Shown here piece after piece: positions 1 through 64,000 of a stretch of 64,000 nt of DNA. The notes beneath the pieces are model-generated. The model searched no databases. It was not told the DNA's origin and saw only the letters and a list, made by a program, of their open reading frames with translations. Position 1 is the stretch's first letter. Each line of letters starts with the position of its first letter. The DNA is taken from the NCBI GenBank assembly GCA_916610825.1, contig OU744452.1, forward strand, positions 4,189,543 through 4,253,542. The letters are read 5' to 3'. Source of the DNA: Haliclystus octoradiatus (taxonomy: Eukaryota > Cnidaria > Staurozoa > Stauromedusae > Haliclystidae). A program made the position numbers and the translations under genes.

Positions 1-3000
1 TTATCCATTAACTTTGTATCTGTTATTAGGAACAATGAATTGGCACTTTTCATTGGTTTCCTTGTCTTCTTTTTCAATTTCCTTGGTGGCTTAATTTCTT
101 TTGGATCCCTTGTGGCTTCAATCTCTTCAGAAATTTCCTCAGTTTCAAATTTTGGAAGTGTTTCTTTTTGTAGGAATTTTGGTCCTTCGTGCCATCTTTC
201 AAGGTCAGCGTCGTTCATCTTGGTGAGTGGATCAGCAGGATTTTGTTTAGAGGGAACATAGTGAAATTCATCTATATTTGCCAATTCTTGAATCTCTGCA
301 ATTCTTGCTTCCACAAATGCCTTCATTTGCTGTGTTGTTGACCTGATCCAATGTAGAACTACTTTTGAGTCTATCCAATAGTGAATTGACAAAGGTTTCA
401 TCCGAAGTGCTGAAATTACATTCTGAGTGAGACGGACCATTATCAATGATGCCACCAGCTCAGTTCTTGGTATTGTCCAGCCTTTGACAGGTGTGACCAA
501 TGCCTTTGCTGCTACAAAGTTTATTTTGAACTTTCCTTCACCCAAATTCCATCTCAGAAACAAGCAAGTGCCAAAGCCCTTTTCTCCACCATCAGCAAAA
601 GCATGGAGTTCTGGTTGACCAATTGCATTTCTTGGCTTCATACATCTGTTGATTGTTGTATTCAACTTGTTTCCAACTTTTTCAATGTTGTCCTTCCAAT
701 ATTCCTTTTCTTCATTGCTGATGACAGTGTCCCAATTGTAGCCAGCTCGCCAAAGACCTTGGAATGGTATACGCAGGTTGACAACTGCCGGTGCTAACAT
801 ACCAAGGGGGTCCCAGATCTTTGCGATTAGGCCAAGTAGATTTCTTTTGGTGAAGTTTTCTTGTAGCTGCCAATCTTTTGGTAAGCTTTTGCATTTCAGT
901 GAAATAACATCAATGTCTTTATTCCAATGATGACCAAGTATCATGGTATTCAAGTCATCTGTTGCTTCTTTTTGGCTGCCATTCACTTTTTGCTCCATCT
1001 CGCTGTTGTTTGAATGCCATTTCTTGATTTTGAAATTTCCCATTTCAAGCATCTGTGTTGTTTGAATAATTGCTTCTTCTACTTCTGAATTGTTTGCTCT
1101 TGAATCTGCTATGTCATCCATGTAAATATTTCTTCTCAGAATCTCTGTACCAATTGGCCACTTTTCTTCAAATGTTGTTGCTAAGAAGTGAAGTGATGCT
1201 TGTGAAAGATCAGGACTTGGTGGATCTCCAAATACCAGACGTTGCCATTCAAACACTCTTGGTTGTATGTTGTTCTTTTCAATCCACAGGAATCGATGGT
1301 ACTTTCGGTCTTCTGGTCCAATTGCAATCATGTTGAACATTTTCTTTATGTCTCCAGTGAAGGCGATCTCATCTTCGCGAAAATTGATAAGTATTTTGAA
1401 CAGTGAGTTGAGTAGGTCAGGTCCTTTTTCTAGAGCAGTGGACAGTGAATGGCCATGATATTTCCTTGCTGAGTTCCATACCATTCTTTTGGGGGTTGAA
1501 GAACTTTCCTTTTCAACGATGAGATGCTCAATATAGAATGCCGCCTCCCCTTCATTGTGTTTGACCTCTTTGACAAATCCAGAGTTGATTACATCTTCAA
1601 TAACAGCTGCATATTGTTCATATTCACCAGTCTCTATCAATTTGTTGGTTTTTCTTCTTAAATTGCAAAATACTTCATGATAGTTATTTTCTAACAGATC
1701 TGGATAACCAGGTTTCCATGGTAACTGAACTTCCACATGACCTTCATCATTCAGCTTTGTGTTCTTGGCTTTATCAATAAAACGTGCTTCATCTATCTCT
1801 TTATTGCTGCAGACGCATTTCTTTGTTGCGTTGACACCAACCAAATCACATGTGATCATCTTCTTCACTTTGGCTGCTTCTTCGTCGTCATTGGTTGCAC
1901 ATATTTGGACAGATGATACATTCTTTGTGTTTGTCATTCTTTTACTTAATTTTTCTGTAACTCCAACAATTGTCCATCCCAGTGGGTATTCAATTCCAAT
2001 TGGGCCATTGACATCATCTTCCTTTGGTTCAATCTTGTGTAGCTCTTTATGTAGTTTCTGTTGATCCCGCCCAATGAGAATGTCGATATTTCCTCCTTTT
2101 TGATCAATTACATTTTCCAAATGTGACAGATGACTGTGTTCTTTGAAGAATTCTTTCTTTAGTGGCGATGCTGCTCCACATGGTTTCTGTATTCCATATG
2201 CATTTATTGTACCTGCTTGCTGTATAGGTTGAAGACTACCAATTGTTAATTGAAAAGTCTTTGTTCTTTCAGTGTGACAATTACCTCCGACGACTTCATA
2301 GTTGATTGTGGTGTCTTCTCCCTCGATCCCAAGTGCGTCAGCAAATGATCTTCTTACCAATGTTGTGTCAGCTCCCCCATCAATGAGACATAGTGCATGT
2401 TTGAGTATTGGTGTACCGTCAGCATTCTTGAATCCTGTTTTTACCCATATTTTGACCACTGGCAACCGAACAGATTCTTCTCCTTTTGCTGTGGCTATGC
2501 CCTTGATGGATGATGTTGTTCTTCGATTGTTGTCTTCATTTCTTTTGGTGTTGGATGTTGAAGGTCGATGTAACAACGTATGGTGATTTCTTCCACAACT
2601 TTCACATGTGTTTGTAGCTTTGCAATTTCTCATGATGTGGTCTGCCTTCAAACATCTAAAACAAAACCCTTTAGACTTGCAATAATCAGACCTAGTTGGT
2701 ACATCTTCAGCTTGAAATACAGGGCACTCTTCTAAAGTGTGACTTGGTCCTTCACAGTCCAATTTGCATTCATCATTTTTGGATACATTTGACGCATTCA
2801 TCTTTGCTGTCTTTTGAGTTGTATCTGATTTTCTTTGGTGGTCGTTGTTTCTTGTATTCCTTTGTTGGAGTTGCCTCTTCTCTGATTTCTTGGTGTGAGA
2901 TGTTTGGATTCTTCTTTCCAGGAACTCCAGGATATATTCGGCTGATAATTTTTCCTCTTGGAGGCCCATCTTTTTTGCCAATCTATTCTCAGTTGATAGT

Positions 3001-4274
3001 TGATCATCGATCTGTTCTTCTAGTTCTCTCCCAGCTTTCCTTTTAAGATCTCTGATGAATTCTTCATCCTTGAGTCGTTCTTGCTTGCCAAAATCTACTA
3101 GGTACATAATATGCGTTCTCATTGTAGTGACAAATGTTTGAATTGTCTCAGTATCTTTGTCTATTAGCGGTTTTAATTTTCGAAAGTTCCATGTCATTTC
3201 ATCCGCTATTTTGTAATCTGTTACTACTAATTTTATGGCCTTCCATGCTTCTTCTATAGATGATCTTCCTTCTATAATTGTGTGATAAGACTCAGGGATT
3301 GTCTTTTCCAGCCACTGAATCTTTACGTCATCATCATTCACGCCTGCTTGTTTCATTGCAGAAGTAAATCTCTTCTGAAATGTGGGAAATGCAATATACT
3401 CCCCATTCCAATTATTCGGGGTAAACCCTGCCAGTCTTACAGAATTTCCTTTATGTTTCTTTTCTCCTTTTGAGTTGACAGCTGTAATGGTTGCTATAGC
3501 GACAGCTTCTGCAACTGACTTTGATATTTCTTTTATCATCTCCATGTTGTAGTTGCTTGACACAGGTATTTCTTTTGTTGATATCATCTCCATGTTGTAG
3601 TTGCTTGATGCAGGTATTTCTTTTGTTGATATCATCTCCATGTTGTAGTTGCTTGATACAGGTATTTCTTTTGTTGATATCATCTCCATGTTGTAGTTGC
3701 TTGATACCGGTGATTCTTTTGCTGTTGATATTTGCCCCTCTGATTGACAGGTATTGTCTTCATTGTCTACTTGGTCGTTATCGTCGGCGTCGTTGTTTGC
3801 ATCGGTAACCATTACGTCATCTTCTTCTTGCGAGGCTATTTCATGATGGCTCGCAGGCGTGGTATTTTTACTCCTTGTTGACAATCTTGTCTCCGCTTGT
3901 TCACGCTGCAATATTAATTCCAACTTTTCGGTTTCAAAGATCATTTCTTGTCTTTGTATTTCTCGTATATTTTTGAAACAATCGTCATGTATTTCGTCGT
4001 GAGTTATTTGAAATTCACTTGTACGCGAATCGACATCATTTTCGACTTCTTCGCTCAACGCGTTGTTGTCTTCTAAATGTGTCAGGTATGTTTTTGTAAT
4101 TGCTTCGTATTCAATGAATGTATTCATTATCTTCTCCTGCATAATTTGCCATCTTTTCATCGATGCATTGTCATTATGCGCTAACTTGTGATGGGCTTGG
4201 ACTTCTAAGCTGAATAACTTGGATTTTCTTTCCCATTTTCTTCTTATGGCTTCGGCATCATCGGCGAAGTTCAT
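1..4274 (-). CDS. BEL/Pao retrotransposon Gag-Pol polyprotein, partial (runs off left edge)
   Basis: A single minus-strand frame opens at the ATG at 4272-4274 and reads about 1424 codons to the window edge. I checked frame agreement at three distant motifs (zinc knuckle, RT active site, RNase H) and met no stop. Order: a charged, coiled-coil-like Gag N-terminus; a 16-residue tandem repeat; a Gag body; a Cys/His knuckle region (near codon 532, CFRCLKADHIMRNC); an aspartic protease of the retroelement type (LIDGGADTTLV, plus strand about 2345-2395); reverse transcriptase with the active-site string YMDD at codon 1051 (plus 1113-1124); then an RNase H-like region with FADGGEKGFG and YWIDSKVVLHW. 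This order and the motifs fit the Pao/BEL class. Integrase and the 3' LTR would lie left of base 1. The lack of stops suggests a young, possibly active copy. Its start lies 960 bp from the divergent FMO start codon. Confidence 0.88.
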   Translation of the reverse strand, partial: MNFADDAEAIRRKWERKSKLFSLEVQAHHKLAHNDNASMKRWQIMQEKIMNTFIEYEAITKTYLTHLEDNNALSEEVENDVDSRTSEFQITHDEIHDDCFKNIREIQRQEMIFETEKLELILQREQAETRLSTRSKNTTPASHHEIASQEEDDVMVTDANNDADDNDQVDNEDNTCQSEGQISTAKESPVSSNYNMEMISTKEIPVSSNYNMEMISTKEIPASSNYNMEMISTKEIPVSSNYNMEMIKEISKSVAEAVAIATITAVNSKGEKKHKGNSVRLAGFTPNNWNGEYIAFPTFQKRFTSAMKQAGVNDDDVKIQWLEKTIPESYHTIIEGRSSIEEAWKAIKLVVTDYKIADEMTWNFRKLKPLIDKDTETIQTFVTTMRTHIMYLVDFGKQERLKDEEFIRDLKRKAGRELEEQIDDQLSTENRLAKKMGLQEEKLSAEYILEFLERRIQTSHTKKSEKRQLQQRNTRNNDHQRKSDTTQKTAKMNASNVSKNDECKLDCEGPSHTLEECPVFQAEDVPTRSDYCKSKGFCFRCLKADHIMRNCKATNTCESCGRNHHTLLHRPSTSNTKRNEDNNRRTTSSIKGIATAKGEESVRLPVVKIWVKTGFKNADGTPILKHALCLIDGGADTTLVRRSFADALGIEGEDTTINYEVVGGNCHTERTKTFQLTIGSLQPIQQAGTINAYGIQKPCGAASPLKKEFFKEHSHLSHLENVIDQKGGNIDILIGRDQQKLHKELHKIEPKEDDVNGPIGIEYPLGWTIVGVTEKLSKRMTNTKNVSSVQICATNDDEEAAKVKKMITCDLVGVNATKKCVCSNKEIDEARFIDKAKNTKLNDEGHVEVQLPWKPGYPDLLENNYHEVFCNLRRKTNKLIETGEYEQYAAVIEDVINSGFVKEVKHNEGEAAFYIEHLIVEKESSSTPKRMVWNSARKYHGHSLSTALEKGPDLLNSLFKILINFREDEIAFTGDIKKMFNMIAIGPEDRKYHRFLWIEKNNIQPRVFEWQRLVFGDPPSPDLSQASLHFLATTFEEKWPIGTEILRRNIYMDDIADSRANNSEVEEAIIQTTQMLEMGNFKIKKWHSNNSEMEQKVNGSQKEATDDLNTMILGHHWNKDIDVISLKCKSLPKDWQLQENFTKRNLLGLIAKIWDPLGMLAPAVVNLRIPFQGLWRAGYNWDTVISNEEKEYWKDNIEKVGNKLNTTINRCMKPRNAIGQPELHAFADGGEKGFGTCLFLRWNLGEGKFKINFVAAKALVTPVKGWTIPRTELVASLIMVRLTQNVISALRMKPLSIHYWIDSKVVLHWIRSTTQQMKAFVEARIAEIQELANIDEFHYVPSKQNPADPLTKMNDADLERWHEGPKFLQKETLPKFETEEISEEIEATRDPKEIKPPRKLKKKTRKPMKSANSLFLITDTKLMD
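3534..3725 (-). repeat. Four 48-bp tandem repeats inside the Pao gag
   Basis: The string atctccatgttgtagttgct recurs at 3538, 3586, 3634 and 3682, an exact 48-bp period. The unit is a multiple of three and encodes a 16-residue repeat (core SSNYNMEMISTKE) in the Gag frame. Units differ by only one or two bases, so the expansion is recent. Confidence 0.9.
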
Positions 4275-5233
4275 ATTGGTTTCTTAAACTTTCTATCGTT
4301 CGTTATCGACGTCTTGTTTGAAACTGTTTTGCCAAGTATAAAAATCCTTTGATTATTCTCCCTGGTCTTCTCTTGAATAAAAGGAAAACGTCGAAGACTG
4401 TACGCATTAAACTACAATCTCTTCGTAACAAAAACTAATAATATATTTGTAAACAATAAAGTGTACCTTTGTACAAATCTCTTTGATCGCTGTTTAATAA
4501 CTATCGTTTAATAACTATCGTTTCAAACGTTGAACCTTCTACTGATTTACATTTGTGGTCTATGCCTATTTATTTACATTTAGAATAATGATTCAGCAAT
4601 TTTATATCTGACAAGCTCATCAAAACATATATAGAATTGATATAATATGCACAAAACTAACTATTAAATTGTCTCAATAAGCACAATTTTATGTTTACGA
4701 AGTTTGTTTACTTTTGATTTACGCTTACATGTGCGTAGTTTATTTTTAGTATAACGTAATTCTCTATATTTAATGTTTCCGATCTATTATCTTAAAATAG
4801 AATGATGTAAGGCATTAATCAGCTTATACATTATTCACCTAACTTATGTTATTTATTATATTATAAAACTATTACTTATGTTAATCAAAACAAAACTCTT
4901 ACTTTCTATTTTCCACTTTCTCAGTCAGTGGACTGGTTACGTAGGATTAACTCATGATTAAATCTAGATGTTTCTATGCAAAAATCCGATCTATGTTGGA
5001 TCGCAGTTATCCTCACTTTCGAGTTCAAAACGAGATTTTGTAAGTGAACATCACTTGCGTGCGTTTTGTCAAATCAGCAGAAATTTGGAAAGCTGCAGGA
5101 GAGATGTTGATCCATTGAATGTGAGTAATCAACACCGCATTTAAGTAACCGAGCAATTCACTTATCATTTTGTATGTTTCTGGAGTTATTGTAGTCAAAG
5201 ATGATTGGTTATTTTATGTAAGTGAAGCTCAAA
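4275..5233. promoter_or_regulatory. Divergent upstream region of the Pao element and FMO; probable 5' LTR inside
   Basis: This stretch separates the minus-strand Pao start codon from the plus-strand FMO start codon and holds no ORF I can support. By position it must contain the leader, primer-binding site and 5' LTR of the Pao element plus the FMO promoter. I could not fix LTR ends because the partner LTR is outside the window. The stretch is strongly AT-rich in the middle (4560-4920). Confidence 0.4.
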
Positions 5234-8200
5234 ATGCGTGTGGCTGTCATAGGCGCTGGCTTCAGTGGTCTGGCTGGTATTAAAACATGCTTGGATGAAA
5301 AGATTGACGTTGTGTGTTTCGAGCGAGAAAATGAAATTGGTGGCGTGTGGCGATACACCGAAGGTAAGGTTTGTAGGCTGTTTGTTTATTGATTTGATTT
5401 CCAGTAATTATATTCAATTATCGATTAAGAAGAAGTTTCAAGCTACTTCCATTACTGGCATGATTTTGGATTTATAACTTAATTTATAATTATGGTAACT
5501 TATAATAAATTAAATAACCATGAGTCAAAAATCAATTAGGCCTACATTGAGTTTGAGTGTAAACCCAGATACACATATGTATATGAATTAGATAGGCTGG
5601 TTATTTAAGCTCTTTTATCTTCGAATTTGATAACTTCTGACTGGATTGACTGATATTTGTTGTTTAGTTGTTTAAAGTTGTAGATTATCGCTGCTTTCTA
5701 ATTTGAGGTTCCAAAAATCAGTGACAGTATTTTTCTTTGGCGGCGCTGTTTAAAGGGACTATGCAGACCGGCAGCTCTTATGGATTATTTTTGGATGCAA
5801 ATTTATGACGTGCCAAAAGGCTCACTACTACTTCTTGTTCGACGCGGTACTTGTTTAGAGATCGCCATGCTTGTTTGTGAGATCGTGCTACTTGATTTGG
5901 AGATCCTGTTGTTTCTCTTGGCGATCGCGTTACTTGTTTGGAGGTCTCGTCACTTCTTTGGCGATAGAGCTACTTGTTTAGAATTTCCGTCACTTGTGAG
6001 AAAATCACGTTCAATCCTCCAGCAAATTTTATATAGTCACAAAAGCGCGTAGTAACTATTTAGGCCTGGTGTCACTACTTTTATCTTAGTTCACATAGGT
6101 GATGTTTGCCAGTGAATGTCGCTGTTTTCATTCTAACATTTTCTGGTTTACATACATAACATGAACATAATATAAAACAGTAAGAATGTAAATAATATAC
6201 CAGGAAGAGTACATGTAAAAGCAGTAACTAATGAATTACTTTATTTAGATATGAGTATGTGTAACTCCGCTAATGTCACAAGGCTACGAATATATTAGTC
6301 AATAGATTTGCAAAATTCTGCACAAAATGTCTTGACTTCATCATCGGTTTCATTTGCTTTTCTTTGGCGGGAAATATTGCTCTTATCTTCAACGTTATCC
6401 TTTAAATCAGCGTGTCTGACTGACAGAAAATATTCATACGGACAGTTTCGACCTAAGCGCAACAGTCGGCATCTCAAAGCTAATGCCGTAATGATCATAT
6501 AATCAAAGAAGTTGTGTGACCGCCTACCCGTTGTTTTGGACACTTCACACCACGTGGTAATTTGAGGTCGCTGTCGTCAATATTTAGTCATGCGTGTTGA
6601 CTGTTTTATCGCATGCGAAATGGAAATGGCAGTTCATTTGGCTAGACTACTTCCGTAAAGATTTAAGTCATCAAATTTAAGCAAACAAGTGACGCCAACA
6701 TGTGGTGCTGCGTAAGTGTCGTGAGTGAACTTGGTGAGTTTAGGAAATTTATGCAAAGCTTCTATGGTGTTAGGAAGCATGCTCTCCTGGACAGAATACT
6801 CCAGGTAGTCAGAGTGGGCTGTGCCCCATCTAACTGTTTTGTCCCAGCCGTGTGCACTATCCATGGAACCACCACTCAATCCTCCCTGGCCGGCGACATA
6901 GACCATGTCCATGCTATAAGCATAAGAGGTATCGACAGCGAAGTAATTCCAAGAGTCAAAAGAAGAGCGATCTCCTCTGACTGAGACAATGGACAATTTA
7001 TCCAAGTATGAGTTACCAGTTAAGGAACATTCCATGCTCATATGTCCATACGAGCCAAAGTCAATCTGAGATGAGACTTCTCTATCTGTAAACCTGATTG
7101 CTCTAGCATGCTTAGCTCTTTCTTCAGTGGGCTTCATTCTGGCCAATAGGTCATAGTCAAGTCCTGAAAGTATAGTCTTGTTGAGTTGAGATGTGTGGTG
7201 AGCCAAATTATCTATACCATTTAGTATGTAAGCAAAAATGTACGCACTAACACTAGCATCATCAATCTTCTTAACATATACCAGATTGCCTTCAGCCTCA
7301 AGCCAAACGCAGGTGAGTGTTGTTCCTGTTCCAAACAAGCCACAACCATTCCCCCAACCTCGAGAGACAGGAGCTCTATGGCAAACTGATCTTGGATCAT
7401 TCTCACCACTAACAGACGGGTCACTACCACCAGGGCAGCCATCGTCACTCGCGGAACGAGTAGACTTGACTGAAGCGTAATAAGTGCGCATGAATGTAGA
7501 AGAGGTCATGGACGTTTCAACAAGTTCAAAACCAACTGATGGTTTACCGTCAACAGAGAAAACTATGCAGCTGTCTCTAAGCAGAGCTATATCTGCCCAG
7601 ACGGTGGTTTTGCCTGTCAAAACATCCTGTTCTGATCCTAGCTGACACTTTCCTTCCACCATGTGAGCTCCTACCACAAGAACTGAAGTCAAAACTGCAG
7701 ACTTGTGGCTTCCAGTTACTAAGAAAACAGCAACATAGACAAGTGAGCTTGCCTAATTGTCAAATCAGGGTGCTTTGGCTTACCCATCTCATGTTTCATT
7801 TGCTTAACAGCTTTCCAGTATCCCTCCCATGTCATTTTACTACTTAGCCCATCTTCTAAGGAATGGTTTCTCCGTTGTCTGTCCAACTGTTGCAAATTGC
7901 AAATTTCAGAAAGATAGGGCAAATGTCCCCTTGACATGGAGACCACTGAAGGTGGGTTTAATGACAAAGAATTCTTTGGCAAAGTGTAATTTACTACATT
8001 TAATATGGCTTGATCAAGTTTAATTTTTTTCTTGATTTTCTTGATTCCTTCCACTAAGAAGTTACGGCTATCAACGAGGAACCTATCCACATCAAATGGG
8101 TTGGCTCCGACTTCAATTTCATCTAGCGTCTCTCTGGCATTAACACCAAGGTAGACATCTCAAGTTTACGTATTCATCAGTCAAATCTGGCTCGATAGCT

Positions 8201-11200
8201 GTGGCTGAAGTCAATTTAACAAATTCGGTTTTCATGAAATCAAATGCCATCGATTTAATGAGCTTCTGCTAATACGCTTGTTGGTTTAACTTGGGTCTTC
8301 TATACTTAAGTTAAAAAAATACGACTTTACTGCTACATATTGCTCCAAAATTCTTGTAACATCTGCCTCTAGAGATAACCATCTTGTCTGTGCTCTGAGC
8401 GTAGTAATTTATGTGGCTCAAGTTCATAAAATATTTTAAATTCTGCAAATGCCTCTTGTCTCTTTGATAAGCGGCTAAAATGGGCAAAAATATCATGACA
8501 TAAATCTTCAAGGCTTTTTGGTAGCTTAAGAGTAGCGGCAGATGAGACTAAATGTATCATATGGCACGAGCATTTAATTGCGTACAAGTGTGTTATATGC
8601 TCTTTCAATTTTTGCGCCACTGAATTATGTTCTCCGGACATTGTATTAGTTATATCCAATGAATAACCAATAATGTTTTCCATTGGAATCCCAATGCTAA
8701 TAAATAGCTCTTTTAAAGATTTGAAAATTCCATCAGCTGTCGTGTCCGATACCTCAATCGATACCTCAATCATGTCTACTAATATATACTGCATTTTAAA
8801 TGTATCTGTGCTAAAGTAGCAAGCCAGAACAGCTAACTGTTTTTTGTGGAAACATCAGTAGTTTCATCAATGATGATACTAGATTTTTTTGTTCTTAGAT
8901 CTTTCACAGTATTCCGCAAATAATCAAAACCAGGAACTTGTTGTATAATGTTTGTTGCTTTTTGTTTCCTTAATTTCACAAGTTCTAAAGCATTATTCTG
9001 TGGGAATAAATCTTCCAGAAATTCTACTAACTTTTCAATGAGTGATATTGGCAGATTATTCTCTGCCAGAAAGCGCATAATTTTATCTCCATAATCTTTT
9101 TTTCTTTTTCAAAATCTTTATTTTTCCCAAAGGCGCTAACAATCGACCGATTTGACGGTTGATAGATACTGCATCTTTATGTTTCATGCTTGCACCGTGC
9201 CTTTGTATGTCTGATTTACTACTGTGTAACTCTTTATAACATAGCTTTCAATATGGTAACCATTTTCCACAAAAGCTGTCAACCCTTTGTCTACATGCAC
9301 CAGTCGTCAAACAGTCAAACACAAATGACAATATGTTGCCAAATCAGTTTTACTATAACAAATAATAATCAATACAAACATTACAAATCTAATTAATACT
9401 AAATATGAAATAAAAGTTGTGAAACAGCGTTGTGAATGTTAATACCTTAGATCTTCACTCACGGCACTAAATGATAACAATACCGACGATTCTTCAATCG
9501 ACTTCTCTCTTCATATTCTCAAACACATCTACTTCTTATCGCATCATTTACAAACAAAGTTCACAAATTCTATTGCAAGATGTGTCTAAATTCTACCAAT
9601 GAAATAAGTTTGAGGCCATGGATGATCTAGTATTGATTTATATTTACGTTAAACCTTTATTTAGCGTGGAAATTTATTTCAATACTTTACGATAAATAGT
9701 GGCATGTTGATGGAATATAATCCAATTTAAAATTGGAGTTAAACGAAATGAAGTTTATGAATATAGGCTATGTAAAATAAAAGTAGTTAAAATATCAAGG
9801 TAAAAAGAAAATTAAACTTAAAATAATATAAAACATAAGTAGGGAGTAGTGACGTTTAACAACTGTTTAGTTTTCTGTGTTGTGGTTTTTGCATTTTTTT
9901 CTATCCTACTAATTCTCAAATTCTACTCACTGGTAAAGTAACAAATCTTCATGTGTCCAATTCTGCTATTTTTATTTTAGTAAGCAAACCCAAAAAATTA
10001 TAAACAAGTGTCCACGTAAGGAAACCAATGGGATGATTGACGTTGATGACGATCTGACGAAATATGTAGGGATAATAGGTCTGATCAAAGCTTTTATTTC
10101 ATTAGTGATGTATCGATCTCCGCAAATCGATATGTCTATTTGTATCATGAAATTTCACAGGTCCCCCTTGTTTAAACTCAACTAAAAAAGACACAATTTG
10201 TATTTTGCAACATCAGCTTATAATTTAACAACAATTTGATTAAATTAAAGTAGCCCATCACGTAGTATGGTCATTACATACACATTACATGTAATAGTGT
10301 AATACAGGTCACATCAGCTCATATCTATTGCCTCTAACATTAACATAATTTGTCACAAAGCTTCACATATATATAAATTGACTGATATGATTGTACTAGC
10401 ATCCTGACGCTATGTTCTTTTCGTTTGTCTTGTACACTGGAAAATACATATATAAATTTGATCAAAATATACATACAATACGCTTGATACTTGATTCAAA
10501 TGATCAAAACAATTTTATGCAACCTGTTTGCAGGTAGGCCCACTACCACTATATATATCTTTATGGTATAATTGACAGGTATAGACTCGCCATGTCATAT
10601 TCAAACAACCCATTTAGATCTTGCAAAGTATTACAGTTTGAAATATAGCAGTTGTTTAAATAATGTCTTTATATTTAATTGAGATTTTAGACATTTCAAA
10701 CCTGTCTCTTTTGAAACTTCTGTTTGTATAATATTTGAGACATCCATTTGACTATATTTTGTTATGATTTTTAGGTTTGAATTTTTAAATTGATAATATT
10801 TCAATAGAAATTTGAACATGCCATATTAATACTAAGAAACATGTGTTACAAAAGTGTTGTAAAATTATTATTGCAGTGTTGAAAATAGAATGAGTGAAGA
10901 TTTTATTAAAACCCTAATATCAAAGCCCTGTCAAAACACCACACCACACTTTTCATTTTGTGATTAGAAAGGAATTAGAACGTCATGACGAACAGTAACC
11001 AGTGTAAACAAGAACACTGCTACAGATAATGGTTCGACGATTCGACCTCTTTTCTAAATATTGAACGATACTTGTGATAATTTGCAATCAATATTGAACA
11101 ATGCACATGATCATACATGCACTTGGAAGGATTTGTTGGAATATTATAGGATATTTCTATTTTATAAACCAAATATTAAACCCTTTCTGTGCAGTGCGGG

Positions 11201-14200
11201 TGATATAGACACTCAGGCTGCAATGAGGCACTCAGAAAGCTTCAGAAAATCACTCGCCACAGTGGTTCTTGATTCTCTTACGCCTTCATCGTGCCTCATG
11301 ACGCAAAACTCTTGTTTATATCACCCGCACTGCACAGAAAGTGTTTAATATTTGTATAACAGGTCAATGTCTATAGTTCATGACTTGCTGTTACTCAGCT
11401 CAGGCAGTCCAGACGTTTGAGAAAGTGGAATGGGTGTCATCTTAGCTAATTTGTAGAGTAGGCTTGCTATGCTAGTGGCCTGTGTATCAGTCCAAAGGTT
11501 TTTAGGACACCATTATGATTAATGTGTAATTTTTTAAACATAATTGATTCATTTCATTAATTTAAATGTTAATTAGTCACATTATCACAAAACAACAATT
11601 GCCATAGAATCAAAACTATATGATATACCTACTGTGTTCAGAATGCTACTGCCCGCCTGTCTACCGATAGGATACCCAGTCTCATGTGGTACTCGGTGTT
11701 GGAAAGGGCTTTATGATAATTTTGAGAAATATTTTTCCGATATTGTTCTTAACGCTTGTATTGAAAGGTGGATTGAACCAGATAATCTATCTCCGTCTAT
11801 TTTTCCTGCTATTAGTAGTGCGCGGAGCGTACTCAAGAATTCATTTATAGATCGGTCGGATAGTCGTTGATTAATTGCTGTTGGAATATGTTTGATGTTG
11901 TTTGTTGGATGGTTTGACTTGGTTTTATTATTTGAAGATTGATCACCTGGTTTTCTGTAAGGGTAGTGAATTGAGTTTGATAGATTGAAGGTTATGTCTA
12001 GAAAATTAGTAGTTTTTATATTAATGTTAATCGTTATCTTTTAGCCAAGTTCTTTGATGGTTCTAATTATTCTCTTCTTAATGCTTTCTGTTTGCGGTCC
12101 TAACTTTCTTTGTAGAACAACTAGTCCGTCGTCTCTGTACAGGCCAATGCAGAATGCTGTTTATCCCACGTATCTTTTCGAGCTTGCTTATACGAATAGG
12201 CTTACCAGTTCACATATCTCGGCACCATCAAAGGTTCCCATTGTGCTGTCAAATAGACTGCCGCTATTCTTTTTATCCATGCTTCATTGCTATCAAATAG
12301 AACAGATGTCCTTGCATGCATTATGATATTATAGAATAGAAAGTAGAAGTAGAATACATATTACACATGTATAGAGCATGTTTTGTTCATTTTATTATGT
12401 TATTTCATTCAAATTTGGAACTCATCAACAGATTTAGCTTACCAATATTGTAATAGTCTAAATGTAATAAAATTGTAACCTATAAGAATGTAAAGTGCAT
12501 CAGATTAAAATCAAAATGTGCTAACTAATATAATGATTATAATGATTGAGTGGTTGCTGTCTACGTTGACAGAGCAGACATGTAGCATAATGAAATAGGT
12601 TTACATTCACTTAAATTTAACCATTTACGGATTTAAAAGTTACATTAACGGTCCTACGTAGCGTATGCACCTTTCTAGTTTTAATCAATCATGTGAAAAT
12701 CAATTAATATGTAATCCATGTACAACTATTTCTATTAAGTAATTAACGATCTATAACTCCTGTGTACCACTAGCGTACTTGTGTTCTTCAAATGAACAAG
12801 TATTCTCGCATATGGAGTCACGATAAACATATTTCAACATTACTATTTTATCTTATGTTTCTGTTAATCATTTATTCACGTAGATGGTAGTATGTTTGAA
12901 ACATCTATCTATCTAGTTTTGGGCCTAACCCCTGTGAAAAAGATCCATGAGTTCATGAACAGTTCATGAACAGTTCATGAACATTTTTTCTGGGTTCATG
13001 AACAGTTCATCAACTGTCACAGAGAGTTGATGGACTTTTCTTGAGCCGGTTCATGAACTGGTTTGTGAATGTGAAATTGCCTGAAAGTTCATGAACAGTT
13101 CTTGAAATGTTCATGAACTGTTCATGTTCTTTTAGACAATTTCACGGTCATGAACTCATGTTCACGTTCTTGAGCTCATGAACTTTTTTGACAGACAAAC
13201 TTATAACACATAATTTACTGTAGTATATCTTGTAAATAATTACGCTACATGTACACTACAGTATGTAAAAGATACAGGGTCAAACTGTATAAAATCATAT
13301 ATATATAGATCCAATTATAATGTGGTCAAACTGTATAAAATCATGTCGCATATTTAAAAGCCTAATTATTAATTTTATGTTTCTGACATACCTTCAATGT
13401 CAACTATTTAAATGATTAGTCTGGGTAATAAATGATTGTAAAGCAGGTATGTCAATGAGTTAGTAATTCATTATACAGTATTGAATAATTTGTCTTGAAG
13501 GGATCTCGTGAAGACTTTGACATGTTTGCAATTTTTCTACTGTCCTGTGCATCTGTCACAAAAGAAAACTATTATTCCGGAGTTTAGCAAAATAATTTTA
13601 TAGCTATTCCATCAAACACTTCAGGGAATGTCTGTGATGAGCCTAAAAAGCCCTGTAGAATGAGTCCTGCTTTATAGAACACAGAACGTTCCTCCTCTTG
13701 AATCTGTATGGCATCATGGGCTTCAGCAGTATCGTCGTCGTCGTCGTCAAATGATATCAATTTATTAGCTTCAAACGTTTCTTCTGTATCAACATGTCAA
13801 TGTACCTATTTCAACATCCTCGCAATAGACTATCTCCTTTGTTTCTATTGCTGGTTTGAAGAATATTGCGTTGAAGCAGGACGTGTTATAATCTGCAGAA
13901 TTGACCTTCTCGACTTCATCAACAATTTCAACAATGTTTTATCACTTTTCACGCATATTGAACATTTTCTCTACAATTACACCATTTGAAAATATTTTGT
14001 AAGTGGTTTCGTATAGCCTAGAGCCCTTTCTACTATTGTCTGTTTTCTACTATTGCCTGTTTTCTAAGTTTTGCTAATTGACTTAAGATAATTAGTAACA
14101 AGTTTAATTTCTGAGACAAAAAACCTTACCTTGTAATAGAAAAACAAGTATTTCTTTTACAAATTATACACATCTTTGGTAGCACATGTGTATTTTTACT

Positions 14201-17200
14201 GGCAATTCCATTCGAAGAAAATATTTTTGATGATCGTGTTACCTTTGCTCGATGACATTACTGGCGGCGTGCAAAGTGGAATCGTCATTCTGTGACACTG
14301 TTGGAGGTGCAGCACTTTAACGCTTATTTGTCTGAGAAAGTTCAGTTTTATCAGTAAAGCGTTGATAACATCTTTCATGGTAATGATTAAGACTTCATGG
14401 TTTTATAGCTATAGATTCAAGGGGACACAAAGAAGAACTTCGATGTGTGTATATTTTTGTTGTTTCTGTCTCCAAACTTCCCCCGCGGGAGCTGTAATTC
14501 CTTTTCAGGCTTCTAGAAGTATTTTGCCTTTTGGCCCACAGCTCATTTGAATCTGTATGCCCTGAAAGTTCACGTTTCTTCTCATTTTGTTTTTCATTTT
14601 GTTTCTTCTCAATTTCCTTCATTAACCAGTGGCTTTATCTCTCTAGCATTAACTGTTCCTGATTATTCTTATGAATCAGATTGTGGATCCAAAGACAATT
14701 GATCAGTATAAATGACATTGCAACTTCAGCTTTCAATCGCATTAACTTGCTTACTAATATTATCACGTCGCATATTTTGAAGTGTCAAGATAAGGGTAGT
14801 AACGTTATGTTTAGCTGCAATGGAGTCATATGTTTTGCATTGTAAATGCTTAGTTATTGGTCTTGTTACTTTTAAACATTAATAAACAATAACAAGACTA
14901 ATAACGAAAGAGAACTGAGATAGGCAATGATATAACGATTCTGCTTTTAATGTTGGTTCAGGCAGCCAGCGGCGATCTCTGATCGTTCTTACTTCTAATA
15001 TTTCTGTGATAGGCTGAAAAAGATCGAAGATACCTCAAAACCACCTATCCACTCAACCCAGCGAGTTTCACAGTTATTTTTTCTAACAATTTTGAATATC
15101 TATTCGGAGATCGACTAGAGAAAGATGTTACAACTCTAACTCGGTTAAAAATATTCTGAACGGGTTGGAGCTTACAAGAAGCAGCAACATACAAGCTCAG
15201 CTACAAGCTCAGTACATGTGAGCTGCAATGGCACCAGCATGAATCCCAGACATGGCACTAGCACCATCATATCCTTGACCCCTACATCAACTCATAGATC
15301 ATCCGTAGCTCTCGACATCGTTGAGAATAGTTTTCGACAGAGCTAAGCCACTCATTCCTGTAGAGCAACTATGGAAACGAGTGAATTCTTCCGGATATTA
15401 TTTTTTTCTCAACAAAACGAATCAAAATGGACATTTGTTAGAAATATCAATAGCTTCGTCAGCCAAAATGGAAAAGCAATTGGGCACTTTTAATTACTGA
15501 AATAATGTTTTTCCTTCAAATTGAGCCACAAATTGAAAAGGATTTGGGTTTTAATAGTTTTAGAACGGTATGTTGCATTGGCTGGCATGGAGAAAAGGTC
15601 AAACGCAGAATTGTTACCCACACATCTTGATCCAAATTTCAGGATTTCAACAAAATTACCTACATTGAAAGAAGGATCATACAAATACTTTGCATCATCA
15701 CGATGTCCTCTGAGAGAAATGTTTTGACGACCACACAAATGTATTGCATCAATTATTGGCCTAAGCCGGGCTGCTCAATGAATCTCCGGAATTCGATAGC
15801 TCGAACAGTGGCTAATGAATGGACTGGAGATTTTAAAACATGGTCTTGAAAGTAGGGTAGTGCCTTATGCCAATTCTTAAATGGTATAGAAAGAAGCCGT
15901 TCGATTTGCATCCATTAAGAAAAGAATCATTGCGGTTCTCAATAAAGGGAATATAAGGAGTACTATGACAAGGTTGAACACACGCAATATCAGGGTCCAC
16001 CACCTGAGGTATGTCAATTGAAGTTGGCATTGCATCATCTGAATGATGACTATGCTTCGATTCTGGGCATACCTTTTTAGCAAAAGAATCAAAAAAGTGT
16101 GGGGGGCTTTCACTTTGGCAAAGCTCTTCTATTCGAAACTACACAAGGGGTAAATTGTTATGTAAATTGAATTTTGATCAAGTAACCAAAAGCAGTATTA
16201 CACATATTTCTTCAGGGGAGACAGAAACGTCATCCGACTGGTGCGAAATTGAGCCAAACTATGGATGAGAAATCAGATTGGAGCGAAAATATGATCATCA
16301 CCTGGCAAAAATAGGAAAACATACTGTACATAAACAAGCCAATCATACGACGCTTCCAAATAATTTCAATGCTACTTTCAAGCTACTACGAAGAAACATG
16401 CTTGTGGCAGGCTAGTCTAGTGAGGGAAATTGACGGTAAACGTTATTCGTCATAGTTAGAAGTCATAATTGTTCAAATAAATTAATAAAGTATGCTTTTT
16501 AGAAGACATTAATTCAAATATGGCCTGTGTATTTCAATGCTTTGCAATTTGTTTATGTACTTTTATAAGGTTTAAATTTATTATTATTGTCAAACAGTTT
16601 GAACATGTTTTTTATATTTTCAGGTGGTGACAAGGGCTCAGTCTGCCAATCAACTGTTATAAACACATGTAAAGAAATGATGTCATTCAGTGACTTTCCA
16701 ATTCCGGATGACTATCCCATGTATATGCACAACACAAGAGTCATCAAATATGCTTTAAGCTATGTAGAGGAATTCGGGCTCTGGAAATATATCCGATTTA
16801 ATACTGATGTTGTCAATGTTGAACAAAGTGATGATTATGCAGCAAGCGGTGCATGGATGATCACGCATCAACTCATTGGTAAAGAAATAACAAGTAAAAA
16901 GACAGAACGATTTGATGCGGTATTAGTTTGCTCTGGACACCATTGGAAAAAATGTTACCCATCATTTCCTGGAATGGAAAAATTTAATGGTTCTCAAATT
17001 CATAGCAAGGAATACCGGAATGTGAATGGATTTCAAGACAAGACTGTTGTTGTTGTTGGCGTTGGAAATTCAGGTGGTGATATTGCTGTTGATTTGAGTC
17101 GTTACGCAAAGAAAGTTTATCTAAGTACAAGGCGTGGGACATGGGTGAGCTCACGCTACGTCAATGGCTATCCAAGGGATAAATATTTCAATAGAAGATT

Positions 17201-18086
17201 TCTAATTAGTTTTGTTCCTCATTGTGTGAAGAATACAATAGCGAAATATGAGATTAATAAAAGGTTTGATCACAAGCAATACGGTTTAATGCCTAAGCAT
17301 TCTGCACTAGCTCAACACCCTACGGTGAATGAAGATCTTCCAACTCGTATCCTATCAGGATTGGTTAACATCAAGCCAAACATTAAACGATTAAATACAG
17401 GAAGTATTGAGTTTGAAGACGGGTCAACGGTTGAAGATGTTGACAATGTAATATACTCAACTGGTTTTCAATTTGGATTTCCTTTTCTTGATCAAAAAGT
17501 ACTTAGCGTGGAAAACAATATACTACCATGCTACAAATATATATTCCCAGTGTCATTGGATCGCCCTACACTGGCCGTTATTGGTTTTATTCAACCGTTA
17601 GGTGCAATTATGCCAATTAGTGAGATGCAATGTAGAGTAGCATTGAAAGTATTTACTAAACAATGCACATTACCATCAATGGTTATTATGAAAAAAGATG
17701 TGATTGAAAAGGAACAGAAACTTGCCAGCACTTATTATGCATCACCACGGCATACTATTCAGGTAAATTATATTGATTATATGGATGAATTAGCCGCCAT
17801 GATCGGTTGCGTGCCAAATGGATGGAAACTTTTATTTAATGACCCTCAAATGTGGTTCCATTGGTATTTTGGCGCTTGTATACCTGCACAGTTTCGACTG
17901 TTTGGTCCTGATAAATGGGAACGAGCAAGAGAAACTGTATTGAGGACAGAAAGTATGACTTTTGTAGCTAGTAAAACACGCTCTGGTAGCACCGAATTAG
18001 CATCATACGTAAATGGAAAGATATTTATTGGATTTGCTTTATTACTAGCTATACTTTATTTCTTTGTCAACTGTACTCTGCTTTGA
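5234..18086 (+). CDS. Flavin-containing monooxygenase (FMO family), two exons
   Basis: Exons 5234-5363 and 16624-18086, joined G|GT across a GTAAGG donor and a TTTTCAG acceptor, give 530 aa, the usual FMO length. FMOs use FAD and NADPH to oxygenate soft nucleophiles such as amines and sulfides, normally at the ER membrane. Seen here: FAD Rossmann motif GAGFSG at residues 7-12; FMO signature FPGMEKFNGSQIHSKEY at about 158-174; NADPH motif GVGNSG at 189-194; the string YSTGFQFGFPFL in the C-terminal half; and a hydrophobic C-terminal segment (last ~20 residues) acting as a membrane anchor. The ATG at 5234 starts one residue before the beta strand that enters the FAD motif, so the start is convincing. 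Substrate cannot be told. All coding sequence after the FAD motif sits in one 1463-nt exon, and the single intron is 11,260 bp and full of mobile and viral remnants. Confidence 0.93.
5835..6010 (+). repeat. Degenerate tandem repeat in FMO intron
   Basis: Variants of 'CTACTTGTTTGGAGATCGC' recur about every 33 bp (for example near 5845, 5885, 5930 and 5970) with many substitutions. An ORF (5780-6052) runs through it, but its protein resembles nothing I know and follows from the repeat. Confidence 0.5.
6295..6594 (-). other. Unrecognised minus-strand open frame downstream of the viral remnant
   Basis: An open frame of roughly 90-100 codons ends at 6295 and lies just beyond the 3' end of the flavivirus-like segment on the same strand. 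The predicted protein carries a basic cluster (TTGRRSHNFF) and four to five cysteines but no motif I recognise. It could be more viral debris, part of another transposon, or chance. Confidence 0.15.
6634..7752 (-). pseudogene. Endogenous flavivirus-like envelope (E) glycoprotein segment, domains I-II only
   Basis: An open frame of 372 codons runs from just after a TAG at 7753-7755 to a TGA at 6634-6636. It starts with a hydrophobic stretch like the membrane hairpin that precedes E in flaviviruses. The hallmark is GWGNGCGLFG (plus 7330-7359), the class II fusion-loop motif. Eight cysteines are present; the third to sixth are spaced 18, 13 and 11 residues apart, as in flavivirus E, while one further E disulfide pair has no counterpart. 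The frame stops about where domain I passes into domain III, so domain III, stem and anchor are missing. No start ATG lies at the 5' end of this frame. It is antisense to FMO inside its intron and clearly less AT-rich than its surroundings. I read it as an ancient genomic copy of a viral gene. The intact frame over this length is unusual for a dead insert. Confidence 0.85.
7756..8311 (-). pseudogene. Endogenous flavivirus-like prM segment, broken by a stop and a frameshift
   Basis: Directly upstream of the E-like segment and on the same strand. The frame ending near 7719 holds a furin-type site, RQRR (plus about 7868-7879), followed by a stretch with TWEGYWKAV that fits the flavivirus M stem, ending where a membrane segment should begin. 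The order furin site, M stem, membrane hairpin, E is the flavivirus polyprotein order. Breaks seen: a TAG at 8269-8271 in the most upstream part; a frame change near 8155-8162; and a frame change near 7755, where the reading passes into the E-like frame. Upstream of the furin site the pr part is poorly recognisable. No capsid and no non-structural genes are visible. These lesions make a functional polyprotein impossible as it stands. Confidence 0.72.
8311..9190 (-). pseudogene. hAT-family transposase remnant (DUF4371-type), frameshifted and truncated
   Basis: Two main minus-strand frames, 9078-8833 and 8794-8369, read as consecutive parts of one transposase. Diagnostic strings: IIDETTDVST (start of the catalytic core), GYSLDITNTMSGEHNS, KCSCHMIHLVSSAA and LEPHKLLRSE. 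A frameshift lies at a run of A/T near 8840 and another near 8385. A poorly conserved N-terminal part seems to reach about 9190. The C-terminal dimerisation region is missing: recognisable sequence stops at about 8311, exactly where the flavivirus-like segment begins, so one insertion probably truncated the other. Confidence 0.8.
9191..11165. other. FMO intron, no gene seen
   Basis: AT-rich intronic DNA. The short ORFs (for example 9190-9396 and 10631-10819) have no recognisable motif and match the AT bias. I see no RNA gene here. Confidence 0.5.
11170..11354. mobile_element. Short non-autonomous inverted-repeat element (MITE-like), ~185 bp
   Basis: The left arm from 11170 (core TTCTGTGCAGTGCGGGTGATATA) and the right arm ending at 11354 are near-perfect reverse complements over about 45 bp: TATCACCCGCACTGCACAGA returns on the right at about 11319-11338. 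Both arms contain AAATATTAAAC at the outer edge. A looser match (TGAGGCA and TGCCTCA) continues inward. The centre is unrelated single-copy sequence. No target-site duplication could be fixed. Confidence 0.7.
11740..12330 (-). pseudogene. Penelope-like reverse transcriptase remnant
   Basis: Reading the minus strand from about 12325, broken frames give MGTFDGAEICELV, then GLYRDDGLVVL (RT catalytic YxDD-type box), then NFLDITFNLSNSIHYPYRKP and RLSDRSINEFL. This succession is, to my knowledge, that of Penelope-like element RTs. Several stops and frame changes (for example near 12190 and 12040) make it a decayed copy. The finger domain and the endonuclease are not seen. It lies inside the FMO intron, antisense. 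Confidence 0.68.
12945..13185. repeat. Cluster of palindromic GTTCATGAAC units
   Basis: The perfect 10-bp palindrome GTTCATGAAC occurs at 12951, 12962 and 12973 with an 11-bp period, then again with changes about ten times up to 13185. The outer parts (ATCCATGAGTTCATG at the left, GAGCTCATGAACTTTTTT at the right) oppose each other, so the block can also fold as one large imperfect hairpin. It lies in the FMO intron. Confidence 0.75.
13560..16160 (-). pseudogene. hAT transposase remnant, ZMYM1-like, heavily decayed
   Basis: Scattered minus-strand fragments read in the order of a ZMYM1-type hAT transposase: an N-terminal part at about 16113-15780 (KALPYFQDHVLKSPVHSLAT); CGRQNISLRGHRDDAKYLYD at 15735-15670 with VGNFVEILKF after it; FSILADEAIDISNK near 15450; RGQGYDGASAMSG near 15280-15240; and a C-terminal stretch (EERSVLYKAGLILQGFLGSSQTF) near 13680-13600. 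Many stops and frame changes interrupt it. It is distinct from the hAT copy at 8.3-9.2 kb. Confidence 0.75.
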
Positions 18087-18825
18087 TGTAATCCAGTTGA
18101 ACTCAATTTTATAACGAACGTCAGCGCTTTCTCGATACACGGCAAACAAGATTATATATACTGCGGTTATGGATGAGTCTCCTAATGATTGGTTATTGGA
18201 TAATTATAGTTAAGTGAATGATAACAATGAGAGATAAAAAACGTCGAAACGTCAATTCACTTCATGGCTATCTTTTATCATAAAATTACTAATCAAATAG
18301 ATACTTAATACGAATGATAGTTATATAAATTTTAATGATTATATTAATTTTCTATGTATTGATATACCTCATCTAGATATTTTAAACATGGCAAATATAA
18401 AGTAAATTTATTGAATATATGAATGATGAATTATGAATGATGAATTATGAATGATTGATTTATTGATGTATATATTATCGGCAAATGATTATAATTCTTA
18501 TTTTCATATAGGATTGCACTGACTAGTTAACTGAATATTTTCTATCCATAGCCTGCGTCACAGACATAATTCATAAATTCATATTCGAAAGAATATGATC
18601 TGATAATTCCCTCTTTTCTATCCCTTCACATGATTTCCTATTCAGTGATCCTTCCCCAGTGGCAATGTACTTCAACACTTTTTGTATGGGAGTGTTCCAA
18701 TTTGGAAATCTTGCTTGCACCCTAAAACTGGAAACCTTAATCCCAAATTGTACTATTTGCTGACAGTTTGCATCATAAATGCCATTTGGTGCCCTAACAG
18801 CGGGGTCCGGCTCCCTCACAGCTTC
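18087..18825. other. Intergenic, downstream of FMO
   Basis: AT-rich sequence with a short tandem array near 18418-18470 (units like 'atgaatgatgaatt'). No poly(A) signal stands out directly after the FMO stop. No gene seen. Confidence 0.4.
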
Positions 18826-18915
18826 ATATGTTCACCCTAGTTTGGAAACCCTCCTTGTAAATGTTCGTTGGAATTTTTCTATAGAAGAAATATCTTTAGT
18901 AAGCCATGGATTCCA
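18826..18915 (-). pseudogene. Short LINE reverse-transcriptase C-terminal fragment
   Basis: The minus strand reads SSPIWNPWLTKDISSIEKFQ followed by RTFTRRVSKLG and a stop. This is the conserved segment just after the RT core of many Jockey/CR1-type LINEs (P-x-W-N-P ... IE-x-x-Q-R-x-F-T-R). Only about 30 codons are recognisable; the adjoining frame to 18571 is open but not clearly LINE. Confidence 0.6.
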
Positions 18916-19683
18916 TATTGGAGACGATGACTCTATAGTAAAGGACGTACAGGAACTTTGAAGGCTCGAATGTACAAATCAATTTGTTTAGAGAGAAGGC
19001 ATTTAAATATTGAATATATTCAGATATTATCTAGACTTTACTCTAGCAGATATCATTGAACAGTGCTTCAGTGATACCGATCAACAATGAAGGAATTGGA
19101 TTTGTGCCGTAGACTACTTCTTCTATTATTATTATTATGTGGGTTGTCGATCATAAATAATGAACCTAATTCCTCGGCTGTTAATGGTCTGTTAATGTTG
19201 CAGATAATTTTTAGTTTCTTCGGCTACGCTCATAGAATTGCAGACAATGTTTGGTTTAGGGTTCTCTTTTTGTGCAGTGACGGCTTACATCGTAGCCAGT
19301 GAACAAATCTCAAACACTGCAGGTGGTCTGGGGTCGATTGCTTTCTTGTTCATTTAATAACACCTTGCTCTGTTCTCTCTCGAGTCTCGGTTTAACCAAA
19401 TAAAATTAATAATATTAACAAAGAACTATTATTAGTATATATGAAATTATTCGTGAACGTCTACGCCTAAGTAATGAATCGTCTATGCCAGTAAGTAAAA
19501 TCTCAAATGTAGATGTTCCTGATAATTGTTCAAAACTATTTTCTTTCTTGTATAATTCCAACAATGTATCACTGCACTTTATTTTATTAAGATTTTCAGC
19601 ACTTGTTTCAACTATTTACATTTATTTCCAAGGTTGAAATACATTGAAATGTAATACTGTCGCATTTGAGAGTACCATTCAAG
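18916..19683. other. Intergenic upstream of gene A
   Basis: No gene supported. The ORF at 19087-19302 begins with a leucine run that looks like a signal peptide, but the run comes from a CTT/TTA microsatellite and no in-phase exon follows. The promoter of gene A should lie at the right end of this stretch; I see no clear TATA box at a usual distance. Confidence 0.35.
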
Positions 19684-22600
19684 ATGATGATGTCAATTTC
19701 TATGCAATACATGGCTATGCTATTTTGTGTTTTGTGTAAGTTACATTTCATCATGCTTTATATATAATGATAATCTAGATAAGATACAGTTATTTTACTC
19801 TGATGAATATATATGTGGAAAATGCTTCATATATATATATGTATATATATATAGAAGTTTTCTAGTGTAGATTTCTTTCGCATTATTTTAAGTGTATATT
19901 GATTTGTAGTTTTAAGTCCACTAATTAAGTCTTTAGCAAAAGCAATCCATATCCTAGTTCTGGTTGTATACTTACTTACTGGGCAAAATGTCTAATGCCG
20001 CTATCTCAAGAGTATTCTGTTCTTATTATCATCTAAATTGTGGCGAAATTATATCTGAGGTGTACTTCAACCGGGACTGCGTTTGATTTTCAAGCGGATA
20101 ATGGTATTAATCCTAATATCAAAGTGAACATATATTGATGTCCTTGTATACGTCCTGTATATGCATAACACGAGCATTTTACTATTGTATTTGTATAGCC
20201 GATTTGTCTAATTTAGTAGTATTTGTATAGCCGCAATAAAAGGCATCATTGCATGTATACAATTTTTATGGATAGATCCTACGCTATTTACTGTTAATAG
20301 AACATTCTGTTGTGCCTTTCATTTCAGATGTCTTATTAATCACACATTCCATCTCAGTATCGGGTAGTAAAACATGGAAAGCTCTTGGTCGACCAAAATC
20401 AACTATCCTCAGGAAAACTGAATCAGTCATCGACCCAGGACCATTGGCTAATAAAACAGTTTGTAAGAACTGCCGTGTCAAAGACGAGGTTCCAACTAAG
20501 ACTACAGTTAGAAAACTTCATAAACCAAAACGAAAGAAAAGATCGATACGCCAAAAGCAGCACGACGCTAAAGCCCATGTAAGACAGACCATCCATGGTG
20601 GGCCAGCTTTTATGGGCTTACCATCTCATGATCATATACATAGCCTTGTTGATACTGTAGATCAACATGAGACTCGCAATTACATGCAGATGTTGAATGG
20701 TCAATACAGTGATGATGTTGAACATGAGCTATCCTTAGCATCAGATGGTGGAGCAGGGGTTCGAAATGATATGAGTTTCACAGCCCCAAACTCAAATAGA
20801 GCTGTCAAAGGCATACTATCTCATGATTTTATAAAGAAACTTCAAGAAGATCCTAGTTGGGACATGATTGAAAATAAATTAGCTCCAAGTAACAGACTTC
20901 AACCAGGGATGAAATTTGTTGCACCTCAACCGATAGGTCGACCGATCTATGTTGACCCTGTTCATACAATGGATAAGTTCCATGATACATTCATACCCCC
21001 TGTATCTTTTCATGGTAAAAACCGTCCAGTACAAGAACAACATGTCAGCCATCATGCCATGAACGCTCTTGCTCATAATGGGCCTGGGTATGGACAATAT
21101 CACTCAAAGCAGAGCTACAATCTGGAAGGAGCAACAGGTAAACAATTTGTCATGTCATATATGTTTTCCTAGTTGTTATAGACTTGTATAGTGACTCTAT
21201 ATAGTATAGCTTCTATTACAGATCAGGAAGCAATTATGTCATGAGAAATAATTTTGAGCAACAGATTACATTTACTGTATTGTTGTATGTAAATCCAAAC
21301 ATTCAATTAATCGATGATTAATCGTGAAAAATTTCAACCACTAGCGATGCTACCGTACAGGAATTTATTCGCTTGTCCATTATCTCTATGCATGGAAACT
21401 TCCAAATATCCGAACTGCCGATTTTAGAAATCTTGTAGTTTTCATGTAAATTTAGAAAACAAATCAGTAATCATTTCTTTCAGTAAAAATATCCAGGCTA
21501 CTAAATTACCGGAATTAACATACTGAGTTTAATTTCAAGTCATTTTAGTTCCATATATATGTTTAATGTATCTGATGTAGCTTATAGCACATACAATCTC
21601 ATGTATTATCTGTTTACAGTTAACACTTATAGTGATCCTTGGGCTGGCCTTCGTCTCTCATACAATACCGAAGGTAATACAGATATTTTATCAGTTTTCA
21701 TATTTTCCTCTATATTAATTCTTCTGCTCTGTATAGGTAATTGTAGAATATATGTTTAATATTGTTTGTAAAGCAAGCGTATCTATATGAATAAACAGTG
21801 AAATAAATAATTGCTTTTGACGTCCTCACATGGTGAATAAGCATGCTTTTAGTTTTTGCTGATTAGGTTCAAAAACATTTCTAGTTATTATTAAATTGAT
21901 TTGGGCTTGCCATTATCTTATACAGTATTTACGAATTTACTGGTGTTAATATTTCTGTTTTCACAATGAAAGAGTAGACATGAGTTCCCTCCAAATAATA
22001 TTGTTGAAATAAGACCTGAAGTTTACATAATGGCTGAGTGCATAACATTTTAGTTTGTGTTATTTCTTCGCAGTTGTCAATCATCCTTATAACCCAGCAC
22101 CTAAACCAGCACCCCCTCCCACAGATGAAGGGAGTGGTGACGGAGAAGATAAGGCTGCTGCTGCAGGCCCTCTGGGAAAGCTCCCAAAGACAAAGAAGCT
22201 AGTATCACCTAAGAAAGCCCCAGCAAAGGAGGTAAGCCAAAAACAAGTGTCATCGGCATTGAAATTTGCTGACATGCTAGACAAAGGATCTAAGGCAGAC
22301 AAAGCTATCAAGGATACAGGCCACCGTCCAATGAAAGCAGGTCTCAACAAGATGGAACCTGGAAATAACGCTGGGGTAGAAACAGACGATTCAGTGAAGG
22401 CAAGTGCGCCACATCAAGGCTCTACTAAGTCAGTTGACCATCTACATCATAAAGGAGTCACCGCAGCGTTTGCTGAAGAATTGAAGAAGGTACGACCTGA
22501 AGGTACAACGCCAAATGACGCAGATTTATCAAAGTTTGCTGCTGGTATCCAAGAAGTGAATAATTTAAAGCCGCAGAAAGTGCCTGGTAATCCTAAACAA

Positions 22601-22819
22601 TTAACTACAAATTTTGTTAAGTTCATGGTCGATATGGCTGCCAAATTAAAAGTGGACAAGTTGAAAGTTGCAGAAGAACTTGTAAAAAATGTTGAACACA
22701 CGGATAAAAAGACGGATATTACGGATGATAGCGATAGTAACAATAATGAAGATGATAGTGAAAATGATTCAGATGAAAATGAAAATGAAGAAACTGCGGA
22801 AGTGTCACCATCCAGTTAA
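19684..22819 (+). CDS. Gene A: secreted basic/His-rich to acidic low-complexity protein, four exons
   Basis: Exons 19684-19735, 20328-21137, 21620-21673 and 22074-22819 have GT-AG borders, all splice in phase 1, and give 553 aa. The signal peptide is split by intron 1 (hydrophobic core MLFCVL then LLITH). Exon 2 encodes a basic N-terminal part with a CKNC pair and a furin-type site RKKR|S, then a His/Gln-rich part. The 54-nt exon 3 encodes TYSDPWAGLRLSY. Exon 4 opens VVNHPYNPAP, continues Lys/Ala/Pro-rich, holds a predicted amphipathic segment (VKFMVDMAAKLKVDKLKVAE) and ends in an Asp/Glu/Asn/Ser tail that could bind calcium. I recognise no named family. Gene C, 13 kb downstream, has the same exon plan and shared motifs, so these are paralogues. 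Location should be extracellular. Function unknown; a matrix or mineral-associated role is only inference from composition. Confidence 0.78.
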
Positions 22820-25025
22820 TCACATTCAAACATAACAGTTTAATGAATCTTAACGAATTCATTCCAATGTAGTGTTCTACGTCATTCTTTACATTGGGCA
22901 AAGGGGTAGTCCGCAATTTATTCGAGACTTGCGGACTTCAAACTTTTACTGAACCACTCACAAACCCTCTTAAAGGAGCAAAATTACCGGCGAGCTCTAC
23001 GAGCTTACAGTCACATGCATGTTTGTCGATCGTATTGTTTCTGTGCCTGAAACAACGCAGCAACTGAAATTTGAAGCCATGCCGCAGCTATGACTGACGT
23101 TGATTGTTGAATTTACGCTTAGCTTAAATCAAATTGAGCTCCTAGTGACCGCCGGTCAATTTTGCTCCATTATTTAAAGTAATGCAACAATCATACTGAT
23201 GCATGACGATTTATGTATGTTATGTACTGATGAATGTTTGAACTTTTTTTGATTGTAGATTATTTGACATATCTATTATTAGAAGGTCCTTCATTACGAT
23301 AGATCATTTTTCATTTGATGATAAATGATAGTTTGAATAATACATATCCTCTACGAATGTGTTTGTCTGGGTACTGTGATGTATTTTTGATCCAAAAATA
23401 AATTTATATAGAGATTTAATTACAATTACTATCATAATTGAAGATACGTGATATTCGTTTCGTACCACTGTTCGGTTAAATAGCGTTTCAATCATGCCAA
23501 AATCATGTTAAAAACCAAACTGTTGAATTGAAAAGATTACTCGAGAATATATATCGATTCAAAGTTGAGAAAAAGAAAATCAAAAGTTCAAGATTAATAA
23601 TGATTGAATTTTTGTATGGTTGAAGCGGTTGTAGGCTCCATTCTCTATAATATACTTTTTGATTTGGTTCAATCACGTGACAATAGCTTACAATGCACAC
23701 GCGTGCATTTTTATTTGTTACTTCCATATATTAGGCAAGGGCCATTGAATATTTTCAGTAAATTATTAATTCAGACAGTCACTCCGTTTACAACTCGATC
23801 ACTTCATTAAATTCCATGATATATACTTACAGTGTTGTCAATCACATGTCCTCCTCGTTAATAATTATCAAAAGCGTAACATGAAGCCTCTTCAGAGTTC
23901 TATGATTTAATTAGTTCTAGGGAAACTCCATTGTTCAGTGTTTTTTTTTCTCTGCTGACCGACCAGTTCCTCTAGACCGCTCCATGCACCATCACAAAGT
24001 CGGTATAGTCATGATTGCATGTAAGCTAGAGTCAGTGGAAATGCTAATCAATAGCTTCGCTGTACCGCAGGTAATCATTATGCAAATCATTATGCATCAC
24101 ACATTAAGGATATCGAAGACATGGCTTTGGAATTTCAAAGTTCTGTTCATGCAAACGAATTGAAAAAATGCTACAAAAGTAACAGTTGGGAATGTTTATA
24201 ATTGACGAACTCTGCACTTGACTTGCTTAAGTCTCACTTCTGTATTATGCCGATCTTGATGGATTGAGTGCACTCAAAATAGCATAATGTTTGAATTTAT
24301 AGTTGTCTTGATTTCGATTTGAATAAATTACGTGCTTGGGTTGTATCACTTTTTCGTTTTTACATATTTTTACATAAGAGTGATGATTAAAAACTACAGT
24401 GATACGTGTAATAATCGAAATAAAGTTTTAGGAATACTTAGCACCCAGAAAAGGTTTCTTTAATTTCAACGTTATGAAAGCTGAAACCTCATTTTCACTG
24501 GCGCAGCCTCTTTGGTATTAAATGCCTCCGTCACACGGCTCAATGAAAATCATTCAACGTACAATAATTTTTGATTTCAATGAACAAATGCGTTTTCAAT
24601 GATAAACAAAAACGGATAAACAGATTGTAACCGTAATCCAAAAAGTTATTTACGAAAGACTGATATAAAACAATTCCATATCATCTATGAATATGCTACC
24701 CCTATATACTAACTTATTTGAATTTAATCAGCTAGTAAATTGACAATTTCTCTTCAGATTCCGAGTGCTCTACGTCAACGAAATAGTATATGTGATTGCA
24801 CTGAAATATATACCCCATTAACTAAAGCACGAGCGACCGATCATGCGCTTAGGTTGTGAACACCACCACGCTACTACGACCAGAGAGAAAATGCAACAAT
24901 CAATGTGAGTGCTCGATGGCCAGCATGGATTCCTCTGTTTTGGCATATTTCTGGTTTAATTGGAGAATTGAAAGTTATCTTTCCCTAAACTAGAAATTGT
25001 AAATTTAAATTACAACAAATTTGCT
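22820..25025. other. Intergenic between genes A and B1
   Basis: About 2.2 kb without a gene I can support. ORFs at 23304-23495, 23503-23727 and 23604-23810 overlap each other on opposite strands and show no motif. Confidence 0.4.
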
Positions 25026-27731
25026 ATGAATTTTACGTATGGATATTTGTGGTCCTTTCTATCATTTGTACAATTTCTGCTATTATTGTCTGCTTCGGGT
25101 AAGCTTTAGCTTTCATAGCTAATTCTTTCTGGTAATATTGTTGTTTTCTTAAATTACATGTATTATTTTGATAATTTGCAGCAGAGTATTTAAGGAGACA
25201 TGTAGCTGTATGCATTTAAGCGCTCTGGTCGTTTGAATTTTCAAACAATGTTTCAATGTATGTGCTAGGTCGCTTTTATGATAACAACACACATCATTAA
25301 TTTCAAGTTAATATTATATCTTTTTCAGAATTTAACTGAACTCACATCATCCTTTTATTATATATTTTTTTATTAGAAACAATAATTTCAGGAAATCAAC
25401 GTTTTCAACATTAGAATAGAGTTTTCATTATACAGTAGCTACTGAAAATTCCGAATAATTTATGACATTTATACAATTTATTTCTGGCACTTTTGGCCAG
25501 AAAAGCTACTGCCAACTGACTTTTTTTCGTTGCCCAAAACACGCCAACTCAGATTTCAATGAAGGTTGGCCCAAAAAAAAACTATTTGGCCACCCCGACA
25601 TTGAGTGAATCGGGATGAGTTTTCGTGTGTTGGCGAAGCAATTTAAAGATGATCAAAAATTTGGCCAACGGGGCAACGGCACCAACAATCTATTGTTTTC
25701 GACCTTTTTCGAAGTTGTTTGCGAAATCAAAAAGTAATTTGACAGCCTCGGTCAACTCACGCCAACAATTTTTTGATCAACATATAGTTTTCATTACAAA
25801 ATTTGCATGTCCGTTTTGGGTATGGAATGTCAAAGTATCTACTAATCTGAACCCCGAGTATGTGTGCACTAGTTCGTAATTTAGTAATTGCACGCATAGC
25901 GGAGGCGTTTGATGAGTAGATAACTTTGAACTTCAAAATGTTCATAAATACTTACATAAAAATTTAATTGATTTGATCTGTTTAGGTTATTAATGATTCA
26001 GTTTCTAAATTTAATAAATTATTTATAAATTAATTCTTCTTGAATTGTATTGATTAAGTTTTTACTCCATTTACTAGCAGTATCTTTGGATCGTAACATA
26101 GTTTATACAGTGATTCTCACTATATAAACTATGATCGTAATAATAGATAGTGTATGTCGACTTCTGAAGGAAATGATTTAGTTCTTCCTAACCAAGATGG
26201 TGGAGAGTGATCGAGCATTTGCTCAGAAAAGGATTTATATAAAATTGTGCTTCTATCGGAGTTGATCATTCGTAATAAGTACTTCAATACAGTTTTAATG
26301 TCTATCTGCAGACGTGCAATACCTAGATCTCCTCTTACTGCTATCTTGTTGGTATTTCCCTTGACGCTCAACATTTGATGCATCCTTTTTCTTTACAGTT
26401 CTTCCAATATGTTACTCTCTTCGCTGTGAACTATGGAATGTGAATCCAACATATTTATAACTATCAGATATTTATAACTATTGTATGATGATGATGATGA
26501 TGGTAATGATGATGATGATAATGATAAATATTATCTAATATGTAATTTAGGTAACTGCTATCATTTATTTCTGCCTCTGACTTTGTCAGTGAGTATACAC
26601 TCTTTAAATGTGCCTTGTGCGCCTATGTACCACTTGAACATTAATATTTCTCAATAATGAGAATACAAAGGTTATACAAATATATTTATTGGTTACTGAA
26701 AACATGCTATCATAATGATATCTAGAAGATAGCATTTTTCTATGCACTTCCTTTCAGTGTACCCAGTCGAAAGTTGCAGACATAAAACTAATGGAGATCA
26801 GGTGAAATCAAGTCATGTTGCTGTGACAACTCATCGGCGAAGGAATACAACGTTGGGTAGCTACATATTTCAAGTTCTTGACAAGCCAATTCAAAATCGC
26901 CATCTGATGGAGGGAAGACACCATCAACCTCACAAAGGAGCAGCAAGGGCAACAAAAAGAGGATATCTCCATATTACAAAGAAAGACAGACTACACGAAC
27001 ATAAAAAACAAGCCATTGTTAACGAAAGAGGAACAAAACATTTCACTGTCAGAATATTTCCAAAATCAAAAGATGGAAAAACGCAAACCAAAGACGATTT
27101 TGTTATGTATGAGTTACCAGATGCATATGGAAAAGACAAAAGCCCTAAAATCAAATTCGTATCATCTGATTCTGGTACTAGTATGCAGTATGGAGATGAA
27201 CGACAATTAGATATAACACAGGCTAACTCATACGGCAACGGACAAGGTAGTTCTTATGGTAACCAGCCATCCCCTTCAGGTTCAGGGCAGCATGTAAGCA
27301 ATGGGTATAATGGATTTAGCCAAAACAACGCTAATCAGAGCACTTCTACCCAGACACAAGGCCATAGCACCGGTGGATATGGTTCAGAGGCTGTTAACAA
27401 CTCGAGTGCATCTTATGGTGGTGCAAATAATGCAAGCATCAACGGAGGAGAAGATGATGCGAAGTCACAGCAAGCTTATTTAATAATGGCAAATGAAAGT
27501 CAAAAGATACAAAGTGGTAAACCAGAAGGAGGATGCTGTGATGAAAAAACAAAATTATCAAAAACAGAGCAAATGGAAGAAACAATGATCCAATTTATTA
27601 AAAAAGTTAGTGCAAAATTGGAACTCAATTTAGTGAAGATTGCAACTAAAATAATTGAAAGAGAAAAGTGTCATAAAAATTCAAAAGAATGCTGGTGTTC
27701 TATGGGAAATAGTAGCTACAACCAATCATAA
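25026..27731 (+). CDS. Gene B1: secreted His/Lys-rich protein with Gly/Ser/Asn/Gln middle and Cys-rich C-terminus
   Basis: Exons 25026-25098 and 26758-27731 join at a phase-1 GTAAGC donor and a TTTCAG acceptor to give 348 aa. Exon 1 encodes a complete signal peptide (hydrophobic core FVQFLLLLSASG). The mature chain begins VYPVESC, is basic and His-rich to about residue 115 (HHQPHKGAARATKRGY), has a Gly/Ser/Tyr/Asn/Gln-rich middle (SYGNGQGSSYGNQPS), and ends with a helix-like segment (MIQFIKKVSAKLELNLVKIA) followed by C-x6-C-x-C. The helix resembles the C-terminal segment of gene A, which suggests common descent. No named family recognised. AATAAATAAA lies 45 bp after the stop. The alternative that the second ORF is a separate gene is unlikely, because it has no good ATG of its own before the splice site. 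Confidence 0.74.
26089..26140. repeat. 36-bp hairpin flanked by an 8-bp direct repeat
   Basis: GATCGTAA at 26089-26096 and again at 26133-26140 bracket a near-perfect hairpin: CATAGTTTATACAGTGA pairs with TCACTATATAAACTATG with one mismatch and a 3-nt loop. Eight-base duplications are typical of hAT insertions. It lies in gene B1's intron. Confidence 0.7.
26486..26526 (+). repeat. GAT microsatellite
   Basis: Interrupted run of (gat)n with gta and ata variants, in the intron of gene B1. Confidence 0.9.
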
Positions 27732-27775
27732 AAATAATAGTTAATAAAATTATATAGATATTTTATGTATAACCA

Positions 27776-27785
27776 AATAAATAAA
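27776..27785 (+). terminator. Probable poly(A) signal of gene B1
   Basis: Two overlapping AATAAA hexamers (27776-27781 and 27780-27785) lie 45 bp after the B1 stop codon; an isolated ATAAAA occurs earlier. Confidence 0.55.
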
Positions 27786-30700
27786 ACATTTTGTAACTCT
27801 GGTAATCCTTGTAGAACTGACTATTTATGTTTTTCACTATAGAGGGGTTTTCAACTCAGTTCATACTAGAGTGTAGAAACAAATGAGACAGTATAGTTAA
27901 CAGCAGTTGAATCAAATCTATGAGTAAATTTGGAAGAATGAGTACCTGTCGATCTTTATCCTATTCGTAATTCGTAAAAGTATAGAAGAATGACCAACTT
28001 AACAAATATGATGTGATTATCAAACTTACTCATATTATATTGCATACATTCAGGAGGGTTTCCACTAGACTAGACGAAACTCTCGCTAAAGCGAATTTGT
28101 TCCTGTTAAAAATACTAGTACGCATGCGTAGTGTGATGTATAACCCATGCAGGATCAGTCATGATAATTCACTCCAATTAAATTTGTAGTATATAGGAAC
28201 TGTTCGATTCCAATCAGATCATTGTATTGATGTTGTCATTGTATCGCTACTAGCTAAAAATGCCGGATAGATTCTGCTGAAATTTCATTAAATTTAGCAA
28301 ATCTTCAACGACATGCCACTTGCAAACAATACTAATTGATAATTATCTATCAAATATCTTTTTAAAAGAACAGATGTTTATGATACTTGACATGTCTCCT
28401 GTATTTGCCAAAGGGTTTTGACATTCTCTTTTCTATTCCCTTTTCAAAAATCAATTCTTATCCTGAAATGCTTTCAATTTTTAACTGAGTTTTTTTATAA
28501 TTTTCTATGTAATATAAGATTAAATATTCGCTACACGAAAGTAAAGTTAATTTCCTAGAGTTCTCAAATTTCAAAAGATACTCAAAATATTGCCTAGTTC
28601 CCAATACTCCAAACTTCAGAAGACCTTCTAGAATGTGTAAGACTACCCCTCATTCCCAAAAGACACAACATTCTAAATTGCCTCTTCAGAATGTTCCTGA
28701 CAATTCCTATAAGGGCCATAATGATAATTTCCATAATTATTTGAAATCTCGAAATAAATTTTAAATATTCAGCAGCAAAAATTTCGCGGCGGAAGTAACG
28801 ACGAAAATTTACCTGCAGCAAACTTTTGGAAACCCTTGTTAATAAATCTGGATAACAAATCATTTTGATCCATAATTGAAAATCTTCATTAGTCAAAACA
28901 TTAATTTACTGGTTGAAAATTTGGCATCGTGGATAGATTTCGGCATGTTAAACTTTTAAAATCCGTATATTTGATCATCGTTTATATTGCCTTAAATTGG
29001 CTCGTTCTGTATAACAGCCTACCGTTTCTACTATTTCGTTATCAGTGCTAAAATGCCTTGCATTTCATGTGAAGAATGTCGTGCATTGCATCTTTGTCAG
29101 TATTTTCAATGGCATTCATGAGAGGCCATAAAAGAAGAAGTAGATCATCATTAATAGATTGTTGAACAATGGAAAGAGAACAAATCGTTTCATCATAATA
29201 AATAAATTGTAAAATATGGATCCAAGTAAGAACAAACCTTTTTCATTTTCAAATCCCCTTCTATGCTCTCTATAGAGCCTACAATAACATATTTTCGACT
29301 ATGCACTATCAATATGAATGAATTGACAAATTGATGAATGAACGAAAAAAGAAATTATAGTTATTTCACATGCGTCAATCAAATATGGCCCTGATACAGA
29401 GTTTATTGTCTACAAGCCCGGGGTAAGTCAGCCTTCGGCTTAGTAAAACAGGTCGCTTCACTCACTTTAGTAGCCTGCAGTAAAACTTGTGAAAGTGAAT
29501 GTCAATAAGAAAGAGTCAAAAAAAAGAAATTAAAAATACAGAACAACACTGATCATGCATTTCAGTTTTGATAATTAACCCTCACATATGTGTAAAGTAT
29601 ATTGTCTATAAATCTACACAAGCTATTGCTCCTCTACGTTCCATTATTCTATTCTATATAACACTTTAATTTGCTTTTGCTGGTTACATGCTGCCAGGTC
29701 AAAACGCATGCAAGCAAGTCATTTTTAACACTATTAGATAACTTATAATCATTTACGGCAGTTGGCTGTTGAAGACCTTGAAAAAAAAGAGAGAAAATGT
29801 TTAGCAATCTTTCTAGTATCTCTGCTAGCCTTCAAGAGCTGGTTATCACGCTTTTTCGGAACTTGTTCCTCCTCGTGACATTGCCCGTAGAATAGTGAAA
29901 TTAGATTGAGAAGTTGATTCAGTATTATTTCTCTTCCTCATGTTCAGTCAATTCAATGGTTGATTCTACGGTATATTTAGGATACACTAGATTTCGAGTT
30001 GCATGCAAATGCATGCTTATATTGAGTTGTGAATCATCTGACTTAACTGGTTCAAATAAATGCATGAAGAAATCAATGTAGAAAAGATGATTGAAGCCGA
30101 AATTTAATTCAGAAATTATTCTATTTTATTTTTTGCTGCTCAGAGAAGCAAAACGTTGAGAAGTGAAAAGTGTAAGTTAAATAGCCATACACCCCCCCAA
30201 AAAAACAAAAATCAAAGAAACATTTCCAACCAGAGTGTCATAAAGCTGCAAGGTAACAATTTTTGGGTTTTGTCTAAATTTTATTATGTTCCACCTAACA
30301 ACACTGTCACATCCCGAAAAATTTGATTGATTATTTTTTATCCATAACGTGGTTATTCAACATTTGATTCAAGTGACTTCTGAAAAAGTATAGAATGAGA
30401 AACTATTTATCATCTTTACATCTTATTTCATTAATTACTGTCAATGCACGTTCTTTTATTATATTTTAGTTTATTTGTTGTCACTGATGAAGTGGAAGTT
30501 GGTATTGCACGAATTGCTGCTATATTTTAATTAAATTTCATTGCAGTACTGTACAATTTAACACTGGCTGTAATAATCAGGAAATATTTTTAGTTTATAT
30601 CTTCGTAATTTAATTTCCATAAAGCGGGTTTGTTTACAAATTTCATAACCTTATATTCAAGTCATTTTCAAATAATAATTTATGATCAATCATTAAATAA

Positions 30701-31448
30701 TTTCCAACTGTTCTTATTTGTTTCACTTTCATATAAATATACGTGCTGTTTTGTTTGTTTACGTTTGAATTTCATTCTGATAATTACTACGATGAAAATA
30801 CATAAATTATATGTCACGTCGCAACAAAGGATTGTTTTGTATTTGCGAGACAATAGAAATTCATTCAAGTGCGAAACTGCTTAGTTAAGCGCTTCAGTCT
30901 GAGAAAGCATTGTTGTTGAAAAGGAAACAGTTTTCATTGGTTTATATCAACTTCGATGTATTTATTTAAGAAATGAAGCGGGCCATGTACGCCTCTGGTT
31001 AATAACGAATCCATTGATATATGTTTCAAGTCAATTGCATCAAAAATGGCATCGTGAATCCCCGCCTTACATACGGACATACAAATGGAAACAGCGTAAA
31101 TTTAAAAGTAGATTCATGGACTTAGCAACATTTTAACTATTAGAAAGTTTCTAAATATGTTGATCCTTATTTGGTTAGTCTTACATATTTCTGTAGTGAG
31201 TTACCAAATACAATTGGATCTATAACGGAAGTACAACCAATAATTCGATGCTAACAGAGAGCCAATACAGATTCAACATGACGTCATAATTTGATCCTAT
31301 ATTCAATCGGAGGTGTTGTGACCAGTTCGTTTAATTTTCGACATTGTTTATAATCATATTCATAAACAACCTGTCGACTCAATGGACCAAAGTAATCCTC
31401 TGTGTTTTTAGCTTCTATCACTTTTGTCTGTGGAAACGGAGAGGCATA
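27786..31448. other. Intergenic between genes B1 and B2
   Basis: 3.7 kb without a supported gene. The 100-codon minus-strand ORF at 28594-28896 shows no motif I know. ORFs at 30630-30884 and 30686-30868 overlap on opposite strands and reflect AT-rich sequence. Confidence 0.4.
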
Positions 31449-33841
31449 ATGATGGCAAGAATGTAAGTATTAATCTAAACTCATTTGTCTACATACTTGC
31501 GACACATTCACGAAATTTTAAACGGTTAATAATGAATTATCAACAAGCCGGAATCTACAATTCCCGAAATCCAGAATTTTGTAGAAAGTAGACATTGAAA
31601 CGAATCAAAATTTGTTACACGAATTATTCTGAAAAATCCATTGTTTTACAAAATATATCAAACACAGAGACATATTTAACGTCGGTGTATAATCATCGAA
31701 AAATAACAGCAAAGAAGACAGAACTTATTAGTGTAACTAATGATATCAACACCTGATATGGTATTGTAATTTATGCCGAGGGGAAGGATTTAGGAAGGAA
31801 TATTTCGACATGTAAATAAAGCGAAAATTTAAAAAAATAGTTTATACTATAAGTTTCATATAAATTAAGAATTTGAAATGTTACATATTATCTAGATACA
31901 AATGGAAATGAAACAAATTCATGTCCCTCACATTCTTGCATCACACCTTTAAGGATACCAAAGTGATAGATTGGGGATACAATAGTTAACAGTGATATTA
32001 TGTTAATTATATGCTTAATTGACAATGAAAATATCTATTTTGTATATCCACTGCTTTGTTTTTTTGCAGAAGTACATGGGTTCTCTTTTTTGGAGCATTG
32101 GTTTTATTAACAAATGGTATGTTTCCAATCAAAATTTGTATTAACTACATTGCTAACATGTTCTGTTTGTTTATACTTCCGTCATCTGAAATTCAATAGG
32201 ATTTCAAGTTTTTAAACCTATCCGGTTGAATATCGTAAGATAATCTAATTATTTTTTGAGGAGACTTGCTATTATCGCTTCAATGTGACAATATGTTACT
32301 TTTATATATTGAATACTCCATTGAATATCTTATATGCCCAACCACTACAATGAATTCGACAATTACCTATCCCTACATGTAATTATGAAAAAGTTGGATT
32401 ATTAGAGAGTTGCCACATTTATGATATCACGTGAAAAGTGCAAGACCATTCTTCTAGATTAAAACTTTCATTTTCTAGTTCCAAGCAAAAGTTATTGTGT
32501 GTGCCCAATTATCAAGCGTCTTGTCTCGTCAATTATCAAGTTACTTGGAAATTGGGCATAAACAATCATTCCTAAATATATAAACAAGAAATAAATAACA
32601 GACTTTGAAACAAGAAAAATATTCTTCTAACAACTAAAGTTTTACTGTATATAAGCCACTCAGCTTAGTTCCTAGGGAAAATTTGGCATTCGCGAAATTA
32701 GTATTATCAATGAACTAGAATTAGAAAATAGAGAAGATGCTGGCGGGGATGTGGACAAATCAGAAAATGTAATGCAGTCATGATGGAGCCTCTCGATGAT
32801 ATTGTTTATCAAGAATTTGAACAAAACTAATAATTTATAGGGTTTCAGATAGTATAGGCCTGCAGTTAGTCGGGAATTTCACTTATTCGAATTGCAGCGG
32901 GTTACACAGTATATACAATTGACTAAATATCTGCAATTATATTCTGACATTGAGACAAAATTGAAGGAAGTGAACAATAATTGATTGTATTCACCCAACA
33001 TTTTTATAGTTTAAAATCAAATCAATAGTTATTTTTTATCACAATAGATTACCTTTCTACTTTGACATGATTTACAAGTGTGAAATACATTAGTATATAC
33101 TATGATAATAATAAATTTTTATCTTTATCTCATAGCATATAATATAGGGCTCTATGTCTTCATTTGACAGAGCGGTAAATAATAATAAAATATGGTGAAA
33201 GAGTCAAAGAATACACATTCCACAGTGTAATGTGTACTCTTTGACTCTTTCACCATATACGATTGATATATAATATCATAGATATATTCAGTTTATTTAC
33301 TAATTGATCATTTGAATAATAATGTTTCTGTGTTTCTTTAGCTGCTCCAGCAAAACATAAGCACAAACATTCAAAAGGCACAAAGCTAGCGAGTGAAAAT
33401 GGCAATTCAAGAAGCTACATTGACATTGATGCATCTGACCCCTTCAAAGTGCCCCAAAACAGCAAATACGTTGACCAACCAATGCCTACATTTAATGAAG
33501 ATGATTCCAACAAAGCTGAAGCCCCTACAGCACCGAAGCAAGAAAGCAGCAATAACAACGAAGAAGCTCCAGCCGCACCAGAAGCACAAGCCCCATCTGA
33601 TGACGTATCTAAATTAACCCAGACCGAGACTGACCCTGCTGCAGCTGCCATGGCAATGATTGACAACCCATCAGCTTTGACACCAGCCATCAACGAGAAT
33701 GATGGAACAAATGGCAAAGAACAAGCTGCCTCCGAACAAGGCTCAGAAGGACACTCAGATGAGTTAGAGTCAAAGCCAGAGGCTGAAAGCAGACAAACAG
33801 TCCCAAGATGGACTAAAGGAGAACAAGAAGGAGATCAGTAA
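31449..33841 (+). CDS. Gene B2: small secreted Ala/Pro/Glu-rich acidic protein, three exons
   Basis: Exons 31449-31462 (14 nt), 32070-32116 (47 nt) and 33342-33841 have clean GTAAGT, GTATGT and AG borders and agreeing phases, giving 186 aa. The first two exons together encode a typical signal peptide (MMAR, hydrophobic core WVLFFGALVLLTN, then A-A-P). The mature protein starts APAKHKHKHSKG, His/Lys-rich, followed by an acidic stretch rich in Ala, Pro, Glu and Asn without cysteines. Such proteins are usually disordered. It sits between B1 and C and shares the signal-exon phase and the His/Lys start with them, but not the A/C motifs. I recognise no family. Secretion is well supported by sequence; function is not. 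Confidence 0.72.
33190..33258. repeat. Near-perfect 30-bp hairpin in gene B2 intron 2
   Basis: 33190-33219 (start ATATGGTGAAAGAGTCAAAG) is the reverse complement of 33229-33258 with a single mismatch; the loop is 9 nt. The hairpin ends 83 bp before the acceptor of the last B2 exon and lies on the transcribed strand. It could be a microRNA-like precursor, a siRNA source or a tiny foldback element. Confidence 0.85.
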
Positions 33842-35940
33842 ACACAACTGAACACCTCAATTATGAGCACATTTAAATCGTTAAAGCTTAGTAAATTATA
33901 CTAAAAATGATTAACGTAAACAATAGACATGCATGTATAATTAATTGATTTGATTAAAGATAAATACATGGTATCATTTATTTAAACTGCTCAATTATAC
34001 ACATCATTATAGCATATTGCATTTAATTTTAGCAGTTAAGAGTTGCTAATAAATACATACATTTTGTTAGTCTTTGTTTTTTGGATGTGTTATATTCTTG
34101 AGAACAGAATGGGAATGAAAGATAGTGCAAGATAATTATCGAAATACTTTTAATTGTATAATTTGAGTCTTGGTGGTTCTTTTCTTTCTTCCATCGTTAA
34201 GTAACCGGGTTTAAACATCACACGAGTATACATAAAACTCACAAAGCATCGCACATGAGATACCAACCATCGCAAAAGCGAATTTGTACATAAACAAAGA
34301 CAATATTTTCATAAATGTTGCTGTGTTTGGTATAAGAAAATGCTATAGCTAATCTAGTGGGATAGACTTTTTATTTTGCTTCTGATATTTGTCGGTAGGC
34401 TGTGCTTATAATGATTTTCACATCGACAATGTTTGTGTGGCATAACAATATTATCCCTTGGTCACAGGCTTTTCAAAATACACCAGCAGGGTTATCAAAT
34501 TTTTCTTCCAATAATTATCAAGTGATTCACTTGGAACTTGTGTAAAATTGAAAATTGTATATCATGTCCCCTTCCCATTTATATTTATATTCTCCTTTAG
34601 CAAATGTTACCAAAAATACCAAAAGGTTTGTGTTTGTAGGATACTTTTACTTGACTATATAAAAATGTCGCTGGCCTATTATGATTACTTGCAACATAGC
34701 AGTTGCATTCTATGCTTGATATAGCACGCTCATCATGCCCACTTATTTCATATTGAAATGTTCATAATATCAAATACGACGCCTAACCGAAACACGATTT
34801 ATAGCATCATCATTCTAATAGAAGATTCAACAAAAACACATTATGCTTTTTATCGCTTCCCAATCTGTAGCATATCAATGATGGAAATGATTTTAAAAAT
34901 AAAACTTTCCAGTTAATATATACAATGTGCAACATGTGTCGTCAAATGCTAATGTGTCGTCAAATGCTAATGTAGCAGCAAATAACTGACATTAAGCAGA
35001 TTTACTCCATTGCATAGCTTTTCTGTAGAGAACTTTCTTTATGAAGCATATGGGCAAGATACTGATATGAGTTGAATAAAGAAAATACAGATATAGAGAC
35101 TCTGTCTGACCTTAGTTTTCAGGTTACTTATAGCTACTCAGTGGAGCCTTTGTCTGTTATGCACCCATTGGTTTTTGATTTCGCTACCGCCCCCTTGATT
35201 TAGTAACGGGTTGTTGTGTAAGCAAATCACAAACATCATGATCTCAGAAATCACAGGGCACTAATCGAACATATCGAAAAAACTTGGACTTTCAATTTAA
35301 GAATATACAACGATATTTTCTGTAAAATTATTATTGAAATATAGGACTATATTGGCAATATGAACATATGGTATAGAATGGATTATTATTAAATCAATAG
35401 GAGGTGAGGTTTCGTATTTGCAATTTGAAAATGGGAGACTTATGATGGCTGATGTATTTTTACATTTATTCGTTCAATCGTCGTTCAAATACAATAACCA
35501 TATAATGTCTGATAATGCATAACTGTTTATTGGAGAACACATGGCTACTGCAATATTGCATGATACGATACAACAATTTGATTTTTCAAAGCGATTTCAA
35601 GTTTTCATCAGGCTTACCACTGCTTCACATTTGCGAAGATAATATGTCGGAATTAGATGTCAGATTGAATACAATAAAGATAATGTTGTTGTTTTCTAAA
35701 TTCAGTAAAATCAATCTAGTTCTTTTAATATCATTTTATTTTGTTCATATATATTAAACTAAGACAATAATGCTCTCTAATTCTAAATAGCTATTGATGA
35801 ATTAACGCAATGAAGCTATACATCTAGCTGATGATAACACAGTTATAACACCATATCCTTTCAGTCATCGTTGTTGTGTTTTTTCAAAAATTTAGTCATA
35901 TATCAAAGAGCGTTGATGTTCTTCAAATGGTTCAGCATAG
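33842..35940. other. Intergenic between genes B2 and C
   Basis: No gene supported. Contains an 18-bp direct duplication (tgtcgtcaaatgctaatg, near 34937-34973) and, near 35170-35195, the string tttttgatttcgctaccgc that is also found near 44460-44505. The 80-codon ORF at 35515-35757 has no motif. Confidence 0.4.
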
Positions 35941-38900
35941 ATGATGAAGAATATTTTCTGCAGATGGCTGGCAGTGCTAGCAATAGCAGGTGAGTTTCAT
36001 CAAAAATTCAACTTTACTGTTAGAATTTGAAAGTATAGCAATCTTAATTATTTGATTTAAGTTGTCACAGGGAGGTCGCGTAGTCTTGCAATAGGCGCAA
36101 CAGCATATTTCAATAAAATACGACTTTATCTATGTAGCAAAATGCCATTGTTGGATATCCTCTGTTTCAAGGAATGTTCTGGAATAGGCTGCAGACAAAC
36201 AAAACTTACCTTCGTTTGCTAGATACTGGATAAGTGTACCTGTACTTTCCGCTTATTCGTGAAAGAATACAACAACTTCCAGATTACAAACATTTTGCGA
36301 AAACGAGCCGTCCTTGCAATGGATTTTTACCCATTCAAATGTTTCATATAACCCAGATGTTTTGGTGAAAAATTTGAACTAAAGAAAGTGAAAAATTTGG
36401 ATTTTTAAAAGTGTTGGTATAGTTTCTTCAATTTCGAGCATTGTCATTTGCAAAAGTGAAGTACCAATCAAAGCATTCATTATTTCAACGGATGCATTGT
36501 ATAATATGTGGAGTTATTATGGGTAAAAGCGTATGACCTTTTCAAGGTGACATCGCGACAGCACTTGAGAATTATTTATATTGCATCTAATTCATCCGGA
36601 GCTCCATATTTTAGTTGTTAACAAAGCAGCGTCATTTATAATACTTTTGTTTTACAGGAATCGTCTCATGCAAAGTGAAGGTAGATAAACAAAATGAAAA
36701 AATGACATTGTCTAAAAAGCATTTCATAACCGAAAACGGACAACTAAGGCAACAGAGTTTACCATTCCAGCCTTCCTTTGCAACTAGTATTGGCCCCAAA
36801 GATAGTATATCAAAATCAGATGATATTCAACAAGGAACAGATCCTGCTGCCTCTCTTCAGGACCGTCCTCATATTGATGTAGCTTTCAAAGGAGACGAGA
36901 AGCTTTCAATTGATAATGATCCTCTTCATCTTGGATCAACTGCAGCCGTTGCACCAATTACACCGGCCAACGATAAGCCAAAGAAATTGCCTCATCATGC
37001 ACCGCTAGCCCAAACGTACCTGGGTGAGGATACAGACGAAGTTGTCACACCACAGGAATCATTGGCTTCAATGGTGTCCAAACCCATTTATCAAGGTGGC
37101 TCAGTTAGTATGTACATGAGGAGAACACCAGGAGAAGAGAGTAATGATGGTGATAAGAAGTATATGTATTCACCAGAAGATACAGAAAACAATGAAATGA
37201 TGAGAGAGAGAGACCATGAGGGTGAAAGGGAATCAGAACACTTTACTGAACCAGATAGGGACAACAGAGATGGGGGAGATGGCAGAGAGAGTAGAGAGGG
37301 AAGAGAAGGTCAGAAGAATCAAGAGAGTGAAAATGAAGGTTACAATAGAGAAAATGAAGGAGGAAGACATAGAGAAGAAGAACGATACCCAGAAAGGGAA
37401 AGAGAAAGAGAAGGGAGGAATAATGAAGATCAAGGAGAACAGAGGGAAACAGAAGGCGATAAAGAAAAAGAAAGATATGTAGAGGAAGAAGAACATCAAG
37501 ACAGGCATATAGAAGATCAACAGGGATCTCTACAATCACAAGGGCAGCAAGGACAAGAACCAGAAAGTGACCAAGGTAGGACCCCATTTAGGGAGGAAAG
37601 CTCATTTCGTAATGAAAATGATGGTGGTTACCAAAGGATGGATAACAATCAAAACCAAGATCACGGAGACAAACTTTACCCTGAAAGAGAAAAATATTTC
37701 AGAGATGGGCAAGATAGTCATGCACAAAGCTTTGATAAAAGCGATACTGATTTCCCCCAATTTCATGACGACCCAATTGGCGAGAAACCAATGATGTTCT
37801 CTAATAATAATAACAGAGATGGCTATAGTCATGAAGATCAAGGGGTATCAGATGGAATTGACGACCGTGAAAGAGAAAGAGCACGAGAAGATAAAAGAGA
37901 ACGTATATTGAAGGCCAACAGAAGAAACAATCTGGATGACATGGAGCCACTGAGAAAACATTTGATTAATAAAATGCCAATTCACAAAAAATCAAAAGCA
38001 GGAGGTAGAAGGCATTTACGAGCGCGTAAGACATCCGGTTTGGTTCACAAATCTATCCAGAGGATGCGTAATCAGAATAGAGCAGACGATGTCGAATATA
38101 AAGAAGTGGAGGATGGCACAGAAACGAGACGGAGAAGAAGTGAGGATTCTTCATCATCTTACGATGCATACGGAAGTATTGGAATGAAAGTACCACAGAA
38201 TTTACCGACATTAGGTAACGGTGCCGAGTTTCCCGCCATTGTGTCAGATCGCCCTGTCGAAGCTGAGGCACTCGTAGAAAGAACAGGCTTTGGAGAGAGC
38301 CCAATTGTCCATAAGAAAAAATGTGGAGAAGACTATGAGCCTGATCAATCTAATGAATATGGATATAAACGCAGAATTCAGCATAAGAAGAAGAAGCTCA
38401 TCAAAATCAGAACACGACGATCAACAGGTAAAGATAGCCATACAACAGCAAAAAAACCAGTTGGAAATAGCAAAAAAAAGACAGTTTCTGTAACATCAGA
38501 TGGAAAAAAGAAGAAAATGACAGACAGAGATTATGTTGGTAGCAGACCAGACGAAAGAAGTACAGAACACAGTGGTGGTATGCTAGAAGATAATGAACAA
38601 AGATTTTTACAAAGTAGGTTAGATAGAGATGCAGAGCCGTTTATTATGAAAATAGCGGAGCATGATAGAGATGATTTTCATAAACTTTGGGATAATTCAC
38701 ATTCACCAGGTAATGGTTATTACGCTGGAAATGGAGAGGGACCAGCAAGACCTTACTTAGGTGATTACTTAGATCATAATGTTGAAGATGCACATCACAC
38801 TGATCGCTTTGATCCTTTAGTACCAGTCAACAGTGCGGAACATAATGTAGAAGCTCACGCTGCTGGAGATCAGAGCAATGAAGATTCACACACTTCACAG

Positions 38901-41900
38901 TTAATTGATGCGATATGGGATCACGATAACAATGACGAAGATAAATTTAATCATGGTAGTCATCATGTCGAAGACCGGCCAGGACATTCTCAAAAAGTGC
39001 TCAGCTACTTCAATCATCGTGACCATGATGTTCTATTACCAACAGAAACGTTGGATGGAATTGCAGGCCACTGGGACGGAGGTGGTGGAGGCGGTGGATA
39101 TGATCATGGTAACCATTGGAATGACGAATACCCTCAGGGACATGCGGAACACCATGAAGATCCAAATAAAAGCAAGGCAATCCAAGCAATTCAGGATGAC
39201 CCATCAATTGATTCTGATTTACAGACATTAGGCGTTGGAATTGAAATGAATCATGCTCGACATGGAAATCACGGTGGTGGACATGAAGGATTACACGGCT
39301 TGCACGATGTAGGTGTACTTCACGGTGATGGTGGAGGGGGAGGCGGTGGGGGTGGGGGTGGATATCACGAAGGAGGTGCCGGTGGAGAATATGGACATGA
39401 AATGCCAGAAATGCATGGTATGCATGACGTCCATGATTTACATGAATCACCACATCCGGAACACATGGACCATCTTATGGAAGGTCTTGAATCCCAAACA
39501 CAAAGCCACGAACAACAACAAATCGAAGAGTCTCATGAAGAAGAATATAAACAACATAATGATGCTCTACTTCATCATTATCATAATTTAGAAGAGCATA
39601 TGAAAGGCTTACACGGAAGTATCTTCAATCATTTAGACGAAGGAGCCCACAACCTACATCATCATTCACATAATCGTTATCATTCAGGAGTGGATCGTAA
39701 GTCAATCAAAAATCCACTATCCTATGATATACTTCTTATTTTGTTAGTCACATTTTGTTAATGAAGTAAAAATAGGGTTATATTGAAATAATTACTAATA
39801 ATTAGTGTTATTAAGCGATTTGTATTCCTATTCCCTACTAGCGTATATTGAATCATGACTTATGAAAATCTACTTTACTTTGTCGTTAGTGACAAAATTA
39901 CAAGATACATCGATTTGACTTTACCTTGCAGTCTATTGTGTAAGGTTGTTTACTAATTTCCTTGATCAACATAAATTACTTCATGTACATGTCAATTCCA
40001 CATGTTAATAAAACTCTTCTTATCTGAGGATTTCTATTGTATCTATTTTCAGTCTATGCCTACAAGAATCCATGGGATAACATTCGATTACCTTATCATA
40101 TACCAGGTGAATTTATCATTATAAATGTATTATTATTCGTAAAATTGACTGAAAAGCAATTGTTTTATAATTAGGAGTTTAAACACACATTGACATCTGA
40201 TGGAATATGACGCAGCACATTTAATGCCAACTCTACAATTCATTCTTCAATTTCATTCATATGTGGCGATATGGTGTTCCAAAGATACTGGAATATCTGT
40301 TCTGCAAAGTGGACAATTTCTTTTCGCAAGAAAAAAGTAACGATTTTTTGAAGTCTAGAAATCACTATTTTTCTCTCTTGTTTTTTCGACATGACTTCCG
40401 ACTTTCGAAGGAGCACTATTTCTGAAATATGGTCACATCTACGAAACAGATATCATTTCTATATTCATTTGATTAATAGGATTTTTATTGTGTAGATAGA
40501 ATGATTAGAACACATGACCGCGTGGCTTAAAGGACAATGCGTCTGACTTATAATCAGAAGATTGGGGCTTCGAGTCCCTTTGTGGTCACTTCTTTATTAC
40601 TCCAAATAGGCACAAAGGAAGGGTAAAACTTGGTATTCCCCAATAAAAATACAAACAGCATCGACATGGGCAACGGTCAGTACCCGAGTCAGTAATAATC
40701 TACAGTTTGAATATATTAAGCTGTAGCAAACTATAAACACCCCGAAACCAAATATGATGTTTATTTTGTTTCGATCATTGTTCAATAATATCAATGATTT
40801 CTTGTAGTCAATTGCCCTCGAAATTTTTCTCGTGATTGTATTCCAAATTTCATCACTGTGGAAACTCAAAACCGATTTGGTGATGTCATAACTGATATTA
40901 AAACATGAGACTTTAACACGGTTGAAATAAATGTGCTTTTAAGACATCTATTTATTATCCAAATTCAACAATTCCAATACTTACGTTTAGGCTCCTATCG
41001 CGTAATAACAACCCGGCCGAGTTTAAATTATTTCTGTTTCAACAACTTTCGTCGGTATAGCGCATTGGTAGTGCGCCTGGCTAGAGTGCGCGGATCATGC
41101 TAGTTCGATTTCAGGTTTCAAGTGACATTTTTGACATTGCTAGATGCGCTGATGTTCTGGCTCGTCAATAAAAATGAATCATCTCTCTTTTTAATGCTGG
41201 AAGTGGCGCTAGAGTGTTGGATTACTGTATTACAAAGAGCAATAACGTCTCAGATCTCTGTATATTATCAGTGGACCGATTGATGGAAGGGTGAAGTGAG
41301 AAGGATATTTATAAAGCAATTTTAAACATGCCATCAATTTTCAAATGGGTTTTAATGCTATGTTGCATATTTAAATCCTATAAAATAAAAATCCTATTTG
41401 AATTATTTTATTCATAGCTTCCTTCTCCCTCTTCACATAGTCTGAGAAGCATAGGTTTTATTAAATGGTTGAAGAAAAGTCAATAATTAAATTTTTTATA
41501 TGTATCAGATCCAGCATAATTTTCAAAATATGAGCACAACAAGACACAGACAGACAAGTCGGCTTTCAGGCAAGGGCTTACACGAATACGATTGAATTAT
41601 ATTATGAAAGATTGCTGGCTTTGAACAAACGGAAAATAAAATAATATTCTGATTATAAAAAAACAAAGAGTAAATTCAAGAGGCATATAAGGGTAAATGT
41701 TTCTTAATTCATGTTACTGCTTTTATTTGTAGTTGCCAATCATCCAGTGGATTCCCCAGCAGAACCTGAAGCAGGTGGTGGCTCTCACGAAGAAGGGGGG
41801 AAAGGCGACAACAAAGGAGATGAAAAGGGTGGTCCATTAGCAGGCGAAGGTGGAAAAGAAGGCCCACTCGCGGGTGATAAACCACCAGACCCAGTGGATG

Positions 41901-43594
41901 ATAAAGCAAAGGGAGGAGAACCTGCAAAAGAAGGAAAAGGTGATAAGAAACCTTGGGGAAATTTGCCTTTGCCTGTCATACCAAAGCAACGAGGTGGACC
42001 AGAATTGCTACCGGATTCAGAACTCACCAACGCAACCGATCCTACATCCTCAAATGCATCTTCCCCAGGTAGTTCCGCTGAGGAACAAAGTGCTGCTCAA
42101 ATGAGTCTATTACAGCATGCATCGAAGCAGTTCATGGCTGGTGCTGTTGCATCTGATTCCGCAGCTGCCCAAGCCTCTGGAAACAAAGTAACAGCAATGC
42201 AAGCGATGCTAGAGTCCATGTTGAAGGATAATAAGCCGAAGAATGCAACTGATTCTCCCAGTGCAGCGATAGCATCGATGGATAGTCCAAAAGAGGCTGC
42301 TGCATTACCAGCCATGGAAAATGCAACAGCAGCAGGAGCATCAAACCTAGACCCCTTGCAAATTGCTAGACTTCAGCAGCTATCGATGATGCAAGAAGCA
42401 ATGCAGAAGTCCCCTCCTTCTCCATCTGCTCCTGGGCCAGCAAAGCCATCCGACGCATCAGCAACAGCAACAGATATCCAAAGCAAAATTCTTCAATTGC
42501 AAGCATTGGCAGCAGTTGCATCTTCAGCAGCACCTGAAGTTGCCAAATCACCAACAGGTCTATCTCCAGCCAGTCTTCTATTGGGTCAGATGAATACGGC
42601 AGGGACACAACCCTCCATTGAGAAATCTGCAAAATTACCTCAGGTAGGAGCCAGGAAAGTTCTTGGATCTGTTGATTCCAGTCCAACAGCAGCCGTAAAG
42701 GCACAAAATGTAGTCCCATCAGTGCAAGCTAGCAGCTTTAGCGATATACTAAAGGGATTAAAGCAAAAATTGGCAGTTGAGCAGGCGAAAGTATCCCCAC
42801 TTGGAAATCTTCTTCAAAGCAATCAGTCACCTAAGCCAGGAATTGAGGAAAAAAGCTCTCAAGAGATGGCACTAGCAAATGTTGCCAGATTGACAAGCTC
42901 TCTATCTCAAGAAGGTAAAATGAAGCAATTCCTAGGTGGAATGGAATTACCGAGAGGTACATCAAAAGATATAGTCACTTCTTTCCAGCCAAAACTAGCA
43001 ATAGAGAGTCAAGCAGACATAACTAGTGTTGAGCATGCAGTTGAAGCAGGTCATTCTGCATCCTCATTAGGTTCTTTACTTTTAAAGAAAGCAGAACAGG
43101 CAGAAGTATCATTGAAACAATTGAAACCAATTAAGCCGACAGAACAGGACATTGCTACACCGAATGCGTCATCAGCTACCCTGTGGAAGGATGCTATACT
43201 GCAACAGCTTAGTGATAAAGGAAAAAGAAGACATCATCTTGGATTAAAACTTGTTGCGAAATCTAGATCAGAAAACCCTTATAGTACAATTGGGTTTGAG
43301 CCTCCATCCAATGATGCCATGGAAGAGACTGGCAGCAAACGAGAGGGACAATTGGCTGCAAAATCAGTTGCAAAACCGGACAGTTCATTGGAAGCAAATG
43401 AGCTCGATAAAGCACAAGTTGAAGCCCAACTACAGAAATCTAGTTCTGATATAAGTCTCCACGATGATGCCCGTGATACTGTTTATAGTAAAGACGCAGA
43501 AAAAGTAACGACAAACGGTGTAGCGAAAGCCAAAGTACCTTCAGCGCCAACAGAAGATGATGTTCAATCAAAGAAGAGCCAGATAAAAGGATAG
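35941..43594 (+). CDS. Gene C: very large secreted low-complexity protein, paralogue of gene A
   Basis: Exons 35941-35989, 36658-39696, 40053-40106 and 41733-43594 splice in phase 1 throughout and give 1667 aa. The signal peptide is split by intron 1 (MMKNIFCRWLAVLAIAG then IVSC). Exon 2 (1013 codons) runs through an acidic/basic Arg-Glu-Asp-Gln-Asn-rich zone (EREREREGRNNEDQGEQ), furin-type sites RRRR|S and RTRR|S, a Lys-rich patch, then a His/Asp/Gly-rich zone with an 11-residue glycine run. The 54-nt exon 3 encodes YAYKNPWDNIRLPYHIPG, matching gene A exon 3. Exon 4 opens VANHPVDSPAEPEAGGG and is Ala/Pro/Ser/Lys/Gln-rich without cysteines. No named domain is recognised. Retention of intron 2 would instead end the protein at 39761 with a short hydrophobic tail. 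The furin sites suggest that it is cut into several peptides. Confidence 0.78.
40516..40587 (+). tRNA. tRNA-like sequence with tRNA-Arg body but UAU anticodon, probably a pseudogene
   Basis: A cloverleaf can be drawn: acceptor GACCGCG with TGTGGTC, anticodon stem TCTGA/TCAGA and loop CTTATAA, so the anticodon is TAT (40549-40551). The overall sequence resembles eukaryotic tRNA-Arg(UCU) more than tRNA-Ile. The D stem (T-T) and T stem (C-C next to TTCGAGT) each carry a mismatch. It lies on the plus strand inside intron 3 of gene C. Confidence 0.6.
41052..41120 (+). repeat. tRNA-derived SINE head (A and B boxes)
   Basis: TAGCGCATTGG fits the polymerase III A box and AGTTCGATTTC, about 45 bp on, fits the B box; the 5' end GTCGGTATAGCGC is tRNA-like. 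No good acceptor or T stem forms, so a SINE or tRNA relic is more likely than a working tRNA. In intron 3 of gene C. Confidence 0.45.
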
Positions 43595-44190
43595 ATGATT
43601 AATTATTTAGAGCATTGAATATTTTACATCGCAAGATGGAAGTGCTATTGTATGGCAGGAATTATCGTACATGTTTATAAACAGTGTACGAAGCGAAGAA
43701 CAGCTCCATGCTTCTTCAATTTACGACAGAAAGAAAATGTTCAAATTCGAATACTTCGATACAAAGCGTTGAATGCTTATTAATATGACTTTGAAGTAAA
43801 ATGAAACCAACGAAATACGAGAGTAAACAATAATTAAAGTTCTTAACGTAGTAAAATGTCAAATGGTAATAACTTTATTTTTGACATAAAAATTGTTCAT
43901 AGTTTAAATGAGACATGCATCTCTAACATAATTCAAACTCTGTAATTGCTTAGTGATCGTTGTTAAACAAATCGTTTACAGAGTGTCTGTTTTCCCCTTT
44001 GTGAATCTTTAGCCCAAACCAAGTAAAGTGTACCCTTCATGTACCTTTCATAGTAACAAAGAAAGAAATTACGATTCAACAGAGACTGATTATTAAAATG
44101 TATGTAGGTTTGATCTAAAATTGCACACGAAGTAGAGCAAAGAAGGACAACCAAAAAGAAAATATATTATTGAACGAGAGTAATTATACT
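43595..44190. other. Intergenic downstream of gene C
   Basis: No gene supported; the 63-codon minus-strand ORF at 43963-44154 lacks any motif. No strong AATAAA lies near the gene C stop. Confidence 0.4.
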
Positions 44191-44193
44191 AAA

Positions 44194-45356
44194 CCAGTGG
44201 CGGATCCCAGGGGGCACGACAAGGGCAAGCGCACCCGTCAGATTTGTAAACTGTTTGATGGCGCCGCGGCTGTTGTTTTGCTTTCATTCTTTACGAAAAC
44301 AATAACTGAGAAAACGACTTGTAAATGAAATTTCATCCTGAGTACGTTATACTTTTTCGTAGCAGATTGGAAGTAGCAGTACGATTGTTATAAATAATCG
44401 TATGATTGGACACTAGATTAGAAGGAAGTCAACCTAATTTGACCAATCAACGACACTGATTTCGCTACCGCGGAAGTATAGCATCCAATAGATTGCTTTT
44501 GATTTCGCTCCCCTCAGATGACGTGGCCTTCGAAGAATTTAGCTATGAACCAATCATAATGCTCTATTTCACATTCCTGACATAGTTCGCCCCCTCGGCA
44601 CCCGTGAATAACAAAGCTTGTCTTGCTTACTGTCCTGCTTGTGCTTTCTTTTCTCTTTTTGTTATTTTTAAACCCTTGAATCAGCCATCGTCATCTAGCC
44701 TCCTTTTATTAACTTAATCACAAATGGCGCTTAGCAAAGGATTAAATTCATAATCATTGTTGGAAGTTAAAACATTTAAATTGCGGTCTTTCTCATGATA
44801 AAACTGAAGCAGTTTGAAAACATATACTCCAAGGAGATTATTTCACATGAGTTCAAGGTGTCATTTTATTTGAACGATGCTGGTAGAAGTTTGTGAATTT
44901 TCAGAGTTGCAGTTTGCATCGTCAGGTCGGAGTGCAAACTCATAAACTCATAAGGTCATCTCAAATTTGGTGGAAACTTATCTTGGTATCATGATTCACG
45001 AGGCATCCTTATCCAAACTCTTTAAATGCTAAACAAGACAAATGTTCTTCTTTCTCCAGGGTACATTGTTTAAATTTGTATTTACTATTTTCTTACAAAT
45101 GCTGATATATTTAACTTGAATATATATTTGTTTTTCTTGGTTACAACATTTTTGTCGCTTTAATTTTGGAATAACTATGAGATAGACCATACTTTGTAGC
45201 TACTTGAAAGTCCGATTTGGATATTCAAAAACGATGCTACAGAAATGCTAAGAAATTTTAAATTTCAAAAATTTTCCGGGGGGCATGCCCCTCGCCCCTC
45301 TACCCTAGAATTCTGGCATCCCTCAGATTTTTGGCTGGATCAGCTCCTGTACTAAA
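44194..45356. mobile_element. Probable non-autonomous DNA transposon, ~1.16 kb
   Basis: The left end reads ACTAAACCAGTGGCGGATCC followed by a G-rich block (AGGGGGCACGAC); the right end has the opposing C-rich block (GGGGGGCATGCCCC), then GGCTGGATCAGCTCCTGTAC and TAAAC. The ends are imperfect inverted repeats of a type (CAGTGGCGGATCC) that I know from dispersed animal elements. No transposase frame lies between them. Confidence 0.5.
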
Positions 45357-46489
45357 CTTAAATCTAAATCAAGTTGCGCCGAAGATGATTTCCACTTAGA
45401 AATCTTTTTCCGGCTCAGGATGTTGTGAAAATGTGGTTTCATTTTTCCCTATAGCCAGCATTTTGTCAGCATTTAGCCAACACCAGCGATTGATGTTGTG
45501 ATATTGCTGGCAAAAAACTGGCTGAGATGGCCAATTGAAACCAGCATTTTCACAAAATTGTTGCGAAATTTTATCAAATGTTATGAAAATGTTGGATTCA
45601 ATTGGCCGGAGCTTTTAAATGTTGGCTTAATTTATATTGCCGGATTAATGAAAAGTGGGATATCAAGTGAGGTAGGACCATGATATTTTGTATGGAGAAT
45701 TGAACATAGTAATGAGTTTAACATGGAGATTTCTAAGCAAGGATGTATTGAAAATATTATTTAGAAATTCATGTGAACTCGAATTATAGAATCTATAACG
45801 GAGCTGTATTCTTCGATGTTCATTTTTATATTGCTATGATCCTTATGCATCCTTATCTGCATGATGAAAAAGACAGAAGGAAAGTATCTGAATTTAAAAG
45901 TTACAAGAAACGTTTCTCGATCCTGCCAATAGTTTAGTTTCACTGCTAATATTGCATTGATAACGTTTAAAATGTTTCACATTAGTATGAATGATAACCA
46001 ATTTGAAACCGTTAGGTATTTGATGGAGTGATTGGGTCCAGAAATTGAATCATCATCATGGTTATGTAAACATGAGGATGCATCCATGCTATATAGAGAA
46101 AAAAGCGGTTTTCACAGCATCCAATTTTCCTTGTGAATTTTCGGAGTTGCCTAGAAATCACAGTGCAGTTCAGAAAAAAGTATGTACTGAATATTACAGC
46201 TCTGTGCAGTTGCTAATTTTATATTGTAACTTCCGCCTATACTAATCACGTATTCTCTGCCTTGTAAATTGTAATGTATTATCTGTGTTCGTCCTCTGAC
46301 TCTTGAACCGTCATCGTGTGAACATCAACTTGTATAGCTGGTTCACCGTCATAGAGGCTCTGTTACTACAATCATATGATACTCATTATTCATCCTCTCC
46401 CTGTCGGTGGCCAGCTACTTATATACAAATATATTATTTCATACATACTTATGTGGTGTTCTAGTCTCAAATTAGAATACTACAAGTAC
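45357..46489. other. Intergenic, no gene seen
   Basis: Near 45450-45620 the strings gccagcattttgtcagcattt, aaaccagcattttcacaaaa and related variants recur, perhaps an old repeat. ORFs at 45498-45683, 45761-45943 and 46045-46245 show no motif. Confidence 0.35.
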
Positions 46490-46770
46490 AAAATATCCAT
46501 TTTACATTCAAATGCTTAACTGGGGATGCACCATCATATTTGAAAGATATGATCAGTTGGCAAACATCAAAAATAACACTGAGATCCAATACATTGCTAT
46601 TGTTGAACATCCCTCTCGTTAAATGTAAAACGTTTGGTAGTCGTTCCTTCAAATATTCTAGTCCATATACATGGAATGAACTCACATTAACTATAAAACA
46701 ATCATCTAGCTTAGAACAATTCAAATCTCTTCTTAAGACCCATTATTTTAAATTAGCCTATCATTTGTAA
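46490..46770 (+). pseudogene. 3' end of a LINE (CR1/Jockey-like) reverse transcriptase
   Basis: The plus strand reads FKCLTGDAPSYLKDMI, then a stretch ending in CKTFGSRSFKYSSPYTWNEL and SLEQFKSLLKTHYFKLAYHL before a stop. This is the conserved C-terminal end of LINE polyproteins (the G-x-R-x-F ... P-x-x-W-N-x-L pattern and the final LKT-x-x-F motif). Only the 3' end is present, as expected from 5'-truncated insertion. The tail shows AAATAAATATTATTAC. Confidence 0.78.
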
Positions 46771-47553
46771 GTTTTAGCATTGTAAATTCCCTAGAATATC
46801 TCACTGATAGTAAATGACTTAAATAAATATTATTACTGCAATAGAGGATTCTATTGCGAAAATATTAGTAATGAAAAAATGAAAAATAATTAATAGAATT
46901 GTGGTGTAATTAGTAATGTAATTAGTAATTCATACAAAGTGATTTATTCTGATACATATCAACTTAAAAAATTGATTTGTAAAAGTTTGGAGTCGATCCG
47001 CACATGAAATGACAGAGATATCGATGTTTCACTTTTACCGATCAATTTGATTATGATAAATTTTTCAGTTGATACATCAGAATCAATCATTACTTTGAAA
47101 AATATTTTTTCAATAGAAACCTATATTATGCTGATGATAATTAGTAATAATCGGGTCACGATGTAATCCAAATTTTGTATGTATCAGAGTGAATCGGTTG
47201 GTATTAGAACGTAAGAAAAAACAAACTTAATGTGCACTTCTTTACAGCAGTCAATATAAGGTACATTATTGCATCGCAACAATATTATTATGTGACATGT
47301 TTACTAACATTATAATTTTTGTTATTACACTTGCGTGAGCAGAATAAAAGGCAAATGGTATGGTAAGCGTCGTTGTTGCATGGATAAATATTCCATTGGC
47401 TTGAATCCAAACTGACTATAGATTTATGTGATGCCAGATAAATATTCTTAGTGGGTATATGAATTTATATTTATAATAATATTTGATACATTTCGTTATA
47501 TATATTGTTCTTGATATAGGATATTATATGTCTCTAATGTGAAATTGTTTTAG
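46771..47553. other. Downstream region of the VWA-TSP1 gene
   Basis: AT-rich, no gene. The 3' UTR of the minus-strand VWA gene should lie at its right end; no obvious AATAAA on the minus strand close to the stop. Confidence 0.35.
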
Positions 47554-50500
47554 TCAGCCTCCTCGTCTGTATGCGAAATTAGTTTCAGATACTCCAATGC
47601 ATAAGTTGTCAGATTCTTTGCATGGTTTAAATTCAAGAGAAATGCATTCTTCAGATACACCGTTACGAAGGTGGGTTATAGACGAATCAGGGCCACTCCA
47701 GCATTCACCTATAACCAAACAATATACTACTAAAAAAGTGTCCGTTATTTATTGATTGTTATTTAATAATCTCTCTCGACAATATATATATTGATATATT
47801 TGTAAGCGATGCTGCTCAGTTGAACAACAACTTCCAAAATTTGTCTCTCAACAAAATCATAGCATTCGAAAGGGTTACCGATTTTATGGTAATTTCATTG
47901 TCAATTTATTTTAGAGTAACAAGTTACAAAATCCCACAGCCCCCCACATTTTAATGGCCTCCCAAAAGCTCTTATCAGTATTGATGGAGTACAGTATTGA
48001 CGCTCCGTATTTGATAATGTATTTCAATCAAGATAGGTGCTAGAAAATGAACTGAAAAGGAAATCCCGTAATTTTCATGTGCAATGGAACCTATGAAGAA
48101 GTGCAGTTCCACGGATATCGTTGGTCAGCTGATCTACAGCGTGGAGGTCAATCTAAAATGCAAATACAAATCAAACTTACCATAGAACTGGGCACTGAAC
48201 ACAAAGTATCCCTTAGATTTGGCTGCCTTGGCGCATCGACATACAAATTCCTTGTAATACGTATCCCAATTATTCCAGTCAATTAGAATACCAGCAGGGT
48301 TGAGGGGTCCTGTAATTCTCTCGTTGAGGATTAATTCAGGAATTGGACGTGGGACCCTCAGGTCGTCTTTGTAGCAACCAAGTTTTTCAAATGGAACGTC
48401 ACAGACCATATTTTCTAAAAACAAAGGTAAAAAGAGATGATATCAAATAATAAGCTTGGAAACAGCAGGTAAATTTCGTGAAATTAGTATTCCCCTTTGT
48501 ACGTTTTGTTCTGTTAAAGAGTTACTAATGCCTCTTACGTTATCGTTGTCAGAATCCAAGCATCAGATTGCATGAACAATTCAAGCGAAATGATTTTAGT
48601 ATCTCAGTAACTTAGCAGCTTGGAAAATTCATTACCAACACGGCATTATATATTTGGGATGCTGGGGAATTACATCCCTCTATAATAGTTTTTGAGTCAA
48701 ATTTCTGTCAATTTGGAGATGAAAAATTACACTATCTTGCAAATTTGAAGCTATTGCGGAAGAAAAGTGCTGAAGTCTCCAAATATGCAAATGTCACACA
48801 CTAGGGTTGGGCATATGTTCGGTTATCCTAGTCAGGCAAAATTTTCGAATACCCTCCATGTAAGAAGTATGTAGCTATACTCCCATGATTGCCAAAGTGC
48901 CATTTTTGAAAGGCAGTTACTACGAATGTGATATTATCTAGGTGAGCTTGAAAGCTCTCAATCCTGATATTGGATATCGATAATAGGATACTGGAGGCTT
49001 TACCAATGAAAGATGGAAGATGCAATCCAATATCTTATTCCACGGCATTGTGATGTGGAATGGTAAACCCATTGCCTGCTTTTATTATGCCAGACATTAT
49101 TATCTCAGTTTTTGTTTATCATAACGAAATAAAACATACCGTTTCAACTACATTGATAGTTTATTAAAGAACACATTACTTAATTTGAACATTTATCATC
49201 AATTACCTTGCATGTTACTTAGATCAACCCAGCATCGCAGTTGACTCATTGCTAGTATGGTATAAACTGATCATATAATATGAAGTTATTAATTATTTCA
49301 GCAATATACTTACGACTTCCGTCCGTTGATTGTTCCTTTTCTTCACCTGTGGAAAGGTAAAAAACGTATACAATAATATTTAAATGTTTAATAATAAAAA
49401 TGTGTCCTGTCACAAATTTCTAATGCGATTACGGAATTCAATGCAGATATGTATACATCCCCCGATAGATGATCATCTGTTACTTGAACAAAACTTGAAT
49501 TGATAATTATTTGTTGAGTTGCTTATCTCGGCTAAGTCAGAGTGAACTTATCATCGGTTGGAAACGTACTGTCGTCTGTTGTAAACGTAAAGCAGCGATA
49601 TTTGCTGGTCTGGCTTGTTATCCTTTGTTAATTATATTTCTTCATTTCCCCGGAGTTTATTTTAGCATGCAGTTGCTTATTGGATTCAGCATTATTTATG
49701 TTATTATCATTATGGCAACCACGTCAACCAACACTGCAGAATCAGAATCACCCACCGTTAGAAATATGTATGAAGACCTAAACGATCAGTTAAATATACC
49801 AGGACTAAATATAGGGCACATAAACGTAAATGGATTGCAAAACAAACTCAATGAAATCAAGCTGTTGCTCCAGGAAACAAAACTTGATGTCTTAGCCTTG
49901 ACTGAAACGCACTTACAAAATCAAATACACAATAGAATAATTTCTGAATAAATATTTCAATAGAAAATAACACATATTTTTGCTCTGACTTTGATATAAT
50001 CGATTTAATTAACGTCACGTGGTCAGCAATCAAACATTCACACATACGTGGAAAAACAAGAAAAAATAAAAAATGTCATCGACTAACAGGTCAATATTCA
50101 AATCAAGCAATTCGGTAGGTTGAAAAGCGGCCAATGACTCAATTCCAAAGCTGTATTGATCACTGCATGTTTTTGACTCATTGCATTACATATAAGTTTG
50201 ATGCAATGATTATATATTACAGAATTGACCTGTTAGTCATCTGAGCCGCTATGAATATAGGCATAATGACCTCAGCGGATATCATTCATTTTCAGCCGAT
50301 ATTTAACTCGCCTTCGATCAATAGCTGTTTATTGAATATCATCTAACATTGAATTTGAATACTTACAAGGAATAACACGGCTTTCAATCTGAATAGGAGG
50401 ATTACAAGTACTTTTCACGGTACTACAATCGACAGCTACAATAACGATTGGAGATGATGTGGACATCCTCGCTCTTGTTGCTGGGCCACATTTTGTGGAC

Positions 50501-53500
50501 CATTCACCCCATTGAGTAAAAGTACACGTAACTCCTTGACAATTTCCTGTGAATTAGCAAGACAAGAAACTTACAGAAGATTCACTATTTTCGAATGAAA
50601 CGTTTTTCGGCGAGAATATGGATTCTGAAAATTAATTCAATGATTGTATCAGTTTCAATAATAAGGTAACTTTAATTAGAGACGTAAAATTAATGTATTC
50701 CTTCTTAATATTTTAACCATGCTGGTACAATATTCATGCCATGGAGAGAGTAATCAACACAAAGTTAAACTTACGTGTGCATTTGTTTGCTAGAAGTTTA
50801 CTTTCCTTGACCTCAACATCACATGTGTTTGATAGACCGGCGCAACCAGCAACACGCACAACCGAATGGCTTGTTTGGCTTATTAATGTTTTAGATCTTT
50901 GAGCTTGGTCGCATTCACCAGCCCATTGGCTCCACTCACCATGAACACACTTTTTGAATGGACATTTGATCTCTGGAACAAAAATGAATCGTTCATAATA
51001 AGTTTATAGTATGGATTATGGAAACGTCTTGGATCAAGCTCTATCACACGGTTGAAATTGTGTTGAAGCGTTTTGCATCAGATATAATATAGCAATAAAT
51101 ATCAAGAAAGTCTATAAACATTGTCCCTTCAAATTTACGAATACATAGCAAGTTACGAGTTTATGCCCGGGGTTTATGCTTGAATTGGCATGCGTATATT
51201 GGATAGTAAAGACTTGAATAGGTGAAATACAAATGCTAAAATTCTTATTCAATGTCCCAATATGGAATATGGGAACGTGAATGGACAATTTTCAACCTAA
51301 ACAGATTATAAATGTATGTAGCAAAGAAGTTTCCAAAAATCTCGAAACAATGTCGCATTAAAGTTTACAACAATATTGATTACCCTGAAGCATAATATGA
51401 AATATAAAATAATATAATATCTCAATCGAAATACGGTCTTCATCGAGAATCCATGTACGCACATCTGAGAATCATTCCATTACTTCCTAATATTATTATT
51501 TCTTGAAATGATACTATATCCAATCTATTTTCATTGTTCTTTCTTACCACTGCATGCCTCTTTTCTCACATTTGAAATGATTGTTAGTAGCTCCTTCGTA
51601 CCACTGACTTTAAATACATGATTATTAACTGGTTCTGATGCCATTCCTCTTAGCTCATCCATATTTGTAGTGTCACCAATGCCAATTACAATGATATTTG
51701 TTTGATCATTTTTAATTGCATCTGCTGCAGTGGAAAGAACTTTGAGTCCAGATTGACTATTACCATCAGTCAGTATAAGCAATACCTTTCAATCAAAATC
51801 AAATCGATTTTCTCAACTGCGCATTATATGATTATACTATATACAATGTTTGCAAAATAGTTCCTTAATAATCAATTACAACTGGCTGTGAAATTAACGA
51901 TAGGATCTGTATAGTTAGCATTTATTATCATTGATTTAAGAGAAGGGAACCACTCTTTTAGAAACAGAAAATGATTGGCAGCACAGCCTTTTTACTGTGT
52001 CAAATAAATTTGTTTAACAAGCTAAAGCCTTATTTCGGCTGACTCTACGTTAGTATACTATTTTTGTCTCGTCCATGAAAGCCTGTCACACCTTAGTCTA
52101 CGCCATATAAATTATATTTAATTGTTAATTGATCGCCCTCGATCTTTGGCGCAGAAGGTTTTCAGATTGAAATGATGCGCGCTACAAATAGATTATTACT
52201 TTATCTTTGCCTGCAAAAAGTTAGCATCTTGAATTTACATTCGACTTGATTGAAATATTTGCTCAGTTAATGTTACCTTTGAAATGAGATTACGCTGTCC
52301 ATTATCCTTAGCAAACATAGTTGATCTAGCCATTTCAAGAGCAAGATGAGTATTGGTAGATCCGCCTATCAAAATAAAGATGAATCAATTAACTAGCTAC
52401 TATACGAGAGTGCATACTAATCCAATTTAATAATTTTCAAATGTCTATTTTGGAATACCATGCAGAACTGTTAGTAAAGAGATGGAGTCAGTAAATAGAC
52501 ATTGTTATGCTTAATTCGAAACTATGTGTTTGAAGCTCCACGCTATATGCGATCATCATTGTTCATCAAGACTTCGGCCTGAAGATTGTTCAAAGCGTAA
52601 CGCTCACTTGTTGTAGTTGATATGTATGCTATTCTACTAGGGCATGACTGTCGTGCGAGAATATATATGTATGATTTTATCCGTGTGTCTGCATTGCTGA
52701 TATTCATGGTGACGCTTCTACAATAGTCATAGGGCTATTAACATGAAGTAGGATAGGATGGATAGACTCCATTAGTGAAAATTATTATTCCAAACTTGTT
52801 ATATGCTCTATTATTAATATTACAAAATTGAAATGTGATTCTTAATCAAATTTTATACATAGAACAAACTAATCAAAATCTTCTTGTATTCGTAGTCTTT
52901 AGTCACTTCTTTCAAAACGGTTTTAAGCTTGATCACATAGTAATAATTCTAGCAGAAGAGTTTGAATTTATTGGGGAATTTTGGTTTTGATGAGAACCAT
53001 TTTGCGCCTTAGGGATTATTGCAAATTTCAGGAACTTAAAATTTCTACGTCTCCAATCGGAAACCTCATTTTAAAATTAATCTCATAATCGCAACCACAA
53101 TATTGCAACAAAATCTTGAGGGTATACCTAAAAATATCTCGTGCACAAGATTTTTGAACTTGAACTTGAACTTAGACTATAAGAAGTTTATTACTTTTCA
53201 AAACTGTTAAGCCGATTAAGCCGACTATAATCATTTATATGATACCTTTAATTTGAATTGCATCAATTGCACCATCAAGAAGAGCCCTGGATTTAGCAGC
53301 AGGATCTTTGAAATACAACTCCATTGAACTAGTTGTGGCAAATTTTATCATCGAAACGTATATTCCTTCATCACCGATTAAAAACGTGTGTGTGAATTGC
53401 TTAATAAAGTTCATCTCTTCTGCAAACCCTGACCTTCCTAATGATGAAGATTCATCGATGACGATACCCAAATCTATTTTACAGTTCTTGAATACTTCCA

Positions 53501-53585
53501 ATGCATCCAAATTGTTTATGCTAACAAAATTTAATAATAATAATATTAATAACAACAAAAGGAGCAGTATTATTAATCGATACAT
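47554..53585 (-). CDS. Secreted VWA-TSP1-TSP1-Cys-rich (GECWSG) protein, eight exons
   Basis: Exons, 5' to 3' on the minus strand: 53585-53246, 52365-52277, 51785-51548, 50972-50775, 50546-50367, 49346-49314, 48414-48181, 47708-47554. All borders are GT-AG and phases agree, giving 488 aa. A leucine-rich signal peptide (residues 1-20) is followed by a von Willebrand A domain (about 37-215) with MIDAS DESSS at 44-48, GGSTNT and LLILTDGNS. Two thrombospondin type 1 repeats follow (HGEWSQWAGEC; TFTQWGEWSTKCG), then an 11-residue linker exon, then a Cys-rich domain with LGCYKDD, FVCRCAKAAK and QFYG/GECWSG. VWA and TSP1 mediate adhesion to matrix and metal-dependent ligand binding, so this is probably an extracellular adhesion protein; the combination recalls cnidarian coadhesin-type proteins. 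Introns hold LINE and inverted-repeat insertions. Confidence 0.9.
49511..49951 (+). pseudogene. LINE endonuclease N-terminal fragment in VWA gene intron
   Basis: The second half of this plus-strand ORF reads GLNIGHINVNGLQNKLNEIK then LDVLALTETHL, the start of the apurinic-type endonuclease domain of LINEs (N-x-N-G ... L-x-L-T-E-T). It stops at 49951 and the rest of the endonuclease is missing. It is antisense to the host gene in the intron between the second TSP1 exon and the linker exon. Confidence 0.68.
50081..50238. mobile_element. Small inverted-repeat element (MITE-like), ~158 bp
   Basis: GACTAACAGGTCAAT at 50081-50095 is the exact reverse complement of ATTGACCTGTTAGTC at 50224-50238. 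No coding capacity between. It lies in the same VWA-gene intron as the LINE fragment. Confidence 0.6.
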
Positions 53586-53761
53586 ACTGCACGATCAAAA
53601 GAAGTGTCTGGAATGTAATACTTGTCGCTGATTGGTGTTGTTGGGGTTTGTGTCAGGCTGCTTAAAATCGTGAAATTACATTTTTCGTCTTGAAACGAAA
53701 CAAATTAGCAACAAGAAAACACAATTACTTTTAAACCAATCACAAATTAAACATAAAACTA

Positions 53762-55421
53762 TTAAACTCCCTTGTTTAGTCTCTCTTTCCGCAGTTCTAC
53801 AGCATTTTTGTGTTGTTGATGAACGCCAAAGCGGTATGTTACTATAAAATTCAGTGCTTCTCTGCTTGAAAAGTGTAAACCCATAGGATCATCTATATGA
53901 ATAGTTGAGTAATACTCTATTTTCCCTAAATCTTGTATAAAAATGTTGTATTCAGACCCAGACCTAAATATAAAATAATAAATTTTTTATAGAAAATCAA
54001 GCGATAATGACCGCTTGCCTTTCTATCAAACTTATTAAGCAAAAACTTTTTTATTCTCAATTTTATTGCAATTGCTGAATTTAACCACTTAGTGAAGTAT
54101 TGATGGTTAAGAAGATGTTACATACTATGTTCCGATTCACAAAGAGACTGAGAAAGACTGTGAGAGACTGTGGGCAGGCCACCGTTAAGGCAAATAACCA
54201 TCATTGCTAATTTTTTCTGCCAATAAAAACACTCAGAATTGATTGCTTTGAAAACGTGAATTTCAAAAGGTTTGCAGACACTAACTCGTTGCTGTTGGCA
54301 ACAAGCTTGAACAAAAACGAATAATTTGGTGATAAAGTAATTAGAAAGTACCATTTTGATATTGATGAAATAGCTATGAGTGTCGTAGGTCTGGATTGAA
54401 GCATTTTTCTCCGAGGCAGATCATTGGCTTCCGTAATCTATTGTGTTCTTAAACAATTTAATAGTTAACTCGGAAATACACAATGTCTCAACACATCTAT
54501 TGGAAACTTTAGAGATTTATATAGTTGGAAAATTAAATTTAAACAACAGCTATTTTGAAATTTACTTTCCTTGGAGTTTGTGACAATCATTTAGGAACGA
54601 AATTGTATTTATGCCAAATGACTCCGATCGAAAAAAATTAACGAGTGTGCGAGTTTGCGAAGTTTTAGAACGAAACTTTCTTCACCAGCTTGCTGATAAA
54701 TTGTAGCTAAATTTACGTTATTTAAATAAATATATTTAATTTTTATTTTGCATTTTTTTAAATAACATCTGGCCACCTTGCATCAGGAAGTATATCGGAA
54801 CAACCACTGGAAACTGTAGATCTAGCAGCAGGAAGCCAGAAATGAAAATGATGAATTGCCAGCCCTATTCAAAAAACGCACTTTGAAAATGGCATATATT
54901 CCATATGATTATAGCGTGTATATGGAAGATTGGTCGATTGACTTGAAGATTGATCCATAGTTCCACATGGAAATTGACAGAACTGATTTTGAGATGTATA
55001 TGACTTTCGTAAGTATGACATTATATTTAAAGATTTCAGAACTCAATTCTAAGACAAAGGCATCAATTAAAGTTTAAATGACAAGCCGAGCAACGCCGTA
55101 AATATCAAAACACTGAACTATTGCTCTATCAGTAATTGCCATGGTAATTACTAAATGCTACACCAAAGCGTTGTTTTCTCATAATCCTTTAATATACTAT
55201 TGCATCGTCTAGATTATGTTAATCTACTTACACTTTGTAAATATAAACAGTGCAAATGCAAACGTAAGTATACAATCTAATGGAAATATATCTCTGCAAG
55301 CCTAGCCGCAAAGGTTTATTTGGCAAATTTAAATAAATCAATGTTACATAACGCTTTTCATTGAGAATACATACCTAATCAATGCAATACCAGCCAGTAC
55401 CAGCAATCTAAAGGAATCCAT
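53762..55421 (-). CDS. Small secreted protein, 82 aa, two exons, directly upstream of the VWA gene
   Basis: Exons 55421-55375 and 53963-53762 on the minus strand join AG|G across GTATGT and TTTAG borders. Exon 1 encodes a signal-peptide-like start (MDSFRLLVLAGIALI); the mature part has no cysteine and ends EALNFIVTYRFGV, then a basic C-terminus (ELRKERLNKGV). No family recognised. Its stop is 176 bp from the start codon of the VWA gene on the same strand, unusually close for genes in this window, so the two might share a transcript. Support is moderate: open frame, good splice sites and phase agreement, but a short protein. Confidence 0.48.
54841..54915 (+). repeat. Dispersed ~75-bp repeat, copy 1
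   Basis: aatgaaaatgatgaattgcc and the following ~55 bp match the copy at 56802-56875 with about ten differences. Confidence 0.75.
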
Positions 55422-58400
55422 TTTATGGTATGAGGCAGCTAAAACAGGAAGAACAATAAAATTATAATTAATTTTCTTTAGTACTTTCTTTGCCTCATTA
55501 CGACTATATAAAAGAGTAATGCCGTAATGATTAGCAATGAGTACTCATCTTAAGTACTAATTAGAGGGACTCCAATACACTATAGGTGAAGTGTTGGAAG
55601 ACCATGCTTAGGGTTCTATTTTATACGACAGTCATTCTCTTCATTATCTTAAAATTGTAGAATTTAAATTTTGATGTTTAAGTATATTGTTCCAGGAGCC
55701 TTTCCCCTTGATATACTCTCCTTCGTTTTATGACACATCACAAGTTATGAATTAAGTTTGTACGAACGCATATCGTAATCGATTCTCTATAACCATCATT
55801 TGCGAAATAAGATTAAAAGTAAGCTCCAATTTGCTAATATAGGGCGTGAAGATTTTAATGAGTATAGATAACATAATATATGAAAACAGTGGCTAAAAAT
55901 AGAAAACAGGCTATCTCTGCGTAAATTATTGTGTTTTAAATGTTGAACTATACATGCAGCTACATCATGTCGTACTTCCCTCACGTGATGTTCTGCGCGA
56001 CCCTCCAACTGGCTGCAAAAGAAGAGGCCACATACATGTCGTACTTATATAAACTAGACGAAAAAATTGACGATGTAAATGAAGACCAGAATTCTGGTGG
56101 GTACGATTTTTGGCACCATGCTTGCAATTTTGGGATACCAACACGTCTTGAAGAGTGCTGTGAAATTCCCGGCTACAAGCTGTGAAACCGAAAAATATCC
56201 TGCTGTGAGATGCCCCGACCAGTACTGTGAGGATCAAAAATGGCATTGTTAATCCAAGATGACAGGATATAATACATTTTTGGCAATTTTGGCGTATGGT
56301 TTCTAGCAAAACGTGCTACTTTGAAGTACTAGCGGAATTTTCAAAATGGCATATACCTTTGTAAATATGACAATTTCTTACTAGTCGTCGAAACCACCAA
56401 ATAAATCAGCATTTATGCTAAAGAAACTGAGAAATCTCAATAATTTCAATTGAGCTGAAAAAAATATACTGACATTGGGCTTTTTTATATGTAGTTAGAT
56501 CTTGCCTTATTTATTGCTAAACATTTCAATGCACATCAGTACTTAAATGGTACTTTTTGCAGTCATGTATAAATTGACAAACTTTTCGAATTAATTATGA
56601 AAGTTTCCAATTTGTTAAACTCCTTTTCACTTTGCCTTTGTGGAGCAATCTTTGGTATTCTGAGAAGAACTGATAATGGCTAATGGGCGAATACAAGTAT
56701 TTGTTTGCTTCTATATCTATTTTGTAGATTTATTTGATTGATTAATATTAATATTGATATTATATTGCATCAGTTACAAGGCTTGAGTATTTAGAAGCAT
56801 AAATGAAAATGATGAATTGCCAGCACGATTCCAAAAAGGCAATTTGAAAATGGCATATTCCATACGACTATATTAGCGCTACATTATATTATTACATTAT
56901 ACCGATGATAGTGTTCATGGTCGATTGCGGTAGAAGCTGGTTGTTAACAGAACGAGAAATTTCTTCATTTAGAATGCTCATAACTTGTTTTGACAAAGTA
57001 AATGAGAAAAGATAAGACTTTTTTTATGTAAAAGTCACGAGAGTAGATATAGTCAAAGTATAGTATAAATTATATTTTCTGTGTAAGAGAATTTATGTGA
57101 GATTTATATTGCAAATTGGAACAGATCCTAAATATGCGTGCAAATGCTAGGGATGCCACTTTTAATAAGATGCATAACGTTAAAGTTGGCAGTTATTGAC
57201 AGACGTCTGAAGGTGATTGATTTAACCATTTTGTCATGATTTTCAGTGGCGCCAAACATCCGATTGAATTTGAACAGTTCAAATGAACATTGATCGGTAT
57301 TTTAAATGCAAAAGCCAGCAAATAATACATTGTTAGCAATTTTAGAATATGGTTTTTAGAAAATCAAATTTTTGAGTTGCAGCTATTGTTGAAAATGCCC
57401 CCTCCCCAGCCTCTCCTCCGTACGAAAAGTATTAAAGTAGCCTTCCCTGGTTTACGGTAGTGCACTTGCTGGCTCGAATTCTTCACCGCATAATTTTTGA
57501 TAATTGAGCAGTGTTAAACTTTGGAAAGTGTCAAACATCATGAAAAATGTAAAACGGAAAAGAAATATGATGTATCGAACGCAATCGTTATATGCATGAT
57601 TACAAAGCTATTTATTTCATCGTTCATTTCTTCAACAATATATGATAGTTCTTAGTAATCATTAATTTGCTAATCAATTACGAGAGCTAAATGAATCTTG
57701 AAATAGCATGTATAACATCATCCTTAATATTTTTATATATTTCGTCCCCTCTTCGCTGTTAACAGTAATTTTATGTCCAACTAAGCATCTACAACCTAGC
57801 CTATTTTTTTACAGGTCCTGTTTTAAGTACAATAGAACATTGTCAATGGCATCGTAAATATGCTTGTTTTATTTCCACTATTTGTATTACCAACTAACTA
57901 AATTGTATCGTTTTCCCTTGCTTCAAACAGCAGCTTATGATAACAGCTGATCCCGTTACTCCTCCTGCTCTTCATGCCTCATGCCCCTGTTTTCAGTTTC
58001 TGACAAAACGTGTTACAAAACTCGAAATTCGTAGTATAAAACTGAATGTACGCCACCAGTACCTGCCATTAGGATTTACTCCCAGGATTAAATTGCATCT
58101 TAATGTAGAAGTTAGTATGACTCATTGTCGGGTCAACTACATGAGTTAAAGCAAAGTTTGTACTGCATTGTTATATGATGTGCAGGACGCTGGCATTGTA
58201 GAAAGTCGCGTTAAATGAACACGTAAATGTCTTCGTTTCATTTCTTTAATACGTTTTGGATATAGTACAACTGGAAAACGATAAGAGTTAATAAGTGTTG
58301 AAAACAAAGGATGATTTTTTATGAGGACTGTGAGGGGAGAGGATGGTCGATAGCAAAGTTAATTTCCAATGTAAGATAATTTTTATGAGATTTTGATTTC

Positions 58401-61400
58401 AAATTTGAACACATCATGTTATAAGAGGGGGACATTTGATGTAATTGATCAATAGAATTCTTTCTGTAAAGCGATATAAAGTATCAATACTCGAGACCCT
58501 TTGTTTGAGCTACAGCTACTACAATCCATATAAACGTTTCATAAATATAATCAAGCTACTATCATTTATAGTGTATATATTCAAGATATAGAATATCTGA
58601 TACGTTGAGATATGTCTTCTCTAATAGATATATATATTTAATGTGAGCTCAACCATAATTTTGTCTTATTTCTCTTAACAAACATAACAACGTAACGTAT
58701 CAATAAATGTACTGGATATGTTTTTAATTAGCAATGTTAATAATACATACGCAATTGTACGATTAACACTTTCTTTCTTCACAAGATAAAGCTCCTTCTA
58801 GCTATAATAAACCATAAAGGTATCAATTGAAATCCGCCTTGGTACAAATTTCCTATTCAGTGTAAATGGAAAAACTCGAGGAGCTCCAATTAAACTTTAT
58901 TAAAAAAAACACGCCGTTTATTATCTAATCAGTACTAATCTCTAATTCAATTGAGTAACTCTTATCAGGAAAAGACTCAGATCTTGAAAGTCAGCTTTAC
59001 CGATCGCTTTAAAAAGGAGAAGATAAGTAAATAAATAAATATCACAAAGTATTTTAAAAAATGCTTGAAACTATACATTTACATTTCAAAGCTAATTTCA
59101 GATCCATTTCAAGGCAGTATTATGTAAACATATTAATGCTCATTATGTAGAAAAAACGTGTCAGACATAATAATTTCACGTGTTCATATAGACGTACTAT
59201 TTAAGATTGGATAATGACTCAGATAGCATACAACATCCCAATTTTCGTTTCTCGCACATCGAACAATATTCACATAAATAGATTTTATGTTCTCTAAAAA
59301 TAATGAGATTTCTGAATTAGAAAACTATCCGATATAATTGAAAGGAATATATATATACATTGTATATGCTTTGTCGCATGTTTATTTTAGGAATTATCAG
59401 CAGGCTCTTATCAATTGGAAATTATCTAAACTAATTCTAAATGAAATTGATCTGAATCGGAAATTCGATAAGCAAATAATCATTCAGGTATAACTGAATA
59501 TTTCTGTTTGATTTCGGTTCAAAGATTCCTAATATAAGAATATGCTGCCTAATTCAAGGTCTATTTTTCTTGCTTGTGCTATTAAGCGTTTGTTCTGTAC
59601 AATATGAAGTATAGCTTAAACTAATTAAGCAAGGGTCCTTTCGAATCAAGTAAAATGGGTTAACTATCAAGTTTTCCTATATAAACTCACAACATAAATG
59701 TGCTTAAAACTAAATAATATTTTTTGAAATTAATGCAACGTTTTCTTATTTTCAGTCAAAAATTTCTTAAGCTTTGTTACTTTGACACACAAAAGTCTTT
59801 CAAAATAAGGAAACTATATCTAGCCTATCAACAAACTCTACTATTACCTATTACAGGTAAAACTTATCTAACACTTTATGTATCTAAATAACATTTGTTT
59901 TGTCTTCATTCATTTTCATCTTTAAAGCTCAGTTGTGAAGCCATCCTTTTGTTTTCATCTCCTGAATTAAACAAATAACAATTTGAATATTCATAGGAAT
60001 AAAATTATTGATGTTGGAATTCATTCTAAGCATTGGTATTCTCTTTAGCTGTAGATAGGCCCAGATAATTGTTTTGAAGCAAGGAAGCAAATACTCTTTT
60101 TTGTTGCGAGCGTTATTAACGTTCTGGGTTTCAAGCAATATTTCAAAATCAGTCTCGAAATCATAGTTTGTAGCTCTTTGAGAATTAAGCATCGCGTATG
60201 CCGACTTCGTCGGTCCGACTTCAAACTTAAACACCATCATTTTGTTGTATTAGATCTACATCATTAAGCGATAATTAATAGCATGCGGCTCTTTTTTCAT
60301 GAATGTAACCACAAGTTCTATTAACTGACCGTCAGTGAAACATAAATTGAAATGGAGTGAATAAATCAAAATATTTAAAGCGCCATGAATAGCATTTGAT
60401 TAGTATTTAAACTTTACTTTCTGATATGAACTATACTGTAATTACTGAAACCAACTGAAACTGCTATATATTTTTGCAGAATAATGTCTTTTCTGAATTT
60501 CACCTTATGTTCGAACTTTAAAAACCTTGAAGATATCACGCAAAGTTCATTTCTAATGGCTAATTGCCCTATTTCTAGTTGTTAAGATTTGTAATCTGTA
60601 TTGTAGCCACGGGGAACAAATCCCCAGAATACACATGTTTGTAAAGAAAGGCTTTCATAGTACAGTTGATACCAGCTTTTTGGAATAAGCGACACCATTC
60701 AAACAATTGACGTCGTCTGTATATGAAGAGGGTGGTAATTTCCTTGCTGTGGTCAGTGAAAATATTGATGCAATTTATGGTTCAAAATCGATAATTCACT
60801 TTGGAGGTTCATTAAATGCGATCTTTCGTTTCCAAAATATCTTTTCATAACTTTGCAGATAGTAAATTGTGATAAACGATTGATCAGAAGCTGGTAAAAC
60901 GTTTGATTCTAACTAATTTCATAACGAAGCGTGATCCGGCACCTGCAATATTAAGGATAAAAAAAATGATAGTCAGGCATATTATTTTGAAATTGTCAGT
61001 TGCAATTGTACCAAGCAAATCGAAAATAATCTCAAGATATTCAACGGCTATTGTAGACGACCTTAAGCTCTAATGCTTGTTTATTTGGGGTACAATGATA
61101 TGTTATATACTTTAACTAATTTTACAATTAATAACATTTATAGATTTAGATCAGTTAGATACATAACTGATTTTATAATAATTAAAAATGAAAATCAGTA
61201 TCTGCTGGATCCTCTACAGCTCGTACAGACATAGTCAAAATAAAAACCGACAGTAAAGAAAAAAATAAATGAAATATGATAATATTTTGTTAGTATATTA
61301 ATTATAGGATGAAAATGATAGTGATAGTCTCATTGACTCGACATTAGTTATTTGAATTGTTAGTGATTATGTTTAGTTAGATTGTCGCATGCATAACAGT

Positions 61401-61744
61401 CTTCCACGGTGCATTCAGAGTATAGTATCAAGGAGGCTACTCTGTAGGTTTAATGTAAATTGCAAACAAGAAGCAGGAATTTCTTTTAACATATTCCAAT
61501 GATTCCTGATTATAGGAAATTGTTGTAAATGAGTTAGTTTTACGACTTTTGTGGGCCGTAAATGAAATTAATTTGCTGTGAATGAGTACTGGGAATTTCT
61601 GTGAATTAACTTAATGGAGGAGGGATGCAGTGTTGGAGATGTGTAGGTATGCAGTATGCTAATTCTAAAATAGTTGCCCTTCACATGAAACAATTTGGAT
61701 GCGATTGCATAAATAATTAATAATCCAGATCTAGACAAACTCTT
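55422..61744. other. Gene-poor stretch with two unassigned ORFs
   Basis: 6.3 kb without a gene I can support. Two ORFs deserve mention. 55961-56185 (+, starting MSYFPHVMFC) is locally less AT-rich and reads protein-like (SYLYKLDEKIDDVNED), with a possible donor GTGGGT at 56097. 59929-60240 (-, 103 codons) begins MMVFKFEVGPTKSAYAML. Neither has a motif I know. The rest is AT-rich with short tandem runs. Confidence 0.3.
56802..56875 (+). repeat. Dispersed ~75-bp repeat, copy 2
   Basis: Direct-orientation partner of 54841-54915; both copies contain tttgaaaatggcatat. A partial third match (caaaatggcatatacc) occurs near 56343. Confidence 0.75.
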
Positions 61745-62040
61745 TGTTTTTGACTCGATAGTGTGTTAACTTAGAAAGCAGTCTAGAATGGGAAATAGAA
61801 TCAAATGCCTTCTTCAGATCTAGAAATTTTGCGTTATGATGCTTATCATTATTCATTTGGAGTTTCAAATAAATTATTCAGAAAATTAATAACACTATGA
61901 ACAGTTTCTGAGAAGGTTTTAAGTGCAAACTGAGAATGTGTAAAATAATTTTCAATATATCGATTATTTATCATTAAAAACTTATGTACATTTTACTCTT
62001 TTTATTATTTTGGAAAACCTGGCTAATTAATGCATCTTAA
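61745..62040 (-). pseudogene. LINE reverse-transcriptase fragment, decayed
   Basis: The minus strand reads HSQFALKTFSETVHSVINFL (RT region before motif A) and, after a frame change and stops, FLDLKKAFDSISHSRLLSKL, the RT motif A with its catalytic Asp. Flanking parts are too decayed to assign. It may continue upstream to about 62347, where an open frame is basic and Phe/Tyr-rich. Confidence 0.72.
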
Positions 62041-64000
62041 TACGTGCGTACTTTATAACCATTCATGCAGATAACAAAAATGTTTCATCATATTTGACGG
62101 CGACGATAAGAACTATTCAAACAGAAATAATTCGTCAATTCCTTGTTGAACATGCTAGATTGATTCTATACACCTTCACAATCTTGTTCCACTCAAAAAA
62201 CTTCTTATAAGAATACATTGCTTTATTGAGTGTTGGTTTCAATCGTTTTGAGCAAAAATGAACTGTTGATTTGAAATTTTTAATTTGATTTTCAGTGTAA
62301 AATTTACGAACAAAAATCAGCTTCGACGTTAAAGTTCTCATATTCAAACTTCGGTTATAAACTATTTATTGGAAATTTGTAACCAGTCTTAAACAGAGCC
62401 ATCTGTCTGTAGGAGTTGAGCCAATTCATTGAGAGGCCGCAGGAACCCATTCCCATTGAAGTGAGGAAACGGTCTAAACACTGTATTTTACAATTTCTGC
62501 AGCCTCACGTGCTACATATCTACATGGCACAGCCTTGATTTATAAATGTTAGTGTTTTATTCTAGTTTGACTGATAATAATAGTTGTTAATAATAGTTGT
62601 TAATAATAGCTTTATTTGTATCTTTATCTTTGTTTCAAAATCCACACACCGCATGTCAAATAATTTGTGTCGTAAATATTGTTTCTTTTAAAATATTTAA
62701 ATTTTTGAAAACACTGGAGTTTTGATGTTTTGGCGATCGCGTTCAGGGTGAGAATAGAAACATTAAAAGATTGAAATCCACCTTAAAAAGAGAAAGAACA
62801 GATTGAAGTTGCTTATTTACATGTATGATATGTAAGATAATTTTATAGCTTATGCGTGCATTTTTGAACAGCTATAAAATACTTTCAGACAGAAAACCAA
62901 ATATTTAAACCCAGTATCACAATCGCTGTCACATTTAATTGCATAGATGCTAATCTCAAAATAATATAGCAGTCGACTAGACATACATGCGAAGCAGAAA
63001 ATGCGATCACCGCCGTAGTTTCTCGTACAAACTTTGTAACGAAACTTCTCAAGTTGGAACAAAAAAAGTCACTTGACGCTCTTAAACCAATCAGCGCTCT
63101 AGGCGGCGACTTCACAATTTATCTCAACTCTTATAGATCGATGGCTCTGGTCTTAAATGGTTCGATCCTAAACTTTTCAATCCTAAACTTTTCGATCTTA
63201 AACTTTTCGGCTTTAATCTTTTTGTTTCTAAACTCTGCAGGGGTAAAACTATCTGCCATAATTTGTACTTTAAACGAAGTGTAAATTTAAACTTGAATCA
63301 ATAAATATGTTCTTGCCTAGAAGAAAAATCAAGAAAAATGTCATATCCTTTTTCTGAATCTGAAAGACATCCTTAATAATGTTAAAGGTTATACTTTTGA
63401 CAAATTCTATTTTTCTTCTCGGGAATTAATTGTGCGATCATTCTTTGTGAAACATACTAAAACGAATAATAATATACAATTTGTATATTTGGTCTGAATT
63501 ATGATTTTGACATGAAAAAGTAAATTTATAGACAACGGATCATCCAATATCTCCCTTCATTCGTTGTTTATCGCCTTTATTTATAAAAGTTTCTATTATA
63601 CAAATTTCTGGATATACGATCATCCACTCGATTCTTATTTGATATGTAAAAACGAAGTTAATGGAGTTCATAATTCAACGAAGTAAATTTTGTGATTTCC
63701 TTAAACTTTTGCGTAGGCTGCTTCTGCACAGCTCTCCGATATGCCTCGTTAACTTGTCTATGGTTTCTATTGCAAATTAGTAAAATTTCACTGATAGCTG
63801 ATGAGATTTAAATATAAGGTAAGAACTTCACTGTGAAATTCATTGGAGGCCTTTCTATCCAGGGGTAGGTTGCAGGCACTGTCGCTTTCATAAAAATGCA
63901 CGATTTCATATTTCCTAGAGTGAAAACTACTAATAGAACCAGTAAAAGTCCTAAAAATGCCTCTGTTTATAGCAATCAACTTAGTATACTTTATTGTACT
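62041..64000. other. Right end of window, no gene seen
   Basis: ORFs at 62135-62347, 62850-63115 and 63788-63979 lack recognisable motifs. A 15-bp tandem repeat lies at 63160-63235. Short triplicated units (taatagttgttaa) occur near 62578-62610. Confidence 0.35.
63160..63235 (+). repeat. 15-bp tandem repeat
   Basis: CGATCCTAAACTTTT and close variants follow one another about four to five times; in one frame they encode repeated S-I-L-N-F. The enclosing ORF (63054-63284) has no other support. Confidence 0.7.

What the first reader, a model, noticed from the sequence alone, without database searches (positions are those of the whole stretch)
6634..8311. Endogenous flavivirus-like prM-E segment in an FMO intron
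Furin site, M-stem-like stretch, membrane hairpin and E domains I-II occur in flavivirus order on one strand. The fusion-loop string GWGNGCGLFG and the cysteine spacing (18, 13, 11) are seen directly. Flavivirus structural genes integrated into a marine-invertebrate-like genome are rarely described, and this one points to a deep lineage infecting such hosts.
Basis: partly seen in the sequence, partly recalled or inferred. Interest (0 to 1): 0.88.

Follow-up and report, generated by a model that had tools for sequence, protein, structure and literature searches.

The report
Fossil flavivirus envelope gene fragment
A piece of the coat-protein gene of an unknown, distant relative of dengue-type viruses sits as a fossil in an intron of an unnamed animal's genome, and further flavivirus pieces lie on three other chromosome-scale contigs of that genome.

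Summary
The core of the finding is real. Window 6637-7752 (minus) is a 372-codon open frame; from about 7744 to 6643 it encodes the M membrane hairpin and E domains I-II of a flavivirus (Pfam 2.8e-25; PDB E proteins 1.5e-25). It lies antisense in intron 1 (5364-16622) of an FMO gene.

The claimed furin site and M stem are not viral: that frame belongs to a decayed hAT transposon, and a C6 copy runs through the junction without virus. So there is no prM in this window.

The viral piece is a patch: hAT fragment, 12-nt filler, virus, internal fragment of a high-copy repeat that supplies the stop codon.

The host genome holds a second E locus on C4 (98.1% identical) with capsid-like, prM, M, E and a probable NS1 start, split by a CACTA transposon; NS5 on C1; NS3-NS5 pieces on C2. 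C1 NS5 is 31-34% identical to all seven polyproteins compared, whose two groups are 44-46% identical to each other.

Most likely a young, inert endogenous flavivirus element: a known kind, new member.

The parts
6643..7744 (-). viral piece: end of M (membrane hairpin) and E domains I-II
   Evidence: Pfam; PDB; polyproteins; C4 copy
6634..7752 (-). open frame, 372 codons plus stop; first Met at residue 31; last codons and stop lie in the fused repeat
7745..7756 (-). 12-nt stretch at the junction matching neither the hAT copy nor the C4 viral copy (filler)
6350..6642 (-). internal fragment of a high-copy repeat (unit about 1.35 kb) fused to the 3' end of the viral piece
5234..5363 (+). FMO exon 1 (donor GTAAGG at 5364)
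16623..18086 (+). FMO exon 2 onward (acceptor AG up to 16622)
   Evidence: Pfam FMO-like 4e-155
5364..16622 (+). FMO intron 1, in which the element lies antisense

Best explanation
This is a non-retroviral endogenous viral element. Shown: about 1.1 kb of a flavivirus structural region (M membrane hairpin plus E domains I-II) lies antisense in an FMO intron, joined on one side to a broken hAT transposon through a 12-nt filler and on the other to an internal fragment of a high-copy repeat. Shown: a longer, nearly identical piece lies on C4, and nonstructural pieces of a flavivirus on C1 and C2. Inferred: viral RNA was copied into DNA by a host retroelement's reverse transcriptase and fragments were captured by template switching or during break repair, which would explain the truncated neighbours, the filler and the very short overlap. 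Inferred: the element is young, decays neutrally and is inert at protein level, since it has no Met before its signal region and its frame ends at a stop supplied by the repeat. Transcription of the FMO intron would give RNA antisense to the viral genome, a possible but untested source of small RNAs.
For: Flavivirus E by Pfam, PDB and nine polyproteins; eight cysteines fit four E disulfides, fusion loop exact; GC 0.448 against 0.34-0.36 in the flanks and CpG o/e 0.43 against 0.60-0.70 in hAT, intron and FMO exon; host-virus junctions and a hAT copy without virus; second E locus at 98.1% on C4; NS5 and NS3 pieces elsewhere in the genome; 10 nonsynonymous to 9 synonymous changes between the two E copies, not significantly below neutral (p = 0.07).
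Against: No target-site duplication was recognised, so the integration mechanism is inferred. Both E frames are open and the excess of synonymous changes is borderline, so weak selection is not excluded. Structure prediction failed (pLDDT 31). No reads were available to check the junctions.
Confidence: 0.88

Rival explanations
1. The segment is prM plus E, as first read, extending to 8311: the furin site and M stem lie in 7757-8159.
For: RQRR, a TW..YW stretch and HP(D) fall by eye in an M-like order before the hairpin.
Against: No flavivirus match of that frame; DNA match to hAT copies at 88-94%; C6 copy continues through the junction; the true M of this virus, seen at C4, has a different stem and an R-F-A-R site.
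Confidence: 0.02
2. Domesticated element: the host keeps the E fragment (decoy or fusogen-like protein) or its antisense RNA as antiviral memory.
For: Both E frames are open; synonymous changes slightly in excess, p = 0.07; antisense orientation in a transcribed intron.
Against: No Met before the signal region, stop supplied by a repeat; C4 copy has an in-frame stop in pr and a transposon between M and E; open frames are expected by chance with probability 0.11-0.56 at this divergence under assumed indel rates.
Confidence: 0.07
3. Env capture: the E gene is the envelope of an LTR retrotransposon.
For: BEL/Pao pol frame at 3-4283 minus and Ty3/gypsy-like fragments beside the C4 locus (read by eye).
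Against: FMO exon 1 lies between E and the BEL/Pao frame, and E is upstream, not downstream, of pol; at C4 the E gene sits in a capsid-like, prM, M, E, NS1 order; NS3 and NS5 pieces occur in the genome.
Confidence: 0.02
4. Assembly artefact or contamination by viral sequence.
For: No reads were available; successive C2 units are 100% identical over the 2,009 bp compared, which can be an assembly artefact.
Against: Chromosome-scale contigs; two E loci with 19 differences joined to host repeats; C2 nonstructural frames broken into several pieces.
Confidence: 0.03

Closest known systems
Orthoflavivirus E protein (Pfam PF00869; dengue, Spondweni, yellow fever, T'Ho, Culex and Aedes flavivirus polyproteins)
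   Same: Collinear M hairpin, E domains I-II, fusion loop, four disulfide pairs
   Different: 17-26% identity to the seven compared; one disulfide pair lost on both sides; extra residues in several loops; a CPGGS stretch like the insect-specific ones beside a fusion loop like the others
Flavivirus-derived endogenous element of the jellyfish Craspedacusta sowerbii (Bamford et al. 2022, seen only as cited in PMC9854234)
   Same: Flavivirus fossil in an invertebrate genome, in the cited tree near lineages basal to the genus (passages and section 14 of PMC9854234)
   Different: Could not be compared: the paper is not held, its coverage was not seen, and the host here is unnamed, so identity is not excluded
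hAT transposase (DUF4371 type)
   Different: Decayed into several frame pieces and cut off at the viral junction

Membership tests
Flavivirus E glycoprotein (class II fusogen) | Profile match to domains I-II | tested here: met
   PF00869 2.8e-25, 89.6 bits against cut-off 27
Flavivirus E glycoprotein (class II fusogen) | Fusion loop and disulfide framework | tested here: met
   RGWGNGCGLFG as in P0001-P0005; 4 pairs present, 1 pair lost on both sides
Flavivirus E glycoprotein (class II fusogen) | Domain III, stem and anchor | tested here: not met
   Window copy stops before domain III. The C4 copy aligns through it, profile support weak (0.099)
Flavivirus E glycoprotein (class II fusogen) | Class II fold | tested here: inconclusive
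   Single-sequence model, pLDDT 31
Flavivirus prM in the window | Propeptide with furin site and M stem upstream of the hairpin | tested here: not met
   hAT instead
Endogenous viral element | Joined to host DNA in a host chromosome | tested here: met
   Junctions with hAT and repeat on a 21.3 Mb contig; not checked on reads
Endogenous viral element | More than one locus or inherited decay | tested here: met
   C4 copy, C1 and C2 pieces; stop and transposon in C4, broken frames in C2
Endogenous viral element | Present at the same site in other individuals or species | not testable with these tools
   Only one genome held; no relatives
LTR retrotransposon env | Lies downstream of gag-pol inside one element | tested here: not met
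   FMO exon 1 lies between E and the BEL/Pao frame, and E is upstream of it

The most novel reading that the evidence does not exclude
The host has recently and repeatedly endogenised a flavivirus lineage that branches outside both the vector-borne and the insect-specific groups, and some copies are kept in use: open E frames and an antisense intron copy serving as antiviral memory through small RNA or a decoy E fragment, with the C2 tandem units as an amplified source.
Probability: 0.08. Interest if true: 0.8.

Novelty: new member of a known kind. Interest (0 to 1): 0.5.

Why it matters
The one flavivirus fossil of a non-arthropod invertebrate that I saw reported is a jellyfish case (PMC9854234, passages). 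This genome carries structural and nonstructural pieces at several loci, and its NS5 is about equally distant from all seven polyproteins compared, so it bears on how old the group is and which animals it infects. The open E frames and the low divergence between the two copies suggest that the virus, or close kin, infected this host's ancestors recently enough that an exogenous relative may still circulate.

Tried and rejected
prM in the window: rejected. The perfect 13-mer at 6347-6359 and 7793-7805 as a target-site duplication: rejected, because hAT homology runs through 7793 down to 7757. hAT terminal repeats with an 8-bp duplication around the insert: 7 candidates, no better than four control regions (18, 8, 14, 17). 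hAT C-terminal part below 6634: no Pfam hit and only one real DNA match to the hAT loci, 40 bp at about 6009-6048, unexplained. Homologs of the 372-aa frame in the 5.8-billion set: none of 6004 candidates at E <= 10, since polyproteins fall outside its length filter. The hAT frame in that set: none of 9 candidates. IMG/VR and GTDB contigs for E, fusion loop, hAT or NS5 relatives: nothing confirmed except the hAT contig L001; phage records for E, plasmid records for a hAT piece and for the C4 frame: none. Structure prediction from one sequence: pLDDT 31, unusable. Pfam for propeptide, M, capsid and NS1 on the C4 stretches given: no hit. PDB: capsid/pr frame none; pr/M frame 10 rows up to E 1, one of them a prM at 0.45; domain III-NS1 part 9 rows, eight of them flavivirus E or its domain III at 0.53-0.98. 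In one search, besides E, the best of 520 pieces reached 6.6e-4 (window 11714-12040 minus, 37 residues of P0001) and the rest 0.004 or worse; taken as chance, not followed.
Full report
WHAT IS THERE. The minus strand of 6634-7752 holds a stop-free frame of 372 codons. In 300 first-order Markov versions of the surrounding intron the longest open run was 217 codons (mean 114). Pfam gives one family, Flavi_glycoprot, E 2.8e-25, 89.6 bits against a cut-off of 27. In the PDB the best hits are flavivirus E proteins, E 1.5e-25 for 3j27_A (120 sequences up to E 10, best 60 shown). With the length filter widened to admit polyproteins, 9 of 4477 candidates scored E <= 10; all nine carry flavivirus Pfam domains, eight bear flavivirus names, P0003 is unnamed. 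P0003 aligns over residues 1-369 with polyprotein 235-562 at 25.5% identity.

ANATOMY. Residues 3-30 are the M membrane hairpin, residue 36 is the first E cysteine, and the frame runs to the domain I-III linker, a few residues before the first domain III cysteine of the relatives. Eight cysteines fit four E disulfides (pairing from general knowledge of E). The two cysteines of one further pair are both replaced (residues 92 and 153); P0003 lacks both too. The last codons and the stop lie in the fused repeat. The first Met is residue 31, after the hairpin.

NOT prM. A pattern made from the neighbouring transposase piece found one contig in GTDB, L001, labelled a sponge-symbiont MAG, with collinear matches to three of the window pieces (E 5e-10, 3e-16, 1e-8) and DUF4371 at 6e-4, 20.2 bits, below its curated cut-off of 32.1. 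The window's own joined pieces gave DUF4371 only at 0.15. In the host genome the same DNA recurs on C1 and C6 at 88-94%, and the frame itself matches five places besides its own, best E 6e-34. The C1 copy runs to window 7788, the C6 copy to 7757 and then continues with other, by eye transposase-like, sequence and no virus: an empty site for that side. hAT motifs were also recognised from memory.

JUNCTIONS. hAT ends at 7757. Bases 7745-7756 match neither the hAT copy nor the C4 viral copy. The viral match begins at 7744. On the other side virus and repeat overlap by a few bases at 6640-6645. The repeat piece (6350-6642) is internal to a unit of about 1.35 kb; 38 of the 40 scored DNA matches of the region (231 candidates, so a lower bound) are to it. 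No target-site duplication was recognised. The pieces look like fragments joined during repair or by template switching; this is inference.

HOST GENE. FMO exon 1 (5234-5363) and exon 2 (from 16623) have GT and AG borders; the downstream exon matches FMO-like at 4e-155. The element is antisense in intron 1.

THE GENOME. G000 has 261.9 Mb in 33 contigs; the window lies at C8:4189543-4253542. PF00869 matches two places, C8 and C4; 0 of 14 control genomes match. On C4 the frame is 674 codons. It aligns through domain III (both cysteines), stem and anchor into a probable NS1 start. Support for domain III by profile is weak (Pfam 0.099; PDB rows 0.53-0.98), and NS1 has no Pfam hit. About 5.8 kb upstream are a frame with capsid-like, basic sequence (20 K/R, 1 D/E in 84 residues) plus a pr start, one in-frame stop, and a frame with R-F-A-R and the M hairpin. 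The latter matches Spondweni prM at 27% over 96 residues, E 2.8e-5 in a search of nine N-termini, 0.007 against the whole polyproteins, and a solved prM at 0.45. The capsid-like part has no significant match. Between M and E lies an insert with CACTA-type ends, a 3-bp duplication and a tnp2 transposase match of 3.5e-8. The C8 copy lacks this insert. Of 869 frame pieces over 37.9 kb of C4 only the E frame matches the polyproteins strongly; the next are 0.004-0.007.

AGE AND SELECTION. C8 and C4 differ at 19 of 1024 bases without indels: 10 nonsynonymous, 9 synonymous; the neutral expectation is 0.72 nonsynonymous, p = 0.07. For indel/substitution ratios of 0 to 0.1 both frames staying open has probability 0.56 to 0.11. 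The data fit young neutral copies and do not exclude weak selection. Whether C8 and C4 are one integration later copied, or two integrations of near-identical virus, is open: in the stretches compared they share only the viral part.

OTHER VIRAL PIECES. PF00972 (NS5) matches C1 once (open frame 781 aa, GDD present) and C2 six times, two pieces at each of three places spaced 7,892 bp; 0 of 14 controls match. PF07652 (NS3 helicase) matches six times, again two pieces at each of three C2 places with that spacing; 2 of 14 control genomes, both bacteria, also ring, so that family alone would be weak. In the 9.9 kb of C2 fetched, nine frame pieces match polyprotein positions from about 1422 to 3368 (one of the nine belongs to the next unit, and one matches only at 6.6e-4). 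A 2,009-bp overlap of two successive units is 100% identical. C1 and C2 are 96.6% identical over 3.5 kb with 7 gap openings.

LINEAGE. C1 NS5 is 31.1-33.8% identical to the seven polyproteins compared; P0006 and P0007, of yellow fever type like P0004, were dropped. P0001-P0005 on one side and the two insect-specific ones (P0008, P0009) on the other are 43.9-46.5% identical to each other. For E the window copy is 17.0-26.2% identical to the same seven. No tree was built; in this small sample the lineage lies outside both groups. That E and NS5 come from one virus is plausible, not shown.

KNOWN OR NEW. A flavivirus EVE in the jellyfish Craspedacusta sowerbii is reported by Bamford et al. 2022, seen here only as cited in PMC9854234 (passages; section 14; the original is not held). 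That paper also reports flavivirus sequences of a cnidarian and an acorn worm basal to the classified genus, and of ostracods among crustacean flaviviruses. [quoted passage not shown] the C4 locus adds a probable case. Passages of PMC12942856, PMC12282059 and PMC11097642 named no such element of this kind. The host is an animal, judging by the BEL/Pao pol frame (restriction of BEL/Pao to animals recalled).

VERDICT. A real, probably young endogenous flavivirus fragment in a multi-locus set: a new member of a known kind. The prM part of the finding is wrong for this window.

Noticed in passing
3-4283 minus: Stop-free BEL/Pao retrotransposon pol frame (Peptidase_A17 7e-40, RVT_1 5e-8), running off the window start, with a 48-nt tandem repeat at 3534-3721.
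   Followed up: partly
L048 (C2:26203000-26212900): Flavivirus NS3-NS5 pieces in broken frames, in units repeating every 7,892 bp; three places in the family searches, 2,009 bp of overlap 100% identical. Recent tandem duplication or assembly artefact.
   Followed up: partly
L049 (C1:15724883-15727225 minus): NS5 frame of 781 codons without stop, GDD present, 96.6% DNA identity to the C2 pieces. About 25 kb from the C1 hAT copy.
   Followed up: partly
L012 and L036 (C4:35823657-35829430): CACTA-type transposon (tnp2 3.5e-8, 3-bp duplication) inserted exactly between M and E of the C4 viral copy.
   Followed up: yes
L001 (LWTN01000152.1): Contig of a Cycloclasticus sponge-symbiont MAG carries a hAT transposase, so probably eukaryotic contamination.
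   Followed up: partly
9268-9400: Another repeat: 36 of 43 rows match only this stretch, at 69-87% identity.
   Followed up: no
20276-43594: Several long plus-strand frames of low-complexity, secreted-looking proteins; of the four given to Pfam none had a family above its cut-off.
   Followed up: no
6009-6048: A 40-bp, 95% identical match to sequence near the C6 hAT copy, unexplained.
   Followed up: no
61061-61964: Matches at 70-88% to the flank of the C1 NS5 piece in L049, probably a shared repeat.
   Followed up: no
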